From Mesorhizobium sp. NZP2298 (lineage in GTDB: Bacteria; Pseudomonadota; Alphaproteobacteria; Rhizobiales; Rhizobiaceae), in NCBI RefSeq assembly GCF_013170825.1, contig NZ_CP033365.1, positions 558,001-622,000 on the forward strand: a stretch of 64,000 nucleotides of DNA, given 5' to 3'. Of the stretch, positions 1 through 64,000 are shown in pieces. Position 1 is the stretch's first letter; each line of letters opens with the position of its first letter. The notes below the pieces were generated by a model. The model had not been told where the DNA came from. It worked only from the letters and a program-made list of their open reading frames with translations, and searched no databases. Made by a program: the position numbers and the translations under genes.

Positions 1-29
1 GACTCCTCGCGTGCGCGCGCCGCAGACAT
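1..29 (-). CDS. 5' end of an unidentified gene leaving the window
   Basis: The reverse strand shows GGGAGG at 41-46, then ATG at 27-29, followed by an open frame to the window edge (MSAARAREES). Only ten residues are visible, so no function can be given. The 14-bp LacI-type site at 120-133 lies about 90 bp upstream, which fits a regulated promoter for this gene. It could be chance, since the visible stretch is very short. Confidence 0.4.
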
Positions 30-81
30 TGCCACCAAAGCCTCCCTGAATCCATCTGACGCCGGGCGGCAGAGCGCCGGC

Positions 82-104
82 AGCGGGCTTGTTTGCCGCC
101 CGCT
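82..104. other. Inverted repeat in the leader of the left-edge gene
   Basis: Arms AGCGGGC (82-88) and GCCCGCT (98-104) pair over 7 bp around a 9-nt loop. It lies between the operator at 120-133 and the partial gene at 1-29, so it would fall in that gene's 5' leader. It could also end the minus-strand dehydratase transcript. There is no T-tract, so an intrinsic terminator is not well supported. Confidence 0.3.
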
Positions 105-119
105 TCGGCGCATCATAGA

Positions 120-133
120 TTATAATAGCATAA
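120..133. promoter_or_regulatory. Candidate LacI operator, copy 1
   Basis: TTATAATAGCATAA is identical in 14 of 14 bases (opposite strand) to the site at 13326-13339 and matches 12 of 14 bases of the perfect palindrome at 6500-6513. On the minus strand it contains TATAAT, a good -10 box, reading toward the left-edge gene. The likely binding protein is the LacI regulator at 5330-6382, because the palindromic copy sits in that regulator's divergent promoter region. Confidence 0.6.
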
Positions 134-167
134 TGTCTACTGGCTCCAGGCAAAGCCGCATGAAGAG

Positions 168-1388
168 CTAGATTCTCGTCATGCGCACCGTGGCATCCGG
201 GCGCTGGAACAGTTCCGGACGCAGGCTGAGACCGAGCCCGGGCCCATCGAGCGGCGCGACATGGCCGTCCTTGACCGGCGGAATGTCGGCGACGATTTCG
301 GTGTACCAGCCGGTGAAATAGGCGCGCACCGCTTCCTGGTAGTTGATGTTCGGCAAGGTGGCCGACAGCGCGCAGCTGGCGGCATAGACGATCGGCCCGG
401 TGCAATCGTGCAAGGTGACAGGCAGTTCACTGGCCTCGGCCATGTTGGCGATCTTGCGTGCTTCGGAGAGCCCGCCGCACCAGGCGAGGTCGATCATGAT
501 GACGCTGGCCGCGCGCTTGTCGATCACCTGCCTGAACATCTGCCGCGAGGCCAGCCGCTCGCTGGCGGCGATCGGGATGGAGGTGTGACGGGCCAGCTCG
601 GCCATGGCGTCGAGCTCATTGTAGCGGATCGGTTCCTCCAGCCAGGCGACGTCATACGCTTTCAGCGCCTCCGCGATGCGCAGCACGGGCGGCAAGGTCC
701 ACAGCCCGTGCAGCTCGACCATGATTTCCATGTCGCGGCCGACAGCGTCGCGGATCTTCTGGAACGGCTCCAGCGCCTTGTCGAGATCGGGGAGCGAAAT
801 GCGGGTGCCGTTCGATACCTCCGCGGCGATGTCGAACGGCCATATCTTCATCGCGCCAATGCCTTCGGATTTCAGGCTCCTGGCGAGATCGCCGGCATTG
901 TAGCGCCAGGCGAGCAGGTCTTCGTACGGGCCCTCGTTCGAATCGCCCGCCTTCAGAGACCAGTCCTCGCCGCGCTCGAACAGAGCGTTCTTCCTGGTGG
1001 CGCGGACATGTTTGTAGCCGGCGCAAGTGTTGTAGATCGGCACGGTCTTGTGGGTGCGGCCGCCAAGCAGCCGCCAGACCGGTTCGCCGAGCGCTTGGCC
1101 ATAGATATCCCAGAGCGCGATGTTGACGGCGGAATTGCCGCGCACCTCGGCGCCGGAATCCCGCGCGCCGACATAGACGCTGCCAAGCATGCGGTCATGC
1201 AGCTCGATGTCGCGCGGATCCTTGCCCAGGAGATAGGCGGCGACATTGTCGTGGATGTAGGCCGCGACCGGCCCCGGCGCCCAGAAGGTCTCGCCGGTGC
1301 CGATGAGACCGGCATCGGTGTGGACGCGCAGCCAGAACAGGAATGGAAACTCGGCCAGCTGCAGCGTTTCGAGCGCGACGATTTTCAT
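168..1388 (-). CDS. Mandelate racemase/muconate lactonizing enzyme family dehydratase
   Basis: A 406-residue enolase-superfamily protein of normal length. The N-terminal capping domain (about 1-130) is followed by a TIM barrel. The expected active-site set is visible: Lys181 in GAMKIWPF, metal ligands Glu225 (MVELHG), Glu252 (LEEP) and Glu277 (ASERL), and His327 in TLHDCTG. Such enzymes abstract the proton alpha to a carboxylate and usually dehydrate sugar acids to 2-keto-3-deoxy acids. The substrate cannot be read from the sequence. It is divergent from the SDR at 1445, and a second family member lies at 4151, so two different acids, or two steps, may be handled here. Confidence 0.88.
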   Translation of the reverse strand: MKIVALETLQLAEFPFLFWLRVHTDAGLIGTGETFWAPGPVAAYIHDNVAAYLLGKDPRDIELHDRMLGSVYVGARDSGAEVRGNSAVNIALWDIYGQALGEPVWRLLGGRTHKTVPIYNTCAGYKHVRATRKNALFERGEDWSLKAGDSNEGPYEDLLAWRYNAGDLARSLKSEGIGAMKIWPFDIAAEVSNGTRISLPDLDKALEPFQKIRDAVGRDMEIMVELHGLWTLPPVLRIAEALKAYDVAWLEEPIRYNELDAMAELARHTSIPIAASERLASRQMFRQVIDKRAASVIMIDLAWCGGLSEARKIANMAEASELPVTLHDCTGPIVYAASCALSATLPNINYQEAVRAYFTGWYTEIVADIPPVKDGHVAPLDGPGLGLSLRPELFQRPDATVRMTRI

Positions 1389-1444
1389 CTTTGTCTCCCC
1401 CTTCCAACGGACCGAGCGGCTGACAGGACAGTAGCATATCCTCG

Positions 1445-2302
1445 TTGACAGCCATTTATGGTACCGGTATCAGATGCGTCAAGATGGTCACCGGGGAGGG
1501 TGCTCGCTTGCCTGCCGAAAATCAGAACACGACGTCCAGCAGAGCCCTGGTCACCGGTGCCGCGGGCGGCCTCGGCCGCGAGGTGGCGATCCAGTTGGCT
1601 CGGCGCGGCTGTGTCGTTGGGGTTACCGACATCAATGGCGAAGGGCTTGCCGAGACCTCCAGGCTGATCGGCGAGGCCGGCGCGGACGCCGAAAGCATCG
1701 TCAGCGATTTCACCGGGGAAGGCGCGCCGGAAGCAGCGGTCGAAAAAGTGGTCGCGCGCTGGGGCGGCATCGATATCCTCGTCAACAATGCCGGCTACGG
1801 CGTGATCGAACCGTTTCTCGACGCCACCTACAGGGCCTGGACGCGTACGCTGGCGCTCAACGTCACGGCACTCGCCATGGCGTGCAAGGCGGCGGGCCGG
1901 GTGATGCGCGAGCAGCGTTCAGGACGCATCATCAACATCACCTCGCCGGGTTCGCGCATGGCGCTGCCCGACTACACCGCCTACACGGCAAGCAAGGCCG
2001 GCGTCGATTCCGTCACGCGGGCCGCCGCGGTTGCGCTCGCGCCCTACGGCGTGCTGGTCAACAGCCTGGCGCCCGGCATGATGGACACCGAGATGCAGCG
2101 CTCGACCGAAATCGACCTCGCTCGCGCCAATGGCCGTAACGACCTGGAGGCCTTTCTCGACGAACGCACGCGCCGCATCCCGCTTGGCCGCCGCGCCGAG
2201 ATTTCCGAGGTCGCCGAGGCCGTCGTCTGGCTCTGCCTCGATTCGCCCAGATACATGACCGCCGAGCGGCTCAACATGTCGGGCGGGCTCGACAAGGACT
2301 GA
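1445..2302 (+). CDS. SDR family NAD(P)-dependent oxidoreductase
   Basis: A classical short-chain dehydrogenase with the nucleotide-binding TGAAGGLG motif, the NNAG motif (VNNAGYG) and the catalytic Tyr-Lys pair in YTASK, plus the upstream Ser of ITSPGS. The first possible start is a TTG at 1445. ATG at 1484 gives a protein of normal N-terminal length and is equally plausible. It probably oxidises or reduces a sugar-derived hydroxyl. It lies 4 bp before the transketolase N-subunit gene, so it starts the operon 1445-5329. Confidence 0.85.
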   Translation: MTAIYGTGIRCVKMVTGEGARLPAENQNTTSSRALVTGAAGGLGREVAIQLARRGCVVGVTDINGEGLAETSRLIGEAGADAESIVSDFTGEGAPEAAVEKVVARWGGIDILVNNAGYGVIEPFLDATYRAWTRTLALNVTALAMACKAAGRVMREQRSGRIINITSPGSRMALPDYTAYTASKAGVDSVTRAAAVALAPYGVLVNSLAPGMMDTEMQRSTEIDLARANGRNDLEAFLDERTRRIPLGRRAEISEVAEAVVWLCLDSPRYMTAERLNMSGGLDKD

Positions 2303-2306
2303 TCAC

Positions 2307-3155
2307 ATGCTGCGAAACTCCCCTCCCAGCAGCGCCGACATCGGCGCGCTCGAACGCAAGGCGATACGGCTGCGCCAGCACATGCTGACCATGGCGCGCG
2401 GCCAGGGCCAGGGCTATATCGGCCAGGGCCTCGGCATCGCCGATATGCTGGCCGCGCTGTATTTCCACGAACTGCGCTACGATCCGCACAATCCGGCATG
2501 GCCCGATCGCGACCGCTTCCTGCTCTCGACCGGGCATTATTCCATCGCCCTGTGGGCCGCACTGGCCGAGGCCGGCATCATTCCCGTCGACGAATTGATC
2601 ACCTATGGCGCCGACAACAGCCGGCTGGAGATGTCGACGCTCGACACCACGCCCGGTGTCGAAGTGATCGGCGGCTCGCTCGGCCATGGCCTGGGACAAG
2701 GCGTCGGCCAGGCGCTGGGCCTGCGCGTGGGCCGCTCCGACGCACGCGTCTTCGTCGAGCTTTCCGACGGCGAGATGCAGGAAGGCTCGACCTGGGAAGC
2801 GGCGATGTCGGCCAGCCATTTCAGGCTCGAGGGGCTGGTGGCGCTGGTCGACTGCAACGGTATCCAGGCCGATGGCCCGGTGGTGCTCGACATGGAGCCG
2901 GTGGCCGACAAATGGCGCGCCTTCGGCTGGCAGACATCGGAGATCGACGGCAACGACATGAGGATGATAGTCGATGCGCTGGCGGATGCGAGGAACCGCA
3001 ACGGCAAGCCGAAGGCGATCGTGCTGCGCACGCTTCCGGGCAAGGGCGTGCCGCGCATCGAAACCTCCGAGAAATCGCACTTCTTCCGCATCGACGTGGC
3101 GCAATGGGACGGCATCATCGCCGAGTTCGAAAAGACCGTGGAGGCAGCCCAATGA
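2307..3155 (+). CDS. Transketolase-type enzyme, N-terminal subunit
   Basis: A 282-residue protein equal to the thiamine-diphosphate (PP) domain of transketolase. It has the ThDP/Mg motif as SDGEMQEG followed by the distal Asn (DCNG), the glycine-rich GSLGHGLGQG loop and the family-typical STGHYS segment. Two-subunit transketolases split exactly here, with the C-half encoded by the next gene. ATG at 2307 follows the SDR by 4 bp. The pair probably moves a two-carbon ketol unit between a sugar-derived ketose and an aldose. Being embedded with sugar-acid genes argues for a dedicated substrate rather than the housekeeping pentose phosphate role. Confidence 0.88.
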   Translation: MLRNSPPSSADIGALERKAIRLRQHMLTMARGQGQGYIGQGLGIADMLAALYFHELRYDPHNPAWPDRDRFLLSTGHYSIALWAALAEAGIIPVDELITYGADNSRLEMSTLDTTPGVEVIGGSLGHGLGQGVGQALGLRVGRSDARVFVELSDGEMQEGSTWEAAMSASHFRLEGLVALVDCNGIQADGPVVLDMEPVADKWRAFGWQTSEIDGNDMRMIVDALADARNRNGKPKAIVLRTLPGKGVPRIETSEKSHFFRIDVAQWDGIIAEFEKTVEAAQ

Positions 3156-4141
3156 GCGGCGCGGCAATGGAGGCCGGGCGTACGCTGGCCATGGGCCAGG
3201 ACGAAGCGGTTGGCGGCGGGCGGCGGAGCGTGGAGGCGCCTTTCGGCAAGGCTTTGGCGCGGCTTGGCCAGAGCCGTCCAGACATTGTCGGACTGACCGC
3301 CGATCTCGGCAAATACACCGATATCTTGCCGTTCCGCGACGCCTTCCCGGACCGCTTCTTCAATGTCGGCATGGCCGAGCAGAACCTGGTCGCGGTGGCC
3401 GCCGGGCTGGCGCGCACGGGCAAGGTGCCGTTCGCCACCACCTATGGCGTGTTCGCGACGCGGCGCGCGTATGATTTCGTCGCCATCGCGCTCGCCCACT
3501 CCAACCTCGACGTCAAGATCGTCGCCGGCCTGCCGGGACTGACCACCGGCTATGGCGGCACGCATCAGGCGATCGAGGACCTGGCCTTGATGCGCATGAT
3601 CCCCGGCCTGACCATCATCGACCCTTGCGACGCGACCGAGATCGAAGCAGCCACCGAAGCGCTCGCGGAGCATAGGGGTCCGTGTTACATGCGGCTGTTG
3701 CGTGGCAGCGTGCCGGTAGTGTTCGAGCCCGGCTACATCTTCGAGATCGGCAAGGCGCGCCGCCTTCGCCAAGGTTCCGATGTCGGCATCATCTCGACCG
3801 GCTTCATGACCGAGCGGGCGCTGGATGCGGCGGATGCGTTGGGCAAACAAGGCATCTCGGCCGGCGTGCTGCATATGCCGACGATAAAGCCGTTCGACGC
3901 CGGGGCGGTGGCCGAATTTGCCGCTGGCTTCAACCATATCGTCACGGCGGAAAACCATGTCGTGGTCGGCGGGCTGGCGAGCCTTGTGGTGGAGACCTTG
4001 TTCGAGGCCGGCATTGCTAGGAGAGTGACGCGCATCGGCCTGCCCGACCGCTATATCGAATGCGGCGCGGTGCCGACCTTGCAGGCGAAATACGGGCTGA
4101 CGACCGACGCCATCGTCGCAACAATTGCCGCGTTGAACTAG
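3152..4141 (+). CDS. Transketolase-type enzyme, C-terminal subunit
   Basis: This 329-residue protein carries the pyrimidine-binding and C-terminal domains that complete the N-subunit. The conserved catalytic Glu is in VGMAEQN, near residue 74. ATG at 3152 overlaps the N-subunit stop in an ATGA, so the two chains are translationally coupled, as expected for a 1:1 complex. A longer upstream frame exists but only overlaps the N-subunit gene. The N-terminal 25 residues or so are Gly/Ala-rich and variable. The active site would form at the interface of both gene products. Confidence 0.88.
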   Translation: MSGAAMEAGRTLAMGQDEAVGGGRRSVEAPFGKALARLGQSRPDIVGLTADLGKYTDILPFRDAFPDRFFNVGMAEQNLVAVAAGLARTGKVPFATTYGVFATRRAYDFVAIALAHSNLDVKIVAGLPGLTTGYGGTHQAIEDLALMRMIPGLTIIDPCDATEIEAATEALAEHRGPCYMRLLRGSVPVVFEPGYIFEIGKARRLRQGSDVGIISTGFMTERALDAADALGKQGISAGVLHMPTIKPFDAGAVAEFAAGFNHIVTAENHVVVGGLASLVVETLFEAGIARRVTRIGLPDRYIECGAVPTLQAKYGLTTDAIVATIAALN

Positions 4142-4150
4142 GACTGCCGC

Positions 4151-5329
4151 ATGAAGATCACCGACATCGAGACCTTTGCCGTCGGCGCCGGCTGGAAGAA
4201 CTGGCTCTTCGTCAAGGTGCACACGGACAAGGGCATCCATGGCATCGGCGAAGGCACGCTGAACGGCTTCATCAAGACCACCGAAGCCGGTGTGCACGAA
4301 CTCAAGCACCTCGCCATCGGCCAGGATCCGCGCCGCATCAACGCGCTGGCCAAGCGCATGCTGGATAGCGTCTCGCTAGACGGCGGCCATATCCACCGCA
4401 CGGTGATCGCGGCGGTCGAGGTCGCCTGCTGGGACATTCTGGGCAAGAGCCTCGGCGTGCCGATCCACCAGTTGCTCGGCGGCCAGGTGCGCGACAGCGT
4501 GCTCGGCTACGCCAATGGCTGGTACCGCACCGAGCGTACGCCGGAGGCCTTTCTGGAAGCCGCCAAGGCGGTGCTGGCCAAGGGCTTCAAGGCGTTCAAG
4601 CTCGACCCGTTCGGCACCGCGCAGGGCTTTATCTCGCGCGAGGAACTGGACCTCTCTTACGCCATTTGCCGAACGCTGCGTGATCGCCTGCCCAAGGACA
4701 CGGGAATTCTGATCGACGTGCATGCACGCTTCACCGAGATCGCGGCACTGCAGGCGGCGCGGAAGTTCGCTGACCTGGACATCTACTGGTGGGAGGAGCC
4801 GACCTCGCGCGACCGGCAGGAGACCGTGCACGAAGTGGCGCATCGCTCGCCGATCCCGGTTGCGACCGGCGAGATGTACGACACGGTCGGGCAGTTCTAC
4901 ACGCTGGCCGCTGGCGGTGGTGTCAACATCTTCCAGCCCGAACCAATGTCGCTCGGCGGCATTGCGCCATCGATGCAGGTGGCCAATCTGGCTTTCGCGC
5001 ATGGCAGCCACATCGCGCCGCACCAGAGCGGCGGACCGGTGGCGACGGCGGTGTGCCTGCAACTGGCGGCGGCGGTGCCGAATTTCCTCATCCAGGAGCA
5101 TTTCGACGCCTTCAACGACCCGTGGACGCGCGAGCTGGTGACCTGGCATCCGACGGTCAATCCGGACAACGGCCACCTGTCGCTGCCGGACGCGCCGGGG
5201 CTCGGCATCGATCTCGACATCGAGGCGATCAAGGATCACCCCTACGATCCCAACGCCTATCTCAACGTCCATGCCGAAGGCTGGGAAAAGCGCCTCGGGC
5301 GGCGCGAGCAACCCGCAAGGAAATCCTGA
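4151..5329 (+). CDS. Galactonate dehydratase-like enolase-superfamily enzyme
   Basis: A 392-residue member of the mandelate racemase/D-galactonate dehydratase group. Visible catalytic residues are Lys150 (FKLD), metal ligands Asp189 (LIDVH), Glu216 (WWEEP) and Glu241 (TGEMY), and His residues in GSHIAPHQ (about 287-291). These point to dehydration of an aldonate to a 2-keto-3-deoxy-aldonate. No matching KDG kinase or aldolase gene is in this operon. It ends the operon 9 bp after the transketolase C-subunit, and its stop abuts the stop of the convergent LacI gene with no spacer. Confidence 0.86.
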   Translation: MKITDIETFAVGAGWKNWLFVKVHTDKGIHGIGEGTLNGFIKTTEAGVHELKHLAIGQDPRRINALAKRMLDSVSLDGGHIHRTVIAAVEVACWDILGKSLGVPIHQLLGGQVRDSVLGYANGWYRTERTPEAFLEAAKAVLAKGFKAFKLDPFGTAQGFISREELDLSYAICRTLRDRLPKDTGILIDVHARFTEIAALQAARKFADLDIYWWEEPTSRDRQETVHEVAHRSPIPVATGEMYDTVGQFYTLAAGGGVNIFQPEPMSLGGIAPSMQVANLAFAHGSHIAPHQSGGPVATAVCLQLAAAVPNFLIQEHFDAFNDPWTRELVTWHPTVNPDNGHLSLPDAPGLGIDLDIEAIKDHPYDPNAYLNVHAEGWEKRLGRREQPARKS

Positions 5330-6382
5330 TCACGCGCTTTCGCGGTCGACGATCTCGAAGCCGAGGCTGATGATGGTCGGCACCTTGGTGTCGCCGCCGA
5401 GCCTCGCCAGCAATTGCCGCACCGCGCGGCGGCCCATCTCGTAGCGGTTGACCTTCACCGTGGTCAGGGGCGGATAAAGCTGCGCGGCCAGATCCATGTC
5501 GCCATAGCCGGCGATCGCGATCCTGCCGGGCACCGCCCAGCGGCGGCGGTGGCATTCCTGGACGGCGCCGACAGCCAGCGTGTCGCTGGAAAAGAAGATG
5601 GCATCGATATCCCTGTGCCTGGAGGTCAGCGTCACCAATGCCTCGGCACCGCCCTGCGCGGTGATCGGCACTTCGACCTCCATGTCGGCATGGTTCTTGA
5701 AACCAAGTTCGGTGAGTGCGGCATGATAGCCGGTGCGGCGCTGCTGCAAACGATCATTGCCATGGATCGGCGTCGAGACGAAGCCGATGCGCTTGTAGCC
5801 CTTGGCCGCCAGATGCATGGTCATGGCATAGGCGGTCTCGAAATTGGAGACTCCGACCACCATGTCTATCGGCTTGCGGCCCTTGATCTCGGATATTTCG
5901 ACCACCGGTGCGCCGCTGCTCTTCAGAAGCGCGCGTGCCGCCTCGCTTTGCACGAAGCTCTGCAGGATCATGCCGACCGGTCGCCAGCCGAGCAGATTGC
6001 GGATCGATTTTTCCTCCGCTTCCTGCGTGAATTCACCCTGCACCAGAAGCATCGAATAGCCGCTCTCGTGGCATTCGTCGGACATGCCTTGCACCTGTTC
6101 GGCGATACCCGAATTGATCAGCGGCGGCACCACCGTGCCGATCATGCGGCCATTGCCGCGCATGCTTGAGGCCAGCCGGTTGGGCACGAAGCCGGCCTGC
6201 TCGATCGCTTCGAGCACTCTGATGCGTGTCTCCGGCGACACCATGTCGGGATTGGACAGCGCGCGCGACACCGTCATCGGCGCGACGCCGACACGCTTGG
6301 CGATCTCGCGGACGCCAAGGCGTTGCGGTTTTCTTCCGCCCGGGCCGTCCCCTGGCCTATCGGTCATCTCGAATGGCTCCAA
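5330..6382 (-). CDS. LacI family transcriptional regulator
   Basis: A 350-residue regulator. After a 20-residue charged leader comes the LacI helix-turn-helix (VREIAKRVGVAPMTVSRAL) and hinge helix (PNRLASSMRG), then a periplasmic-binding-protein-like effector domain. ATG at 6382 is used here; ATG at 6367 (residue 6) is an alternative. It is divergent from the ABC transporter operon at 6604, and a perfect 14-bp palindrome fills the spacer of that operon's promoter. The simplest reading is repression relieved by the transported sugar or a derivative. Two more copies of the site suggest that it also controls the left-edge gene and the SDR at 12517. Confidence 0.88.
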   Translation of the reverse strand: MEPFEMTDRPGDGPGGRKPQRLGVREIAKRVGVAPMTVSRALSNPDMVSPETRIRVLEAIEQAGFVPNRLASSMRGNGRMIGTVVPPLINSGIAEQVQGMSDECHESGYSMLLVQGEFTQEAEEKSIRNLLGWRPVGMILQSFVQSEAARALLKSSGAPVVEISEIKGRKPIDMVVGVSNFETAYAMTMHLAAKGYKRIGFVSTPIHGNDRLQQRRTGYHAALTELGFKNHADMEVEVPITAQGGAEALVTLTSRHRDIDAIFFSSDTLAVGAVQECHRRRWAVPGRIAIAGYGDMDLAAQLYPPLTTVKVNRYEMGRRAVRQLLARLGGDTKVPTIISLGFEIVDRESA

Positions 6383-6491
6383 AGCAGGCGGAATCCGCCA
6401 AGGGGATCACGCAGTAACCGCTCATTCTTAGCGGTTGCGGCGAATGCTTTCCAGCGATCGGCCCGGCTACGCAACGTCAGGAAATTTCGCG

Positions 6492-6520
6492 TTGACAAGT
6501 TATAATATTATAATCTTAAT
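6492..6520 (+). promoter_or_regulatory. Promoter of the first ABC transporter operon with embedded operator
   Basis: A consensus -35 (TTGACA, 6492-6497) and a -10-like CTTAAT (6515-6520) are separated by exactly 17 bp. The spacer contains the perfect palindrome TTATAATATTATAA (6500-6513). A repressor bound there would block RNA polymerase directly. Transcription would start near 6527, about 75 nt before the permease start at 6604. Confidence 0.72.
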
Positions 6521-6603
6521 AATGACGAGGAGTGCGCCGACATCGGCGCTGGCGAATGGGCCGGCAGCAAGAGCCGGCAACAGGCGCCGTCAGGGAGGTC
6601 AGG

Positions 6604-7614
6604 ATGAACAGCGCGGCCGAGGTGAACTCGCCGCCCCGGGACGCGCAATCGTTCCGGCGGCGATTGATCGGCTTCATTGCTGTCGGCGAAGTCGGCGTGT
6701 TGGCGGCCATGGCGCTACTGATCGCCTTCTTCTGGCTGCTCGAACCGGCCTTCCTGTCGGAGCGCAACATCCGCGCCATTCTCAACGTCGTGTCCTTTGT
6801 CGGCATCATCGCCATCGGCCAGACCATCCTGCTGGTCGCCGGCGAGTTCGACCTGTCGGTCGGCTCGGTTGCCGGCCTGTCCGCCGTGGTCGCCGGCAAG
6901 CTGATGACGGCGGCGGCCTTGCCGGTGACAGCAGCCATTCTCGGCGGCATCGGCGTCGGCGCCCTGATTGGTCTCCTCAATGGGCTGATCGTCGTCAGGC
7001 TGGGCATTCCTGCCTTCATCCAGACACTCGGCATGCTGTTCATCGGCCAGGGGCTGATCCAGGTGGTGACGGGTGGTTACCCCGTGTATCCGCTGCCGGA
7101 TGCGATCAATGATATTGGCGGCACCGATCTCGTCTTCGGTCTCGGTTGGAGCTTTGCCTTCTTCATCATCGCCGCCATCATTGCCGACTTCGTGCTGCGG
7201 CGAACCGTGCTCGGGCGCAACATGTATGCCACCGGCGGCAACAAGGAGGTGGCGCACCTCGTCGGCATCAACACCAATGCCTACAAGATCGGCGCCTTCA
7301 TCACCGTCGGCGCGCTGTCGGCGATCGCCGGCATGTTCGTCATGGCCGACCTCGGCAGCGGCGGCACCTCGATCGGCAGCGGCTGGGAACTGACTGTCAT
7401 CGCCGGTGTCGTGGTCGGCGGCGTCAGCCTGTTCGGCGGCGCCGGCACGGTGGCTGGCGGCGTTGTCGGCATCCTTTTGCTGAAAATCGTGCAGAGCGGC
7501 CTCGTCGTCATCGGCGTCAACTCCAACTGGCAGCAGATCGCGGTCGGCGTGATCATGGTGATGGCCGTCGGCCTCGACATCGTGCGCCGCCGCTATTTCA
7601 TCGCCGGCGCCTGA
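6604..7614 (+). CDS. CUT2 sugar ABC transporter permease (RbsC/AraH type)
   Basis: A 336-residue inner-membrane protein with about eight to ten hydrophobic segments and the RbsC-family signatures GEFDLSVGS and GRNMYATGGN. ATG at 6604 is chosen because AGGGAGG lies 6 nt upstream; the longer frame from 6532 has no ribosome site. It is followed by its binding protein and a double-domain ATPase, so permease-SBP-ATPase is the gene order. It probably imports the monosaccharide sensed by the divergent LacI regulator. Confidence 0.87.
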   Translation: MNSAAEVNSPPRDAQSFRRRLIGFIAVGEVGVLAAMALLIAFFWLLEPAFLSERNIRAILNVVSFVGIIAIGQTILLVAGEFDLSVGSVAGLSAVVAGKLMTAAALPVTAAILGGIGVGALIGLLNGLIVVRLGIPAFIQTLGMLFIGQGLIQVVTGGYPVYPLPDAINDIGGTDLVFGLGWSFAFFIIAAIIADFVLRRTVLGRNMYATGGNKEVAHLVGINTNAYKIGAFITVGALSAIAGMFVMADLGSGGTSIGSGWELTVIAGVVVGGVSLFGGAGTVAGGVVGILLLKIVQSGLVVIGVNSNWQQIAVGVIMVMAVGLDIVRRRYFIAGA

Positions 7615-7677
7615 AAAGCCAGCCAGAGACAGCGATATTGCGCCGGCAAAAGGCCGGCGAACCAAGGGAGGTAAAGC

Positions 7678-8652
7678 ATGAAAATTCATTTGACGAAGCG
7701 GCTGGTCCGCGCCGCGTTTTCGGCGGCGGTGATTGCCACATCGCTGGGCTCGGCCAGTCTTGCCAAAGCAGCCGACGTCCATCTGCTCTGGGTGCAGGCG
7801 ATGAAAGACCACCCCGTGCACCGGCTGATGCAGGCCGGCTTCCTCAATAAATGCAAGGAGCTCGGCTACACCTGCGAGGTCGTCGGCGACCCGAGTGCAA
7901 CCAACTGGGACATTCCGGCGACGCTGCCGCTGGCCGAAGCCGCCCTTGCCCGCACCAAATATGATGCCATCGGCGTCTATGGCGTCGATCCGGCGATCTT
8001 TTCCTACATCACCAAGCTGGCCAAGGAAGGCTTTCCGATCGTCACCTGGCATGTCCTGCCGCCGGAAGGCACCGTCAAAGGCTTGAAGGCAGCGACGGGC
8101 GAAAACATCGCCGAGGTCGGCGCCAATGCGGCCATCGCCATCGGCGACAAGCTGGGCGGCAAGGGCACCGTGGCGCTAACGCAAGGCGCTTCCAACGACA
8201 CCGAGAACGCCATGTCGGATGCCTTCCGCAAGACCATCGCGGCGAAGTACCCCAACATCAAGGTGCTCGACACACAGATGGAGGGCTTCGAGCCATCGGC
8301 GGCGGAAGCCAAGGCGGTGGCGATCCTGCAGGGCAATCCTGACGTGACCGCAGCCTTCGGCACCACGGGCAACTCGATCCAGACCTGGTCTGGCGCGGCC
8401 CGCAAGGCCGGACGCGATGTCGTCATCATCGGCATGGACTACATCAGGCAGAACCTTGATCTGGTGAAGTCGGGCGCCGCCTACGGCATCGTCGCGCAAC
8501 CGCTCTATGAAGAGAGCGCCAAGGTGGCCGAACTGCTGGGCGATCTCGCCCAGGGCAAGACCGTGCCCTACAGCAATCCGTTGCCGGCCAAGGTGATCAC
8601 AGCAGCCGATCTCGCCCCGTACTACAAGATGCTGGACGGCGCCGGACAGTAA
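7678..8652 (+). CDS. Periplasmic sugar-binding protein of the first CUT2 transporter
   Basis: A 324-residue protein with a clear Sec signal peptide (positive MKIHLTKRLVR, hydrophobic core, cleavage after AKA near residue 31). The rest is a two-lobed peripla_BP_4 (ribose/LsrB-like) domain. AGGGAGGTAAAGC precedes ATG at 7678. It delivers the ligand to the permease at 6604. The following stem-loop (8663-8689) probably stabilises this part of the mRNA so that the binding protein is made in excess over the ATPase. Confidence 0.87.
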   Translation: MKIHLTKRLVRAAFSAAVIATSLGSASLAKAADVHLLWVQAMKDHPVHRLMQAGFLNKCKELGYTCEVVGDPSATNWDIPATLPLAEAALARTKYDAIGVYGVDPAIFSYITKLAKEGFPIVTWHVLPPEGTVKGLKAATGENIAEVGANAAIAIGDKLGGKGTVALTQGASNDTENAMSDAFRKTIAAKYPNIKVLDTQMEGFEPSAAEAKAVAILQGNPDVTAAFGTTGNSIQTWSGAARKAGRDVVIIGMDYIRQNLDLVKSGAAYGIVAQPLYEESAKVAELLGDLAQGKTVPYSNPLPAKVITAADLAPYYKMLDGAGQ

Positions 8653-8662
8653 CGACCGCACT

Positions 8663-8689
8663 GCCGGGTCCGCATCTCGCGGATCCGGC
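8663..8689 (+). other. Intercistronic stem-loop after the binding-protein gene
   Basis: GCCGGGTCCGC (8663-8673) pairs with GCGGATCCGGC (8679-8689) over 11 bp with one G-T position and a 5-nt loop. It sits 10 bp after the binding-protein stop and 20 bp before the ATPase start. There is no T-tract. The position is typical of mRNA-stabilising or attenuating hairpins in ABC transporter operons. Confidence 0.55.
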
Positions 8690-8708
8690 TCCTTTCCAAG
8701 GGATCATC

Positions 8709-10271
8709 GTGTCCGACATCAATCAAAAGCCCCTGTTTTCAGCCACTGCAATCGCCAAGAATTTTGGCGGCGTGCAGGCGCTGCGCGGTGTCGACTTCGA
8801 TGTGATCCCGGGCGAGATCCACGCTCTGCTTGGCCAGAACGGCGCCGGCAAGTCGACGCTGGTCAAGATCCTCAACGGCGTGCATCCGGCCGGCTCCTAC
8901 AGCGGCACGATCCAACTCGACGGCCGGCCCGTCAATTTCACCTCGCCCGCCGGTGCGCGCTCGAGCGGCGTCGGCTATGTGCCGCAGGAAATCGAGGTGC
9001 TGGAACAGCTTTCGGTGGCCGAGAATGTCTTTGCCGGCCGCACAGGGCTCGGCGCCGGCATGCTGGTGCATCAGCGGAAACTCGAGCAGCGCGCCGGCGA
9101 GATCTTCGCCGACCTCGGCATCGACATCAATCCCAGGGCCTATGTCGCGTCACTGACCTCGGCACAGCGCCATCTTGTTATGATCGCGCGTGCCATCGTC
9201 ATGAAGCCGCGCGTGCTGATGCTGGACGAGCCAACCGCCTCGCTTTCCGGAACCGAAGTCGATGCCCTGTTCAGCGTGCTGCGCCGCCTGAAGGCGCAAG
9301 GCGTGGCCATGATCTACATCACGCACCGCCTGCCCGAAGTGCTCGCCATCTGCGACCGCGCCACCGTGCTGCGTGACGGCAAGGTGGCGGTGCGGATCGC
9401 GCGCGAGGATTTTGATGCCGAGACCTTCATCTTCTCCATGTCCGGCCAAAGGCTGCAGCGGCTGTTTCCGGAGCACGCCGCACCTGTTGATGCGCCGACC
9501 GCGTTGGAGGTTCGCCATCTCACGGTCGCTGGCCACAGCGGCGCTGTTCATGGCGCAAGGGACATCAGCCTCTCCGTGACCGCTGGCGAGATTGTCGGGC
9601 TGGCGGGTTTGCTTGGTTCCGGCCGCAGCGAGATCCTGCACGGCATCTATGGTCGCGTCGCTGCCGAAGGCGAAATCCGTGTCATGGGCCAGCCTGTAGC
9701 GGTCAGATCGCCAGCCGAGGCCCGCGCGGCCGGCATCGCTTTGCTGACCGAGGACCGCAAGCGCGACGGCCTGCTGTTCAACCTGCCGGTCGGGGCCAAC
9801 ATCACCATCGGCAATCTGGCGCCCTTGTCGCGGCACGGCATGGTGCGCGGGCGGCTGGAGCGCAACTCGATCCTCGCCGCCATGCGTGCGCTCAACGTCA
9901 AGGCATCGTCACCGCGGGCGGCGGTCACCCATTTGTCGGGCGGCAACCAGCAGAAACTGCTGTTTGCCCGCGTGCTGATGCGGGCACCGAAAGTGCTTCT
10001 GCTCGACGAGCCGACCAAGGGCGTCGACGCGGCGACCCGCCACGAAATCTACCGGCTTGTCGTCGAACTGGCCGAGAAAGGCGTGGGCTTGCTGATCGTC
10101 GCATCGGAACTCGAGGAACTGATCGGCCTTTGCGACCGTTGCCTCGTCGTCGCCGACGGCCGCATCGTCGACGAATTCAACCGCGGCGAAGGCGGCGAGG
10201 ATCGCGTGCTGCGCTCGGTGACATCAGCGCAAGCGGAACGCCACGCAATGGCTGGGCGGGTTTCGTCATGA
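8709..10271 (+). CDS. CUT2 sugar ABC transporter ATP-binding protein (double domain)
   Basis: A 520-residue RbsA-like protein with two fused ABC domains. Domain 1 has Walker A GQNGAGKST (about 42-50), a degenerate signature LTSAQRH and Walker B DEPTA. Domain 2 has the usual altered Walker A (GLLGSGRSE), an intact LSGGNQQ signature and DEPTK. The degenerate first signature and second Walker A are normal for this family. GTG at 8709 is the start. It powers the permease at 6604, and its end overlaps the next SDR start by ATGA. Confidence 0.88.
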   Translation: MSDINQKPLFSATAIAKNFGGVQALRGVDFDVIPGEIHALLGQNGAGKSTLVKILNGVHPAGSYSGTIQLDGRPVNFTSPAGARSSGVGYVPQEIEVLEQLSVAENVFAGRTGLGAGMLVHQRKLEQRAGEIFADLGIDINPRAYVASLTSAQRHLVMIARAIVMKPRVLMLDEPTASLSGTEVDALFSVLRRLKAQGVAMIYITHRLPEVLAICDRATVLRDGKVAVRIAREDFDAETFIFSMSGQRLQRLFPEHAAPVDAPTALEVRHLTVAGHSGAVHGARDISLSVTAGEIVGLAGLLGSGRSEILHGIYGRVAAEGEIRVMGQPVAVRSPAEARAAGIALLTEDRKRDGLLFNLPVGANITIGNLAPLSRHGMVRGRLERNSILAAMRALNVKASSPRAAVTHLSGGNQQKLLFARVLMRAPKVLLLDEPTKGVDAATRHEIYRLVVELAEKGVGLLIVASELEELIGLCDRCLVVADGRIVDEFNRGEGGEDRVLRSVTSAQAERHAMAGRVSS

Positions 10272-11029
10272 TGTTCGCCGGCAAACGTATTTTTATCACG
10301 GGAGCCGCGACAGGCATCGGCCGGGCGACAGCGGAATACCTTGTCGCGGAGGGCGCCAAGGTCTTCGGCGCCGGGCTGGATGGCGAAGAAGGAAGGGCGT
10401 TGGCCAACCGTCACACGGAAAGCCAGTTGATCTTCCGCGAAAGTGACCTCACCCGCGAAGCGGACGTCCAGGCAGCCGTGGCCGCAGCGGTCGAGCGTTT
10501 CAGTGGGCTCGACGCAGTCGTCAACTGTGCCGGTATCTATCCGACCGGCAAGCGGCTTGAAGAGGTTTCCGACGAGGACTGGGACAGGACCGTCGCCGTC
10601 AATCTGACGGCCATCTTCCGCGTCTGCCGGGCGACCTTGCCGCTGCTGCGTGCGGCCGGCGGCGGCTCGATCGTCAACATCGCCTCCGTGCACGCCGACG
10701 CCACGGTTCCCGGCGTGCCCGCCTACGCCGCGACCAAGGCAGCGGTTGTCGGCCTGTCGCGACAGATGGCGCTCGACTATGCCGTCGACCGCATCCGCGT
10801 CAACGCAGTGCTGGTCGGCTCGGTCGCCACCCGGATGACGCTGGACGGGCTGGAAGCGGCCGGCGGCGCCGAGGCGCTCGGCCTGTCGTTCGAGCCCAAC
10901 CGGGTCGCGCGCATCGCCAACCCCTCGGAAATCGCCACGGCAATCGGCTTCCTGATCTCGGATGCCGCATCCTTCGTCACCGGCAGCGCCATGCAAGTCG
11001 ATGGCGGGCTCCTGGCCCGGCTGCTTTAG
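10268..11029 (+). CDS. SDR family oxidoreductase
   Basis: A 253-residue classical SDR with TGAATGIG near the N-terminus, the modified NCAG motif (VVNCAGIY), Ser in IASVHA and the catalytic YAATK. ATG at 10268 overlaps the ATPase stop (ATGA), so it is coupled to the transporter and probably acts first on the imported sugar. A second ATG at 10271 is equally usable. The 3' end overlaps the convergent aldose epimerase gene by 4 bp. Confidence 0.87.
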   Translation: MMFAGKRIFITGAATGIGRATAEYLVAEGAKVFGAGLDGEEGRALANRHTESQLIFRESDLTREADVQAAVAAAVERFSGLDAVVNCAGIYPTGKRLEEVSDEDWDRTVAVNLTAIFRVCRATLPLLRAAGGGSIVNIASVHADATVPGVPAYAATKAAVVGLSRQMALDYAVDRIRVNAVLVGSVATRMTLDGLEAAGGAEALGLSFEPNRVARIANPSEIATAIGFLISDAASFVTGSAMQVDGGLLARLL

Positions 11030-11925
11030 GTCTCAAGCGCGAAGGGCGTGAACGAAACCGTGCCAGCAGCACTTTCACCTGCGGCGAGCACGATCACGCC
11101 CTCTCCCGGATCATCCCATCGGCCCCTGTTGAAGGCGCCCGAGGCGTTGGTCTGCGGTTCGACGCAGAAATACGGCTTTGAGGGGTCGGCATAGAGCATC
11201 AGATGCTTGAAGACAGGGTCGGCAGTGATCCGCAATCCCGCGCCGCGTGCCGGAAAGCGGATCGTCGCTTCGCCGTCCCAGCCGCCATAGTCATTGTTGC
11301 GCCAGCCGCCCGGCAAGGGCCGGCCCCCAGCAAAGTCGAGTTCGGGCGGCAAGGTGATGGAATCGCCCGACACGCCATCGGGCTCTTCGAGGTAGAAGCG
11401 CCTAGCCTTGAACTGCACCGTCACGTCGGGGTCGCGATCAAACCAGGGATGCAGGCCAAAACCGAACGGCAAGGCAGCCGGGCCGGTGTTGGCCAGCGTC
11501 ATCGTCACCGACAGCCTTTCGTCGGAAACCACGAAGGTTTGCGTCGCGTGATAGGAATAGGGTTCGTCTCCGCAAGCAATATCCAATGACAGCGTTGCGC
11601 TGGTCACTCCCATTTCGGTGACCGTCCAGGCATGTTGCCAGCCGCTGCCATGGACGTTGAATTTTTCGGGCGGATTGTTGGGCTGGACCCGCCAGCGCCG
11701 TGCCGCGAACTCGAAGGCGTTTCCGGCGATGCGGTTGGCAAAGGGCGTCATCGGAAACATGGCGACGCCAAGCACATTGCCGGCGTCAAGATCCGCATCC
11801 GAAAGCCGGCGCATGAGGTCGATGCCCCGCCAGCGCAGCGAACTGACGGAGCCGCCGATCCGCGGCACCAACGCGACTTGGAGAGCTCCCGATCCGATGC
11901 TCAGCAATTCAGAAATTACGCCCAT
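11026..11925 (-). CDS. Aldose 1-epimerase (mutarotase) family protein
   Basis: A 299-residue galactose-mutarotase-like beta-sandwich protein. Family marks include the N-terminal GGSVSSLRWRG, the substrate-binding Arg of FANRIAGN, His in NVHGSGW, the catalytic-region His of FGLHPWF and a C-terminal CVEPQTNA with the likely base Glu. It interconverts the alpha and beta anomers of a free sugar. ATG at 11925 overlaps the upstream SDR-like gene by 17 bp, so the operon is coupled. A mutarotase fits a pathway beginning with oxidation of a cyclic hemiacetal by one of the neighbouring SDRs. Confidence 0.85.
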   Translation of the reverse strand: MGVISELLSIGSGALQVALVPRIGGSVSSLRWRGIDLMRRLSDADLDAGNVLGVAMFPMTPFANRIAGNAFEFAARRWRVQPNNPPEKFNVHGSGWQHAWTVTEMGVTSATLSLDIACGDEPYSYHATQTFVVSDERLSVTMTLANTGPAALPFGFGLHPWFDRDPDVTVQFKARRFYLEEPDGVSGDSITLPPELDFAGGRPLPGGWRNNDYGGWDGEATIRFPARGAGLRITADPVFKHLMLYADPSKPYFCVEPQTNASGAFNRGRWDDPGEGVIVLAAGESAAGTVSFTPFALET

Positions 11926-12520
11926 AGCCCGCCGTCCACCCACCGTCGACGCCCAGCATCTGGCCCGTCGTGTAGGTGTTGAGCGGATCGCAGAAGAACA
12001 ACACCGCCGCGACCGCTTCCTCGATGCGGCCGGCGCGGCCGACCGGTGTGTGGCTAAGCATCGCCTTGTCGCCCGAAACCATGGTTTCACCCTCGACCGC
12101 GCCGAAGCCGACGGCATTGACCAGCACCTTCGGCCCGAACTCCATGGCCAGCGTACGCATGCCGGCCAGGATCGAGGCATTCTCCATGGAGAAGCGCGGA
12201 TGGCGACGCATCGGCATGCCGGCGGTGGCCGAGATCAGGAAGACAATGCGCCCGCGGCCGCGCTCGGTCATGGCCACGGCGGCCTTGCGGGCATCGGCAT
12301 ACAAGGTGGGGGAATCTTCGGCCGTCGTTCCCGGACGCAACGGGCAGGATACAAGCAAGATGTCGGGGGGCAGCATGCCAGCGGGCCGTGCCCGCACCCC
12401 CTCGACAATGCGGCCGCCATTGGCACGCAAGGCGGCAAGTGCCGCTTCGACAAGCGGATTGCCTGGGCCTTCCAGCGCTATCGTCGCGCCGACGAGATCG
12501 ATTTCCATCGCGTCACTCAC
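11909..12520 (-). CDS. Degenerate SDR-like protein
   Basis: At 203 residues this is about 50 shorter than a classical SDR. The C-terminal half is clearly SDR-like, ending in GQMLGVDGGWTAGYG as in the neighbouring SDR. The Rossmann TGxxxGxG is replaced by EGPGNP, and the catalytic YxxxK is replaced by FSMEN, so both Tyr and Lys are gone. Catalysis as a normal SDR is therefore unlikely. It may be a structural partner of the SDR at 12517, whose stop it overlaps by 4 bp, or a decaying duplicate. The frame is intact and coupled to both neighbours, which favours a retained function. Confidence 0.7.
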   Translation of the reverse strand: MSDAMEIDLVGATIALEGPGNPLVEAALAALRANGGRIVEGVRARPAGMLPPDILLVSCPLRPGTTAEDSPTLYADARKAAVAMTERGRGRIVFLISATAGMPMRRHPRFSMENASILAGMRTLAMEFGPKVLVNAVGFGAVEGETMVSGDKAMLSHTPVGRAGRIEEAVAAVLFFCDPLNTYTTGQMLGVDGGWTAGYGRNF

Positions 12521-13296
12521 ATCATGTATCCCGCCGTCCAGCCGCCATCGACGGCCAGGACCTGGCCGTTGACGTAGCTGGCGGCGGGCGAGGCCAGGAA
12601 CAGCACCGCCTCGGCGATCTCTTGCGGTTCAGCCGGGCGGCCGAGCGGGACATGGGCGAGGAACTCCTGCGTGCGGCCGGCGAACTTGCCGTCGTCGCCG
12701 TAAAACAGCTTGGCCGTCAGCGCCGTCATCACCGACCCCGGGGCGACGGCGTTGGTCAGGATGCCCCTGGCGCCAAGTTCGATCGCCATCGAACGTGTCA
12801 GATGGACGATGCCGGCCTTGGCGGCGACGAACGGGCTCTGCAGGCGCATGGCGGCAAGCCCGACAACCGAGGCGATATTGACGATACGCCCGCCGTTGCC
12901 GGCGGCGAGCATGGGTCCGAGCGCCGCCCGGCTCATGATATAGAGGCCGTCAAGGTCGATGCCGGTGATGCGGTCCCATTCCTCGGGCGGGAATTCGTCC
13001 AGGGTGACGCGGTGCGCCAGCGTGTTGACGCCGGCATTGTTGATGAGGATGTCGAGGCGGCCGTAGCGCTGCATGATCGCGGCGATCGCACTGTCGACCG
13101 AGGCGGCATCACGGATGTCGGTGGCGCAGGCCATGGCGTTGCTCAGACCGGCCGCGACCTGGCTCGCGCCCTCGCCGTTGATGTCGGCGACGACGACGGC
13201 AGCACCATTGTCGGACAGGCGTTCGGCGATGGAACTGCCGATAGCGCCCGCGGCCCCGGTGACCAACGCTACCTTGCCTCGCAAATCGCAGCGCAT
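12517..13296 (-). CDS. SDR family oxidoreductase with Tyr-to-Phe active-site change
   Basis: A 259-residue SDR with TGAAGAIG at the cofactor site, NNAGVN and Ser in IASVVG. Where YxxxK is expected the sequence reads SPFVAAKAG, so the catalytic Tyr is Phe while Lys remains. ATG at 13296 (MRCDLRGK) matches the family's N-terminus; the frame extends to 13359 but that part covers the promoter. The operator copy at 13326-13339 lies 30 bp upstream. It is followed by the degenerate SDR and the mutarotase in one coupled unit. Activity on a sugar hydroxyl is inferred from context only. Confidence 0.82.
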   Translation of the reverse strand: MRCDLRGKVALVTGAAGAIGSSIAERLSDNGAAVVVADINGEGASQVAAGLSNAMACATDIRDAASVDSAIAAIMQRYGRLDILINNAGVNTLAHRVTLDEFPPEEWDRITGIDLDGLYIMSRAALGPMLAAGNGGRIVNIASVVGLAAMRLQSPFVAAKAGIVHLTRSMAIELGARGILTNAVAPGSVMTALTAKLFYGDDGKFAGRTQEFLAHVPLGRPAEPQEIAEAVLFLASPAASYVNGQVLAVDGGWTAGYMM

Positions 13297-13325
13297 GTCC
13301 CGTCCACCCCCCGAGCAATATCGGG

Positions 13326-13339
13326 TTATGCTATTATAA
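13326..13339 (-). promoter_or_regulatory. Candidate LacI operator, copy 3, over the SDR promoter
   Basis: The minus strand reads TTATAATAGCATAA, identical to the copy at 120-133. It overlaps a minus-strand -10 (TATAAT) with CTTGTC, a weak -35, 16 bp upstream. The SDR start is at 13296. A repressor bound here would therefore block the SDR-SDR-epimerase unit separately from the transporter genes upstream of it. Confidence 0.6.
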
Positions 13340-13382
13340 TATTCGCAAAGCGCGGACAAGCGGTTGAGTCATGGGCAAGTGC

Positions 13383-14378
13383 TTATTCCGCGGGCGCACC
13401 AGCGACATTCTTGCGAGCGGCATCCACCATCAGCCGCCGTGCGCGGAACACGCCCCATTGCTGGTCGACCAGCACGCCGATGAGGATGACCCCTCCCATC
13501 ACCGCGAAGTTGAGGGAAGACGGGATGCCGAGCAGATTGACAAGGTTCTGCAGCTCCTGCAGCAGCACGGTGCCAAGCACGACGCCGATCAGCGAGCCCT
13601 CGCCGCCACGCAGCGAGAAACCGCCAAGCACAGCAGCGGCAATGGCGTAGAGTTCGTAGAACTGGCCATGGCTGGCGGGTGAAATCGAGCGCGTGTACAT
13701 GGCGAAGTAGATCGCAGACAAGGCGGTCAGCACGCCGCAGATGACATAGGCGGCCATGACGATCCGGCCGGTGCGGATGCCCGAATATTTCGCCGCCTCC
13801 TCGTTCTTGCCGATGGCATAGAGATAGCGGCCGAACACCGAGCGGTGCAGCACCACCCACATGACGATGGCGATGATGATCAGGGCGAAGAAGGAGTTCG
13901 GCACGCCCCAGGAGCGGCCAGCGGTGAGAAATTCGAGGTCAGGAAAATTCTGGCCGAAGGCGAAGCCGGCCGTGCCGTCGGCGGTGTAGAAGCGCGCGAC
14001 GCCGCGATAGATCAGCAAGCCGCACAGCGTCACGACAAAGGGTTGCAATTTCAGCCGCGTGATCAGCCAGCCATGCGCCAGCCCGATGATCGCGCCAAGC
14101 ACAAGGATGAGCATGAAGGCAACAGGCCATCCCATGCCGCGCACGGCGATGAAGTCGATGAACAGCGTGCCCAGCAGCGCGACCAGCGAGCCGACCGACA
14201 GTTCGATGCCGCCGGTGATGATGACGAAGGCCTGGCCGATCGAGAGGATACCGAACAGGCCGATCAGGTTCGAGGTGTTGGCAAGGTTGATCGGCAACAG
14301 AAAGCGCGGATTGATGATGGCGACGATCGCCCCGACCACCAGGATCAGGATCAGCAGGCCGAGATCTTTCTTGCTCAT
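13383..14378 (-). CDS. CUT2 sugar ABC transporter permease
   Basis: A 331-residue, very hydrophobic RbsC-type permease with the family segments GGIELSVGS and GRYLYAIGKN. GGAGACGACG precedes ATG at 14378. It is the third gene of the minus-strand SBP-ATPase-permease operon that starts at 17100. It imports the sugar bound by the protein at 16132-17100. The 3' end lies about 85 bp before the SDR at 13296, leaving room for that gene's own promoter. Confidence 0.87.
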   Translation of the reverse strand: MSKKDLGLLILILVVGAIVAIINPRFLLPINLANTSNLIGLFGILSIGQAFVIITGGIELSVGSLVALLGTLFIDFIAVRGMGWPVAFMLILVLGAIIGLAHGWLITRLKLQPFVVTLCGLLIYRGVARFYTADGTAGFAFGQNFPDLEFLTAGRSWGVPNSFFALIIIAIVMWVVLHRSVFGRYLYAIGKNEEAAKYSGIRTGRIVMAAYVICGVLTALSAIYFAMYTRSISPASHGQFYELYAIAAAVLGGFSLRGGEGSLIGVVLGTVLLQELQNLVNLLGIPSSLNFAVMGGVILIGVLVDQQWGVFRARRLMVDAARKNVAGAPAE

Positions 14379-14476
14379 CGTCGTCTCCGCTTACGGCCTA
14401 AGCGCGTCGCGCGCTCCGGCTCCTTGGTGTATGCATGTCGTTGTCGCGAACCCGAGGTCACTTCTGCGCGACAGCA

Positions 14477-16018
<1,542 letters not shown>

Positions 16019-16087
16019 GCCTGACAGCGATTGGCGGGCCGACCTCTCAGCAGACTGACGATCCCGGCCGGGTTCGTCAATGCGGGC

Positions 16088-16115
16088 GGCCGGCTCAAGC
16101 GAAGCTGAGCCGGCC
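16088..16115 (-). other. Intercistronic stem-loop after the binding-protein gene
   Basis: GGCCGGCTCA (16088-16097) and TGAGCCGGCC (16106-16115) form a perfect 10-bp stem with an 8-nt loop. It lies between the binding-protein stop (16132) and the ATPase start (16018). There is no T-tract, so it is more likely an mRNA-stabilising or attenuating hairpin than a strong terminator. Confidence 0.6.
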
Positions 16116-16131
16116 GAACTGCTTCCTGGCC

Positions 16132-17100
16132 TTAGTTTCCAGCCATCGCCTTCAGGTTGGCGGCATAGGCGTCGACATCATCCTTGCCGATGATCTTGGT
16201 CGGGATGATGATCAGCGCATTGGCCGGGATGCCCGACTTGTCGCCCTTGAGATAGGCCGCCATCAGCTTCATGCCCTGATAGGCCCATTCGAAAGGCTGC
16301 TGCACGACGGTGGCGGCAATGGTGCCTTCCTTGACGCCGCCCAGCGTGATCGGATCGTCATCGAAACCGACGACCGTGATCTGGCCGAGCTTGCCGGCGT
16401 CGCGCAGCGCTTCATAGATGCGCGGCGTGTTGTAGGAATAGAACCCGACCATGCAGGTCACGTCGGGGCTGGCGACCAGCGCGTCCTCGACATTCTTCTT
16501 GGCGCGGGCCTGGTCGATATCGTCGCCACGCACGTCGTCAAGCGTGATCTTGGTGCCGGCCAGCCCATCCTTGAAGCCCTGGATGCGTTCCTTGGCATTG
16601 TCGGCACCGAGCAGGCCGACGAAGCCGAGGCACTTGCCGCCATTGGGCATCGCCTTCTTGGCGATATCGGCGGCCTGCTTGCCGGCGTCGACGTTGGACG
16701 AGCCGATATAGGCGACACGCTTGGTCTGCGGAGCGTCGCTGTCGGTGGTGAACAGCGCTGTTTGCGAGGCGATCTTGTTCAAGCCATCGGTCGAGGTCTT
16801 GGGGTCAACCGCCGAAACCATGATGCCCTTGACGCCGGCCGTCACCAGATCGTCCATCAGGCGCTGCTGGATGGCGACCGAGGACTGCTCGGGATATTTC
16901 AGCTCAAGCGTGTAGTCGGGCAGTTCGCCTTGCGCCTTCTTGACGCCGGCTTCGGCCGCTTTCCAGAAATCGGAAGCGCCGTTGACGACGAAGGCCAGCG
17001 TCGGCTTGTCGTCGGCGCGCGCGATGGCTGTCGCCGTCAGGCCGACAACCAGGGCCGCGGCGGCCACGGATGCATTGCGTATCAAGGATTTCATGTTCAA
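16132..17100 (-). CDS. Periplasmic sugar-binding protein of the second CUT2 transporter
   Basis: A 322-residue peripla_BP_4 protein with a typical signal peptide (MNMKSLIRNASV, Ala/Val core, cleavage near ARA-DDK at about residue 29). CGGGAGG lies upstream of ATG at 17100. It binds the sugar imported by the permease at 13383. It is divergent from the LacI regulator at 17699 across a 598-bp gap, the usual arrangement for local control. Confidence 0.87.
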   Translation of the reverse strand: MNMKSLIRNASVAAAALVVGLTATAIARADDKPTLAFVVNGASDFWKAAEAGVKKAQGELPDYTLELKYPEQSSVAIQQRLMDDLVTAGVKGIMVSAVDPKTSTDGLNKIASQTALFTTDSDAPQTKRVAYIGSSNVDAGKQAADIAKKAMPNGGKCLGFVGLLGADNAKERIQGFKDGLAGTKITLDDVRGDDIDQARAKKNVEDALVASPDVTCMVGFYSYNTPRIYEALRDAGKLGQITVVGFDDDPITLGGVKEGTIAATVVQQPFEWAYQGMKLMAAYLKGDKSGIPANALIIIPTKIIGKDDVDAYAANLKAMAGN

Positions 17101-17698
17101 CCTCCCGTTTTGGTCCAGCCATTCGGCTGACCGGTCTTGCTCACTAGAATTGCATTGCTCACCTGAATTTGCCGTTTGCGGCTTGGACGCCCCTCCTCCT
17201 CAGGGGTTCCCGGCACTCACGAGAATGGCGTCGTTCCAGCCACGACAACGGACTTTAGAGACTCATCCATCATTCGTAAATAGTCCGATTTGTCTGACAT
17301 ATCACATGTCCGAGACAGGGGTTGCGGAGGCAATGTCCGCTCGCCATCGGGCCAGTCACGCACGCTTTTCCGCCGCGCCGGAACCCAACGGGGCCGGACG
17401 CGACGGATTGACGTTACAGCGCATTTTTGTATTAGTAAATACTATTAGTTTTGAGCTAACATTCGGTACGCCTCATCGACATTCCAGACGACGTGCCGCG
17501 AGCCTACACCCTGGGCGACATGGCGGCATAAGCCTTACAACCCTAGCTTTCCCCGGATAGCCGGAACCTGATGACCGATGGACCACGCGGCTACTAATAG
17601 ATATAACCATCGTGACGATTTCTATAAATCGACACTGCAGCGCCGTCTTGTCGGCCAGGCAGGCTGCCGCTAGACAGGACTGGGGATTGGGGACACCA
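17101..17698. other. Divergent intergenic region with one candidate operator
   Basis: No gene is seen in this 598-bp gap between the binding-protein gene and the LacI gene. It is more AT-rich than its surroundings. It holds an inverted repeat at 17433-17444 (TAGTA-AA-TACTA) and a further half-site TACTAATA at 17592-17599. These are the best candidates for binding of the adjacent LacI regulator. A promoter could not be fixed with confidence. Confidence 0.5.
17433..17444. promoter_or_regulatory. Candidate operator for the LacI regulator at 17699
   Basis: TAGTAAATACTA is a 5-bp inverted repeat with a 2-bp AA centre, inside the slightly larger imperfect repeat GTATTAGTAAATAC. It sits between the divergent transporter operon and the regulator. 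Only one copy was found, so support is weaker than for the other operators in this window. Confidence 0.35.
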
Positions 17699-18802
17699 AT
17701 GAGCGAGACGACGGATCCGGTCAGCGAGACGGCGAGACGCCGCAAGGCGCCGGCAAAGCCCAAGGGGCGGGTCACCATGACCGACATTGCCAGGGCCGCC
17801 GGCTGTTCGCAGGCGACCGTTTCCTTCGTGCTCAATAATTCACCCGGTATCAGGCTGTCGCAGCAAACCCGCGAGCGGGTGATCGAGGCCGCCCGGGCGC
17901 TGGGCTACAGCGCCCCCGCTTTTTCGGCACTGCGCAAGCCTGTTGCCGCCTTCGACGGGCTTGACGGGGTGATCGGCTTTGCCGTCGACCAGCTCGCCAC
18001 CAGCCCGGAGGCGGTGGTCGCCATCGAGGGCGCGCGCCAGGCCTCGTGGAATGCCGGCAACGTGCTGCTGGTGGCACAGACCATGGGCGACGCCGTGATG
18101 GAACCGCGCGCCATACAGGCGCTGACCAGGCGGGGCATTTCGGCGCTGATTTACATGACCATCTTCACCCGTGAGATCACCGCGCCCGACTACCTCTACA
18201 GCCTCGATATCCCGGTGATCCTGCTCAACTGCTACACGTCGGACTATGCCTTCCCCGCCGTGGTGCCTTCCGAGATCGCCGGCGGCCAGAGCTCGACCCG
18301 GCATCTGATCAGCCATGGCCACCGCCGCATCGCCACCATCACCGGTGAGCCGTGGATGCAGGCCGCACAGGACCGGCTGAAGGGCTACCGCCGCGCGCTC
18401 GCCACCGCCGACATCCCGTTCGACCCGGAGCTGGTGGTCGAGGGCGACTGGTCGGCAAGCGCCGGTTATGCCGCAACGGTGAAACTTTTGGCGCTGAAGG
18501 ACCGCCCGACTGCCATCTTCTGCCAGAACGACCGCACCGCGATCGGCTGCTACGAGGCGCTGAAGGAAGCTGGCCTGCACATTCCCGGGGATATTTCCGT
18601 GGTCGGCTACGACGACGAGGAAATCGCCCGGCACCTTTTCCCGCCGCTGACCACATCGATCCTGCCGCACATGGCGATGGGCCAGTGGGCGATCGAACAG
18701 CTGGAAGCACCCTTGCCCCCCGGGCAGGGGCGCTATCCCATCACCAAGCTGGAGTGCCCGCTGGTGGAGCGGGAGAGCGTGCGGGCGGTGGCGGGGAGTT
18801 AG
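17699..18802 (+). CDS. LacI family transcriptional regulator
   Basis: A 367-residue regulator. A basic, Lys/Arg-rich leader precedes the helix-turn-helix (TDIARAAGCSQATVSFVL) and then a sugar-binding effector domain. ATG at 17699 has GGGGATTGGGG upstream and gives a normal N-terminus; a GTG at 17612 would add 29 residues of doubtful value. It is divergent from the second CUT2 operon (13383-17100) and is its likely local regulator. Confidence 0.87.
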   Translation: MSETTDPVSETARRRKAPAKPKGRVTMTDIARAAGCSQATVSFVLNNSPGIRLSQQTRERVIEAARALGYSAPAFSALRKPVAAFDGLDGVIGFAVDQLATSPEAVVAIEGARQASWNAGNVLLVAQTMGDAVMEPRAIQALTRRGISALIYMTIFTREITAPDYLYSLDIPVILLNCYTSDYAFPAVVPSEIAGGQSSTRHLISHGHRRIATITGEPWMQAAQDRLKGYRRALATADIPFDPELVVEGDWSASAGYAATVKLLALKDRPTAIFCQNDRTAIGCYEALKEAGLHIPGDISVVGYDDEEIARHLFPPLTTSILPHMAMGQWAIEQLEAPLPPGQGRYPITKLECPLVERESVRAVAGS

Positions 18803-19074
18803 CGATATGCGCGAACGTTTCGCTTGGGCCGACGGGGCAAAGCGGAAGGCCAATGCTACATGCGCGAGCGTATCCGAGACGCCATTTCTTCATTGAAATC
18901 GGCATCGGCCTTTGGCACGGGATACCGTAGCAAACTCACGATTTCGGCAAGAATGCGCAGATTGGTTTTTGCTTCACCAAGCGCGAAGCGAATTTCCTGC
19001 ACCGTCATTCGATCAACCCGAGACGCAATCTCTTCAATGAATATGTCGCTGTTTCGCCGGCGAGACGCCGGAAG

Positions 19075-19554
19075 GTGAGCGTCTCCTGGATCAACGATTT
19101 GATCGATCGCTACGGGATGACTTATCCGCGCGCCATCACCGAGCGCGACATCACCGAGCGCGACCGGGACAGGCTGCATGAGATCGCCAAGGAATTCCGC
19201 GTCATCTTCTCGATGCCGCAAGACGAGCTCGCCAACTTCTCCAACGCCGTGCTCGAGAAGACACGATTTTCGCCACGCATCATGAACCATGGCGGGTCTG
19301 GGTGGCACATCCACTACTACGACGATTTCTCCTTCGATGAGCGCATCCGATCCAACACCGCCATGTCGATCATGTCGCTGATCATCCATGGCGAAGCTGG
19401 ACGGCTGAAGACCTGCAAGGCCGAGACCTGCGGCAACGTCTTTGTCGACACGACACGGAATGCCTCGAAGGTCTATTGCGACGTCAAGACCTGCGGCAAC
19501 CGCGCCCATGTCGCCAATTTTCGTGCCAAGGCACAAAATTCGACGCCCTTCTAG
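19075..19554 (+). CDS. CGNR zinc-finger protein, probably N-terminally truncated
   Basis: The C-terminus carries the CGNR zinc finger: two Cys in CKAETCGN and two in YCDVKTCGNR, spaced as in the family. Before it lies part of the ABATE domain. CGNR proteins usually run about 180-210 residues and begin with a conserved LCLDFANT-like strand. Here the frame opens only after a stop at 18928, the only start is GTG at 19075 with no clear ribosome site, and that strand is missing. The gene may be a 5'-truncated remnant. Intact relatives are thought to be stress-related regulators. Confidence 0.6.
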   Translation: MSVSWINDLIDRYGMTYPRAITERDITERDRDRLHEIAKEFRVIFSMPQDELANFSNAVLEKTRFSPRIMNHGGSGWHIHYYDDFSFDERIRSNTAMSIMSLIIHGEAGRLKTCKAETCGNVFVDTTRNASKVYCDVKTCGNRAHVANFRAKAQNSTPF

Positions 19555-19797
19555 CTCCTTGGAAAACGGACGCGGTGCCGGTCGTCAAAGCGCAGCGCGT
19601 GGTTTTCGAAACCTTGTCATCACGCGCGCGTTCCCTGTGGCGCATACGCACCCACGAAACGGAGCCAAGGTTCAGCCAAGCCGAATGCCGAATGCATCGA
19701 ATGCGGGATAGCGGCCGGTAATCAGCAGGACTTTAGGATGGACCTCACTCCAGACCTGCATCGGCAACCCTGCAACGTACGAATGCGTCTCCGCTCC

Positions 19798-20010
19798 CTA
19801 CGCCTTTTTCAGGAACTCTGTCCGCAGAACCAGGTTCTTGACCTTCTCGGCCCGACACTCGACCTCATCCTCGTTGCCCGTGAGATGGATGTTCTTGATC
19901 AGCGTTCCCCGTTTCAGGGTGACGGACGTTCCCTTGACCTTGAGATCCTTGATGAGCGTGACGGAATCTCCTTCGCTCAGCGGAGTGCCGTTGCTGTCCT
20001 TGACCTTCAT
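19798..20010 (-). CDS. Stand-alone PhnA-type C-terminal domain protein
   Basis: A 70-residue protein matching the C-terminal domain of PhnA/YjdM proteins (GDSVTLIKDLKVKG, then the KRGTLIKNI strand and a final TEFLKKA). Full-length PhnA proteins have a four-Cys zinc ribbon in front of this domain; it is absent here and there is no Cys-rich stretch upstream. The cellular role of the family is unclear despite its name. The start overlaps the stop of the small upstream gene by 4 bp, so both are probably made together. Confidence 0.75.
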   Translation of the reverse strand: MKVKDSNGTPLSEGDSVTLIKDLKVKGTSVTLKRGTLIKNIHLTGNEDEVECRAEKVKNLVLRTEFLKKA

Positions 20011-20189
20011 GATTTCGCTTCCTGCCTTTGTGCATTCAATCCGTTGAGGAGATCGGCGAGTTCCTCGGCATCGTGCTGGTTCATTCCAACGATGGTTCGG
20101 CTGCCCATCTCGGCGGGCCGTCCGGTCCAAGCATCGTTGACGGTCCAGGTGCCGGTCGGCTCCTGAAAAGGTTCGTAGCGCTGAGTCAT
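20007..20189 (-). CDS. Small conserved-looking hypothetical protein
   Basis: A 60-residue, polar protein rich in Glu, Asp and Asn, with a TWTVNDAWTGRPAE segment and a C-terminal helix (AEELADLLNGLN). It overlaps the PhnA-domain gene by ATGA, which supports expression. No Cys cluster, signal peptide or membrane segment is seen. No function is recognised. No strong ribosome-binding site precedes the ATG. Confidence 0.6.
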   Translation of the reverse strand: MTQRYEPFQEPTGTWTVNDAWTGRPAEMGSRTIVGMNQHDAEELADLLNGLNAQRQEAKS

Positions 20190-20268
20190 GCGGATACGAT
20201 AATTGCCGAGCCCCGTCGTGCCAAGGGCCGATTAATATTTTTCGCTTTGTATTGATGTTTAATACGTC

Positions 20269-20292
20269 AATGATACCATTATGGATATCATT
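20269..20292. promoter_or_regulatory. Candidate operator upstream of the first XRE gene
   Basis: AATGATA (20269-20275) and TATCATT (20286-20292) form a perfect 7-bp inverted repeat in an AT-rich stretch just before the XRE start at 20319, and also upstream of the divergent gene at 20189. It could be an autoregulatory site, or simply the AT-rich promoter. A clear copy was not found before the second XRE gene. Confidence 0.3.
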
Positions 20293-20318
20293 TCTCATAT
20301 TCAGACGCTGATGCCCCC

Positions 20319-20591
20319 ATGATCACGGCTTCCCAGCTTCGTGCTGCCCGCGCCCTTCTCAACATCGACCAGAAAACCCTGGCGGAAATGGCGAGCGTCT
20401 CGCTGCCGACGATCCAACGAATGGAAGCCAGCCAAGGCAATGTGCGAGGCGTTGTCGATAGCTTGATGAAGGTGATCAACGCGCTCAACCGCGCTGGCGT
20501 CGAGCTTCTCAGCGAACATGTGCGTAGCGACGATGGCGGCCGTGGTGTCAGGTTCCGCCATCCGGACATACCGCCGGGCAAGCCAAACTAG
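20319..20591 (+). CDS. Small XRE-type helix-turn-helix regulator
   Basis: A 90-residue protein whose first 60 residues are a Cro/CI-type HTH (ARALLNIDQKTLAEMA, recognition helix SLPTIQRMEAS). The tail ends in GGRGVRFRHP. It is paralogous to the gene at 22514, sharing the QLRAARALL, PTIQRMEAS, VDSLMK and GGRGVR segments. This compact form is common in rhizobia, often singly beside a membrane-protein gene, here a DUF1275 protein about 135 bp downstream. Confidence 0.8.
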   Translation: MITASQLRAARALLNIDQKTLAEMASVSLPTIQRMEASQGNVRGVVDSLMKVINALNRAGVELLSEHVRSDDGGRGVRFRHPDIPPGKPN

Positions 20592-20726
20592 GCCCTACAA
20601 AGCACAGCGTCGACGCCACGCATTCACCGCCCCTTTGTCTTTCCTTCTCCAGAAACATTCAATGAGCCTTTCCCGCCACATCAGCTTGCGGTCCTGCTTT
20701 TCCGCATGGAAAGACAAGGTTCGATC

Positions 20727-21485
20727 ATGATCCTGTATCTGCGTCGGCTGACCGGAAAGGAACGAAGCGAAAGATCCGATCGGCATCTCGCCCGTTTCCT
20801 GACGTTCATCGCGGGAGCCGCCAACGCTGGCGGCTTCCTGGCGGTTCAGCAGTACACGTCCCACATGTCCGGCATCGTTTCGTCGATGGCGGACCATCTG
20901 GCACTCGGCGATGTCGGACTGGCGCTTTCCGGGTTGGGGGCCTTGTTGTCGTTTGTCACAGGCGCCGCCTGTTCGGCTATCCTGGTCAACTGGGGAAGGC
21001 GGCAGGGCCTACAGGGCGAATACGCATTCCCGCTTGTCCTGGAAGCTATCCTGCTGATCTGTTTCGGTCTGCTCGGCGGCCATCTTGCGCGTCATGAAGC
21101 GCTGTTCGTGCCAATGACGGTGATGCTGCTTTGTTTCATCATGGGGTTGCAGAACGCCATCATCACCAAGCTATCGGAAGCCAGAATCCGGACGACGCAT
21201 GTCACGGGCCTGGTGACGGATATGGGCATCGAACTCGGCAAGCTGCTTTACTGGAACATCTCAGGCAATGACTCGGACAGACTGTTCGTGAAAGCAGACC
21301 GGAGAAAGCTGAGACTGCTTGCTTCGCTCGTGGCATTGTTCTTTATCGGCGGCGTCATCGGCGCTGTGGGTTTCAAACACATCGGCTTTGCGGCGACATT
21401 GTTTCTCGCCGCCATTCTCCTTGTGCTGGCCTCCATGCCAGTCCTGGAAGATGTGTCCATCCGCATGAAGCGGCTCTGGCAGTAG
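20727..21485 (+). CDS. DUF1275 (YoaK-like) integral membrane protein
   Basis: A 252-residue protein with about six hydrophobic segments. The family's conserved features are visible: an N-terminal FIAGAANAGGFLA, the GLQNAIITK segment and the TTHVTGLVTDMG motif. ATG at 20727 is preferred because AAGACAAGG lies just upstream; ATG at 20706 would add seven residues. The function of the family is not known. Its position downstream of the XRE gene hints at control by it. Confidence 0.82.
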   Translation: MILYLRRLTGKERSERSDRHLARFLTFIAGAANAGGFLAVQQYTSHMSGIVSSMADHLALGDVGLALSGLGALLSFVTGAACSAILVNWGRRQGLQGEYAFPLVLEAILLICFGLLGGHLARHEALFVPMTVMLLCFIMGLQNAIITKLSEARIRTTHVTGLVTDMGIELGKLLYWNISGNDSDRLFVKADRRKLRLLASLVALFFIGGVIGAVGFKHIGFAATLFLAAILLVLASMPVLEDVSIRMKRLWQ

Positions 21486-21505
21486 CTCGACAGGGCTTTG
21501 ACGCT

Positions 21506-22252
21506 CTAGGCGGTTCGTCGTGGCACATGCCAAGGCCTGAACGCCAGGAGGCCAAGCTCCCGTTCGATCTCCTCGGCTCCGACCGACGGCGGCATCAGCA
21601 TCACCGGTTGGACGAGATCCCGTACCTTGCCTGCCATGACGAGTGCGTTGCGATCCTGAGCGCCGCGGATATCGAGCAGTCTGACATCCGCCCAGATATT
21701 GGCGAACTTTACGGCAACGCGATCCGGCATGATGTCGAGGTCGTGACGGGCATGAACGTTGCCGATCAGAATACCGGAAGAATTCTTGAGACGCGTCTGC
21801 GCTAAGCCGAAGAATGTCTCGGCGCACAGGTGATCCGGGATGCGCCGCCCGGAATATGCGTCCAGAACGATAGCATCGTAGCGGTGACGGCCGGCGCGCA
21901 AAAAATCCCGCCCGTCGGAGATGCAGCAGTGAACCCCATAAGGTAACCCAAAGTATTTCCGGGCGATCTGGAAAGCCTTTGGATTGATGTCGACGACCGT
22001 AACACGCACACCAGCCCTATCCAGCATCGTGCCCAGGCTGCCACCGCCACAACCGATCATCAGGACATCGGACACCCGCGCCTGTGCGAGGAGACCAAAG
22101 ATGGCGTGTATATAGGGCACGACGCTGACGCCATTCGGATCGCACTCGCTTTGATAGCAGCCACCTTGGCGATAGATGAACGAACCGGAGTCCTTGGCCC
22201 GCAGAACCTCGATGTTGCCGAAATCGGTATGATATTTCGCAACCCGGATCAT
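21506..22252 (-). CDS. Spermidine synthase-like (PABS domain) protein
   Basis: A 248-residue methyltransferase-fold protein with the spermidine synthase core. It has the SAM/dcSAM-binding glycine motif MIGCGGGSLG, an acidic ribose-binding strand VVDINP, DGRDFL and the aminopropyltransferase-like VLDAYSG. It is shorter at the N-terminus than true SpeE, and no speD or other polyamine gene lies nearby. It may be a SpeE-like methyltransferase of other specificity. It is convergent with the DUF1275 gene and has no operon partner. Confidence 0.75.
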   Translation of the reverse strand: MIRVAKYHTDFGNIEVLRAKDSGSFIYRQGGCYQSECDPNGVSVVPYIHAIFGLLAQARVSDVLMIGCGGGSLGTMLDRAGVRVTVVDINPKAFQIARKYFGLPYGVHCCISDGRDFLRAGRHRYDAIVLDAYSGRRIPDHLCAETFFGLAQTRLKNSSGILIGNVHARHDLDIMPDRVAVKFANIWADVRLLDIRGAQDRNALVMAGKVRDLVQPVMLMPPSVGAEEIERELGLLAFRPWHVPRRTA

Positions 22253-22513
22253 GACCTGGTCACCACAGCCAAACTCCTAAGTCCGCCGCTCAACTCGTCT
22301 CTCGAACGGCCTTTCGCCAAGGCGTTTCGCGGCCTCCGTCATGGCAGGCCCGTTTTGCATTTGCCGGGCACCGGGGAGCGCCCAATCCCGGCTCCTGTCG
22401 CGCGGTTTCCCATGGCGCAGAGATAGATGTGTCACGCATCATTTATTGAATGCACCGCATTTTAATATATGCTGCAACCCGCAGGGACAATATCTCAAAG
22501 CTAACAATGAGAG

Positions 22514-22837
22514 ATGCAACCCGTGATAACTGCTCCACAGTTGCGTGCCGCGAGGGCGCTCCTCGGCGTTGACCAGCGCAGGCTGGCCGAATTGTCCGGC
22601 CTGTCGGTGCCGACCATTCAGCGCATGGAAGCCAGCGAGTCGATTATCCGGGGCAACGTCGATTCCCTGATGAAGTTGATTGGGGCCCTTGACCTTGCGG
22701 GCGTCGAGCTAATCGCCGAGGGCGCCTCCAGCCAGATCGGTGGACGTGGCGTGCGGCTTAAAGCGGATTTCGACCCCGCCAAAGTGCTGGGCGGTGTCGA
22801 TGCAGGCACCAAATTCACTGCGAGGAGCGTGGCGTGA
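22514..22837 (+). CDS. Small XRE-type regulator coupled to the hyf-like operon
   Basis: A 107-residue HTH protein closely related to the one at 20319, with a longer tail. Recognition helix SVPTIQRMEAS and GGRGVRLKAD are visible. Its stop overlaps the GTG start of hyfB (GTGA at 22834-22837), so it is the first gene of the complex operon and is translationally coupled to it. A local regulator of the membrane complex is the natural inference. Confidence 0.82.
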   Translation: MQPVITAPQLRAARALLGVDQRRLAELSGLSVPTIQRMEASESIIRGNVDSLMKLIGALDLAGVELIAEGASSQIGGRGVRLKADFDPAKVLGGVDAGTKFTARSVA

Positions 22838-24855
22838 CTTCGGACGCCGCGGTCCTCCTATGGGGCGTTGCATCGCTCCTGGGGACAGCGGTGCTTGCGA
22901 TTGCGTTGAGCCGCACACCGGGCTCGGGAACACGCCTTGTCTACGGCTTGACGCTCTGTGTTTCGGTCGCCGCGCTCTTGGTCCTCGCTGGCCGCATTCT
23001 CGAAGACCCCCTCACGCCGTCGACTGCCGTATTGCCGCTCGGGCTGCCCTGGATTGGGGCTCATTTCCGCCTGGATGCGCTCTCGACTTTCTTCCTCGTC
23101 GTCATCAATTTCGGCGGCGCCATGGCCAGCCTTTACGGTCTCGGCCATGGCAGCCACGAGCCCTCGCCGCACAGGGTGCTGCCGTTCTTCCCCGCCTTCC
23201 TCGCCGGAATGAATCTGGTCGTGCTCGCGGACGACGCCTTCATCTTCCTGTTCTCCTGGGAATTCATGTCGCTCTCTTCCTGGGCGCTGGTCATCGTCCA
23301 CCATCGCGAACGGGAAAATGCACGGGCCGGTTACATTTATCTCGTGATGGCGAGTTTCGGCACGCTCGCGCTGCTGCTTGCGTTCGGCTTGTTGTCCGGG
23401 CCGGGCGGAAACTACACGTTCGAAGCGATGCGTGCCGCGGGGGCCACCCCGCTCGTCGCCACTTTCGTCCTAGCTCTCATGTTGCTCGGCGCCGGCTCCA
23501 AGGCTGGTCTCGTTCCGCTACACGTTTGGCTTCCACTCGCTCATCCGGCCGCGCCAAGCCATGTCTCAGCACTCATGAGCGGCGTCATGACCAAGGTCGC
23601 CGTGTATGGCTTCATCCGCGTTATCTTCGACCTGCTCGGTGAACCGACATGGTGGTCGAGCATCATCGTCCTTTTCTTCGGAGGACTCACCGCTGTCTTG
23701 GGAATCCTTTACGCGTTGATGGAAAAGGACCTCAAGCGGCTGCTTGCCTACAGCACCATCGAAAACATCGGCGTCATCTTCGTAAGCCTTGGTCTCGCGC
23801 TCGCCTTCAAGGCGAACGCCATGCCATCAGCCGCCGCGCTGGCGCTTACCGCCGCGCTGTTCCACGCTCTCAACCATTCATTCTTCAAAAGCCTGCTTTT
23901 CTTCGGCGCCGGCGCCGTGCTCACCGCAACCGGCGAACGGGACATGGAGAAGCTGGGCGGCCTTATCCATAAGATGCCGCAGACCAGCTTCGTCTTTCTC
24001 GTTGGCTGCGTGGCGATCTCCTCGCTTCCGCCCTTCAACGGCTTCGTCTCCGAATGGCTGGCTTTCCAGGCTGTCTTGCAAAGCCCGGATCTGCCGCAAT
24101 GGGCCCTGAAGGTGATGGTGCCCGCGGTCGGCGGCCTGCTGGCGCTGTCGGCGGCGCTGGCCGCGGCCTGCTTCGTAAAGGCCTTCGGAATTACGTTTCT
24201 GGGCCGACCACGGACCTCGGCGGTGGAACAAGCGCACGAAGCCGACCGCTACTCGTTGGCGGCAATGTTCATCCTTGCCGCGCTCTGTCTGCTTGCCGGC
24301 ATTCTGCCGGGCTTTGTCATAGATGGCCTTTCCCCCGTGACGCTTTCGCTCATCGGCAGCCGCATGCCGGTGCAGATGGCGCAACCTTGGTTTTCGATCG
24401 CGCCAATCGCCGAGAGCCGCAGTTCCTACAACGGCCTGCTGGTGTTTGTATTCATCGCCATTTCCGCATCCGCCGCGGTCTATGTCATCCATCGCTTCGC
24501 CTCGCACGCACTCCGTCGCGGTCCCGCCTGGGGTTGTGGCTTCGCCGATGCCGTCCCGGGCTCGCAGTACACGAGCGTCAGCTTCGCACAGCCTATCCGC
24601 CGGGTCTTCGGCACATTCGTGTTCCGCGCGACTGAAAGGGTCGAAATGCCGACACCCGGCGATACCGGTCCGGCCCGCTTCAATCTGGAAATCCATGACG
24701 TGATCTGGGAGACGCTGTATCTGCCCATAGGCAAGGCCCTCGACTTTGCGACCGACCACCTGAACCATCTGCAGTTCCTGACGATCAGGCGCTACCTGAC
24801 CCTTGTATTTCTCTTTCTCATTGTCCTGCTTTTGGTGCTCGCACTATGGCCCTGA
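22834..24855 (+). CDS. hyfB: HyfB-like proton-pumping antiporter subunit (NuoL/M family)
   Basis: A 673-residue, highly hydrophobic protein with about 15-16 membrane segments. The HyfB-type core GAGSKAGLVPLHVWLPLAHP, with its buried Lys, and the MEKDLKRLLAYSTIEN loop are visible. Antiporter-like subunits of complex I relatives move H+ or Na+ through central Lys residues. GTG at 22834 has GAGGAG upstream. It is the largest of two antiporter-type subunits in the operon; the other is at 26461. Localisation is the inner membrane. Confidence 0.87.
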   Translation: MTSDAAVLLWGVASLLGTAVLAIALSRTPGSGTRLVYGLTLCVSVAALLVLAGRILEDPLTPSTAVLPLGLPWIGAHFRLDALSTFFLVVINFGGAMASLYGLGHGSHEPSPHRVLPFFPAFLAGMNLVVLADDAFIFLFSWEFMSLSSWALVIVHHRERENARAGYIYLVMASFGTLALLLAFGLLSGPGGNYTFEAMRAAGATPLVATFVLALMLLGAGSKAGLVPLHVWLPLAHPAAPSHVSALMSGVMTKVAVYGFIRVIFDLLGEPTWWSSIIVLFFGGLTAVLGILYALMEKDLKRLLAYSTIENIGVIFVSLGLALAFKANAMPSAAALALTAALFHALNHSFFKSLLFFGAGAVLTATGERDMEKLGGLIHKMPQTSFVFLVGCVAISSLPPFNGFVSEWLAFQAVLQSPDLPQWALKVMVPAVGGLLALSAALAAACFVKAFGITFLGRPRTSAVEQAHEADRYSLAAMFILAALCLLAGILPGFVIDGLSPVTLSLIGSRMPVQMAQPWFSIAPIAESRSSYNGLLVFVFIAISASAAVYVIHRFASHALRRGPAWGCGFADAVPGSQYTSVSFAQPIRRVFGTFVFRATERVEMPTPGDTGPARFNLEIHDVIWETLYLPIGKALDFATDHLNHLQFLTIRRYLTLVFLFLIVLLLVLALWP

Positions 24856-25802
24856 TCCTTGAGTTGGCCGTTCAGGGCGCGCAGATGTTGCTGGTGCTTT
24901 TGCTGGCACCGCTCCTGACCGGCTTCGTCCGCAAGGTGAAGGCAAGGCTGTTGCGGCGCCAGGGCCCTCCTCTCATCCAGCCCTATCGCGATCTCTTGCG
25001 GCTCATGCGCAAGGAGGTCGTTCTGGCCGACAATGCATCCTGGCTGTTTCGCGTCATACCCTACCTGATCTTCGCCTTCACCTGGGTCGCCGCCGCGCTC
25101 ATACCGACATTCGCCACCGGTCTCGAGTTCAGTTGGACCGCCGATCTCATAGCGATCGTGGCGCTGCTTGGAAGCGCACGGTTCTTCCTTGCGCTGGCGG
25201 CGATGGACGTCGGCACGAGCTTTGGCGGCATCGGCGCCAGCCGCGAGGTGATGATCGCGTCCCTGGCCGAGCCCGCCATGCTCCTGATCGTGTTCAGCCT
25301 GGCACTCGTTGCCGGAGCGACGCAACTGTCCACGGTGGCGGCTTTCATGGGCTCGCCGCAGGTTGGCCTGCGGGTATCGCTCGGAATGTCACTGATCGCT
25401 CTCGTCATGGTGGCAATCGCGGAAAATGCCCGTGTACCGGTGGACAACCCGGCGACGCATCTGGAGCTGACCATGATCCACGAGGCGATGGTCCTGGAAT
25501 ATTCCGGTCGCCATCTGGCGATGATCGATTTCGCGGCCTTCCTGAAGCTTCTGCTCTACGTCTCGCTGATTTCCTGTGTCTTCGTTCCCTGGGGGCTCGT
25601 GACCACCGGGGCCGGGCCCTGGGCCTATGTTCTGGGCGTCATTTTCTACATCTGCAAGCTTGCCGCGAGCGGCGTTCTCCTCGCCTTGTTCGAGACTGCC
25701 ATCGCCAAGATGCGTGTCTTCCGCGTCCCGGATTTCCTCGGGGCAGCGCTCATGCTGGCCCTGCTTGCCACGCTCCTGCGGTTCGTCTCGAGGAGCCTCT
25801 GA
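24846..25802 (+). CDS. hyfC: HyfC-like membrane anchor subunit (NuoH family)
   Basis: A 318-residue protein with about eight membrane segments. It shows the family motif RRQGPPLIQPYRDLLRLMRK near the N-terminus and the acidic loop ENARVPVDNPATHLEL, which corresponds to the ubiquinone-side loop of NuoH. It joins the soluble HyfG-HyfI module to the antiporter subunits. It overlaps hyfB by 10 bp and hyfE by 1 bp. Confidence 0.87.
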   Translation: MALILELAVQGAQMLLVLLLAPLLTGFVRKVKARLLRRQGPPLIQPYRDLLRLMRKEVVLADNASWLFRVIPYLIFAFTWVAAALIPTFATGLEFSWTADLIAIVALLGSARFFLALAAMDVGTSFGGIGASREVMIASLAEPAMLLIVFSLALVAGATQLSTVAAFMGSPQVGLRVSLGMSLIALVMVAIAENARVPVDNPATHLELTMIHEAMVLEYSGRHLAMIDFAAFLKLLLYVSLISCVFVPWGLVTTGAGPWAYVLGVIFYICKLAASGVLLALFETAIAKMRVFRVPDFLGAALMLALLATLLRFVSRSL

Positions 25803-26464
25803 TGAACGGCCTCACCTTCGACATCGCTCATCTGCTGGCCGGTGGCCTGGTGCTGGTCAGTTTCATGATGCTGTACCAGGATCGCCTCTTTGCACTGATC
25901 AACGTTTTTGCGGTTCATGCCATCGTCCTCGCCCTGTCGGTGGCTTGGCAGGCCTACATACAGGACGCGCATCATCTCTACGTCACGGCGGCGATTGCCC
26001 TCATTTTCAAGGCGATCATCATTCCCGTCGGGCTTCATCGCATCATTCAGCGGCTCGGCATCCATCGCGATATAGAAACGGCGGTCGGGATCGGTTCGAC
26101 CATGCTCGCGGGAATAGGGCTGGTGACCCTGTCCATGGTCCTGATGCTGAGGGTCACCCCCTACGCCGCCCCCCTCGCCCGCGAGGACCTGGCCTTCGCG
26201 CTGTCCATAATACTGCTGGGACTCCTGGTGATGGTCACCCGGCGGAATGCCGTCAGCCAGGTGGTGGGATTCATGTCGCTCGAGAACGGCCTGGTCCTTG
26301 CCGCCACGGGGGCCAAGGGCATGCCGCTGGTCGTCGAGATCAGTGTCGCCTTCTCGATCCTCATCGCCTTCATCGTCATCGGTGTCTTCCTGTTCCGCAT
26401 CCGCGAGAGGTTCGACTCGGTCGATGTCGGCGCGCTCGACGACTACAGGGGAGAACATCGTTGA
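25802..26464 (+). CDS. hyfE: HyfE-like small membrane subunit
   Basis: A 220-residue protein with about seven hydrophobic segments, the usual HyfE length. Its C-terminal half resembles NuoK, with a buried acidic residue in SLENGLVLAA. ATG at 25802 overlaps the hyfC stop by one base. A longer in-frame extension upstream is only a shadow of hyfC. It would form part of the proton path between HyfC and the antiporter subunits. Confidence 0.85.
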   Translation: MNGLTFDIAHLLAGGLVLVSFMMLYQDRLFALINVFAVHAIVLALSVAWQAYIQDAHHLYVTAAIALIFKAIIIPVGLHRIIQRLGIHRDIETAVGIGSTMLAGIGLVTLSMVLMLRVTPYAAPLAREDLAFALSIILLGLLVMVTRRNAVSQVVGFMSLENGLVLAATGAKGMPLVVEISVAFSILIAFIVIGVFLFRIRERFDSVDVGALDDYRGEHR

Positions 26465-27912
26465 CCGCGTTTTCCCTCGATGCGGTGGCCGCCATTTTGC
26501 TGATACCAGTCGTCGCGGCCGCGCTTCTGGCGGCGCTGCCGAATTATCGGCTGGCGGCTGGCCTCAATGTCGCCGCGAGCTTGCTGACCTTGCTCGCCGC
26601 AATATCGCTTTTCGTCACGGTTCGGCCACCGCCCGGTCAATACCTGCTCATCGACGATCTCAATATCGTTTTCATCGTGCTCAACACGTTCGTCGGCTTC
26701 ACGACCAGTGTGTTCAGCGCCTCCTACATTGCGCACGAACTGGATACGGGACGGCTGACGGCGACGAATTTGCGATTTTATCACGCAATGTACCAGATCA
26801 TGATGTTCGGCATGAATCTGGCGTTCGTGTCGAACAATATCGGCTTGATGTGGGTGGCGGTGGAACTTGCCACGCTGACCACCGTGCTCATGGTCGGCAT
26901 CTACCGCACGCACGAGGCGCTGGAGGCGGCCTGGAAGTATTTCATACTCGGCAGTGTCGGCATAGCGCTTGCCCTCTTCGGCACCATCCTCGTCTACATG
27001 GCCGCGCAGCCGATTGTCGGCGAAGGCACGAATGCCATGGTCTGGACAGTGCTTATCGAGCACGCGGCGCGCTTCGACCCGGCGTTGCTCAACGTCGCCT
27101 TCGTCTTCCTGCTGCTCGGCTATGGGACGAAGGTTGGTCTTGCGCCTTTGCATGCCTGGCTGCCCGATGCGCACGCGGAAGGCCCGACGCCGATTTCAGC
27201 GGTGTTGTCGGGACTGCTCCTCAACGTCGCGCTCTATGCGGTGCTTCGCTTCAAGCTGCTGCTCGCGGCCAGCCCGGACGCGATCGCGCCTGGGCCACTG
27301 ATGATCACGATGGGGCTCACCTCCCTCATCTTCGCGGCCTTCATGCTCTACCGCCGCCGCGACATCAAACGTCTGTTCGCATACTCCTCCATCGAGCACA
27401 TGGGCATCATCGTGTTCGCTTTCGGCATGGGTGGCCCGCTCGCCAATTTTGCCGGACTGCTGCACATGGTCATGCACAGCCTGACCAAGTCGGCGATCTT
27501 TTTCACGGTCGGCCACATCGCCCAGATCAAGGGAACACAGAACATTGCCGAGATCCGGGGGCTGACGGAAACGCATCCGGGGCTTGGCTGGGCGCTCGTC
27601 ATCGGCGTCGTTGCCATTGCAGGCCTGCCTCCGCTCGGCATCTTCATGAGCGAATTCCTGGTCGTGAGTTCGACATTCGCAAGGCACCCCCTTCTGGCGA
27701 TTCCTCTGGTGTTCGGGATTCTGCTCGCTTTCGGCGCCCTGCTGCTTCGGTTGACCGGCGTTGCTTTCGGCGAACCGCGAGGCAGCACCGCGCCCGCCGA
27801 GGCGTCCTACGTTCCGATGTATTCCCACCTGGCGCTTGTGTTTGCCGCCGGCATCTATCTGCCACCACCGCTGGTCATATGGTTCCAGCATGTCGCCAAC
27901 CTTCTGGGATGA
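26461..27912 (+). CDS. hyfF: HyfF-like antiporter subunit (NuoN/M family)
   Basis: A 483-residue integral membrane protein with about 14 segments. The proton-antiporter core GYGTKVGLAPLHAWLPDAHA and the DIKRLFAYSSIEHMG loop are visible. The start is TTG at 26461, overlapping the hyfE stop by 4 bp (TTGA). No other start gives a normal N-terminus. With HyfB it makes two antiporter-type subunits. The HyfD homologue found in E. coli Hyf is absent. Confidence 0.86.
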   Translation: MTAFSLDAVAAILLIPVVAAALLAALPNYRLAAGLNVAASLLTLLAAISLFVTVRPPPGQYLLIDDLNIVFIVLNTFVGFTTSVFSASYIAHELDTGRLTATNLRFYHAMYQIMMFGMNLAFVSNNIGLMWVAVELATLTTVLMVGIYRTHEALEAAWKYFILGSVGIALALFGTILVYMAAQPIVGEGTNAMVWTVLIEHAARFDPALLNVAFVFLLLGYGTKVGLAPLHAWLPDAHAEGPTPISAVLSGLLLNVALYAVLRFKLLLAASPDAIAPGPLMITMGLTSLIFAAFMLYRRRDIKRLFAYSSIEHMGIIVFAFGMGGPLANFAGLLHMVMHSLTKSAIFFTVGHIAQIKGTQNIAEIRGLTETHPGLGWALVIGVVAIAGLPPLGIFMSEFLVVSSTFARHPLLAIPLVFGILLAFGALLLRLTGVAFGEPRGSTAPAEASYVPMYSHLALVFAAGIYLPPPLVIWFQHVANLLG

Positions 27913-27931
27913 AGCGGACGGGAGAAAAGAC

Positions 27932-29449
27932 ATGCCCGCACTGAGCGACCTCATCCTTGCCGGCAAGGGTGTCGACAACCATTTCCCCTGGTCGCGCGCG
28001 GTGGTGACTTCGAAAGAATGGAGCTTTGCCGTCGGGCAACTGGCCGAGGGCCACTGGAGCCTGCTCGGTTTTTGGGGCGAGCCAGGCACCGTCCACATGG
28101 CACTGTTCGACGAGACCGCCGGGGACATCGGCGTTGTCAGCCTGCTGTGTCCGGATGGCCGCTACCCGTCGGTCGGCCTGCTGCACCCGCCCGCATTGCG
28201 CCTTGAACGTGCGGCGGCGGACCTATTCGGGCTCTTGCCACAGGGCGCGCCCGATACACGACGGTGGCTTGACCATGGCCACTGGGGCATCAGCTTTCCG
28301 TTGAGTGCCCGCGTCCGGACTTCTGTTGCGGCGGCGCCCCCCTACCAATTCCTGCCTGCCGAGGGGGAAAGCCTGCATCAGATCCCGGTCGGGCCCGTGC
28401 ATGCCGGCATCATCGAGCCAGGGCATTTTCGATTTACAGCGAGCGGCGAAACGGTCGTCCGGCTGGAGGAACGCCTGGGGTACACGCACAAGGGCATAGA
28501 GGGCTTGATGGCGGGGTCCGACATCGACCATGCCGCCAAGCTGGCGGGCAGAACCTCTGGCGACAGTACCGTGGCATACGCCCTTGCTTTTTCCCGCGCG
28601 GTCGAAGCGGCCCTGGGTATCGAGGTTCCTCCGCGCGCGGTCTGGCTGCGAGCGCTCATGGCCGAGCTGGAGCGTGTGGCCAACCATCTGGGCGACATCG
28701 GCGCCATCTGCAACGACGCCGCCTTCGCACTCATGCATGCCCACTGCGGCGTGCTGCGCGAGCGCGTATTGCGGGCAAGCGATGCCGCCTTCGGCCATCG
28801 TTTGATGCGCGACCGCGTCGTGCCCGGAGGAGCGTCGACCTACCTGAACGACGAGGGGACGACAGCGATCTGGTCCCTGATCGCGGAGATCAGGCAGCGG
28901 TTTCCGGCGCTTGTGGAACTCTACGACAACACCGCGTCGCTGCAGGATCGGACGGTCGCAACTGGGCGGCTGAAGGTGGAGCTCGCTCGACAATACCGCG
29001 CCGGAGGGTATGTCGGCCGGGCCTCCGGCCAAGAATTCGATGCGCGACGCAGTCTGGCCTATCCTCCCTATGACGCGCTCAACTTCAATGTGCCTCTCCT
29101 CCAGGAAGGCGACGTGAACGCCCGTGTCTGGATTCGCATTCACGAGGTCGAACAGAGCTTGTCCCTGGTCGAGCAAATCCTGCGCCAGCTGCCGGGCGGA
29201 CCGATCCGTGTCGACTTTGCACGGACAGGCGGCCCGCATGAAGGCATGGCGCTCGTCGAGGGTTTCCGGGGCGACATTCTGGCCTGGCTGCGCATTGGTG
29301 AAAGCGGCCTGGTCGAGCGCTGTCACCTGCGCGATCCGTCATGGTTTCAATGGCCGCTGCTGGAAGCGGCCATCGAAGGCAACATCGTCGCCGACTTCCC
29401 GCTATGCAACAAATCGTTCAACTGCTCGTATTCGGGACACGACCTCTAA
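27932..29449 (+). CDS. hyfG: HyfG-like large subunit (NuoC-NuoD fusion) without Ni-binding CxxC
   Basis: A 505-residue soluble subunit combining an N-terminal NuoC-like part (about 1-130) and a C-terminal NuoD/[NiFe]-hydrogenase large-subunit part. In true group 4 hydrogenases the first nickel motif is RVCGICxxxH. Here residues 207-212 read RTSGDS, with no Cys. At the C-terminus the usual DPCxxC is replaced by PLCNKSFNCSYSG (C492 and C498, wrong spacing). So the NiFe centre cannot form in the known way. Start ATG 27932 has GGGAG upstream. This places the complex with Ehr-type relatives of complex I. Confidence 0.86.
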   Translation: MPALSDLILAGKGVDNHFPWSRAVVTSKEWSFAVGQLAEGHWSLLGFWGEPGTVHMALFDETAGDIGVVSLLCPDGRYPSVGLLHPPALRLERAAADLFGLLPQGAPDTRRWLDHGHWGISFPLSARVRTSVAAAPPYQFLPAEGESLHQIPVGPVHAGIIEPGHFRFTASGETVVRLEERLGYTHKGIEGLMAGSDIDHAAKLAGRTSGDSTVAYALAFSRAVEAALGIEVPPRAVWLRALMAELERVANHLGDIGAICNDAAFALMHAHCGVLRERVLRASDAAFGHRLMRDRVVPGGASTYLNDEGTTAIWSLIAEIRQRFPALVELYDNTASLQDRTVATGRLKVELARQYRAGGYVGRASGQEFDARRSLAYPPYDALNFNVPLLQEGDVNARVWIRIHEVEQSLSLVEQILRQLPGGPIRVDFARTGGPHEGMALVEGFRGDILAWLRIGESGLVERCHLRDPSWFQWPLLEAAIEGNIVADFPLCNKSFNCSYSGHDL

Positions 29450-29468
29450 GGGTCCAAGGCAAGCCATC

Positions 29469-30008
29469 ATGCGCAAGCTCCTCTTCGAAAGCCTGATACG
29501 CCCGCCGCTGACCGAGCGTCCGCCGCGAGTGAGCGACGCGGCGGTTGACGAACTCGCACGCGCCCTCAACGGGGTTGCTCATCGAAGATTGGGGCGAAGC
29601 CTGTCGATCCGGGCAGTCGATGCCGGTTCCTGCAACGGCTGCGAACTCGAGATGCACGCGCTCAACAACGCTTTCTACGATATCGAGCGTTTTGGAATCC
29701 GGTTCGTCGCATCGCCGCGCCATGCCGATGTCCTGCTTGTCACCGGGCCGGTGACCAAGAACATGCGCGAGGCATTGCAGCGGACCTATGACGCAACTCC
29801 CAACCCCAAATGGGTGGTCGCGCTCGGCGATTGTGCCCAGAACGGCGGCTGTTTCGCCGGCAGCTACGCCGTGGTGGGCGGAGTGTCGGAGGCGTTGCCT
29901 GTCGATCTGCACATTCCAGGCTGCCCGCCACCGCCCATCGAAATTCTGAAGGGCCTGCTCGCCTTGCTTGAGGGCGTGAATTCAAAGGCCGCCGTTGCCC
30001 GAAGTTGA
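29469..30008 (+). CDS. hyfI: HyfI-like [4Fe-4S] small subunit (NuoB family)
   Basis: A 179-residue NuoB-like protein. All four expected cluster ligands are present: C55 and C58 (SCNGCE), C122 (GDCAQ) and C152 (PGCPP). The N2-type cluster next to HyfG should therefore be intact even though the Ni site is lost. No ferredoxin-like subunit (HyfA/HyfH) is encoded, so the electron donor is unknown. It ends the operon, and the integrase debris begins directly after its stop. Confidence 0.87.
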   Translation: MRKLLFESLIRPPLTERPPRVSDAAVDELARALNGVAHRRLGRSLSIRAVDAGSCNGCELEMHALNNAFYDIERFGIRFVASPRHADVLLVTGPVTKNMREALQRTYDATPNPKWVVALGDCAQNGGCFAGSYAVVGGVSEALPVDLHIPGCPPPPIEILKGLLALLEGVNSKAAVARS

Positions 30009-30061
30009 CTATCGATGTGGAGGGCTCTTCCGCCACCAGGCAGCAAAAGCTCCAGACCTGA

Positions 30062-30649
30062 AATGGCATCCCGACCGAGATCACGTCGGCAGATGTTGCC
30101 AAGTTTCTGCGCGACGTTGCCAACGGCAAGACCCGAGCCGACGTCAAAACGAAAAAGCGAGGGCGAGCGATCGTGCGCGGAGGTATTGGCACAGGCTCGC
30201 GCGGTGTAGGTCTTCTCGGCGGAATCTTCACGTACGCCATACGGGACGGGATCATCGAAAAGAATCCGGTTCATGGCTTTCGCAAACCAAAGGATCGCGT
30301 TCGAGACCGTCGTCTGACCGAGCGTGAGTATCGGGTGTTGGGCAAGATTCTCGCAGACGCCGCTGACGAGCCGCAGTGGGAAAAGCTCGTCAAAGACACA
30401 CCACTTGAGAGCGTTACACCGCACGTGCTTCGTCACAGCTTCGCGAGCGTTGCAAACGATCTCGGGTTTACCGAGTCGACGATAGCTGCCTTGGTGGGAC
30501 ATTCTCGTGGAACGATCACGAGTCGCTACATTCACACAGTAGACACCGCGCTCGTAATGGCAGGCGATACAGTCGCTAGCTACATTCAGGCCTTGCTTGA
30601 TGGAGTGAAGTTCGAGCGCGCAAATTATGCGCTGGATCACAGCGCGTAA
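30062..30649 (+). pseudogene. Tyrosine recombinase (phage integrase) remnant
   Basis: The frame encodes a recognisable integrase: an N-terminal SAM-like segment (TSADVAKFLRDVANGKTRAD), the core-binding part with FTYAIRDGIIEKNPVHG, and the catalytic C-terminus (TPHVLRHSFASVANDLG, VGHSRGTITSRYIH) with the HxxR, H and final Tyr. The first catalytic Arg and Lys region is missing: ILADAADEPQWEK jumps straight to KDTPLESVTPHV, so roughly 80-100 residues are deleted. A TGA at 30059 interrupts the same frame upstream. Therefore it is inactive. It marks the left edge of the island. Confidence 0.82.
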
Positions 30650-30930
30650 GGATGCAATGCGGAAATTCTTGACGGCGGCTGTGGAGTCTACCGAGCGGAT
30701 GGTCCCATGACGTGTCCGTCGAAAGTCGTCCGGCTACTCAGCTAAAGTCAATCCGGATTGGGACGGCATCTGCTATCAGGCACTCGGATTTCCTGGTAAC
30801 GGGAACTGATAATTCATGCTATCGGCATCGCGATCGGTAAAGGCTTCGCAGAGGCCTAATAGAGGTGCAAGCAAATCCTCTCTGTCTGACTGGTTGGGCC
30901 AGCGCCGTACGGAGTCGCGGACGACGAAGA

Positions 30931-31761
30931 TCACGCAGCGCTCGCGTATTCGGGATGGGTCTTGGCGCCGGTGATATAGGCGACAACGTCCTGGCCGTCA
31001 GTTTCCTCCTTTTTCAAGTTGGCGCATATGCGGCCGCGCCGCCAGACGACGATGCGATCGCATAGGTCCATCACTTGGCGCATATTGTGGCTGATCAGGA
31101 TCAGGGGCTCACCCGCCTCCTTGAGCGCGCGGACAATATTCTCGACCTGCATGGTCTCCTGTACGCCGAGGGCGGCTGTGGGTTCGTCCATGATTGTAAG
31201 CTTGGAATGGAAGGTGGCGGTCCGCGCGATCGCCACACACTGACGCTGGCCGCCGGACATATTCTGGATCGTGTTCGCGATGTTCGGAATCTTCACGCCA
31301 GTCTTTTTCAAGGCAGCAACGGTCGCCTCCCGCATCGCCTTGTAGTCGAGGATCGAGAACAGTCCGAGATTGAAGCGGATCATTTCACGGCCGAGAAAAA
31401 TGTTGTCGGGAACATCCAAATGGTCAGCAAGGGCGAGACTTTGAAAGACCGTTTCGATGCCTGCCTCGCGCGCCTCAAGCGGACCTTGGAAATCCACCTC
31501 CTTACCGCAGAACCAGACCTTGCCGGAGGTTCGCTGCTCGACCGCTGTGATCTGACGAACAAAGGTGGATTTCCCGGCGCCATTATCGCCCATGATCGCG
31601 ACGTGCTCGCCCTTGCGGATCTCAAAGTTGCAATCGATCAGCGCGTGAACACCGCCATAGTGCTTGGTCAGCCCCTCGGTCCTAAGGATTACCTCGCTGA
31701 ACGGCGCCTTTGAATGTGGAGCGTCCTTGCCGGAAAGTGTTGCCTGAATGTCGCTCATCAA
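30931..31761 (-). CDS. Inositol/fructose-type ABC transporter ATP-binding protein (single domain)
   Basis: A 276-residue ATPase with one ABC domain: Walker A GDNGAGKST, Q-loop VFQSLAL, signature MSGGQRQ, Walker B IMDEPTA and the H-loop His in LISHNMRQ. Single-domain ATPases of this kind (FrcA-like) act as homodimers, unlike the fused RbsA type elsewhere in the window. It follows the permease gene by 6 bp and completes the SBP-permease-ATPase operon starting at 33876. The partner binding protein points to inositol or rhizopine as ligand. Confidence 0.85.
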   Translation of the reverse strand: MMSDIQATLSGKDAPHSKAPFSEVILRTEGLTKHYGGVHALIDCNFEIRKGEHVAIMGDNGAGKSTFVRQITAVEQRTSGKVWFCGKEVDFQGPLEAREAGIETVFQSLALADHLDVPDNIFLGREMIRFNLGLFSILDYKAMREATVAALKKTGVKIPNIANTIQNMSGGQRQCVAIARTATFHSKLTIMDEPTAALGVQETMQVENIVRALKEAGEPLILISHNMRQVMDLCDRIVVWRRGRICANLKKEETDGQDVVAYITGAKTHPEYASAA

Positions 31762-31767
31762 ATCCTC

Positions 31768-32841
31768 CTACAGACGGGCAGAGGCGCGGCGCTGGCGCCA
31801 CTGATCGAGAACGACGGCCCCGACGATGATCCCGCCCTTGACCATCTCCTGGTAGTAAGCGTCGAGCTTCAAGAATGTGAAGCCTGAGATGATCACGCCA
31901 AAGATCAACGAGCCAAGCACGGTTCCGAGGATCGATCCGCGACCGCCCGACAAGCTGACGCCGCCGATAACGGCCATTGCTATGGCGTCGAGTTCATACC
32001 CGAGGCCCATACTGGCTTGGGCAGTCAGATTTTTGGATGAGACCACGATCGCCGCAACTGAGGCGAGGATGGCGGCGAGCGTGTAGACAACCACTTTGTG
32101 GCGGTCGACTTTGACCCCTGACATTCGAGCCGCCGCCTCGTTGGAGCCGATGGCATATATGTGTTTGCCGTAGAGGGTGTATCGCAGTACGAGGTGGAAC
32201 AGAATTGCCAAAGCGACGTAAACGAAAACCGGCATCATACCCTTGCCGATTGCTGCGTAGCTCTCGGTCGGGAAACTGATCGGCTCGCCCCTGGACCACC
32301 ACTTCGCGACGCCGCGAGCCGTCACCATCATGCCAAGGGTGGCGATGAATGGTGGGATCTTGGTGTAGGCGACCAGCGCGCCGTTGATCAGTCCGGCGAT
32401 CAAGCCACACGATAGACCCACGACAATGGGCACGATTACCGGAAGTTCCTGCCAGCCGACCGGCAGATACAACTTCGGATTCAGCTGGCCGTTGACCGTC
32501 AAGACTTGCGCAAAGCTTACGGCGATCATTGAGGTTGCCCCAACGACCGAGCCCGAGCTGAGGTCGATGCCGCCGACGAGGATGACCTGGGTCACGCCGA
32601 TGGCGATGATGCCGACGATCGAGACTTGCAGGATGATGACACTCAGGCGGGCGGTGTTAAAAATTGAGGCGGCGTTCGGCCGAGTATTGAACAAGAATGA
32701 GTCGTGATAGATGAGCCAGCCTAGCGCCTCGAACACAAATACTATCAGGACAAGGGCAATGAAGATGTTGAATTCTGGCGGGCGTTGCCGCTTTGACGCA
32801 TCGGAGTTGAGCCTGCCGACCCCTTGGATGTTTTTCGCCAT
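31768..32841 (-). CDS. Inositol/rhizopine-type ABC transporter permease
   Basis: A 357-residue RbsC-type permease with about ten membrane segments and the signatures GGIDLSSGS and GKHIYAIGSN. ATG at 32841 has AGGGAA upstream; the longer frame to 32901 has no ribosome site and would cover the intercistronic hairpins. It lies between the binding-protein and ATPase genes. The inner-membrane channel for the ligand of the protein at 32932. Confidence 0.86.
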   Translation of the reverse strand: MAKNIQGVGRLNSDASKRQRPPEFNIFIALVLIVFVFEALGWLIYHDSFLFNTRPNAASIFNTARLSVIILQVSIVGIIAIGVTQVILVGGIDLSSGSVVGATSMIAVSFAQVLTVNGQLNPKLYLPVGWQELPVIVPIVVGLSCGLIAGLINGALVAYTKIPPFIATLGMMVTARGVAKWWSRGEPISFPTESYAAIGKGMMPVFVYVALAILFHLVLRYTLYGKHIYAIGSNEAAARMSGVKVDRHKVVVYTLAAILASVAAIVVSSKNLTAQASMGLGYELDAIAMAVIGGVSLSGGRGSILGTVLGSLIFGVIISGFTFLKLDAYYQEMVKGGIIVGAVVLDQWRQRRASARL

Positions 32842-32869
32842 AGTGATTCCCTGTGCCGCGTCCAATTGG

Positions 32870-32920
32870 TCCCGCACCTCACACTGCGGGATCCGGGCCA
32901 CTGTTTTCGCGGAGGCCCGG
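32870..32920 (-). other. Two tandem stem-loops after the binding-protein gene
   Basis: TCCCGCA (32870-32876) pairs with TGCGGGA (32885-32891), and CCGGGCC (32893-32899) pairs with GGCCCGG (32914-32920). Both lie between the binding-protein stop (32932) and the permease start (32841). They are placed to protect the binding-protein part of the mRNA or to reduce downstream expression. No T-tract is present. Confidence 0.5.
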
Positions 32921-32931
32921 GTTGCGACGGC

Positions 32932-33876
32932 TCAGTTCTTCTTCAGGTAGTCGCCGATGTTGTCGGGTGTCACCAGTTGGAACGGGACGAAGACCCTTCG
33001 GTCGACTTTCTTCCCGTGAGCCAGGGCCAGTGCCGCGTCTACAGCGCCCTTTCCCTGTCCGGCGGCGTCCTGGAAGACGGTCACGTCCAGATCGCCTGCC
33101 TGCATCGCCTGCATACCATCCTGGCTGGCGTCGATGCCGGCGATGAGATAGGGCTTTACATCGGCTCCAGACGCCCGGATCCCCTGGATCGCGCCGATGG
33201 CGCTTTCATCATTATTCGCAATCACGCCGTCGAACGGGGTGCCGGTCGAGAGCCAGTTGGTCATCAGGTTCTGCGCCTGCTCCCGCTGCCAGTTCGAGGT
33301 CTGCCTGTCGATGATGTTGATCTTGACGCCGCAGTCGGGGCCGCCGATCACGTCGAGAATATCCTGGGTTCGCTGGACAGCGGCCTGGTTCGAGAGCTCG
33401 CCCATGATGACGTAAACGCTTGCCTCGGTCTTGCCGGCCTTCTTGAAGAGCCGGCAGACTTCCTTTGTCTCGAGGGTGCCGGAATCGCGTTCGTTGGAGG
33501 CGACCAAGGCCTGGTTGGCGGGAAGGGTATCGATGTTGATCGGCTCGCGGTTGAGATAGACCAGCGGAACGCCGGCCGCAGCAGCAGCATCCGTCATCGC
33601 CTGGGTGGCCGACGTATCCTGCGGCTGGACGATGATTGCGTCGACCTTGTTGGCAGCGAAGTTCTTGATCTGGTCCAGCTGCTTGGCGACATCGCCCTGC
33701 GCGTCTTCAACCTGAATTGTCACGCCGTTAATGGACTTTGCATAGGCCACCATTGCGTTCCTGATGACTGTCCCGAAGTTGTCGTCAAACCGCGCCATCG
33801 ATACGGCGATGGTCTCGGCAGATGCCGCACTTGCCATCGAGATGATGAGTGCGGCCGATGCCAGAAGCTTTCTCAT
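32932..33876 (-). CDS. Periplasmic inositol/rhizopine-type binding protein
   Basis: A 314-residue protein with a signal peptide cleaved after ASA (residue 20). The mature part matches the rhizopine/inositol-binding group: ARFDDNFGTVIRN near the start, the QVEDAQGDVAKQLDQI helix, YLNREP, MGELSNQAAVQRT and FDGVIANNDESAIGA. GGAGGAG lies 6 nt before ATG 33876. A much longer frame runs upstream through the promoter and is not real. It is the best clue that the surrounding catabolic genes handle a cyclitol. The ligand is inferred from family resemblance only. Confidence 0.86.
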   Translation of the reverse strand: MRKLLASAALIISMASAASAETIAVSMARFDDNFGTVIRNAMVAYAKSINGVTIQVEDAQGDVAKQLDQIKNFAANKVDAIIVQPQDTSATQAMTDAAAAAGVPLVYLNREPINIDTLPANQALVASNERDSGTLETKEVCRLFKKAGKTEASVYVIMGELSNQAAVQRTQDILDVIGGPDCGVKINIIDRQTSNWQREQAQNLMTNWLSTGTPFDGVIANNDESAIGAIQGIRASGADVKPYLIAGIDASQDGMQAMQAGDLDVTVFQDAAGQGKGAVDAALALAHGKKVDRRVFVPFQLVTPDNIGDYLKKN

Positions 33877-34458
33877 TTTGTTCTCCTCCAAACGCCCTCC
33901 AGGGGCGCATCCACGTTCAGTCAAGGCACGACTGATGGCGATCCTTCGCGTGCGGGATGCATGTTTGATGCGCCCGCAAGCTGGTTCCCTCCCAAGTCCG
34001 TCTCTATCCGGAATCGCCACACCTGTCAACATACCGCACTTATGTGCGATAATCGCACACCTCCAAGATACCCCGGACACCGGCACTGGCGACGAAAGCA
34101 TTGGGCCTCGAATTGCCGTGATCGACGCCGTCGACTTCCAGCCGCGACAAAATCGGCGCCCCTTGGACCTCTGACCGTGCGACATGCGAAGCCTAGGCGG
34201 CGTGACCGGTCGCCAGCACGGCGCGGGCCACCCGGTGCTGCCGCCGCCAGACAGAGCTATCGCGCGGCGGCAGCAATCAGCCGTGACAATGAAGCCGATG
34301 CCGTCCAGACACTGGTCACAACACGCCTGGCCGCGTTGTAGCCCCACACTGCCCGCCCGACGGAGGATCGCTCCCAACTGTCATTGTATCAATCTGGAAA
34401 CGCGCAGGCCGAACCGCACCAGCGGCACCCAGCGAGGTGCTGCTCATTCAGCTCCGCC
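33877..34458. other. Intergenic region with the transporter promoter; no gene seen
   Basis: This 582-bp gap lies between the transporter operon and the 3' end of the iolG-like gene. It contains the promoter and palindrome annotated at 34001-34059. From about 34060 to 34440 no coding-like frame, repeat or RNA gene is recognised. Confidence 0.55.
34001..34059 (-). promoter_or_regulatory. Promoter of the inositol-type transporter with IclR-type palindrome
   Basis: On the minus strand a consensus -35 (TTGACA, 34024-34029) is followed after exactly 17 bp by TAGAGA (34001-34006) as -10. Upstream of the -35 lies the perfect 17-bp palindrome TGTGCGATAATCGCACA (34043-34059). A near-copy with the same -35 spacing lies at 45360-45395 before iolD and the IclR gene. 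The site upstream of -35 suits an activator, or a repressor acting from upstream. Confidence 0.7.
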
Positions 34459-35454
34459 TCAGATGCGGGAAACCTTCACCGGCAGACCCGTTTCGTACGA
34501 CTCCTGCGCAGCCTCTCCCAACCGCAAGGCCTGAACCCCGTCGTCGGCACCAGGAGCAGGCAGCTCTCCCTTCACAAGGCACTGGATGAAATAGGCGAGT
34601 TCGGCGACATAGGCTTCGCGATAGCGCTCAATGAAGAAGCCCTGGGGCGGCTCACGGCGGATCCCGTCGCCATCTGCCCTGGAAACCGAGGTATCGAATC
34701 GATTTCCCAGTTCCAGTTTGCCAGCGGCGCCGTGCACCTCGACGCGCTGGTCGTATCCGTAGGTTGCTCGCATCGCATTGTTGACGGTCACGGTCACGCC
34801 CGAAACCGACTTCAGGACGACGAGTGCTGTATCAACGAAGCCAAGCGCCGCGATTTCCGGCTCGGCATAGCAGGCACCCGTAGCATAGACCTCCTCAAAC
34901 TCCTCGCCGATGAGCCATCTGGCCACATCGAAATCATGCACCATCATGTCGCGAAACAGCCCGCCCGACCGGGCAACATAGTCGAGCGGCGGAACTCCGG
35001 GATCGCGGCTGGTCAGAAAGACAAGCTCCGGTGCTCCGATCTCACCCTGTTGCAGCTGCCTGTGGAGGGCCGAGAAGCTCGCATCGAACCGCCTGTTAAA
35101 CGCAAGCATGCAGGCAATTGACTTTTTCCGGACACGTTCCGCGCTTTGTCGAGCAGCGACGAGATCACGCTCGAACGGTTTCTCGCAGAGGATTGCCTTG
35201 CCGGCCTCGATTGCCATGTCGACGACAGCCGCGTGCGTTTCCGCCGGTGTCGCAACGACAACGACGTCGACGTCCCTGCGGCTGACGAGTTCCTCTACGG
35301 ACCGCATCACTGCCGCATCGCCCGAGAGCCGCTCCGCAGCCTCCCGCCATTCATCGAAAACCGCACGCACAGTCGCATCGGTGCGCATCCGCACATTGCC
35401 GGTGTGCACTTGGCCCATGCGCCCAGCGCCTACAATCCCGAAGCCTATCGTCAT
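34459..35454 (-). CDS. Gfo/Idh/MocA family dehydrogenase (inositol 2-dehydrogenase-like)
   Basis: A 331-residue NAD-dependent oxidoreductase. The Rossmann motif GAGRMGQVH is at the N-terminus, the EKP motif with catalytic Lys is in LCEKPFE, and the GYDQRVEVHG strand typical of inositol dehydrogenases is in the C-domain. The MVHDFDVARW helix supplies the catalytic Asp/His region. ATG at 35454 has AGAAGGTG upstream. It is the last gene of the iolD operon, about 175 bp after the SDR. The probable reaction is oxidation of an inositol hydroxyl to an inosose. Confidence 0.83.
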   Translation of the reverse strand: MTIGFGIVGAGRMGQVHTGNVRMRTDATVRAVFDEWREAAERLSGDAAVMRSVEELVSRRDVDVVVVATPAETHAAVVDMAIEAGKAILCEKPFERDLVAARQSAERVRKKSIACMLAFNRRFDASFSALHRQLQQGEIGAPELVFLTSRDPGVPPLDYVARSGGLFRDMMVHDFDVARWLIGEEFEEVYATGACYAEPEIAALGFVDTALVVLKSVSGVTVTVNNAMRATYGYDQRVEVHGAAGKLELGNRFDTSVSRADGDGIRREPPQGFFIERYREAYVAELAYFIQCLVKGELPAPGADDGVQALRLGEAAQESYETGLPVKVSRI

Positions 35455-35628
35455 GTTAATGCACCTTCTGGGTCTAATCGCCACCCCGCACTGGACCGAC
35501 GGTCTGGCGGATTCCGCGACTTAAGGTCGAGAACAATACTCCCGTCTTTCAATCATTATTTCGATTACGACAGGAGTCGGACATGAGAGCTTCCGCTCTG
35601 TACTGAGTGCGATGCCTAAATCGCCCGT

Positions 35629-36393
35629 TCAATCGGCAGTCCAACCACCGTCAACCATAAGGGACGACCCTGTCACCAAGGCAGCAGCGTCCGACGCAAG
35701 GTAGGTCACTGCAGCCATAATATCTTCGACCTTGCCGATACGGCCTAGTTTGATTTTTTCCGTGATCCATTTCATCCGCTCCGGGCTCGCGAACGTCTTC
35801 TCGGTCAGACCGGTGCGAATGAAAGTGGGGCAGATTGTGTTGACCCTGATGCCGGAACTTCCCCACTCGATTGCCATGGACCTGGTGAACCCCTCCACCG
35901 CATGTTTCGTCGCACAATAGACGGCACGATCAATTCCACCGACATGCGCCATCTGCGACGAGATTGTGATGATCGAGCCCGGCCTGGCGGCCGCGATCAG
36001 GCCCCTGGCGACAGCCTGTGCCACGAAGAATGCACCCTTGACGTTGACGGCAAATGCGGCGTCGAAATCATCGGCGGTCGTGTCGAGAGCGCGCCCGTGG
36101 CGGGCGATGCCTGCGCTATTGACCAGAACGTCGAAGGGACCGCTCTCTGCGACGGTCACCCTCATCCCCTCGACGTCCTGCACGTCGAGGCCGAGGGCCT
36201 GAGCGACCAGCCCTTCGGCGGCAATAGCCTTCGCCGCCTCGTCCAGCCGCGCCGAAGGACGCGCCGCCAGCGAAACGGCAGCGCCGGCTTCGGCAAGGGC
36301 CATGGCCGCGGCGAGCCCGATCCCGGAGGACGCACCGACCACGAGGGCCTTTCGCCCATCCAGCCGGAACGACGGAGTCCTGGGAAGCGACAT
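35629..36393 (-). CDS. SDR family oxidoreductase
   Basis: A 254-residue classical SDR: VGASSGIG, NSAG (LVNSAGIA), Ser in TISSQM and catalytic YCATK. AGGAGGTCAG precedes ATG 36393. A much longer in-frame extension runs through the upstream gene and is not coding. It is 40 bp downstream of the HisD-like gene. A secondary-alcohol oxidation in the cyclitol pathway is likely; the exact substrate is unknown. Confidence 0.85.
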   Translation of the reverse strand: MSLPRTPSFRLDGRKALVVGASSGIGLAAAMALAEAGAAVSLAARPSARLDEAAKAIAAEGLVAQALGLDVQDVEGMRVTVAESGPFDVLVNSAGIARHGRALDTTADDFDAAFAVNVKGAFFVAQAVARGLIAAARPGSIITISSQMAHVGGIDRAVYCATKHAVEGFTRSMAIEWGSSGIRVNTICPTFIRTGLTEKTFASPERMKWITEKIKLGRIGKVEDIMAAVTYLASDAAALVTGSSLMVDGGWTAD

Positions 36394-36433
36394 GCTCAAA
36401 CTGACCTCCTTGCGACCGTCTGGTCGGTCACCT

Positions 36434-37744
36434 TCATTCGGCCGCAGTCCCATAGGCGATGTTGCGGCCGCCGTAGCGCCGCACGCGAACGTTTGCCTGT
36501 TCCGCGTGGCCGACGAAACCTTCGAGCATGCACAGGCGCGAGCAGTATTCTCCGATCTCCGCGGCCGCCTGGTCCGTGACGATCTTCTGGTAGGAATGCG
36601 TTTTAAGGAACTTGCCCACCCATAGGCCGCCAGTGTAGCGGCCGGCCTTCTTCGTCGGCAGCGTATGATTCGTGCCAATGACCTTGTCGCCGTTTGCAAC
36701 ATTGGTACGTGGCCCGAGGAACAGGGCGCCATAGGAGTGCATTTTCTCCAGAAACCAGTCGTCGCGGTCGGTCATGATCTGGACGTGCTCCGAGGCGATC
36801 TCGTTGGCGACCTCGAGCATTTCCTCATAACTGTCGCAGACGATGACCTCCCCGTAGTCGCGCCACGAAGCGCTCGCGGTTTCCGCCGTCGGCAATATCT
36901 TCAGCAGGCGGGCGACCTTAGCGAGGGTGTCGCGGGCGAGCATCTCCGAGTTCGTGACAAGGATGGCAGGCGAGTTGTAACCGTGCTCCGCCTGCCCCAG
37001 CAGGTCGGTGGCTACGAGTTCGGAATCGACGGTATCGTCGGCAACCACCATCGTTTCCGTCGGGCCGGCGAACAGGTCGATGCCAACCCGTCCGTAAAGC
37101 TGCCGCTTCGCTTCGGCGACGAAGGCGTTTCCCGGGCCCACCAGCATGTCGACGGGCCTGATCGTCTCGGTTCCGAGCGCCATCGCGCCGATCGCCTGCA
37201 TGCCGCCAAGGACATAGATCTCATGCGCACCGCCCTTGTGCATCGCGGCAACGATGGCCGGGTGCGGCTCGCCCTTCTGCGCCGGCGCGGCTGCGACGAT
37301 ACGCGGGACGCCGGCCACCGAGGCGGTCAGCACCGACATGTGTGCGGAAGCCACCATGGGGAACTTGCCTCCTGGCACATAGCAGCCGACCGACTGCACC
37401 GGAATGTTGCGATGGCCGAGGATGACACCGGGGTAGGTCTCGACCTCGACATCCCTCATCGACGCGCGCTGGATCTGGGCGAAAGTGCGGATCTGCGTCT
37501 GTGCGAATTCGATGTCGGCCATGTCACGCGCCGACACTTTCGCGAGTGCGGCCTCGATTTCCGACTGCGACAGGAGAAAGGACGGTGGCGAGAACCTGTC
37601 GAACCTCTCGGACAGCTCGCGCACCGCGGCGTCGCCCCGAGCCTCGATGTCCTTCAGGGTAGCCTCGACGACGGCGCGCACCCTGGCGTCGTCTTCTGCC
37701 CGGTCGGCAGCAGGCTTCCCGGTCTTGAGATGGCGGATGGTCAT
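36434..37744 (-). CDS. Histidinol dehydrogenase-like (HisD family) dehydrogenase
   Basis: A 436-residue HisD-fold protein with the cofactor region YVPGG, the zinc-binding Gln/His in [18 protein letters not shown] and the C-terminal His in [13 protein letters not shown]. It lies in a catabolic operon with no histidine genes, like HisD paralogues that oxidise other alcohols (for example the sulfopropanediol dehydrogenase HpsN). Oxidation of an alcohol or hydroxy acid intermediate is the likely role; the substrate cannot be read. Its length is normal for the family. Confidence 0.83.
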
Positions 37745-37821
37745 GGATCGGGTTTCTCCTGTGGTCGTTAAGACTGGCTCACTCGCACCTGAATATGCGT
37801 TGGCCTCACCTTGCTTCTCGA

Positions 37822-38691
37822 TCAGAGCGTGGCGAGGCGCTGGGGTACTCCCGGCACCTTTACCCGGGCGGCGAAGAGTCCCCCCGCGAAGGGCGCTGCC
37901 CGCAGCTCGTCGTCAGTATGCATGACCCGCAATGTTGTGGCGTAGAGCGTCCGGCCATCTCTGCCGCCGAGCGTCACGCAGGTTGGTCCCTTGGTGGGAA
38001 GCCCAATGGTTTCGGCGACGGTTCCGTCCGGGGCAATGCGAACGAGGCAGCCTCCCCAGACCCGGGCGTTCCAGTAACCACCTTCGGCGTCGACAACCGC
38101 ACCGTCCGGCCGCCCGGCGGCGACCTCCGGACCCGCCAGCGGGGCCACCTCGGTCAGGTTTTCCCATGACAGGGATCCGATGTGAAACCGCCGGATCGTT
38201 CCCTCAGGCGTGTCGGCGAAGTACATCATATCTCCGCCCGGCGAGAAGGCGATGGCGTTGCTGATCGTGACGCCGGACAGCAGCTGGCTGATGGCGCCTT
38301 CGGGCGAGCAGCGGTAAAGCGCCGCCACGGGCTTGCGACCGCGCTCGTCGAAAGTCCCGAAGACGACCCCGCCGAAGGGATCGACGGCAGCGTCGTTGAC
38401 CCGTGTCTGCGGCAGGTCCTCCTCGATCAGGGCGACCGTTTCGAAGACCTGGAAAGCTGGGTCGCAAATCGCGATGCGGCTCGCCAGGCCCATGACGAAG
38501 CCCGGTCGACTGCGCGGCAGAATGAAACCCGCGCGTTCGGGCAGGGGAAACACGGTCACGGCGCCGTCAGCATCCAGACGGTAGATCCGGCTCTCGGCGA
38601 TGTCGGTCCAGTACAGCCGGCCATCCCGGGGGTCCCAGACGCAGCCTTCGCCGAGGGTGTTTCTGCAGTCGACAACGCAGGTCGCGGTCAC
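37822..38691 (-). CDS. SMP-30/gluconolactonase family lactonase
   Basis: A 289-residue six-bladed beta-propeller protein. Metal ligands are recognisable: Glu15 (LGEGCVWD), Asn in RVNDAAVDP, Asn in [11 protein letters not shown] and Asp in [13 protein letters not shown]. These enzymes hydrolyse sugar lactones to the acids. It overlaps the IolE-like gene upstream by 4 bp. In this operon it fits as the partner of the uronate-dehydrogenase-like enzyme at 42549, which would make an aldarolactone. Confidence 0.85.
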
Positions 38692-39608
38692 GCCCCTGCC
38701 CCTACCGGCGCAGCCATCCCGATCGAGGCGAGATAGGTGAAGCTTTCCCGCGCGTTGTCGAGCGGCGAGGCATCGCCCGTCGGGTCCACGTCCTGCTCGA
38801 CCACAGCCACGCCGCTGTACCCTATGTCCGTGAGCGCGTCGCGGACTGCGACGAAATCAACGACGCCCTTGCCCAGCGGGCAGAAAATGCCCCTGGCGAT
38901 CGCGTCGAAGAAGCCGATGCCTTCGGCGACACAGGCTGCGTGCACCCCTTTGTCGATGTTCTTCAGGTGCATGTGGCCTACCCGGCCCTCATAGCGCCTG
39001 ATCAGGCTGATCGGGTCGATGCCCGCGTAGGCCGAGTGGCCTGTGTCGACACAGAGCCCGACCAGATCATCAGGCAGGTCGGCCATGGCGCGGTCCAGCT
39101 CGTCCCCGTATTCGATGTAGCAGCCGGCATGCGCGTGCAGGTAGGATGTAACGCCGTAATCGTCGCGCGCGATCTTCGCCAGTTCGACGATGCGGCTCAT
39201 CATCGCCTTCCAGTCCCCGGCGCCAAGGCGCGGCGCCTGCTCCGGACGACCGGCGAACATGCCACGCCCGTCGGACACGCAGTCGATGATGACGAGCCGC
39301 GGCGCCGCCAGTTCCCTGAGTATGGTGCAGGTGCGCCGGGTTTTGTCGACTACATTGGCGAAGGCGCCTGGATCCGTCAGCGGGTCGAAGAGCCCGCCCG
39401 CGGACAGGGTCAGGTTTCGGCTCGCCAGTTCGTCGGCGAGGCGCGCGCTATCGGTCGGGAAGAAGCCCACTGGCCCGAGGTCGATCGCCGCGAAGCCCGC
39501 GGCTGCCGCCTCGTCGAGAACCCGCATCCAGGCAGGGTTCTCCGGCCGGTCGGCGAAATCGACGCCCCAGGAGCAGGGGGCATTTGCCAGTCGATAAGAA
39601 GCCGTCAT
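38688..39608 (-). CDS. IolE/MocC-like inosose dehydratase or sugar epimerase (TIM barrel)
   Basis: A 306-residue AP-endonuclease-2-type TIM barrel with the IolE-like APCSWGV start, the metal-site His in LHAHAGC and HLKN, CVDTGHSA and the terminal Glu in VVEQDVDP. IolE dehydrates scyllo-inosose to the cyclic 1,2-diketone; MocC of rhizopine catabolism belongs to the same group. It overlaps both neighbours by 4 bp, so it is tightly coupled to the lactonase and the MocA-type gene. The iolD homologue in the same operon supports the dehydratase reading. Confidence 0.83.
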   Translation of the reverse strand: MTASYRLANAPCSWGVDFADRPENPAWMRVLDEAAAAGFAAIDLGPVGFFPTDSARLADELASRNLTLSAGGLFDPLTDPGAFANVVDKTRRTCTILRELAAPRLVIIDCVSDGRGMFAGRPEQAPRLGAGDWKAMMSRIVELAKIARDDYGVTSYLHAHAGCYIEYGDELDRAMADLPDDLVGLCVDTGHSAYAGIDPISLIRRYEGRVGHMHLKNIDKGVHAACVAEGIGFFDAIARGIFCPLGKGVVDFVAVRDALTDIGYSGVAVVEQDVDPTGDASPLDNARESFTYLASIGMAAPVGAGA

Positions 39609-40741
39609 CGGGCAATCTCCTCAGTCTTGACCCAACGGTGTTCCTCTGCGGACACCAGAACCGCCTCGACAACGCGGTCCACCACGTAGCCAAACTCGAA
39701 GTCCGCGACCCAGGGTTTGCCCGAGGCGACGGCCTCGATCAGCCGGCGTGCCTCGATGATCTTCAGGTCGTTGTAGCCAAGCGGATTGCCCTGAAGCCCG
39801 AAGAAGGCCGCATAGTCCGGGTGCTGTGGCGCAGCGAGAATGCGTTTGTAGCCACGCTCGGCCGGTTTGTCGGATACCCGGTAGAGATTGAGCTCGTTCA
39901 TCCGCTCCTGATCGAACAGCAGGGCGCCTTTGGTGCCCTGTATTTCGTAAGACAGATAGAGCTTGCGTCCGGTGCCGATGCGGCTCGCCTCGAGGTATCC
40001 CGATGCCCCGTTTCTGAAACGGCACAGGAAATGGGCAAGGTCGTCATTCTCGACGGTCCGCTCGTTTCCCTTCGCGTCCCTGCGCCTGGCATGCAGGATC
40101 TGCCGCGTGCCGCAGACTTCGGTGACCTCGCCGACCAGATAGTGCGCGAGGCTGAGCACGTGGCTCGCCATGTCGCCGAGCGCGCCTGCCCTGCCAGCGG
40201 CCTGCGCATCGGTTCGCCAGGTGAACGGGAAACTCTCCTCAACCATGTAGTCGTTGTCGAAGGTTCCGCGGAAGTGGAAGATCTCGCCGAGTTCACCGGT
40301 CTCGATGAGCTGCCGGGCATATGCCTGGATCGGACTGCACAGGTAGTTGAAGCCCACCAGTGTCACGACACCGGCATCTCGCGCGGCCTCGTGCATTGCC
40401 CGCGCTTCGCGCGCCGTGTTGGCCATCGGCTTTTCGCAGTAGACATGCTTGCCGGCGGCTATCGCTGCGAGCGCAATCTCGGGGTGGACGTCATTGGGCG
40501 TCGTGATGTCGACCACGTCGATGTCGGGATCGTTGATGATGTCGCGCCAGTTGGTAGTGAAGGACCCGACGCCGAAGCGCTGCGCGAAATCCTTCGCCGC
40601 CTCTTCGCTTACGTCGGCCACCGCCACGATCTTCAGCGTCGCGGGCCCGGTGCCGAAAATCCGGGGCACACCTTCGAAGGCGGCCGCATGGGCCCGTCCC
40701 ATCCAGCCTGCGCCGATAAGGCCTACTTTGATTACAGTCAC
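39605..40741 (-). CDS. Gfo/Idh/MocA family dehydrogenase
   Basis: A 378-residue protein with Rossmann motif GLIGAGWMGRAH and catalytic Lys in YCEKPMA, then the alpha/beta C-domain with GDMASHVLSLAHYL. GTG at 40741 is chosen: CTGGAGAAG lies upstream, whereas ATG 40768 has no ribosome site and lies inside the hairpin 40766-40786. It overlaps the IolE-like gene by 4 bp. It is longer than the iolG-like proteins here and probably acts on a different ring position or sugar. Confidence 0.82.
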   Translation of the reverse strand: MTVIKVGLIGAGWMGRAHAAAFEGVPRIFGTGPATLKIVAVADVSEEAAKDFAQRFGVGSFTTNWRDIINDPDIDVVDITTPNDVHPEIALAAIAAGKHVYCEKPMANTAREARAMHEAARDAGVVTLVGFNYLCSPIQAYARQLIETGELGEIFHFRGTFDNDYMVEESFPFTWRTDAQAAGRAGALGDMASHVLSLAHYLVGEVTEVCGTRQILHARRRDAKGNERTVENDDLAHFLCRFRNGASGYLEASRIGTGRKLYLSYEIQGTKGALLFDQERMNELNLYRVSDKPAERGYKRILAAPQHPDYAAFFGLQGNPLGYNDLKIIEARRLIEAVASGKPWVADFEFGYVVDRVVEAVLVSAEEHRWVKTEEIAR

Positions 40742-40765
40742 TTTGGCTTCTCCAGGAGGGAGCCA

Positions 40766-40786
40766 CATGGTGCGATGCGCACCATG
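40766..40786 (-). other. Perfect hairpin between the aldolase and MocA-type genes
   Basis: CATGGTGCG (40766-40774) and CGCACCATG (40778-40786) are perfect 9-bp arms around ATG. It lies in the only sizeable gap in this part of the operon. The core GGTGCGATGCGCACC resembles the IclR-type palindrome (TGTGCGAT...), so it could be either an mRNA hairpin or an internal regulator site. Confidence 0.5.
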
Positions 40787-40799
40787 GGTTTTCCCGTTG

Positions 40800-41570
40800 T
40801 TAATTGCGGACAGTTTCCCGTGCCGCGCGTGCTTCCGCGGCCAGCGACGACTTCAGAAGGTTTGCTTCACTGTTGGGAACGACGAAATCGAACCCCTCAC
40901 CGCTGCGCCGAGCAGCAACCGCGCTGGACGGGCAGAAGATTCCTGCATGCTTGCCGTGTGCCTTGGCCGAGGAGAGGCAAAGCAGGATAGCTGCCCTTAC
41001 CGCCTCGTCCGTCGGGTCCCCCAAGGTGCCCTTGCCCATCGCGAGCCCAAGGTCGTTGGGACCCACGAAAATCCCGTCCAGACCTTCTACCGCGCAGATC
41101 TCGTCGAGGGCCTCCAGCCCCTTTAGGGTCTCAATCATGCCAAGCCGCACGATCGAGGCGTCGGCATAAGTAGGGTAGGACGCGCCGCCGTAGAGCAGAC
41201 CGCGTGCAGGGCCGAAGCTTCGGTTCCCAAGCGGCGGATAACGCGTTGCCGCCACGAAGGTCCGGGCATCACGGGCACTGTCGATCATCGGGCAGATGAT
41301 GCCGAACGCACCGGCGTCGAGCGCCTTCATGATCAAGGCGGGCTCGCAGGAGGGGACACGCACGATCGGGGTGGCCGGGGTCGCTGAAATCGCCTGTAGC
41401 ATAGAGATCATGGTCTCTACCCCCGTCATCCCGTGCTGGAGATCCACCAGGACGCAGTCATAGCCAGCCCATCCGGCGATCTCCGCCGTGTAGCTGTTGC
41501 CGATCGATAGCCACGCGCAGACTGCCGCGCCGCCGCTGGCCCATGCGTCGCGGATGTTGTTACTGCGCAT
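40800..41570 (-). CDS. HpcH/HpaI-type class II aldolase
   Basis: A 256-residue TIM-barrel aldolase. Family residues are clear: DLQHG near residue 47, the Arg in VRVPS, the metal-binding Glu in GMIETLKG and Asp in VGPNDLGL. Such enzymes cleave 2-keto-4-hydroxy acids to pyruvate, or hydroxypyruvate for some members, and an aldehyde, without phosphorylated substrates. It overlaps the 2-hydroxyacid dehydrogenase gene by 11 bp. It replaces the IolJ aldolase expected in a classical inositol operon. Confidence 0.87.
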   Translation of the reverse strand: MRSNNIRDAWASGGAAVCAWLSIGNSYTAEIAGWAGYDCVLVDLQHGMTGVETMISMLQAISATPATPIVRVPSCEPALIMKALDAGAFGIICPMIDSARDARTFVAATRYPPLGNRSFGPARGLLYGGASYPTYADASIVRLGMIETLKGLEALDEICAVEGLDGIFVGPNDLGLAMGKGTLGDPTDEAVRAAILLCLSSAKAHGKHAGIFCPSSAVAARRSGEGFDFVVPNSEANLLKSSLAAEARAARETVRN

Positions 41571-42537
41571 CGGTCGCGACCTTCAGGACGGAGGGGTTGA
41601 CGACGAGGGTCGGATCGAGAACACCGTCAATGCCTGCCAGCGCATTACGGGCGGTCATAATTCCCATCGCCAGGAGAGATTCTTCCGTGAGGGCCGCGGA
41701 ATGCGGGCTGAGGACGACCCGCCGGTCAGCGACCAGCGGGTGAGTAGCAGGGAGGGGCTCGACCTCAAACGTGTCCAGTCCTGCCGAACGGACATGGCCA
41801 GTTTCCAGCGCCTCGACCAGGGCCGCCTCGTCGATGATGCCGCCACGCGCGGCATTGATGACGATCGCGCCGGGTCTCAGCGCCTTCAGGGCCGCGGCGC
41901 TGATTAGGTGGCGGGTGGCTTTCGACAGGGGGACATGAAGGGTCAGAATATCTGCGGTGGCGAGGCCATCCTCAAGCCGCTCGACAAAGCGCGCGCCGGC
42001 GGGATCGGCTCGCGAGGCGAACGGGTCATGCACCAGGATATGCATCCCGAAGGCAGTCGCTCGCCTGGCGACTTCGCGACCGATCCGGCCGAAGCCAACG
42101 ATGAGCAGCGTGCGGCCCCGGAGCTCGACACCGATAAGCCGCGACCGGGCGCCGAAGTCTCCGGCCCGGATGGCCGCGTCCAGCCGGATGCCGCCCCGCG
42201 CGGCGGCCAGCATCAGGAACATCGTCTGTTCGGCGACAGAGATTGCGTTGACGTCGCCCACGACCGTAACCGGCACGCCCCGTCCGGTGCAGTAGTCTAC
42301 CGGGATGTTGTCGTAACCGACACCGTGGCGCGACACGATCCGAAGGTTCGGGGCCGCGGCGAGAACCTCTATGGGCAACGGCGCGTCTCGGACGGTTATA
42401 GCTACCGCCTCCGCAACGCGGGCGACCAGGTTCTCCTTCGAGAAATCTGTCACGACCTCGTAGGAGACGTCGCTACGCTCCTCGAAGAGCGCGAGTGCTT
42501 CGGCGCGCAGCGGCTGGATGACAAGGATTTTCATCAT
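41560..42537 (-). CDS. D-isomer-specific 2-hydroxyacid dehydrogenase
   Basis: A 325-residue member of the glyoxylate/hydroxypyruvate reductase group. The NAD-binding GFGRIGRE is followed by the catalytic triad: Arg in NAARGGII, Glu in FEVEPL and His in LSPHSAAL. ATG at 42537 is followed at once by another ATG at 42534; a GTG at 42552 overlaps the upstream gene. Reduction of hydroxypyruvate or another 2-keto acid to the D-hydroxy acid is likely. Next to the HpcH-type aldolase, it could process that enzyme's product. Confidence 0.86.
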   Translation of the reverse strand: MMKILVIQPLRAEALALFEERSDVSYEVVTDFSKENLVARVAEAVAITVRDAPLPIEVLAAAPNLRIVSRHGVGYDNIPVDYCTGRGVPVTVVGDVNAISVAEQTMFLMLAAARGGIRLDAAIRAGDFGARSRLIGVELRGRTLLIVGFGRIGREVARRATAFGMHILVHDPFASRADPAGARFVERLEDGLATADILTLHVPLSKATRHLISAAALKALRPGAIVINAARGGIIDEAALVEALETGHVRSAGLDTFEVEPLPATHPLVADRRVVLSPHSAALTEESLLAMGIMTARNALAGIDGVLDPTLVVNPSVLKVATDAQ

Positions 42538-42548
42538 GGCTTTCGATC

Positions 42549-43388
42549 TCACCAGCGGCTGCCGAATACCGGCGTCGCGGCGCCGGACGGAAAGAAGCTT
42601 TCGCGGAAGCGCGCGGCCGCGTCACTGAACCGGACCGGCAGCGTCATGGTCGGCTGATGCCTCTGCACGGGCGCGTAAGCGATGGCGTCCCGCCCCTCGG
42701 CCAGACTCCACCGCATGCCGTCGTTTGCCGAGACCACGTTGATTGCATGGAAGCCGGAAAACTCTGCGGTCGCGGATTTCGCAACGGCCTGGGCCCAGTC
42801 TTCGTTGCCGAGCCACATCTGCTGGCCCCAAAGGCCGAATGCCATGTGAGGTCCAGGTATGTTCTCGCCCGGCTGGCAGTAGCCTATCCGCAGCGAGAGG
42901 AACGCCATCCCGGTATCGTCGCTGACCAGTCGTCCGTACCGCTCGACAAAGAGCTTCGACGCCCCGTAAGGGTTGACCGGCCACGGTGGCAGGGCCTGCG
43001 TCAGCGTCTCGCCTCCGAAGCGATACCCTCCGAGAACCCAGTTGGAACTGGCGAACACGAAGCGCTTTACGCCGCCGTGCCGGGCCGCCCGGATGACATT
43101 GAGCGCGAGGTCAATGTTGAGGCGTGAGACCGTATCCCAGCCGCCGGCCGCGCGGGGATCCGCGGCGAGATGGAGCACGGTGTCGATACCTTCGAAATGC
43201 CTCGCCCAACCGTCGTCATAGGTTTCCAGGTCGGCGGTCACGACCGCCGGGTCGCTGGCGCCGTTGCGACCGATGCGGGTCAATTCCAGGCCATTGACCG
43301 CCTGAAGCGCCGCCGCTGCCTTTTGGCCGAGGTTGCCGGTGGCGCCCGTCAGGAGGACGCGCCAGCGCGGGAGGAGAGCGTCCATCAC
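42549..43388 (-). CDS. Uronate dehydrogenase-like NAD-dependent epimerase/dehydratase family protein
   Basis: A 279-residue extended SDR with TGATGNLG, Asp-rich ADLETYDD, the SSN segment (FASSNWVLGGY) and catalytic YGASK. The SSN plus YxxxK pattern and overall length fit uronate dehydrogenases, which oxidise uronic acids to aldarolactones. It overlaps iolD by 4 bp. The IolD product, 5-deoxyglucuronate, is itself a uronate-like aldehyde acid, so it is a reasonable candidate substrate. Confidence 0.78.
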   Translation of the reverse strand: MMDALLPRWRVLLTGATGNLGQKAAAALQAVNGLELTRIGRNGASDPAVVTADLETYDDGWARHFEGIDTVLHLAADPRAAGGWDTVSRLNIDLALNVIRAARHGGVKRFVFASSNWVLGGYRFGGETLTQALPPWPVNPYGASKLFVERYGRLVSDDTGMAFLSLRIGYCQPGENIPGPHMAFGLWGQQMWLGNEDWAQAVAKSATAEFSGFHAINVVSANDGMRWSLAEGRDAIAYAPVQRHQPTMTLPVRFSDAAARFRESFFPSGAATPVFGSRW

Positions 43389-45232
43389 ACGCCCATGCGC
43401 TGAAACCTGCGCTGATCCTCCTGCGCGTCCCGCGCAGTTGCGATCGTTGCACGTTCAGTTACTTCGGGCATACCCACGTCCCACCACGAACCACCGTCCA
43501 TCCACTCGTAGGGATGAGTGCGCATGGCGATGACGTAGGTCCGGTCGCTGGCACGCGCACGGCCTATCGCGGCCTCGAGCTCCTCGATTGTAGCAACCGT
43601 TTCGGACCCGGCACCCATCGAGCGGGCATGCATCGCGAAGTCGATGCGGGGAACCTCTCCGCTGCGCTTCGAGGAGGCGAACAGGTTGTTGAACTCGGCG
43701 CCTCCCTTGCCAACCTGCAGCCGGTTGATGACCGCGAACCCTCCATTGTCGCAGACGATGCAGATGATCTTGTTCCCGGTGAGCACGGAGGAATAGATGT
43801 CCGAGTTCAGCATCATGTAGGAGCCATCGCCCAGCAGGGCGAAGATTTCCCGGCCCGGGTTGGCAATCTTCTGGCCGTACGCGCCGGCAATTTCGTAACC
43901 CATGCAGGAGAAACCGTATTCTGACTCGAAGCTCCCGATCCCGATCGACTTCCAGGTGCAGTAGAGCTCGCCGGGCAGGCCGCCTCCTGCGGTAACTATG
44001 ACATCGTCGACCCTGGCGTTCCGCTGCAGCGCGCCGATAACCTGCGGGTAGCTCGGCACCTCCTGGTCTGTCGGCCTCGTCCGTTTCTCGATGACCTCGT
44101 CCCAGACAGCTTTCTCCCGGATCGCCTCGTCGGCCCAGCTGGCCGGGGCGGACCAGTCGCCCAGCCGCGCCGCGATGGCAGCGAGCGAGAGCTTCGCGTC
44201 GCCGATCACCGGCTGTGCCATGTGCTTGTTGGCGTCGAAGCGGTTGGCGTTGAGCGCGAGGAATCTCACATCCGGATCGCGAAAAACGCTCCATGAGCCA
44301 GTGATCATGTCGGCCATCCGCGTGCCGATCGAAATTACCAGGTCGGCCTTGCCAGCGATGGCGTTGGCCGCGGAGCCGCCCATGACCCCAATCGAAGCGA
44401 GGTTGAGCCGGTGTTCGTGCAACAGCGCCGAACGTCCCATAATGGTTTCGGCGACCGGGATCCCGAAGCGGTCGCTGAACTCAGCCAGCTCGCCCGTGGC
44501 ACCCGAGTAGTGGACGCCCCCGCCGGCGATTATGAGCGGCCGCTTCGCCGAGCGGATCATGCGGATCGCCATCGCGATCTGATCTTCGTCGGCGGGATAT
44601 CGGGGTATCCGGTGAACACGCTCGACGAAGAAGGCTTCCGGGTAGTCGAATGCTTCACCTTGTACGTCCTGCGCCAGCGAGATGGTCGCGGGACCACAAG
44701 CCGCCGGATCGAGCATCAGCGCCACGGCCTGCGGCAGCGAGGTGAGGATCTGCTCCGGCCGGGTGATGCGATCGAAAAACGATGACACGGCTCGAAAGGC
44801 ATCGTTCGCTGTCAGCGACATGTCGTGGAAATGCTCGACCTGCTGCAGGACAGGGTCGGGAAGGCGAGAAGCGAAGTTGTCGCCGCACAGGAAGAGCACG
44901 GGAAGGCGGTCGGACATCGCCACGCCGGCGGCCGTGACCATGTTCGACGAGCCCGGGCCGACCGAGGCCGAGCAGACGTGGATCTGTTTGCGGCGCCGGG
45001 CGCGGGCATAGGCGACCGCGGCAAGCGCCATCGACTGTTCGTTCTGCCCGCGATAGGTCGGAAGCTGGTCCTGGACCTCTTCCAGAGCCGAACCCAGGCA
45101 GGTGACGTTGCCGTGACCGAAGATCGCGTGCACGCCTGAGAAAAGCGGCAGAACCGCACCTTCGTCCTCAATCTTCTGCGCGATCAGAAACCGCACGATG
45201 GCCTGCGCAAGCGTCAGCCGAACCACACTCAT
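43385..45232 (-). CDS. iolD: IolD-type ThDP-dependent cyclic diketone hydrolase
   Basis: A 615-residue acetolactate-synthase-fold protein closely following IolD. It has SGVHAIFGHGNVTCLG, the catalytic Glu region in QNEQSMALAA, SASVGPGSSNMVTAAG, DPVLQQVEHFHD and QDVQGEAFDYPE, and the ThDP motif LLGDGSYMMLNSD with DNGGFAVIN. IolD opens 3D-trihydroxycyclohexane-1,2-dione to 5-deoxyglucuronate. ATG 45232 is preferred over 45235 because GGAGG sits at better spacing. It is the first gene of a ten-gene operon and faces the IclR gene across a shared promoter. Confidence 0.87.
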   Translation of the reverse strand: MSVVRLTLAQAIVRFLIAQKIEDEGAVLPLFSGVHAIFGHGNVTCLGSALEEVQDQLPTYRGQNEQSMALAAVAYARARRRKQIHVCSASVGPGSSNMVTAAGVAMSDRLPVLFLCGDNFASRLPDPVLQQVEHFHDMSLTANDAFRAVSSFFDRITRPEQILTSLPQAVALMLDPAACGPATISLAQDVQGEAFDYPEAFFVERVHRIPRYPADEDQIAMAIRMIRSAKRPLIIAGGGVHYSGATGELAEFSDRFGIPVAETIMGRSALLHEHRLNLASIGVMGGSAANAIAGKADLVISIGTRMADMITGSWSVFRDPDVRFLALNANRFDANKHMAQPVIGDAKLSLAAIAARLGDWSAPASWADEAIREKAVWDEVIEKRTRPTDQEVPSYPQVIGALQRNARVDDVIVTAGGGLPGELYCTWKSIGIGSFESEYGFSCMGYEIAGAYGQKIANPGREIFALLGDGSYMMLNSDIYSSVLTGNKIICIVCDNGGFAVINRLQVGKGGAEFNNLFASSKRSGEVPRIDFAMHARSMGAGSETVATIEELEAAIGRARASDRTYVIAMRTHPYEWMDGGSWWDVGMPEVTERATIATARDAQEDQRRFQRMGV

Positions 45233-45359
45233 CATTTCCTCCGCGGATCCTCCTGGACAACCGCTCGCGACGGCGGCGTTGCGTTCGTAAATCGATCGCG
45301 TGCGCATGTCGCTCGTGTTTGCCGTCTGGCGAGATCCATTTCCCATATTCCCCTAGCGC

Positions 45360-45395
45360 TGTCAACATGTCGCGCAGATGCGCGATAAACGCACA
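45360..45395. promoter_or_regulatory. Divergent iolD/IclR promoter region with IclR-type palindrome
   Basis: A minus-strand TTGACA (45360-45365) lies 13 bp from TGCGCGATAAACGCACA (45379-45395). The whole block from CTGTCAACAT to GCGATAANCGCACA aligns with 34023-34059, keeping the same spacing. The palindrome here has two mismatched pairs. A good -10 for iolD is not obvious, which would suit an activated promoter. The IclR protein encoded at 45433 is the natural binder. Confidence 0.65.
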
Positions 45396-45432
45396 TTGAC
45401 GAGTCGGGCCTTTTGTGAGATTTATCGCCCTC

Positions 45433-46230
45433 ATGGATGCCGAAATTCAGAAGCGCGACTTTGCCCAGACCCTTGCGCGGGGGCTTGCCTGCCTCGAACG
45501 CCTTGCCGAGGCCGACACCCCGTTGACGTGCACCCAGGTTGCGCATGCAATGGACGTCAGCCGCGCCGCGGCCCGGAGAATACTGCTTACCCTTGAGAGT
45601 CTCGGCTACGTCAGGGAGGAGCGCGGGGTTTATGGAGGTACGCCGAAGGTGCTCTCTCTCGGACGCGGCGTCCTGGGACGAACGAGCGTCTGGAATGCCG
45701 CAGCGTCCATTGTGGTGACGCTGGCGGACCAGGTCAATGAGCCGTGCTCGATCTCGGTTCTCGAAGGACTGGACATCATGTTTGTCAGCCGGGACTCGAC
45801 CCGACGTATCTACACGTCGCGCCTTGGTGTCGGCGACCGGTTGCCCGCCTATTGTTCTGCCAGCGGCAAGATGCTCCTTGCGTCCCTTCCTGTCGCGGAG
45901 CTCGACAGGCGCCTTGACGGGATCGTGCTGGCAAAGCAGGGCCCGGCGTCAGTGACGGATATCGGTGACCTGAAGACCAGGCTGGACGAAACCCGGCAGG
46001 CGGACTTTGCAAGGGCGATCGACGAAATGGAGAACGGCACGATCTCGATCGCCGTACCTCTGCGCGAAAGGAGCGGTCGCGTCGTCGCCGCCATGAGCGT
46101 CGCATCACACAGAGACAGACAGTCACCCGAGGATCTGACGAACAATGTTCTTCCCCGGCTTCGTGAAGCTGCTCGGGACGTCGAAGGTATCTTTCGCGAC
46201 TTCCAAGAAAGAGGATGGGCAACCCTATGA
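45433..46230 (+). CDS. IclR family transcriptional regulator
   Basis: A 265-residue regulator with an N-terminal winged HTH (about 15-75: LTCTQVAHAMDVSRAAARRIL, then wing with GYVREERGVY) and a C-terminal IclR effector domain with SASGKMLLAS. The pattern resembles the PcaR/PobR branch, which often activates. ATG 45433 is used; GTG 45415 would add six residues. It faces iolD and probably controls both the iolD operon and the transporter at 30931-33876. Confidence 0.86.
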   Translation: MDAEIQKRDFAQTLARGLACLERLAEADTPLTCTQVAHAMDVSRAAARRILLTLESLGYVREERGVYGGTPKVLSLGRGVLGRTSVWNAAASIVVTLADQVNEPCSISVLEGLDIMFVSRDSTRRIYTSRLGVGDRLPAYCSASGKMLLASLPVAELDRRLDGIVLAKQGPASVTDIGDLKTRLDETRQADFARAIDEMENGTISIAVPLRERSGRVVAAMSVASHRDRQSPEDLTNNVLPRLREAARDVEGIFRDFQERGWATL

Positions 46231-46448
46231 ACCTCATTTCTTATCGAAGCTTCCTAACCCTGCCTTGATCTTCCTCGGGCCTTCGTCTCGCTAATCACAC
46301 CGACCGAAATGCTATCGGCTCTTGGCTGCTCAATGCGAACTTCTCGAATGCCCAAGGCCGGAGGTCGGTTCGAAGCCAAAATATCAACGCCGGGAACGGT
46401 TCCGCGGTTGTGCGTGATATGAGCCGCCCTCGCCTACGCCTGGAAAGG

Positions 46449-47447
46449 TCAGATCGAGGCCGTAACGGCGCGACCTTCCCGATGGGATTGACGCGCCGCA
46501 TCGGCAAGCGCGAGCGCCCTGCGTCCGGCCGCAAAGTCCGGCTGGGGTTGCGTCCCCTTCTCGACAGCATCGATGAATGCGTCGAGCTCCAATGCATAGG
46601 TCGGCAGATAGCGGGCCAGGAAATCCGGTGCCAGCAGGTCCTTCGCGGTCACACCTGCAGCCGTGGTCCGCTCGATCGCGGTGCGGTGCAGGTTCCCCGA
46701 CGAGACCAATCCGAGCGACCCGAACACCTCGACCCGCTGATCGTAGCCATAGACGGCTCTTCGGGAGCAGTCGATCTTGCAGAAGGCACCGTTTTCGAAC
46801 CGCATCAGGACCTGCGCCGTGTCGGTATCGCCGTGGCGGCCAATTTCCGTATCGACCAGAGTGGAGCCCATGGCGAAGACCTCCGTCTGACCGGACGCGC
46901 CGGAGAGCCAGAGCGCAAGATCGAAGTCATGGATCATCTGGTCATGAAACTGCCCGCCCGAGACGGCGATATAGGAATAGGGCGGCGGTCCCGGATCCCT
47001 GCTGACGATCGAGATCACCTCGACCTTACCAACCTCACCGCCCGCAACAGCCGCATGGACGGCGCGATGGGTCGGATCGAAACGACGCTGGAAGCCGATC
47101 ATGATCGGCACGTCGCACCCCTTGATCGCCTTGGCGCAGTGATCCACACGTGCCATGTCGAGGTCGATAGGCTTCTCGCACAGGACTGCCTTGCCGGCCT
47201 TGGCCGAGGCGATGATCAGATCGACATGCGTATTCGTCGCCGACGAGATAATGACGGCATCAACAGCCGGATCGCTGAGCGGGCCGTCAGGGCGGGTTGA
47301 GGCCTTGGCGCCGAACTTTGTTGCAAGCGCGGTGGCGCGATCGAGATCGGGATCGACGACGTAAGCCAACTCGGCCCTGTTGCTGGCCGCAAGATTTACT
47401 ATGTGGCGTTCGCCCATGCGGCCGGCGCCAAAGACAGAGAATTTCAT
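46449..47447 (-). CDS. Gfo/Idh/MocA family dehydrogenase (inositol 2-dehydrogenase-like)
   Basis: A 332-residue protein with FGAGRMGERH, catalytic Lys in LCEKPID, FQRRFDPTH and the inositol-dehydrogenase-like YGYDQRVEVFG. It is a close relative of the protein at 34459. GAGGAAAAC precedes ATG 47447. It is the last gene of the second island operon, which runs from 54246 downward. The likely reaction is NAD-dependent oxidation of a cyclitol or sugar ring hydroxyl. Confidence 0.84.
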   Translation of the reverse strand: MKFSVFGAGRMGERHIVNLAASNRAELAYVVDPDLDRATALATKFGAKASTRPDGPLSDPAVDAVIISSATNTHVDLIIASAKAGKAVLCEKPIDLDMARVDHCAKAIKGCDVPIMIGFQRRFDPTHRAVHAAVAGGEVGKVEVISIVSRDPGPPPYSYIAVSGGQFHDQMIHDFDLALWLSGASGQTEVFAMGSTLVDTEIGRHGDTDTAQVLMRFENGAFCKIDCSRRAVYGYDQRVEVFGSLGLVSSGNLHRTAIERTTAAGVTAKDLLAPDFLARYLPTYALELDAFIDAVEKGTQPQPDFAAGRRALALADAARQSHREGRAVTASI

Positions 47448-47472
47448 GTTTTCCTCGTGCTGATTATTTTTT

Positions 47473-48645
47473 TCAACGGGCGACTGGCTTCCAGGCTCCG
47501 CCGTCCTGCTGGGAAGCCATGGCCGCCTCGATCAGCGCCATGACTGCAATTCCATCGTCGATGCCCGGCAGGGTCGAAGAATAGTGCTGATGCGGATGGC
47601 CGAGACGCCTTGCCATGATCGCGCGGGCAAAATCGGAATAGAGGTTGGCAAAGGCCAGGGCATATCCCTCGGGATGGCCCGGCCGGAATCGCGTTGCCTC
47701 TCCAGCCTCCGGGGAGAGGCCGTCATATCCACGCGCGAGCCTGATCGCCGGCTTCCCTATGGGCTTGAACCACAGCACCTCGGGATCTTCCTGCACCCAT
47801 GTCAGCCCTCCCTTCTCGCCGAAGACACGGAAGGACAGTCCATGATCATTGCCAGCGGCGACATAGCTGCCCCAGATGCGGCCGCGCGCGCCATTGTCGA
47901 AACGGGCAGTGACATATGAATTGTCAAAGACTTCCCGGCGTTCGACGAAGGTCGACAACTCGGCGGACACTTCTGTAATTTCGAGACCCGTGACAAACGT
48001 CGCTATATTGTGGGCGTGTGAGGCGACCTCTCCCAGGATCGCCCCTTTTCCCATCGAGGCCGCCCGGAACCGCCAATGTCTCTGCGAGGGGTCAAGAGGC
48101 TCGACGCTGACGTCTGGATCGCCGGCGCAGAGCTCCGCCTCGACGAGGCGTAGCCGACCGAGCTCGCCCGCGGCAACCATTGCGCGCGCCTGCCTGACCA
48201 TGGGATAGCCGGTGTAGCAGTGGGTCAGGCAAAAAAGCCGGTCATGCTTACGCACGACGGCAGCCAGGTCCATGGCCTGCGCCAGGCTCGCCGTCACCGG
48301 CTTCTCGCAGATGACGTCGATGCCTTTTTCGAGGAATGTCTTCGCCACATCGAAATGAAGCTGGGGCGGTGTGGCGATCGCCACGACGTCGATGCCATCG
48401 GGAATTTGCGATTCCGCCTCGGCCATTTGCCGGTAATCGGTGTAGACACGGTCGGCATCCAGAAGAACGGCAGCACCCGATCTGCGGGCGATCGCGGGAT
48501 CGACCGACATCGCTCCCGCGACCAGATCATAAAATCCATCGACGCGCATGGCTACGAGATGCGTCCGGCCGATGACCGAGTCCACGCCACCGCCCACCAG
48601 ACCTATGCGGAGCCGGCGACCAAATTGCTCGAGGAGCTCAACCAT
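47473..48645 (-). CDS. Gfo/Idh/MocA family dehydrogenase
   Basis: A 390-residue protein with Rossmann motif GLVGGGVDSVIGRTH, catalytic Lys in ICEKPVT and LTHCYTGYPM, and the GEVASHAHNIATF helix. The longer form and the GxGxDS start resemble a subgroup acting on sugars or inositols other than IolG. It is 25 bp upstream of the iolG-like gene. ATG 48645 follows AAAGGA at 11 nt. The substrate is unknown. Confidence 0.84.
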   Translation of the reverse strand: MVELLEQFGRRLRIGLVGGGVDSVIGRTHLVAMRVDGFYDLVAGAMSVDPAIARRSGAAVLLDADRVYTDYRQMAEAESQIPDGIDVVAIATPPQLHFDVAKTFLEKGIDVICEKPVTASLAQAMDLAAVVRKHDRLFCLTHCYTGYPMVRQARAMVAAGELGRLRLVEAELCAGDPDVSVEPLDPSQRHWRFRAASMGKGAILGEVASHAHNIATFVTGLEITEVSAELSTFVERREVFDNSYVTARFDNGARGRIWGSYVAAGNDHGLSFRVFGEKGGLTWVQEDPEVLWFKPIGKPAIRLARGYDGLSPEAGEATRFRPGHPEGYALAFANLYSDFARAIMARRLGHPHQHYSSTLPGIDDGIAVMALIEAAMASQQDGGAWKPVAR

Positions 48646-48672
48646 CGATCGAAAATCCTTTGCCAGGGAAGA

Positions 48673-48696
48673 GGCCTCCCGCTTGCGCGGGAGGCC
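48673..48696 (-). other. Intercistronic stem-loop after the binding-protein gene
   Basis: GGCCTCCCGC (48673-48682) and GCGGGAGGCC (48687-48696) form a perfect 10-bp stem with the tetraloop TTGC. It lies 11 bp after the binding-protein stop and before the dehydrogenase start at 48645. It is the most stable of the hairpins next to binding-protein genes in this window. No T-tract follows, so partial termination or mRNA protection is more likely. Confidence 0.6.
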
Positions 48697-48707
48697 GCCG
48701 CCGCACC

Positions 48708-49736
48708 TCAGAAGTCGAACTTGTCGACGTTGTCCTTGGTGAAAATGTAAGGGTCGCCGAGCAGCACCGTGTCCTTTGAGATGAACTTCAGCTTGCCCAG
48801 CCGGCCGGCCTCGACCACCCCCGAGGCGGGGTCCAGCGTCCCATCCAGCAGCGCCTTGGTGATGTAGATGGCGCCATAGCCGATATCGATGGGATTCCAG
48901 AGCGCCGCTTCCTTCAGCGAGCCGTCCTTCAGATACGGCTTGATGAGGCTCGGAACGCCGAGGCCGGTCACGGTGACCTTGCCGACAAGACCAAGCTGCT
49001 TGACCGCTTCCAGCACACCCGGTGTGGCGATGCCGGTAACGCAGAACACGCCCTTCGTGCCGGGATTGGCCTGCAGGTAGTTGAGCGCGACGTTCTTGCT
49101 TTTTTCCAGATCCTCGTCGCCGGGAAGAACCGCGGCGAACTTCATGCCGGGGTATTTTTCCGCCGCGTACTTCTTCATCTCCTCGATCCAGCGGTTCTGG
49201 TTCGGCGACGTCAGCACCGCCGTGATGATCAGAAAATCACCTTCGGACGTCCCCGCATCCCGGACCATCATTTCGACCATGGTGCGGCCCATATCGGGGA
49301 ATGTCGCCTGGTTGAGAAAGACGCTGCGGCCCGCTGCGCCGACGTCGGCATCCCAGGTCATCGTCTTGATGCCGGCGTCCTGGGCACGTTTCATCGCCGG
49401 GACAAGTGCATCGGGGTCATTGGCCGAGACGGCAATTGCAGAGACCTTGCGCCGGACCCAGCTGTCGATGAGGTCGGACTGGGCGGCGACATTGGCATCG
49501 ACCGGACCATTGAACTCCACCTTGATGCCCAACTCGGCGGCGGCTTCCTGCGCCCCCTTGTTGGCGGCCACGAAGTAGGGATCGCTGGTGAACTTCGGCA
49601 TCATGGCGATGACAGTGTCGTTCGCCGATGCGGATCCCGTGCCGGCCAACGAAAACATCATGGCAGTGCAGGCAGCCAGGCCGAGAAGCACTTTGCGGCG
49701 CGCGAGCGAAACTGTTTGAATTGAAGAACGATTCAC
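48708..49736 (-). CDS. Periplasmic sugar-binding protein (LsrB/RhaS type)
   Basis: A 342-residue binding protein with a twin-Arg-free signal peptide (ARRKVLLGLAAC, cleavage near SASA-ND). The mature start VIAMMPKFTSDPYFVAANKGA and WDADVGAAGRSVFLNQ fit the LsrB/RhaS group. GTG 49736 is chosen because GGGAGG lies 7 nt upstream; the ATG at 49751 overlaps that ribosome site. Two separate permease genes upstream are also typical for this group. The ligand is not known. Confidence 0.86.
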   Translation of the reverse strand: MNRSSIQTVSLARRKVLLGLAACTAMMFSLAGTGSASANDTVIAMMPKFTSDPYFVAANKGAQEAAAELGIKVEFNGPVDANVAAQSDLIDSWVRRKVSAIAVSANDPDALVPAMKRAQDAGIKTMTWDADVGAAGRSVFLNQATFPDMGRTMVEMMVRDAGTSEGDFLIITAVLTSPNQNRWIEEMKKYAAEKYPGMKFAAVLPGDEDLEKSKNVALNYLQANPGTKGVFCVTGIATPGVLEAVKQLGLVGKVTVTGLGVPSLIKPYLKDGSLKEAALWNPIDIGYGAIYITKALLDGTLDPASGVVEAGRLGKLKFISKDTVLLGDPYIFTKDNVDKFDF

Positions 49737-49916
49737 GGTTAAACCTCCCATTGCGTTGATAGGCTATGCATACGACGTGGCGCGGCTGGCAGGCTTTCAC
49801 ACGGTATGCCGGCCGCAACGTTGATCAGAATGCCGGAACGACCGGCCTGCCTCCCTCCCTCAGGTTTTCCTGTTTCTGTTCCGGCGCCTCCTCCCTTGTT
49901 GACGTGAGCCCTTCGC

Positions 49917-50888
49917 TCAGACGCGGTCTTTTCTGAAGAACTCGTTGAGGAATACGCCTGTCACCAGACACAGGCCGATGACGATCAGACCGGCATCGCC
50001 TCGGATGCCTGCGAAAACCAGGCCGTCCTGCAGATAGGACAGGATAAGGACACCCATGACCGTGCCGGCGATGGTGCCGGAGCCGCCAGTGATCCTGGTG
50101 CCGCCGAGAACGACCATGGCAATGACGATCAATTCCAGTCCGTATCCGGCGTTGCCGCGTGCCGTCGAAAGCCTTGATGTCTGGATGAGGCCGGCAATCC
50201 CGACCAGGAACCCGGTCAGGGTATAGACGGCGATCTTGACGGCGCTGACATTCACACCCGAAAACCGGGCAGCAAGCTCGTTGTTGCCCACGGCATAGAC
50301 GTAACGGCCAAAGGTGCTGCGAGCCAGAACGATCCCGACCGCACAGATCAGCACGATGAACACGATCAGCTGGACAGGCACGATACCGGCGATCCAGCTT
50401 TGCCCGAACATGGCGAACCAGGACGGGAAGCTCGACACGGCACGGGCATCCGAGACCGCAAACGCAATGCCGCGAAAGAGCGCGAAGGTGCCAAGCGTGA
50501 CGACGAGGGGATGCAGGCGCAACGCTGTAACCAGCACCCCGTTGAACAGCCCGCCGAGCGTGCCAACGGCAATGCCAGACGCGATCGCGGCCCAGAGCGG
50601 AAAGCCCGCCTGATAGCTGAAGCCAATGGTGACCGAGACCAGCGAAAGCAGGGCGCCGACGGAAATGTCGATGCCGCCGGTGATGATCACAAGCGTCAGG
50701 CCAAGCGCGACGATGCCGGATTCACTGAACTGGCGCGTCACATCCAGCATGCCGTCGATGCTGAAATATCCGGGGGAAAGCGCACTGGTTATGGCAATCT
50801 GGGCGACAAAGAAGAGGAATAGGCCTGCCACACGGTTGATCTGCCACCGTTTCACGCGTGCAGGGTTCGCCGGAGAGACAGTCGTCAT
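49917..50888 (-). CDS. CUT2 sugar ABC transporter permease 2
   Basis: A 323-residue RbsC-type permease with the segments GGIDISVGA and GRYVYAVGNN and about nine membrane spans. It overlaps the first permease gene by 4 bp. With the protein at 50885 it would form a heterodimeric channel, as in Lsr and Rha-type transporters. A 180-bp gap separates it from the binding-protein gene. Confidence 0.87.
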   Translation of the reverse strand: MTTVSPANPARVKRWQINRVAGLFLFFVAQIAITSALSPGYFSIDGMLDVTRQFSESGIVALGLTLVIITGGIDISVGALLSLVSVTIGFSYQAGFPLWAAIASGIAVGTLGGLFNGVLVTALRLHPLVVTLGTFALFRGIAFAVSDARAVSSFPSWFAMFGQSWIAGIVPVQLIVFIVLICAVGIVLARSTFGRYVYAVGNNELAARFSGVNVSAVKIAVYTLTGFLVGIAGLIQTSRLSTARGNAGYGLELIVIAMVVLGGTRITGGSGTIAGTVMGVLILSYLQDGLVFAGIRGDAGLIVIGLCLVTGVFLNEFFRKDRV

Positions 50889-51913
50889 TCGGTCGGCCTC
50901 CTCTCGCGCAAGCGCGAACGAATGCCTTCTACGCTGACGGCAAGCAGGATGAGGGCTCCAAGCACCAGCAGTTCAAATGTGCCGGGCACACGATTGAGGG
51001 TCATCGCGTTGAGGATGACGCCAACCAGAAGGGCTCCGATCACGGGGGCGAATGTCGAGCCCTTGCCACCCGCGATGCTGGTTCCGCCAAGAACCACCGC
51101 AGCCACGACCTTCAGTTCGAGGCCCGTCGCCGCGGTCGCCTGCAACTGGCCGATCTGGCCGATCATGACGGATGCCGCCAGGCCGCAGCAGAGTCCGGTC
51201 AGCGCGAAGGTGGCCGTGCGCACGAGACTGACCGGCAGGCCGATCATGCGTGCGGCACGCGGATTGCCCCCGACCGCGTACACGTTCCTGCCGAGCGTTG
51301 TATGGCGGGCAAGAATATCCATTGCCAGGCAAAGGCCGATCAGGACCACGATCGCGACCGGGATTGCGACCGGGATTGCGAGCAGGCTGCCCTGGCCAAA
51401 ACCGCGGGAGTCTGCGGCGAGGTTGAGAACCTGGGCGCCCGCAAGAAGCAGCACCAGCCCACGATAGACGAAGAGGGCGCCCAGCGTGGTGATGATCGAC
51501 GGTACTCGTCCGTAGGTGGAGACAACGCCGTTGATGAGACCCAGGAGAAGACCTGTGGCCAGCGCGCCCAGGAATGGAACCAGCGATCCGCCGGACATCT
51601 CCGCGATATTACCGTACACGAACGCACAGACGGCGACGACCGAGCCGGTCGAAACATCGATCTCCCCGGCCAGGATGACCTGGTTGACGGCGAGTGCGAC
51701 GATGGAAACAACCGCTACCTGTTCGACGATGCCGCGCAGGTTGGCAGCCGAAAGAAAGCCGGGCGTCGCGATCGAAAGCACCACGACCAGCACCAGAAGA
51801 AAGGCGGCTGATGGCGCCTCGGGCCTCCGCGAGACGGACTGCCATGCGTCAGCCAGGACATGGCGGATACGTGTGCTGCTATCCGCAGCGTATGACACGG
51901 CGCTACGCGACAT
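50885..51913 (-). CDS. CUT2 sugar ABC transporter permease 1
   Basis: A 342-residue permease with AGEIDVSTGS and GRNVYAVGGN. It includes a short local duplication, IPVAIPVAIVV, coming from a tandem repeat at about 51345-51375. ATG 51913 has AGGAA upstream and overlaps the ATPase 3' end by 11 bp. It pairs with the permease at 49917. Confidence 0.86.
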   Translation of the reverse strand: MSRSAVSYAADSSTRIRHVLADAWQSVSRRPEAPSAAFLLVLVVVLSIATPGFLSAANLRGIVEQVAVVSIVALAVNQVILAGEIDVSTGSVVAVCAFVYGNIAEMSGGSLVPFLGALATGLLLGLINGVVSTYGRVPSIITTLGALFVYRGLVLLLAGAQVLNLAADSRGFGQGSLLAIPVAIPVAIVVLIGLCLAMDILARHTTLGRNVYAVGGNPRAARMIGLPVSLVRTATFALTGLCCGLAASVMIGQIGQLQATAATGLELKVVAAVVLGGTSIAGGKGSTFAPVIGALLVGVILNAMTLNRVPGTFELLVLGALILLAVSVEGIRSRLRERRPTE

Positions 51914-53432
51914 GGGAATATTCCTGACCCGCGGCTGCGGCCCCGATGGCTTCGGCGGAGAATTGGTCGCGATCGAATGCACCGGTGATGGATCCTTCGT
52001 GCATCACCAGGATGCGATCGGAAAGCGAGAGCACCTCGTTCATCTCCGATGAGATCAGCACCACGCCCTTTCCGGCCTGGGCCAACCCTTCGATCAACGC
52101 ATAGATCTCGGCCTTTGCACCGATGTCGACGCCGCGCGCCGGCTCGTCGAGGATGATGATCCGCGGATCGGATGCCAGGGTCTTGGCCAGCAGGACCTTC
52201 TGCTGGTTGCCCCCCGAGAGAACCTCGACCGGCGCCTCCAGTTCAGCGCCGACAATTCGGAAGCGCCGTGACGATTCCAGGGCGAATGCGCGCTCCCGGC
52301 GTCTGGCGACAAAGCCCAGTCTCGAAAGACGACCGAGGATTGCGAAGCTGATATTCCCCGCGATCGACATCGGCAGGATCAATCCCTGCGATCGCCGCTC
52401 CTCAGGCAGATAGGCGATCCCCTGTGCAAGCGCCCCTTTGACCGAGCGGATCCTCACCGGCTTGCCGTCAACGAGGATCGTTCCCGAATCCGCCGGGTCA
52501 AATCCATAGATCGCGCGGGCCAATTCGCTGCGTCCCGCACCGATAAGGCCGGAAATACCAAGGATTTCGCCGCCGCGCAGGGTGAATGATATATCGCGAA
52601 AGCTGCCAGTCCGAGAAAGTCCCTCGACCGAGAGGATATCGGCACCGATGACGTGGTACCGGCGCGCATAGAGCTGGTCGAGCGATCGGCCGACCATGGC
52701 CTGGACCAGGCTGGCGACGGTGAAGTCCCGGGTCGGACCGCTGGTGACCATTCCACCATCGCGCAGCACGACGATCCGGTCGCTGATCTGGAATATCTCG
52801 TCGAGCCGGTGCGTGATGTAGATGACGGAGACACCTTTTGCCGTCAGTCCCCTGACCACGGAAAACAGCCGATCGGCCTCGCGCTCCGTGAGTGCGGCGG
52901 TCGGCTCGTCCATGATGATGAGCCGTGCCTCGCGGTTGAGCGCCCGGGCGACCTCCACCAGTTTGCCGTTGGCAGCCGAAAGCGCCCTGACCGGAAGGGT
53001 CACATCGAAACTGACCCCCAGGCTGGCTAGGATTTCGCTGGCACGCCTTCGCATGGCGGCCCAGTCAAAGCCGCCCCAGAACGTGCGCGGGCGATCACGA
53101 CCGACGAAGAGATTTTCGACGATCGACAGTTCGGGGAAAAGGTCGAGTTCCTGCGGTATCATCGAGATGCCGTGAGCCTCTCCCTCACGGGGGCTGCTCA
53201 TCCGCACCCGCTGCCCCGCAATCTCGACAAAACCTTCATCCGGCGCGTAGAGACCATAGAGACACTTGACCGTCGTGCTCTTGCCCGCGCCATTCTCTCC
53301 GGCGATCGCGATCACCTCACTTGGGTTCACCTCGATATCGACGCCGCGACAGGCGAATATTCCGCCGAAGCTTTTGCCCATGCCCCTCAGGGCGTAGGCC
53401 GGGCTATGCGACGTGTGCGCTGGCGACATCAT
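51903..53432 (-). CDS. CUT2 sugar ABC transporter ATP-binding protein (double domain)
   Basis: A 509-residue RbsA-like ATPase. Domain 1 has GENGAGKST, a divergent signature LSAANGK and DEPTA. Domain 2 has GLIGAGRSE, LSGGNQQK and the slightly altered Walker B DEPAR. ATG 53432 has GGAG at suitable spacing and overlaps the SDR 3' end by 29 bp. It energises the two permeases downstream. Confidence 0.87.
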   Translation of the reverse strand: MMSPAHTSHSPAYALRGMGKSFGGIFACRGVDIEVNPSEVIAIAGENGAGKSTTVKCLYGLYAPDEGFVEIAGQRVRMSSPREGEAHGISMIPQELDLFPELSIVENLFVGRDRPRTFWGGFDWAAMRRRASEILASLGVSFDVTLPVRALSAANGKLVEVARALNREARLIIMDEPTAALTEREADRLFSVVRGLTAKGVSVIYITHRLDEIFQISDRIVVLRDGGMVTSGPTRDFTVASLVQAMVGRSLDQLYARRYHVIGADILSVEGLSRTGSFRDISFTLRGGEILGISGLIGAGRSELARAIYGFDPADSGTILVDGKPVRIRSVKGALAQGIAYLPEERRSQGLILPMSIAGNISFAILGRLSRLGFVARRRERAFALESSRRFRIVGAELEAPVEVLSGGNQQKVLLAKTLASDPRIIILDEPARGVDIGAKAEIYALIEGLAQAGKGVVLISSEMNEVLSLSDRILVMHEGSITGAFDRDQFSAEAIGAAAAGQEYSHVA

Positions 53433-54246
53433 TGCCGTGCTCCGGACGGTCCGCACCGATAGGGTTGTCGTCTGTAGCCCCGATCACCCTCTGATCGAAG
53501 TCGACTATGGATCCGGTCATCAGGCCGGACTCGTCGGAGGCCAGGAACGCAAGAGCCTTCGCGACATCCTCCGGTGAAAGCAGCCGGCCAAATGGCTGCG
53601 CTGCCGAGACACGCTCCAGCCAATCCTCCCCAAGTCCATGGAAATTTGCCTGTAGCTCATGTTCGGTGGGCGTTGCGGTCCAGCCGATGTTGAGAGCGTT
53701 GACCCGGATACGGTCCCACCGCAGCGAATTGGCGAGGTTCTTGGTCAAGATGAGCAGCGCGGCCTTGGCTGCGCAGTATGCTGTTATGTATGGCTGACCG
53801 CCATAGGCCGCGATCGAGCCAATGTTGGCGATGGCGCCGCCCCTGCCGCCGCGACGCATTATCGGAACGCTGCGCTGTATGAGCAGGAACGGGGCTCTCA
53901 CGTTCACCGCAAACAGATAGTCCCATAGATCGGGCGTGGTCGACTCCAGCGTGCCCCGGGTCGTGGCGCCGCAACAGTTGATGAGCGTGTCAAGCCGGCC
54001 GAATGCCGCTTCGGACTGATCGATTACCTTGAAGCAATCGTCTGGCCGGGAAAGATCCGCTTGGACGAACAGGGCGCTGGCGCCAAGCCCACGCAGTTCC
54101 TCTTCTGCCGCCTTGCCATTGACCGTGTTGCGTCCACAGATCGTTACGGACGAGGCCCCCCGTTGGACCAGCAGACGGGCGGTGGCCAGCCCGACGCCCT
54201 GGGTGCCTCCGGTAATGACGACGGCCTTGCCGCGGAACGACTGCAT
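53404..54246 (-). CDS. SDR family oxidoreductase
   Basis: A 280-residue SDR with TGGTQGVG, the variant NCCG motif (LINCCGAT), Ser in IGSIAA and catalytic YCAAK. It has a 25-residue polar C-terminal tail past the usual FDQ end. It is the first gene of the operon 46449-54246, 30 bp from the palindrome at 54277-54293. It probably oxidises a hydroxyl of the imported sugar or cyclitol. Confidence 0.85.
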   Translation of the reverse strand: MQSFRGKAVVITGGTQGVGLATARLLVQRGASSVTICGRNTVNGKAAEEELRGLGASALFVQADLSRPDDCFKVIDQSEAAFGRLDTLINCCGATTRGTLESTTPDLWDYLFAVNVRAPFLLIQRSVPIMRRGGRGGAIANIGSIAAYGGQPYITAYCAAKAALLILTKNLANSLRWDRIRVNALNIGWTATPTEHELQANFHGLGEDWLERVSAAQPFGRLLSPEDVAKALAFLASDESGLMTGSIVDFDQRVIGATDDNPIGADRPEHGNDVASAHVA

Positions 54247-54276
54247 GCTTCCTCACTCTTGAGATTATTCCCAATC

Positions 54277-54293
54277 GATTTATATTATAAATC
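54277..54293. promoter_or_regulatory. Perfect 17-bp palindrome, operator for the LacI regulator at 54409
   Basis: GATTTATATTATAAATC is a perfect odd-centre palindrome. On the minus strand it contains TATAAT, the likely -10 of the SDR-transporter operon. The divergent LacI gene starts 116 bp away, so one site could serve both directions. Size, symmetry and position are typical of LacI operators. Confidence 0.65.
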
Positions 54294-54408
54294 ACAGTGG
54301 GATGTCGTTATTTTTGGGATCGATACCAATTTCCTTTCGATCCGTCAAGGGCGCGACAATTCCGCAGCATGATGCTAGAGCTTTCGAGCTGCAGACCTAG
54401 GGGATCAG

Positions 54409-55413
54409 ATGAAACAACCAAACCGGAGGCCCAACGCCGTCGATGTGGCGAGACTGGCCGGGGTATCAAAGTCGACGGTCTCGCGCGCCTTTACCGAAGA
54501 CAGCAGCATCAATGCCCTTAAGAAGCAGCGCATCATCGAGGCCGCCCGGCAATTGGGATACCGTCCCAATGCCATGGCCCGGAGCCTGCGAACGACCCGC
54601 TCGAACCTGGTGGGCATTCTCCTGGAGGAGTTCACGAATCCGATTTTCCTGCGGATTCTCGAACTCATCACCGCAAAGCTCCAGGAACATGGCCTGCACG
54701 CCATAACGGTCAACGCCTCGAAGGATCATAGCCTTTCCGAGGCCATGGAGCTCGTTATGCAGTACCGGATAGACGGTCTGATCGTCTCGTCCGACATGCC
54801 TCTGAAGATCGAATACGAGTGCGCGCAGATGAACATTCCAGTTGTCGCTTTTGCACGCAGCGACAGAAGGATCGAAAACACGCTCAGCGTCTCCCTTGAC
54901 GAATTCCACGCCGGACGGATGGCGGCACGGCACCTTCTGGAACAAGGGTATCGCGCTCCGGCCTTCATAGGCGGGTTTCCCGGTGTTTCGGTATCGCTGG
55001 ACCGGCACGCAGGCTTCCGCGATCACCTTGCGGAAGAGGGGCTTCGCGTGGTCGCGGTCGAATACGCAGGCGACAATACCTACGACCGGGGACTTGCAGC
55101 CGGCAAAGCCCTGCTTGAGGGACCCACCCGGCCGGACTCGGTCTTCTGCGTCAATGACCAGGTCGCTGTTGGCGTGATCGACGCCGCTAGATTTCTCGGT
55201 CTGTCCGTACCGGAAGACCTTGGGGTGATCGGCGTCGACGACATCTGGATGGCACGGACGGCCCAGTACGACCTGACCACCGTCCTGCAGCCTCTGGAGG
55301 CCATGGCCGACGCCCTGATTGCACTGTTGATGGGACGGGAGACAGGGACGGACCAATCAACCCAGTTCGAAGGCACACTGGTGCCGCGCGGTTCAACCCG
55401 AAGAAAAGCCTGA
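54409..55413 (+). CDS. LacI family transcriptional regulator
   Basis: A 334-residue protein of typical length. The HTH is VDVARLAGVSKSTVSRAF and the hinge YRPNAMARSLR; the effector domain follows with GVIGVDDIWMA near the C-terminus. ATG 54409 is well placed. It is divergent from the operon 46449-54246 and is the likely repressor of it through the palindrome at 54277. Confidence 0.88.
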   Translation: MKQPNRRPNAVDVARLAGVSKSTVSRAFTEDSSINALKKQRIIEAARQLGYRPNAMARSLRTTRSNLVGILLEEFTNPIFLRILELITAKLQEHGLHAITVNASKDHSLSEAMELVMQYRIDGLIVSSDMPLKIEYECAQMNIPVVAFARSDRRIENTLSVSLDEFHAGRMAARHLLEQGYRAPAFIGGFPGVSVSLDRHAGFRDHLAEEGLRVVAVEYAGDNTYDRGLAAGKALLEGPTRPDSVFCVNDQVAVGVIDAARFLGLSVPEDLGVIGVDDIWMARTAQYDLTTVLQPLEAMADALIALLMGRETGTDQSTQFEGTLVPRGSTRRKA

Positions 55414-56024
55414 TCTGAGAGGCCATGCAGTCGCCAAGGCGCTGGCCCAAAAGGCTTTCACCGTCGCGCTTAAAAGAAAATGCCTAAGGGTACCCAGAAT
55501 TTCGGAAGCGCGCGATCGCCAAGTGACCCGATATCGGCCTGAGGCAATGAGCAGCCGCATCGCGCAACTGGCGATCATAGATACGTTGGTCGGTTGCTGT
55601 GCGCTTGCCGACACAGCGGGTTCGATCGAATACCTCCAACGGACCGTTCGAATTCTCGCCGGGATGAGCGTGCGCCGAACGAACTGCGGCTAAGTTGCGG
55701 AAGAGCGGTCATGTCGATGGTTCCGAAGCCTACAGAAGCACCGCGCGAGGCTTCCTAGGTAGCCATAGGCACAGCTGTGTGTCGAGCGACGATACGAGGT
55801 TATAGACCCCATCGTTGAGACGGCTCGATCATCGCAACGGTTGTTTCAGTGGGATCGCCGGACTCTGCAACTGCCATCAGCACCGGCAGCAGCGCTTTTT
55901 CGCTGAGGCCGCCAAATTCGGATTCACAGTGGCGCCACTGTTCCTATACGCGGCGGTTTTGGGCGCTTCGCGGCGTTCACGCTCGCGGGCAATCGGGACG
56001 CAAATCTTGAGCGTCGTCCGACCG
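55414..56024. other. Non-coding or decayed stretch at the island's right side
   Basis: No convincing gene, RNA or repeat is seen in these 611 bp. Frames are short and interrupted. It lies between the LacI gene and recognisable traA debris, so it is probably eroded mobile DNA. Confidence 0.45.
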
Positions 56025-56640
56025 AGGCAGGCGCATCCAGAGGCAAGCCGGATCATCCTCACCCACACAAACGACGAGGTGAGCGCCCTGAACTAGGCAG
56101 CACGCGAGCGCATGCGCGTTGCCGGCGATCTCGGCGACGAGGTTCAGGTGAATGTCGAACGCGGCGCAAGGGCCTTCGCCAGCGGCGACCGAGTCATGTT
56201 CCTGCGCAACGAGCGCGGGCTTGGCGTCAAGAACGGCACGCTCGGCATCGTGGAGGAAGTCCCCACACGAAGCATGACGGTTCAAACCGACGACGGCCGT
56301 TCCGTGCGCTTTGACCTGAAAGACTATGCCCACATCGACCACGGCTATGCCGCGACCATTCACAAGGCCCAGGGCATGACCGCTGACCGGACCCATGTGC
56401 TCGCCACGCCGGCATGGATGCGCATGGCAGCTACGTCGCCCTGTCGCGGCATCGAGACAGGATGGACCTGCATTATGGCGGCGACGACTTCAGTGCGCGG
56501 GAGCGGCTGGTCCGAACGCTGTCACGGGCCCGCGCCAAGGACATGGCGTCGGATTACGAGCAAATCGACCCGGCGCAGAGCTATGCCGAGCGGCGCGGTA
56601 TCACGTTCCGCGAGCGCGTGGCTGAGACGACAAACCTGAT
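56025..56640 (+). pseudogene. traA: traA-type relaxase/helicase remnant
   Basis: An internal to C-terminal piece of a TraA conjugal relaxase. Visible parts are ILTHTNDEVSALN, then a TAG at 56094-56096 where the family has Gln, then ERGARAFASGDRVMFLRNER and HIDHGYAATIHKAQG. After HVLATP the frame shifts near 56411: one base appears missing, and the next frame continues DAHGSYVALSRHRDRMDLHYG and ARAKDMASDY. Similarity fades near 56625. The relaxase and most of the helicase are absent. A dead remnant of a conjugative element. Confidence 0.83.
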
Positions 56641-56711
56641 TGCCTCCGGCATGGGTTCGTCCTGTCTGTCCCAGCAGCAATCAGCAACAACCAGTGAGGT
56701 GCAGGCAAGCT

Positions 56712-56927
56712 ATGTCCGAGCCGGATCGTATCGTTCGCCTCAAAACCGTCCTTGCCCGGACCGGGCTGTCTCGCTCAACCATCTATCGCAAGATCGCCGA
56801 AGGCACGTTCCCGGCTCAGGTCAAGATCAGTGTCAACGGGGCCGGCTGGCGGGAATCAGAAGTTAATCGGTGGGTTGACGATCCAGTTATGTGGTGCGTC
56901 AGGACGCGGCAAAACAATAGCGACTAG
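56712..56927 (+). CDS. AlpA-family excisionase-like DNA-binding protein
   Basis: A 71-residue protein with the AlpA/MerR-like helix-turn-helix: LARTGLSRSTIYRKIAEGTF, then the GWRESEVNRWVD end. AlpA proteins regulate or assist phage and island integrases. It sits directly after the traA debris and is the last sign of the mobile element on this side. The final 15 residues are atypical, so its 3' end may have been altered. Confidence 0.75.
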   Translation: MSEPDRIVRLKTVLARTGLSRSTIYRKIAEGTFPAQVKISVNGAGWRESEVNRWVDDPVMWCVRTRQNNSD

Positions 56928-57127
56928 CCGCAATCGGTCGTCAGGCATCGCCGGCATCGGATAGGTTCAATGACCGATTAGGGGCCGGGAGCGGACTGTC
57001 CAGTTTTCGGTGGGCTATGGCTAAAGTTGCGTTGGCTACCGACCCAGCTTAAGCCTTGCCACCTTTCGGCCCAGGCCTCTCCCATAGTCAAAACTGATAA
57101 GGTACATTGTTGCATTGGAAAGGGTCG

Positions 57128-58927
57128 ATGCATCACGCATTCGGACAATTCGAACTTGATGAAGCTGCCCGCAAGCTGTCGCTAAGCGGCGTTGGGCAGA
57201 AAATCCAGCCGCTTGTCTATGATTTGCTGGTGTACTTGGTGCGCAACGCCGGCAGGGTCGTACCCAAGGACGAGTTGATGGACGCTCTCTGGCCGGATGT
57301 CATCGTGACTGAAGCATCGCTTCAGCGCGTGGTCAGCCTCGCCCGCAAGGCGCTTGCGGCAGGCGGCCTGCAGGACGCGATTCACAGCTACGTTCGCCAC
57401 GGCTACCGCTTCGCCATCGACGATCCGGGACTGGGCTACGCGCGGCCTGCCTCTCTGCGAGGGGACGACACGCTTGCCAAGGCGCGCAAGCTGGCAGCCT
57501 TGCGCGATTGGGGCGCGGCTGCAAGACTTTTTGCGAATTTGGCGGACGATGAAGGTCTCTCTCCTGCTGACGTCGATCTCTGGGCGCTGGTCGTCGAATG
57601 TGGCGGGCGGCCAACCGAGGCGATCCCCGTGCTGAACCGCGCGGTGACAGCTCATGTCGAGGCTGGCGACTTCGCCCGCGCCGCCAGGTCCGCTATCACA
57701 CTCGCAAAGATCCAGGCCGAGCGCGGATCAGGTGCCGTAGCCGAGGGATGGCTGGAACGTGCAGCGTCGCTCCTTTCCCAGTCAAAAGACGATAGCACGC
57801 AGGCATATCTGCTGTGGATGAGGTCACGCCTGGCATCTTCCGGCGGCCGGCCTGAGGAAGCGCTGAGACTGGCATCAGCCGCTCACGCGATAGCCGAGAA
57901 TTGCGACGATCCCGGCCTGCGGGCTCTGACTTTGACGTATAAGGGATTTTTCAATCTCGCCCTCGGCAAGATCGCGGAGGGCAGCGAGCAGCAGAATCAT
58001 GCGGCGGCGATCGCCTTGTCGAGCCAGGTTGACCCGATCACCGGTAGCCTTGTTTATTGCAATATCCTCTGGAGCTGCAGGACATATGCCGATTGGCCTC
58101 GTGCCCGCCAGTGGAGCGAAGGCTTTGAAAGTTGGTGCACCGTAAGTTTTGCGCAGACCTCGGGTGCGTGTGACCTTCATCGTGCTGAAGTGGTCGCGGC
58201 GCAGCAGGTATTGCCGGAAGCCCTGACTTGCATAAACGAAGCGCTGCCCAAGCTCTCCTTGGAGGAATCCTGGTCGCTCGGCGAAGGCTTCCGTGTCCGC
58301 GGCGATATCTTCGCCATGATCGGCGACCTTAGATCAGCGCGCGCCGACTACGATCAGGCTTATGCGCTCGGCTGGGATGCGGAGCCGGGCAATGCTGTGC
58401 TTCTATTCGAAACCGGCGATCTGGACGGGGCGCTTGCCGCAATCGACCGGGCTCTGCAGGGGACGTCGTGGTTCCATCTGCAGCGACGCGGAAACCTGTT
58501 GGTGAACGCGGCCTGCATTGCAGCACGCGGCGGGCGCTCTGACCAGGCGTCAATCTATCTCAAAGAAATCGATGCGCAGCCAGAACGCTGGCGGCAACCG
58601 GCAACGCAGGCATTGATAGCCGAAACCAAGGCAGCACTTTGCGAGCCAGGCGACCCAAACGGAAATCGGCTTCTGCTATTGGCCCGGCAGCTCTGGACCA
58701 GTGCAGGCGTCGATTATCACGCGGCAAGGGTTCGGCTGCAACTCGCCAGTGCCCTGTTGCGTTCGGGCGACATCAGCGGAGCGAAAGTGGAAATCACTGC
58801 GGCGGAGAGATCGGCCCGCCATTTGGGATCACGGCGCCTGGAACAGGAAGCCGCAACGCTTCGCCATGATTTTTCGCGCGAAAGCCAGCCGGTTGGCGAT
58901 CGTTCCATGCAAGAACTCACCCGCTGA
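57128..58927 (+). CDS. Winged-helix (OmpR/CadC-type) regulator with TPR-like domain
   Basis: A 599-residue protein. Residues 1-100 form a trans_reg_C winged helix (FGQFELDEAARKLSL, then the VPKDELMDALWPD recognition region and YVRHGYRFAID wing). The rest is an Ala-rich helical repeat region that looks like TPRs. There is no membrane segment or receiver domain. ATG 57128 has GGAAAGGG upstream; TTG 57107 would add seven residues. The three small genes downstream are plausible targets. Confidence 0.8.
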   Translation: MHHAFGQFELDEAARKLSLSGVGQKIQPLVYDLLVYLVRNAGRVVPKDELMDALWPDVIVTEASLQRVVSLARKALAAGGLQDAIHSYVRHGYRFAIDDPGLGYARPASLRGDDTLAKARKLAALRDWGAAARLFANLADDEGLSPADVDLWALVVECGGRPTEAIPVLNRAVTAHVEAGDFARAARSAITLAKIQAERGSGAVAEGWLERAASLLSQSKDDSTQAYLLWMRSRLASSGGRPEEALRLASAAHAIAENCDDPGLRALTLTYKGFFNLALGKIAEGSEQQNHAAAIALSSQVDPITGSLVYCNILWSCRTYADWPRARQWSEGFESWCTVSFAQTSGACDLHRAEVVAAQQVLPEALTCINEALPKLSLEESWSLGEGFRVRGDIFAMIGDLRSARADYDQAYALGWDAEPGNAVLLFETGDLDGALAAIDRALQGTSWFHLQRRGNLLVNAACIAARGGRSDQASIYLKEIDAQPERWRQPATQALIAETKAALCEPGDPNGNRLLLLARQLWTSAGVDYHAARVRLQLASALLRSGDISGAKVEITAAERSARHLGSRRLEQEAATLRHDFSRESQPVGDRSMQELTR

Positions 58928-59120
58928 TCCAATCCGCCCTCCTTTTTAGGACGAGCCGCCGATCGAGCTTATCGGCGGTGCTGGCGAAAGATCAGCCAGA
59001 GATCAGGTCCCGATAAGGATGATCAGTCCTCCCTGAAGGTAATCTTTCCCCAGCCAAGCAGACACGCCTGGCAATAGGCAGCGCCGCGAAGGGTTGGCGC
59101 GAAATCGAAAGGGAAAGATC

Positions 59121-59417
59121 ATGAACCTGTTTGTTATCCGCCGCCCCAGCGCTTGGGCATCACTGCAGGAACTCGAAGCCGCCGGCGCCAAATCGGCAAA
59201 GGTCGCCAAGGAACAGATGTCGGGTACGGTCAGCTGGATCCGCAGCTATGTCGTGCACGAACCCGATGGCCGCATCGGCACCTTCTGCATCTACGAGGCC
59301 AAAGACGGCGAGGCCATCCGCGATCACGCCAAGCGCGTTGGCATGCCCGGTGAGGAATTTTACCCGGTCGCCGACACGGTCATCATTCGCAATGATCCGA
59401 TGACAGCGGCCGCCTGA
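59121..59417 (+). CDS. DUF4242 family small protein
   Basis: A 98-residue ferredoxin-like-fold protein of the DUF4242 group (nickel-binding in one characterised relative). Marks are the FVIRR start, SYVVHEPDGRIGTFCIYEA and HAKRVGMPGEEFYPV. AAAGGGAAAGATC precedes ATG 59121. It lies about 190 bp after the TPR regulator. The role in Proteobacteria is unclear; stress roles have been proposed from its context. Confidence 0.8.
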   Translation: MNLFVIRRPSAWASLQELEAAGAKSAKVAKEQMSGTVSWIRSYVVHEPDGRIGTFCIYEAKDGEAIRDHAKRVGMPGEEFYPVADTVIIRNDPMTAAA

Positions 59418-59541
59418 GACCGCCAGTCGCTGCCTCGCCCGATCAAAGCGGGGCAGCGTCATCCAATCAGCAAACAATGAACAGACGGCGCTTGGACGGC
59501 ATGCCCCATTCCGGTGCCGCGATTCCGAATGGAGAAAACCA

Positions 59542-59700
59542 ATGTTTCACTACCTGAAGCGCGTTTCGATCGGTCTGAGAGCACGCAGGGCCGAGAGGGC
59601 TTTGCACGAACTGCCTGACCACATCCTGAAGGACATAGGCATTCGCCGCGGTGCGATCGCACATGCTGTTCGGGAACACTTCAAGGACCGTCTCGTCTGA
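59542..59700 (+). CDS. DUF1127 small protein
   Basis: A 52-residue, Arg-rich protein with the DUF1127 core ELPDHILKDIGIRRGAI. GGAGAAAACC lies just before ATG 59542. Small DUF1127 proteins are abundant in rhizobia and have been linked to stress and phosphate or RNA-related regulation. It is too short for most gene callers' length limits, but the motif is clear. Confidence 0.85.
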   Translation: MFHYLKRVSIGLRARRAERALHELPDHILKDIGIRRGAIAHAVREHFKDRLV

Positions 59701-59728
59701 GTGCCCAGACCAATTGGAAACCAGGGAA

Positions 59729-59950
59729 ATGGAACTTCTGATAAACGTGGCGAACGTCATGTATGTGATCGCCTACTTCACGCTGGACATCTTGCGGCTG
59801 AGGATTCTCACCACAGCGGCTGCAACCTGCCTCGCCGTGTATTTCTATGGCCAGCCGGCGCCACTCATGAACGTCGTCGGCTGGAACGTTTTCTTTGTGA
59901 TTCTGAATCTGGTCCAGATCGGCCGCATTGTGAAGTCTCGCCGTAGATGA
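59729..59950 (+). CDS. Small membrane protein resembling the Popeye N-terminal region
   Basis: A 73-residue protein with two or three hydrophobic stretches. The segment VIAYFTLDILRLRILTTAAA, followed by PLMNVVGWNVFFVILNLVQIGRI, resembles the N-terminal membrane part of Popeye-type proteins, here without a cyclic-nucleotide domain. CCAGGGAA precedes ATG 59729. It follows the DUF1127 gene by 28 bp, so they may be co-transcribed. No function is known. Confidence 0.7.
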   Translation: MELLINVANVMYVIAYFTLDILRLRILTTAAATCLAVYFYGQPAPLMNVVGWNVFFVILNLVQIGRIVKSRRR

Positions 59951-60294
59951 AGCCAGGTTTGCAGACATACTGAATGTCGGGTCTCATGCCGCTTTGCGCT
60001 AAGTGCTACAGACCTGCTGCCACGAGATCAAAAAGCACCGTGATCATCCCTGCCGATGCCGCGCTACTCGATGCCGGAATCGGCTTGAGTTGCGGATGCT
60101 GTCAAGTAGGTGTCAGCTTTAAGGAAGGGCAAGATAATAGACGGCGGCCGACATCAGGCGCGTTGTGGCCCGGCAGCTCTGGGGCCGATACCGGATGGTC
60201 GGGTTTCGGCAGGCATTCGAGATAAGCTGCCGTTCTCCATGCGACCCCATTTCGGTCGTTCGCACTATCATTTACCAATCCTGAAAGCGGACAT
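59951..60294. other. Intergenic stretch without visible features
   Basis: No coding frame, RNA or repeat is recognised in this 344-bp gap between the small membrane protein gene and the 3' end of the LysR gene. Confidence 0.5.
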
Positions 60295-61218
60295 TCATCG
60301 CCCCAGCGCCTGCGGTACCTCCCGCGCCTGCAGATCGGGAAACTTTCTCGCCATATGGTCTATGAGAGCGCGCACGGCTGGAGGCAGGCCGCGACGAGTT
60401 GTGAAGACGAGATGGACAATACCGTCCTCGCTCCGCCAGTCCCGAAAGACGCGAACCAGCTTGCCTGCGGCAACCTGCGCCGCGCAGGCGTGGTCCGGCA
60501 GAAAAGCGACTCCCAGTCCGCTCGCGGCTGCGTCGCAGACAACGGCGTAGTCAGCGCAGGTCATGCGTGGCTCGTGGCGCAGCACATGAGTTGCCCCGTC
60601 GTCACGCTCGAGCGTCCATGTGATCTCCCCTTCAGCATCACTCGTGCCGAGCGTTGCGATGGAGGCAAGATCGGCGATGTCAGTACCGAGCTGGCTCGCC
60701 ATCTGCGGGCTGGCGACGAGGATCCAGCGTGAGCGGCCGAGTGAGCGCATGGTGAGGGAAGCGTCGCTTGTCAGTTCGCGGCGGACGCGCAATGCCAAGT
60801 CTACACGCTCTTCGATAAGGTCGATGGCTCTGTCCGTCACGACCAGTTGTAGTTGGACCTTCGGGAACTGGGCAAGGAAGTCGCTGGCAATGGCGGATAC
60901 TTTCTCTACCAGATTGAGCGGACAGCTCATGCGGATGCGCCCGTGCGGCTCGGCTTTTGCCTCCGCGACGAGCGCTTCTGCCCGCGCTGCCTCCAGCATC
61001 ATGACACGGCAGCGCTCGTAGAAGGTTTGCCCCACTTCGGTGACCCGGAAGCGTCGGCTGGACCGCTCGATCAGGCGCACGCCGAGGCGGACCTCCAACG
61101 CTGAGATCCTCCGGCTGAGTTTCGACTTAGGCTCGCGTAACGCCCGGCCAGCAGCTGCGAACCCGCCATGGGCAACCACTTCTGCGAAGTAGACGTAGTC
61201 GTTGAGGTCGTGGCGCAT
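60295..61218 (-). CDS. LysR family transcriptional regulator
   Basis: A 307-residue LysR protein. The N-terminal winged HTH shows [18 protein letters not shown] and [18 protein letters not shown], followed by a substrate-binding effector domain ([12 protein letters not shown] onward). It is divergent from the SDR at 61333 across 114 bp, the usual LysR arrangement, so it probably regulates that gene. Confidence 0.88.
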
Positions 61219-61332
61219 TATCGTTCCTCCAATGGAACGCTACGTGCCACATCCGCCGTCTATAAGCATCATCGTTGTCGAATTATCTCTCCAGGCAATG
61301 GCGAGCAGGTCGCCGAGAGATGGAGAACGAAG

Positions 61333-62088
61333 ATGACGAACAGGTTCCAGAACAAAGTCGTAGTGGTAACGGGCGCGACGAGCGGCATCGGTCTCGCGGC
61401 TGCCAAGGCCTTCTCGCAAGAGGGTGCATCGGTCTTCATCACCGGGCGCCGTGAGGACGCGCTGGACGCGGCGGTCAAGGCGATCGGCGGTCAGGCGACA
61501 GGTGTACGGGGCGATATGGCAAACTTTGCGGACATCGATCGACTCTACGACACCGTGCAGCAGCACCACGCGCAGATCGATGTCGTCTTCGCCAATGCAG
61601 GTGGCGGCGAGTTTGCCCCGCTGGGCGCGATCACCGAAGAGCAGTTCGACTCCACCTTCGACACGAACGTGAAGGGCACGCTCTTTACTGTCCAGAAGGC
61701 CTTGCCGCTGCTGAAAGACGGCGGCGCCATCGTGCTGACAGGCTCGACTGCCGGCAGTGAAGGAACGCCAGCCTTCAGTGTCTATTCTGCCAGCAAGGCG
61801 GCGGTGCGCAACTTTGCCCGCAACTGGATCCTCGACCTCAAGGAGCGCCGCATTCGCGTCAACGTCGTCAGCCCCGGCGCGACGCGCACGCCCGGTCTCG
61901 TCGGTCTCGCCGGTGACGATGCTGAGAAGCAAACGGAGCTTCTTAATTTCCTGGGCTCGCGAATCCCGCTCGGGCGTGTCGGTGAACCCGAGGAGATTGC
62001 AAGGTCCGTTCTTTTCCTCGCTTCGGATGAGGCAAGCTTCGTGAACGGCGTCGAGTTCTTCGTCGACGGTGGTCAGGCGCAAGTTTGA
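61333..62088 (+). CDS. SDR family oxidoreductase
   Basis: A 251-residue SDR with TGATSGIG, the NAGG variant (FANAGGGE), Ser in TGSTAG and catalytic YSASK. GGAGAACGAAG precedes ATG 61333; the frame open upstream to 61168 overlaps the LysR gene and is not coding. Probably induced by the divergent LysR protein. The substrate is unknown. Confidence 0.87.
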
Positions 62089-62831
62089 CAGAACGGGGCA
62101 AGCGCCCTTGTCAGGCCCGGAGCGACGCTTGCCCTCAATGTCGCTTCGGGTCGATTGCATTCTCAGGCTCCCACATGCAAACAGTAGTCGTGACGCCAAG
62201 GCATTGGGCAGGCGATATCATGACAAAAAGCGACCAGCCCAGGTAGGCTGCAACCTCCAACTACGGCAGTTGTCAGACGGAATGCCAGCAAGGCGTTTCG
62301 CAGTCCCGAGTAAATGTCTGCTTCTCAAGGCGTGCTGACAAAAGCAGACGGTCAATTTCCCACCAATCTCGGCCATTGACTTCGCTTAGTGCTATGGCAG
62401 CTTTTGGGAGATGAGGGTTCGGCCCTTGAACCTCCGAAATGAGGCGCATAGCGGCCGTTCGCGTCGTGATAGCTTTTCGGGCCAGACTCTCCCATTCCCT
62501 GTCGGTCTGTGCAGCACCGAGACACGCCCATCACGCCCGACACTGTGGAAGATATCGCATGCTCTCCGAGTGGGGGGAAAGGCGGTAGCGCTCTCCCGAC
62601 TCGAACCCCATAGAAACTGGCCGTTGTCCAAGCATCGTCACGGCCATAAGTAGCTATTGCCGCAATCGGTAGTTTGTTTGACGGGAAACGGGCGCCTGAC
62701 TGGACAGCGTCTGGCCTATAGCTAATCTGAATATCCTGCCGACTGCTTCCGTTGTGCTTCCGCGACGTTTTTCCCGACCTCTTCCTGTCGAGAAATGGTC
62801 TTGCTAACTACATGTTTTTGCAGTATAAAAG
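62089..62831. other. Intergenic stretch without a supported gene
   Basis: In 743 bp between the SDR and the tRNA only short frames on both strands are seen, without recognisable motifs or ribosome sites. No terminator with a T-tract was found. Confidence 0.5.
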
Positions 62832-62908
<77 letters not shown>

Positions 62909-63184
62909 TTCCCGGTGATCCGGAAAACGAACCAACCGGTGAACCGGCAAGTCACGGCTTCTTAGCGGAAGCCGGCGCGAGCTTCAACGGGCAATTGCCA
63001 ATTGGGCGGTACGCCGAAGATCGAGCGTTGGACATGCCGACCAGGCTCGCGCACTGTCAGGTCATTCGCAGGCTCGCTGCCCTTTGGGCGTTCATCGCCT
63101 TCAAAATGTCCACTGGGCTTTAGATCCGAGTCCATCGTTGGTCAGTCGAAGAGGCGAAGGCTTTTCGCCCGCTGCGGGACAATG

Positions 63185-64000
63185 CTACTGTCCCGCCTCA
63201 CCCTTCGCCGTCCGCCGTCTCACCCCGCGCACGGCCCGTTTCGCCTTCTTGGCGCCGGTCAGTTCGTGCATGGCGTCGAGCTGCATCTGCTGCATTTCGG
63301 CGAGCCGCGTCCATTGGCGCGAGATGAGGTAGTCGAGTTTTTCGTGCAGGTGGCGCACTTCGAGCTCGGCCTTGAGGTTGACGCGGTAGTCGTTGAAGGA
63401 GCGCAGCCGATCCTTGGTCTCCTGTCGCTTCTGGCTCATCATGATGATGGGCGCCTGGATGGCGGCGATGCAGGAGAGCAGAAGGTTGAGCAGGATGAAG
63501 GGATAAGGGTCGAAGGCGCCGACGGCGCCCTCGAACAGGTTAATGCCGATCCAGATCAAGAGCACGCTGGCGAAGGAGATCAGGAACCACCAGCTGCCGC
63601 CGAAGGCCGCCATGTTGTCGGAAACGCGATCGGCAAAAGAGCGATGCTCCTCGAACTCCTCCTCCGAGTTTTCGGAAATCGTGTCCTGCCTGGCGATCGA
63701 TTCCACCACCTGGCGGTCGAGCTCGGAGAATTCGCCGTGCTCCTGCTGCAGCAGTTCCTCCATGTAGCGCATGCGGTAGCGGCCGAGCTCCTCGCGGCTG
63801 ATGCGGGCCCCCTTGGGCAGGTCCGGGTGGTCGGAACGGATGCGGTCGGCCAAGCTCGGGCGCAGATCGTCGATGCGCACCAGGTCGCGCTTGCGGAATT
63901 TGCGGCCCGAGATCGCCGACGGCTTCCGCTTCGGCTTTATGCGTGAGGAGCCGGGGCCGGCGGGTTCGGAGTCCGGCACTTCGGGCGTGTCGAAATGATC
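63185..64000 (-). CDS. DUF1003 membrane protein, 5' end outside the window
   Basis: The frame stays open to the window edge (DHFDTPEV before the first GTG at 63979), so the start probably lies beyond 64000. The centre has the DUF1003 signature: NMAAFGGSWWFLISF, two membrane helices and QAPIIMMSQKRQ. A basic C-terminal tail (KKAKRAVRGVRRRT) follows. The function of DUF1003 proteins is unknown. They are inner-membrane proteins common in Hyphomicrobiales. Confidence 0.85.
   Translation of the reverse strand, partial: DHFDTPEVPDSEPAGPGSSRIKPKRKPSAISGRKFRKRDLVRIDDLRPSLADRIRSDHPDLPKGARISREELGRYRMRYMEELLQQEHGEFSELDRQVVESIARQDTISENSEEEFEEHRSFADRVSDNMAAFGGSWWFLISFASVLLIWIGINLFEGAVGAFDPYPFILLNLLLSCIAAIQAPIIMMSQKRQETKDRLRSFNDYRVNLKAELEVRHLHEKLDYLISRQWTRLAEMQQMQLDAMHELTGAKKAKRAVRGVRRRTAKGEAGQ

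Follow-up and report, generated by a model that had tools for sequence, protein, structure and literature searches.

In Bacillus subtilis and many other bacteria, inositol is degraded by the classical pathway IolG-IolE-IolD-IolB-IolC-IolJ-IolA. Thermotoga maritima, reportedly studied by Rodionova et al. in 2013, is said to hydrolyse diketo-inositol to 5-keto-L-gluconate and to use no IolD; the genes of the Thermotoga type are IolM, IolN and IolO. The oxidative uronate pathway comprises uronate dehydrogenase, a lactonase, an aldarate dehydratase and a GarL-type aldolase. The 64,000-nucleotide stretch of Mesorhizobium sp. NZP2298 DNA that we analyzed (genome positions 558001-622000, referred to as the window) carries on its minus strand, at 34459-45235, an inositol-type operon that shares features with each of these systems. 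Its genes stand in the order IolD, Udh-like, D-2-hydroxyacid dehydrogenase (D-2HADH), HpaI-type aldolase, scyllo-inositol-dehydrogenase-like, IolE-like, SMP-30, HisD/HpsN-like, SDR and IolG, and are followed by an inositol-type ABC transporter (Table 1).

With the classical pathway the operon shares the transporter, a ring dehydrogenase, an IolE-type dehydratase, IolD and, as proposed below, malonate semialdehyde as a product. However, it is without IolB, IolC and IolJ, and the proposed steps are an oxidation, hydrolysis of a lactone and cleavage by a class II pyruvate-type aldolase, with no phosphorylated intermediate. The Thermotoga maritima route is likewise reported to do without IolB and IolC and to have a second oxidation before the C3 stage, but the operon has IolD together with an HpaI-type aldolase, and the presence of IolD argues for a route other than the Thermotoga type. 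The Udh-like dehydrogenase, the lactonase and the HpcH/HpaI aldolase are common to the operon and the oxidative uronate pathway; here, however, the substrate would be a 5-deoxyuronate, the products would be hydroxypyruvate and malonate semialdehyde, and profile searches of the operon open reading frames found no aldarate dehydratase. A galactonate/gluconate dehydratase-like gene, scoring under its cut-offs, is located at 4151-5329, 29 kb from the operon.

Table 1. Features of the operon and its surroundings (window coordinates).
Feature	Position	Strand	Basis
IclR/PcaR-type regulator, divergent from operon	45415..46230	+	TIGR02431 248.8 bits, under cut-off 284.75
Second IolG	46449..47447	-	TIGR04380 371.2 bits
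IolD, trihydroxycyclohexane-1,2-dione hydrolase	43385..45235	-	TIGR04377 822.9 bits, cut-off 715
Udh-like sugar/uronate dehydrogenase, extended SDR, YxxxK motif	42549..43385	-	3rft, Azf matches
D-2-hydroxyacid dehydrogenase, PGDH/hydroxypyruvate reductase family	41560..42552	-	TIGR01327 275 bits, under cut-off 454
HpcH/HpaI class II aldolase	40800..41570	-	PF03328 107.9 bits; SwHKA 7o5i 178.9 bits
Gfo/Idh/MocA dehydrogenase, levoglucosan/scyllo-inositol dehydrogenase type	39605..40768	-	NF052479 356.8 bits, under cut-off 650
IolE-like dehydratase, divergent	38688..39608	-	TIGR04379 169.3 bits, cut-off 290
SMP-30/gluconolactonase-type lactonase	37822..38691	-	PF08450 223.9 bits
HisD-family dehydrogenase, sulfopropanediol 3-dehydrogenase (HpsN) kind	36434..37744	-	8v35 383 bits
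SDR dehydrogenase, KduD/gluconate-5-dehydrogenase-like	35629..36393	-	PF13561 199.6 bits; KduD 196.1 bits, under cut-off
IolG-type inositol 2-dehydrogenase	34459..35454	-	TIGR04380 369.2 bits, cut-off 355
Sugar ABC transporter binding protein, inositol type	32932..33876	-	best solved match 4yo7; 4irx lower
ABC transporter permease, same transporter	31768..32841	-	NF007014 MglC 202 bits, under cut-off
ABC transporter ATPase, single domain, same transporter	30931..31758	-	NF041861 184 bits over one half of profile

The locus is probably a second inositol (cyclitol) operon, with an upper half of ordinary type and an oxidative, ATP-free lower half. Every operon gene named in the initial annotation was found as a minus-strand open reading frame in its place. 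The SDR gene truly starts near 36393 instead of 36732, and for IolD two adjacent ATGs put the start at 45235 or 45232, the latter having been given initially. The iolD, udh, D-2HADH and hpaI reading frames overlap one another, and a homologue of the regulator (45-79% identity) is present in 7 of 10 related loci.

From the sequence we infer the substrate, the reactions following IolD and their order. Inositol would be taken up by the ABC transporter, and IolG and the scyllo-inositol-dehydrogenase-like protein would convert myo- and/or scyllo-inositol to inosose, which IolE would dehydrate before IolD opens the ring to a 5-deoxyhexuronate. Oxidation of C1 by the Udh-like enzyme would then give a lactone, replacing IolB isomerisation, IolC phosphorylation and IolJ aldol cleavage. 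SMP-30 would open the lactone to 5-deoxyglucarate, C2 would be oxidised by D-2HADH, the SDR or the HisD-like enzyme, and the HpaI-type aldolase would split 2-oxo-3,4-dihydroxyadipate into hydroxypyruvate and malonate semialdehyde. Hydroxypyruvate would be turned into D-glycerate, and malonate semialdehyde into acetyl-CoA by a methylmalonate-semialdehyde dehydrogenase (MMSDH) encoded elsewhere. A route of this kind had been drawn initially; it gains from the ties of the Udh-like, D-2HADH, HpaI and SMP-30 genes to IolD and from the nearness of the aldolase to SwHKA, both described below, and is amended in that it would run parallel to a phosphorylating route of the host. It had also been stated that no pathway with this gene set was described, and full-text searches of an open-licence library found no such description.

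In the upper half, IolD and both IolG proteins pass their cut-offs, while the IolE score marks a divergent IolE; an iolD homologue thus heads the operon, and IolE-like and IolG-like genes accompany it, as first noted. The operon IolE and its classical counterpart elsewhere in the genome share 28% identity. The Gfo protein falls below the TIGR04380 cut-off (125.2 bits). Its solved relatives include the scyllo-inositol dehydrogenase 5ya8 (293 bits), and it is about equally like LgdA, a scyllo-inositol/L-glucose dehydrogenase, and 6a3f, which we take to be levoglucosan dehydrogenase; by sequence, it is probably a ring dehydrogenase. The binding protein is assigned to the inositol type on what we take to be the ligands of 4yo7 and 4irx, and many of the 120 homologues listed bear the JGI name 'inositol transport system substrate-binding protein'. 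It had been called 'inositol/rhizopine-type'. Against the NF052284 profile for rhizopine (Moc) binding proteins, the two binding proteins score 31 and 57.8 bits, well under the cut-off of 420.

In the lower half, the best solved match of the Udh-like protein, uronate dehydrogenase 3rft, is weak (51.9 bits, residues 10-266), and its best NCBIfam match, Azf, scores 99.3 bits, under the cut-off of 400; its catalytic residues Y141 and K145 are invariant across 12 aligned rows. We propose that this protein is a 5-deoxyhexuronate dehydrogenase yielding the lactone. The family Arg, Glu and His of D-2HADH, presumably its catalytic residues, are invariant across 9 rows. The aldolase is 62-84% identical to 6 orthologues, and D43, H46, R71, E147 and D173, which we take to be active-site residues, are all invariant in the alignment, as is F212. 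Its nearest solved relatives are the structures of SwHKA of Sphingomonas wittichii RW1 (PDB 6r62, 7o5i). In SwHKA the counterpart of the invariant Phe has a described active-site role, and the enzyme takes several pyruvate analogues in vitro, accepts hydroxypyruvate as donor and has been crystallised with it (PMC10099721). This breadth in vitro counts against the proposed route. Retro-aldol cleavage to hydroxypyruvate and malonate semialdehyde is our proposal for the window aldolase. The HisD-like protein passes the TIGR00069 cut-off, which indicates family membership only. A biosynthetic histidinol dehydrogenase was rejected, since 8v35 gave 383 bits against 173-274 for the solved histidinol dehydrogenases. 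The nearest solved relative is HpsN, sulfopropanediol 3-dehydrogenase, but the context differs, as no sulfonate gene was recognised among the proteins scanned.

The initial annotation had iolB, iolC, iolJ and iolA as absent. This is true of the operon: none was found among its open reading frames, and genome-wide searches for iolB and iolC gave no match in the window. It is not true of the genome with regard to iolB, iolC and an iolA-type gene. A classical operon lies about 54 kb away (iolC 532685, iolD 534634, iolE about 536585, iolB 537807; genome coordinates throughout); a further iolB is found at 3969184, and a single MMSDH/iolA-type gene at 1322753. The window operon is therefore a second, parallel system in a host where the other route is also present, and the IolD product could go there too.

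Searches of other genomes for the gene set, as first suggested, yielded 18 Udh-like loci. IolD is nearby in all ten with at least 56% identity and in none of the eight weaker ones (27-45%). Because IolD and the Udh-like gene are joined in 10 other contigs, most with more of the set (the module), their clustering is not due to chance. Udh and D-2HADH are contiguous in 9/9 loci whose contig reaches past Udh, Opitutia included, and HpaI follows in 7. Udh-like relatives without IolD lie near SMP-30 in two loci (L063, L064) and near a 6-phosphogluconolactonase-like gene in L013; no SMP-30 was seen in the stretch of L065, another Udh relative. Among the module loci, the 19.5 kb of L009 hold no SMP-30. 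Corrinoid methyltransferase, B12-binding, RACo and PhyH genes, suggestive of O-demethylation, are present near the module of L009.

One Hyphomicrobiales MAG (L062) has Gfo, IolE and IolD proteins 38%, 45% and 53% identical to those of the window beside IolC-, IolB- and IolJ-like genes. Its IolD is sister to the window type, and its IolB and IolC are divergent (158 and 290 bits, under cut-offs). This comparison supports the view that the Udh-like, D-2HADH, HpaI and SMP-30 genes go with IolD in the place held there by the IolC-, IolB- and IolJ-like genes. A single clade of module IolDs was rejected (AU test, p 0.005), so that the cassette probably met two IolD lineages.

Both iolB and iolC are present in 6/9 other module genomes searched; the remaining three (G005, G007, G008), all MAGs of unestablished completeness, gave neither an iolB match nor an iolC above cut-off. 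Two of them (G007, G008) are Opitutia, from another phylum, with IolD over cut-off and the module set. G007 has IolD, Gfo, IolE, Udh, D-2HADH and HisD; no module-type aldolase occurs in the 869 bases after D-2HADH, and the top HpaI-family score in this genome is 155.9 bits, compared with 487 in G008. G005, whose module contig is 4.2 kb long, likewise showed neither a module-type aldolase nor HisD. MMSDH was found at E <= 1e-100 in 7/9 module genomes, G005 and G008 being the two without. In a sample of 132 Opitutales genomes, eight have a full-length IolD: six of these match the iolB family and lack the Udh module, and two carry the module but not iolB (Fisher p 0.036; 0.083 when one half-length IolD is added). 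Since nearly the same gene set recurs in distantly related bacteria, it probably represents a genuine variant of the inositol pathway that has yet to be described.

We give even chances to a broader reading, that this is a further natural inositol route, in which the IolD product passes through a lactone and a 2-oxo-aldarate to an HpaI split with no kinase before cleavage, and that Udh, D-2HADH, HpaI and SMP-30, frequently with HisD and SDR, travel as a cassette. This cassette would take the place of IolB-IolC-IolJ under two or more separate IolD lineages across Pseudomonadota and Verrucomicrobiota. Soils commonly contain inositol in the form of phytate and phytate products. If true, such a route would dispense with the kinase step before cleavage, yield extra NADH, provide a physiological setting for an aldolase with hydroxypyruvate as donor, and give functions to families whose present annotation stops at NAD-dependent epimerase, histidinol dehydrogenase or phosphoglycerate dehydrogenase. 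A large genome survey took clusters holding three or more of iolB, C, D and E as its measure of inositol use (PMC9430895); by that rule a lower branch lacking iolB and iolC would be overlooked, and this operon would go uncounted.

The same oxidative route may have its steps assigned otherwise, a possibility that falls just short of an even chance and is compatible with the preferred reading. D-2HADH would oxidise C2 of 5-deoxyglucarate, a D-2-hydroxy acid, before cleavage, leaving Udh, SMP-30, D-2HADH and HpaI as the minimal set and HisD and SDR as accessories for entry of other isomers or for hydroxypyruvate disposal. The Udh/D-2HADH contiguity and the HpaI next to it fit this assignment. Neither HisD nor SDR was found in stretches L009, L010 and L011, so D-2HADH may oxidise C2 instead of reducing hydroxypyruvate. 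However, L010 and L011 stop just past IolD, and module-type HisD is present on other contigs of both Opitutia genomes (61-62%) and G006 (80%), so HisD may not be dispensable; moreover, oxidation of 2-hydroxy acids by the D-2HADH family is thermodynamically uphill.

Also compatible, and somewhat doubtful though well worth considering, is another cyclitol as substrate: scyllo- or chiro-inositol, an O-methyl-inositol such as pinitol, or a rhizopine. Ring opening would then give a stereoisomer or derivative that IolB cannot isomerise, accounting for a separate lower branch beside the classical one. The distance between the two IolE proteins of the genome, the scyllo-inositol dehydrogenase type of the Gfo protein, the O-demethylation-suggesting genes of L009 and the divergence of L062 IolB and IolC are in line with this. 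Against it are the IolD score over an equivalog cut-off, the two over-cut-off IolG proteins at the operon end and upstream, and transporters that match inositol binders with rhizopine scores far under cut-off.

It is unlikely that two pathways share the operon, with IolG, IolE and IolD feeding the IolB/IolC 54 kb off and Udh, SMP-30, D-2HADH, HpaI, HisD and SDR degrading an unrelated uronate or aldonate. Uronate and aldarate degradation typically involves the Udh, SMP-30 and HpaI families, and iolB and iolC accompany the module in the host and in most other genomes searched; but the Opitutia genomes carry it without them, IolD linkage is complete in the ten closer loci, the reading frames overlap, the cassette is joined to two IolD lineages and the operon has no aldarate dehydratase gene. 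Degradation of a non-cyclitol sugar (such as L-glucose or an anhydrosugar), for which IolD and IolE would have taken on other reactions, is suggested by the double likeness of the Gfo protein but is very improbable given the IolD score, the inositol-type transporters and LgdA itself, described as preferring scyllo-inositol and encoded within a putative inositol cluster (PMC12632266).

Finally, the second IolG is 67-76% identical to the IolG of five related loci, and the IolG found behind SMP-30 in related operons is better matched by this copy than by the one at the operon end.

The operon lies on the minus strand (45235 -> 34459) in the order IolD, uronate dehydrogenase-like protein (Udh-like), D-2-hydroxyacid dehydrogenase (D-2HADH), HpcH/HpaI aldolase, Gfo/Idh oxidoreductase (Gfo), IolE-like protein, SMP-30, HisD-family protein, SDR and IolG, with overlaps of a few bases between successive ORFs from IolD through HpaI. 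IolD (822.9 bits, equivalog cut-off 715) and IolG (369.2 bits, cut-off 355) pass; the IolE-like protein, at 169.3 bits, is below its cut-off of 290. An SDR of 367 aa was ruled out, the true start being internal.

Genes of the regulator and ABC transporter adjoining the operon
Feature	Coordinates	Location
IclR-type regulator	45415-46230	divergent from operon
Binding protein of ABC transporter	32932-33876	downstream of IolG
Permease of ABC transporter	31768-32841	downstream of IolG
Single-domain ATPase of ABC transporter	30931-31758	downstream of IolG

The initial annotation stated that iolB, iolC, iolJ and iolA are absent. This is true of the operon but, for iolB, iolC and an iolA-type gene, not of the genome, a single contig of 7.34 Mb, in which we found a classical iolC-iolD-iolE-iolB operon at 532685-538562, a second iolB at 3969184 and a single MMSDH at 1322753. 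Since classical genes are present elsewhere, and the classical and window proteins are 50% (IolD) and 28% (IolE) identical, the operon is a second cyclitol system. No Udh-like gene was found at E <= 1e-50 in the 8 other genomes of the genus listed in the order sample.

Udh-like loci were traced in genome contigs by six exact peptide patterns, which reach close relatives only. The scan revealed 18 loci: IolD was present in all ten with Udh-like identity of at least 56% and in none of the eight with 27-45%. The genome search proposed in the initial annotation showed the module to recur, at ten loci with IolD, in Pseudomonadota (Shinella, Rhizobium, Burkholderia, Paraburkholderia, a Hyphomicrobiales MAG and a proteobacterial MAG) and in two Opitutia MAGs (Verrucomicrobiota). 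D-2HADH follows Udh in 9 out of 10 loci, the contig of the remaining one, L008, stopping within Udh. HpaI follows in seven; the contigs of L004 and L008 end before it, and none was found in the 869 bases beyond D-2HADH in the Opitutia locus L010. SMP-30, HisD, SDR and an IclR homologue are present in six, five, four and seven of the ten stretches, respectively. Much the same genes have another arrangement in Opitutia: Udh-D-2HADH-HpaI-SMP-30 (L011) or Udh-D-2HADH (L010) is divergent from IolE-Gfo-IolD. A few kb from the L011 module, at 12747-15707, lie Ebo-type genes: EboE, which passes its cut-off, an EboC-like gene, which does not, and a 3-dehydroquinate synthase-like one. In L004 (contig NZ_CACSKD010000020.1, 89.6 kb) the module is cut short by the contig's end. 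A module-type aldolase of that genome, at G002:C20:88420-89178, is probably located at the opposite end of this contig, which may therefore be a circular plasmid.

The system is rare across the sampled groups. Module-type matches were detected in 2/397 genomes of the window's order, 2/249 of the family of the Burkholderia genome G004 and 2/132 of Opitutales, the order of G008 (the genome of L011); G035 and G003 are the same genome by coordinates (Rhizobium ecuadorense, L005, assigned to the family of the window's genome) and were counted once. The order sample gave three further Udh matches at 43-47%, of another kind in the two checked, and the family sample one more (44%), also of another kind. 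In a protein search for Udh-like sequences, 387 of the 8000 candidates scored reached E <= 1e-60. Udh relatives of 27-47% identity (L013-L020, G305, G346, G554) were rejected as module members, as no IolD match was seen beside those examined (G359 is outside this set).

The idea that the oxidative set takes the place of the classical lower branch was considered by searching nine module genomes besides the window's own for iolB and iolC (the genome of L007 is outside this set). Both iolB and iolC were over cut-off in six. In the other three (G005, G007, G008) nothing matched iolB and no iolC match passed its cut-off; because all three are MAGs, this absence is weak evidence for each genome. In Opitutales, IolD was found at E <= 1e-150 in 9 of 132 genomes. 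In six of the nine, iolB-family matches are present, of which one is over cut-off and the other five score 88-98 bits. Two more carry the Udh module but lack iolB, and the last, whose IolD is half-length, has neither. The exclusion between Udh module and iolB is suggestive, the numbers being small (Fisher p 0.036 for the eight full-length IolD cases, 0.083 for all nine). The 88-98 bit matches form a divergent iolB class (G440, G455, G456, G487, G532), which directly adjoins iolD in four of these five genomes and in G455 is on another contig.

The most telling locus is L062:2574-9307, from the genome that also carries the Hyphomicrobiales module locus L009. It contains an IolE-Gfo/IolD-IolC-IolB-IolJ-like cluster, whose IolE, Gfo and IolD are 45%, 38% and 53% identical to the window proteins. 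The IolC-like protein (290 bits, cut-off 300) and the IolB-like protein (158 bits, cut-off 205) are both below cut-off, and a class II FBA/IolJ-like gene is also present. L062 thus combines an upper half of the window's kind with a phosphorylating lower half, and is a variant phosphorylating cluster with divergent IolB and IolC.

IolD trees separate two types, that of the window, which clusters with L062 at 100/99, and that of Opitutia and L009. Placing all module IolDs in one clade was rejected (p-AU 0.005), with L062, L058 and L009 as long branches that can mislead, according to the program's warning. The L003 IolD was taken by hand from ORF 8130-9977, and the outgroup of the first tree, L023, was left out of the AU-test tree. 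Because one clade was rejected, the oxidative cassette has probably been combined with two lineages of IolD, and this would be difficult to account for if the cassette did not act on the IolD product.

The predicted route would convert 5-deoxyglucuronate (C6H10O6) to its lactone (C6H8O6), the lactone to 5-deoxyglucarate (C6H10O7) and the latter to a 2-oxo acid (C6H8O7), which would be cleaved to hydroxypyruvate (C3H4O4) and malonate semialdehyde (C3H4O3). As the initial annotation claimed, it is chemically consistent: by arithmetic, the formulas balance through all steps. The Udh-like protein has a weak match to a solved uronate dehydrogenase (51.9 bits) and keeps the family Tyr and Lys. Four stretches with weaker Udh relatives were annotated for lactonases: SMP-30 is present in L063 and L064, and Vibrio L013 has a 6-phosphogluconolactonase-like protein, all three being without IolD; no SMP-30 was seen in L065. 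Putative lactonases near three Udh relatives are as expected of a lactone-forming dehydrogenase. For the aldolase, the eight best hits among solved structures all bear the name HpcH/HpaI aldolase and include the entries 7o5i, 6r62, 7nnk and 7o9r of SwHKA from Sphingomonas wittichii RW1. Across the module the active-site residues of the aldolase do not vary, nor does the Phe described for SwHKA; the roles of residues other than this Phe are those we presume. SwHKA, a hydroxyketoacid aldolase, is reported to have been crystallised with hydroxypyruvate (PMC10099721).

Candidates for the oxidation at C2 are D-2HADH, the SDR and the HisD-family protein. D-2HADH may act at C2 of 5-deoxyglucarate, since its gene is part of the contiguous core and the D-gluco configuration at C2 makes the compound a D-2-hydroxy acid; alternatively, it may reduce hydroxypyruvate, as initially annotated. 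Among solved structures the HisD protein is nearest to sulfopropanediol dehydrogenase and is therefore HpsN-like; a role in histidine biosynthesis was rejected on this ground. HisD orthologues are found on other contigs in both Opitutia genomes (61-62%) and in G006 (80%); in L076 the orthologue adjoins a sodium:solute symporter. At L078:1162-2466, in a 6.6 kb contig with no IolD match, a HisD/HpsN-type gene with 80% identity is flanked by two proteins judged SnoaL-like on inspection, for which NCBIfam gave nothing at E <= 1e-10.

Several observations are against the route. No module-type aldolase was found in G007, and neither this aldolase nor module-type HisD in G005; L009 has no SMP-30 in 19.5 kb. 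MMSDH was detected at E <= 1e-100 in seven of the nine genomes searched (G002 outside this set), G005 and G008 giving no match.

The Gfo protein is about equally similar to the scyllo-inositol dehydrogenase LgdA (5ya8) and to 6a3f, which we take to be levoglucosan dehydrogenase. The window's binding protein matches best 4yo7, presumably an inositol complex like 4irx; among the matches listed its nearest named relative is from Mesorhizobium sp. ES1-6 (98%), and the alignment comprised P0121 and 21 others of the 120 homologues listed. The window's binding proteins score far below the rhizopine-binding cut-off, and a role in rhizopine uptake was rejected. For the binding protein of the Shinella operon itself the best match is 4ru1, which is reported to be a verified myo-inositol transporter (PMC10747050), and LgdA is reported to prefer scyllo-inositol over L-glucose and to be encoded in a putative inositol cluster (PMC12632266). 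Myo- and scyllo-inositol would converge on the same inosose. Around the L009 module (1562-18105) are two PhyH-family dioxygenases, an MtaA/CmuA-type (corrinoid) methyltransferase, a B12-binding protein and a RACo-type activator; these neighbours suggest corrinoid O-demethylation, by which methylated inositols may feed some versions of the module.

In open full-text literature, with most subscription journals outside the search, no published description of the gene set or route was found, in line with the initial annotation. A large inositol survey requires three of iolB, C, D and E in one cluster (PMC9430895), and by this rule would pass over an operon type without iolB and iolC. A fitness-data study reports a fusion of IolC with an aldolase domain, and no oxidative route is described in the part seen (PMC9007349). 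We rate the oxidative set as a probable new version of known inositol catabolism.

Elsewhere in the window, two large plus-strand ORFs at 22834-27912 have Proton_antipo_M domains (Mrp/NADH-quinone oxidoreductase-like), and three minus-strand ORFs of 258-367 aa at 27196-30640, with no Pfam/NCBIfam match, may not be genes. The region 2307-16018 contains a galactonate/gluconate dehydratase-like gene scoring below cut-offs, a transketolase-like N-half and two further sugar ABC ATPases. Upstream of the operon, at 46449-55413, there is a second sugar cluster with IolG, another Gfo/Idh, a RhaS/LsrB-like binding protein, two permeases, an ATPase, an SDR over the NF004847 cut-off and a LacI-type regulator.
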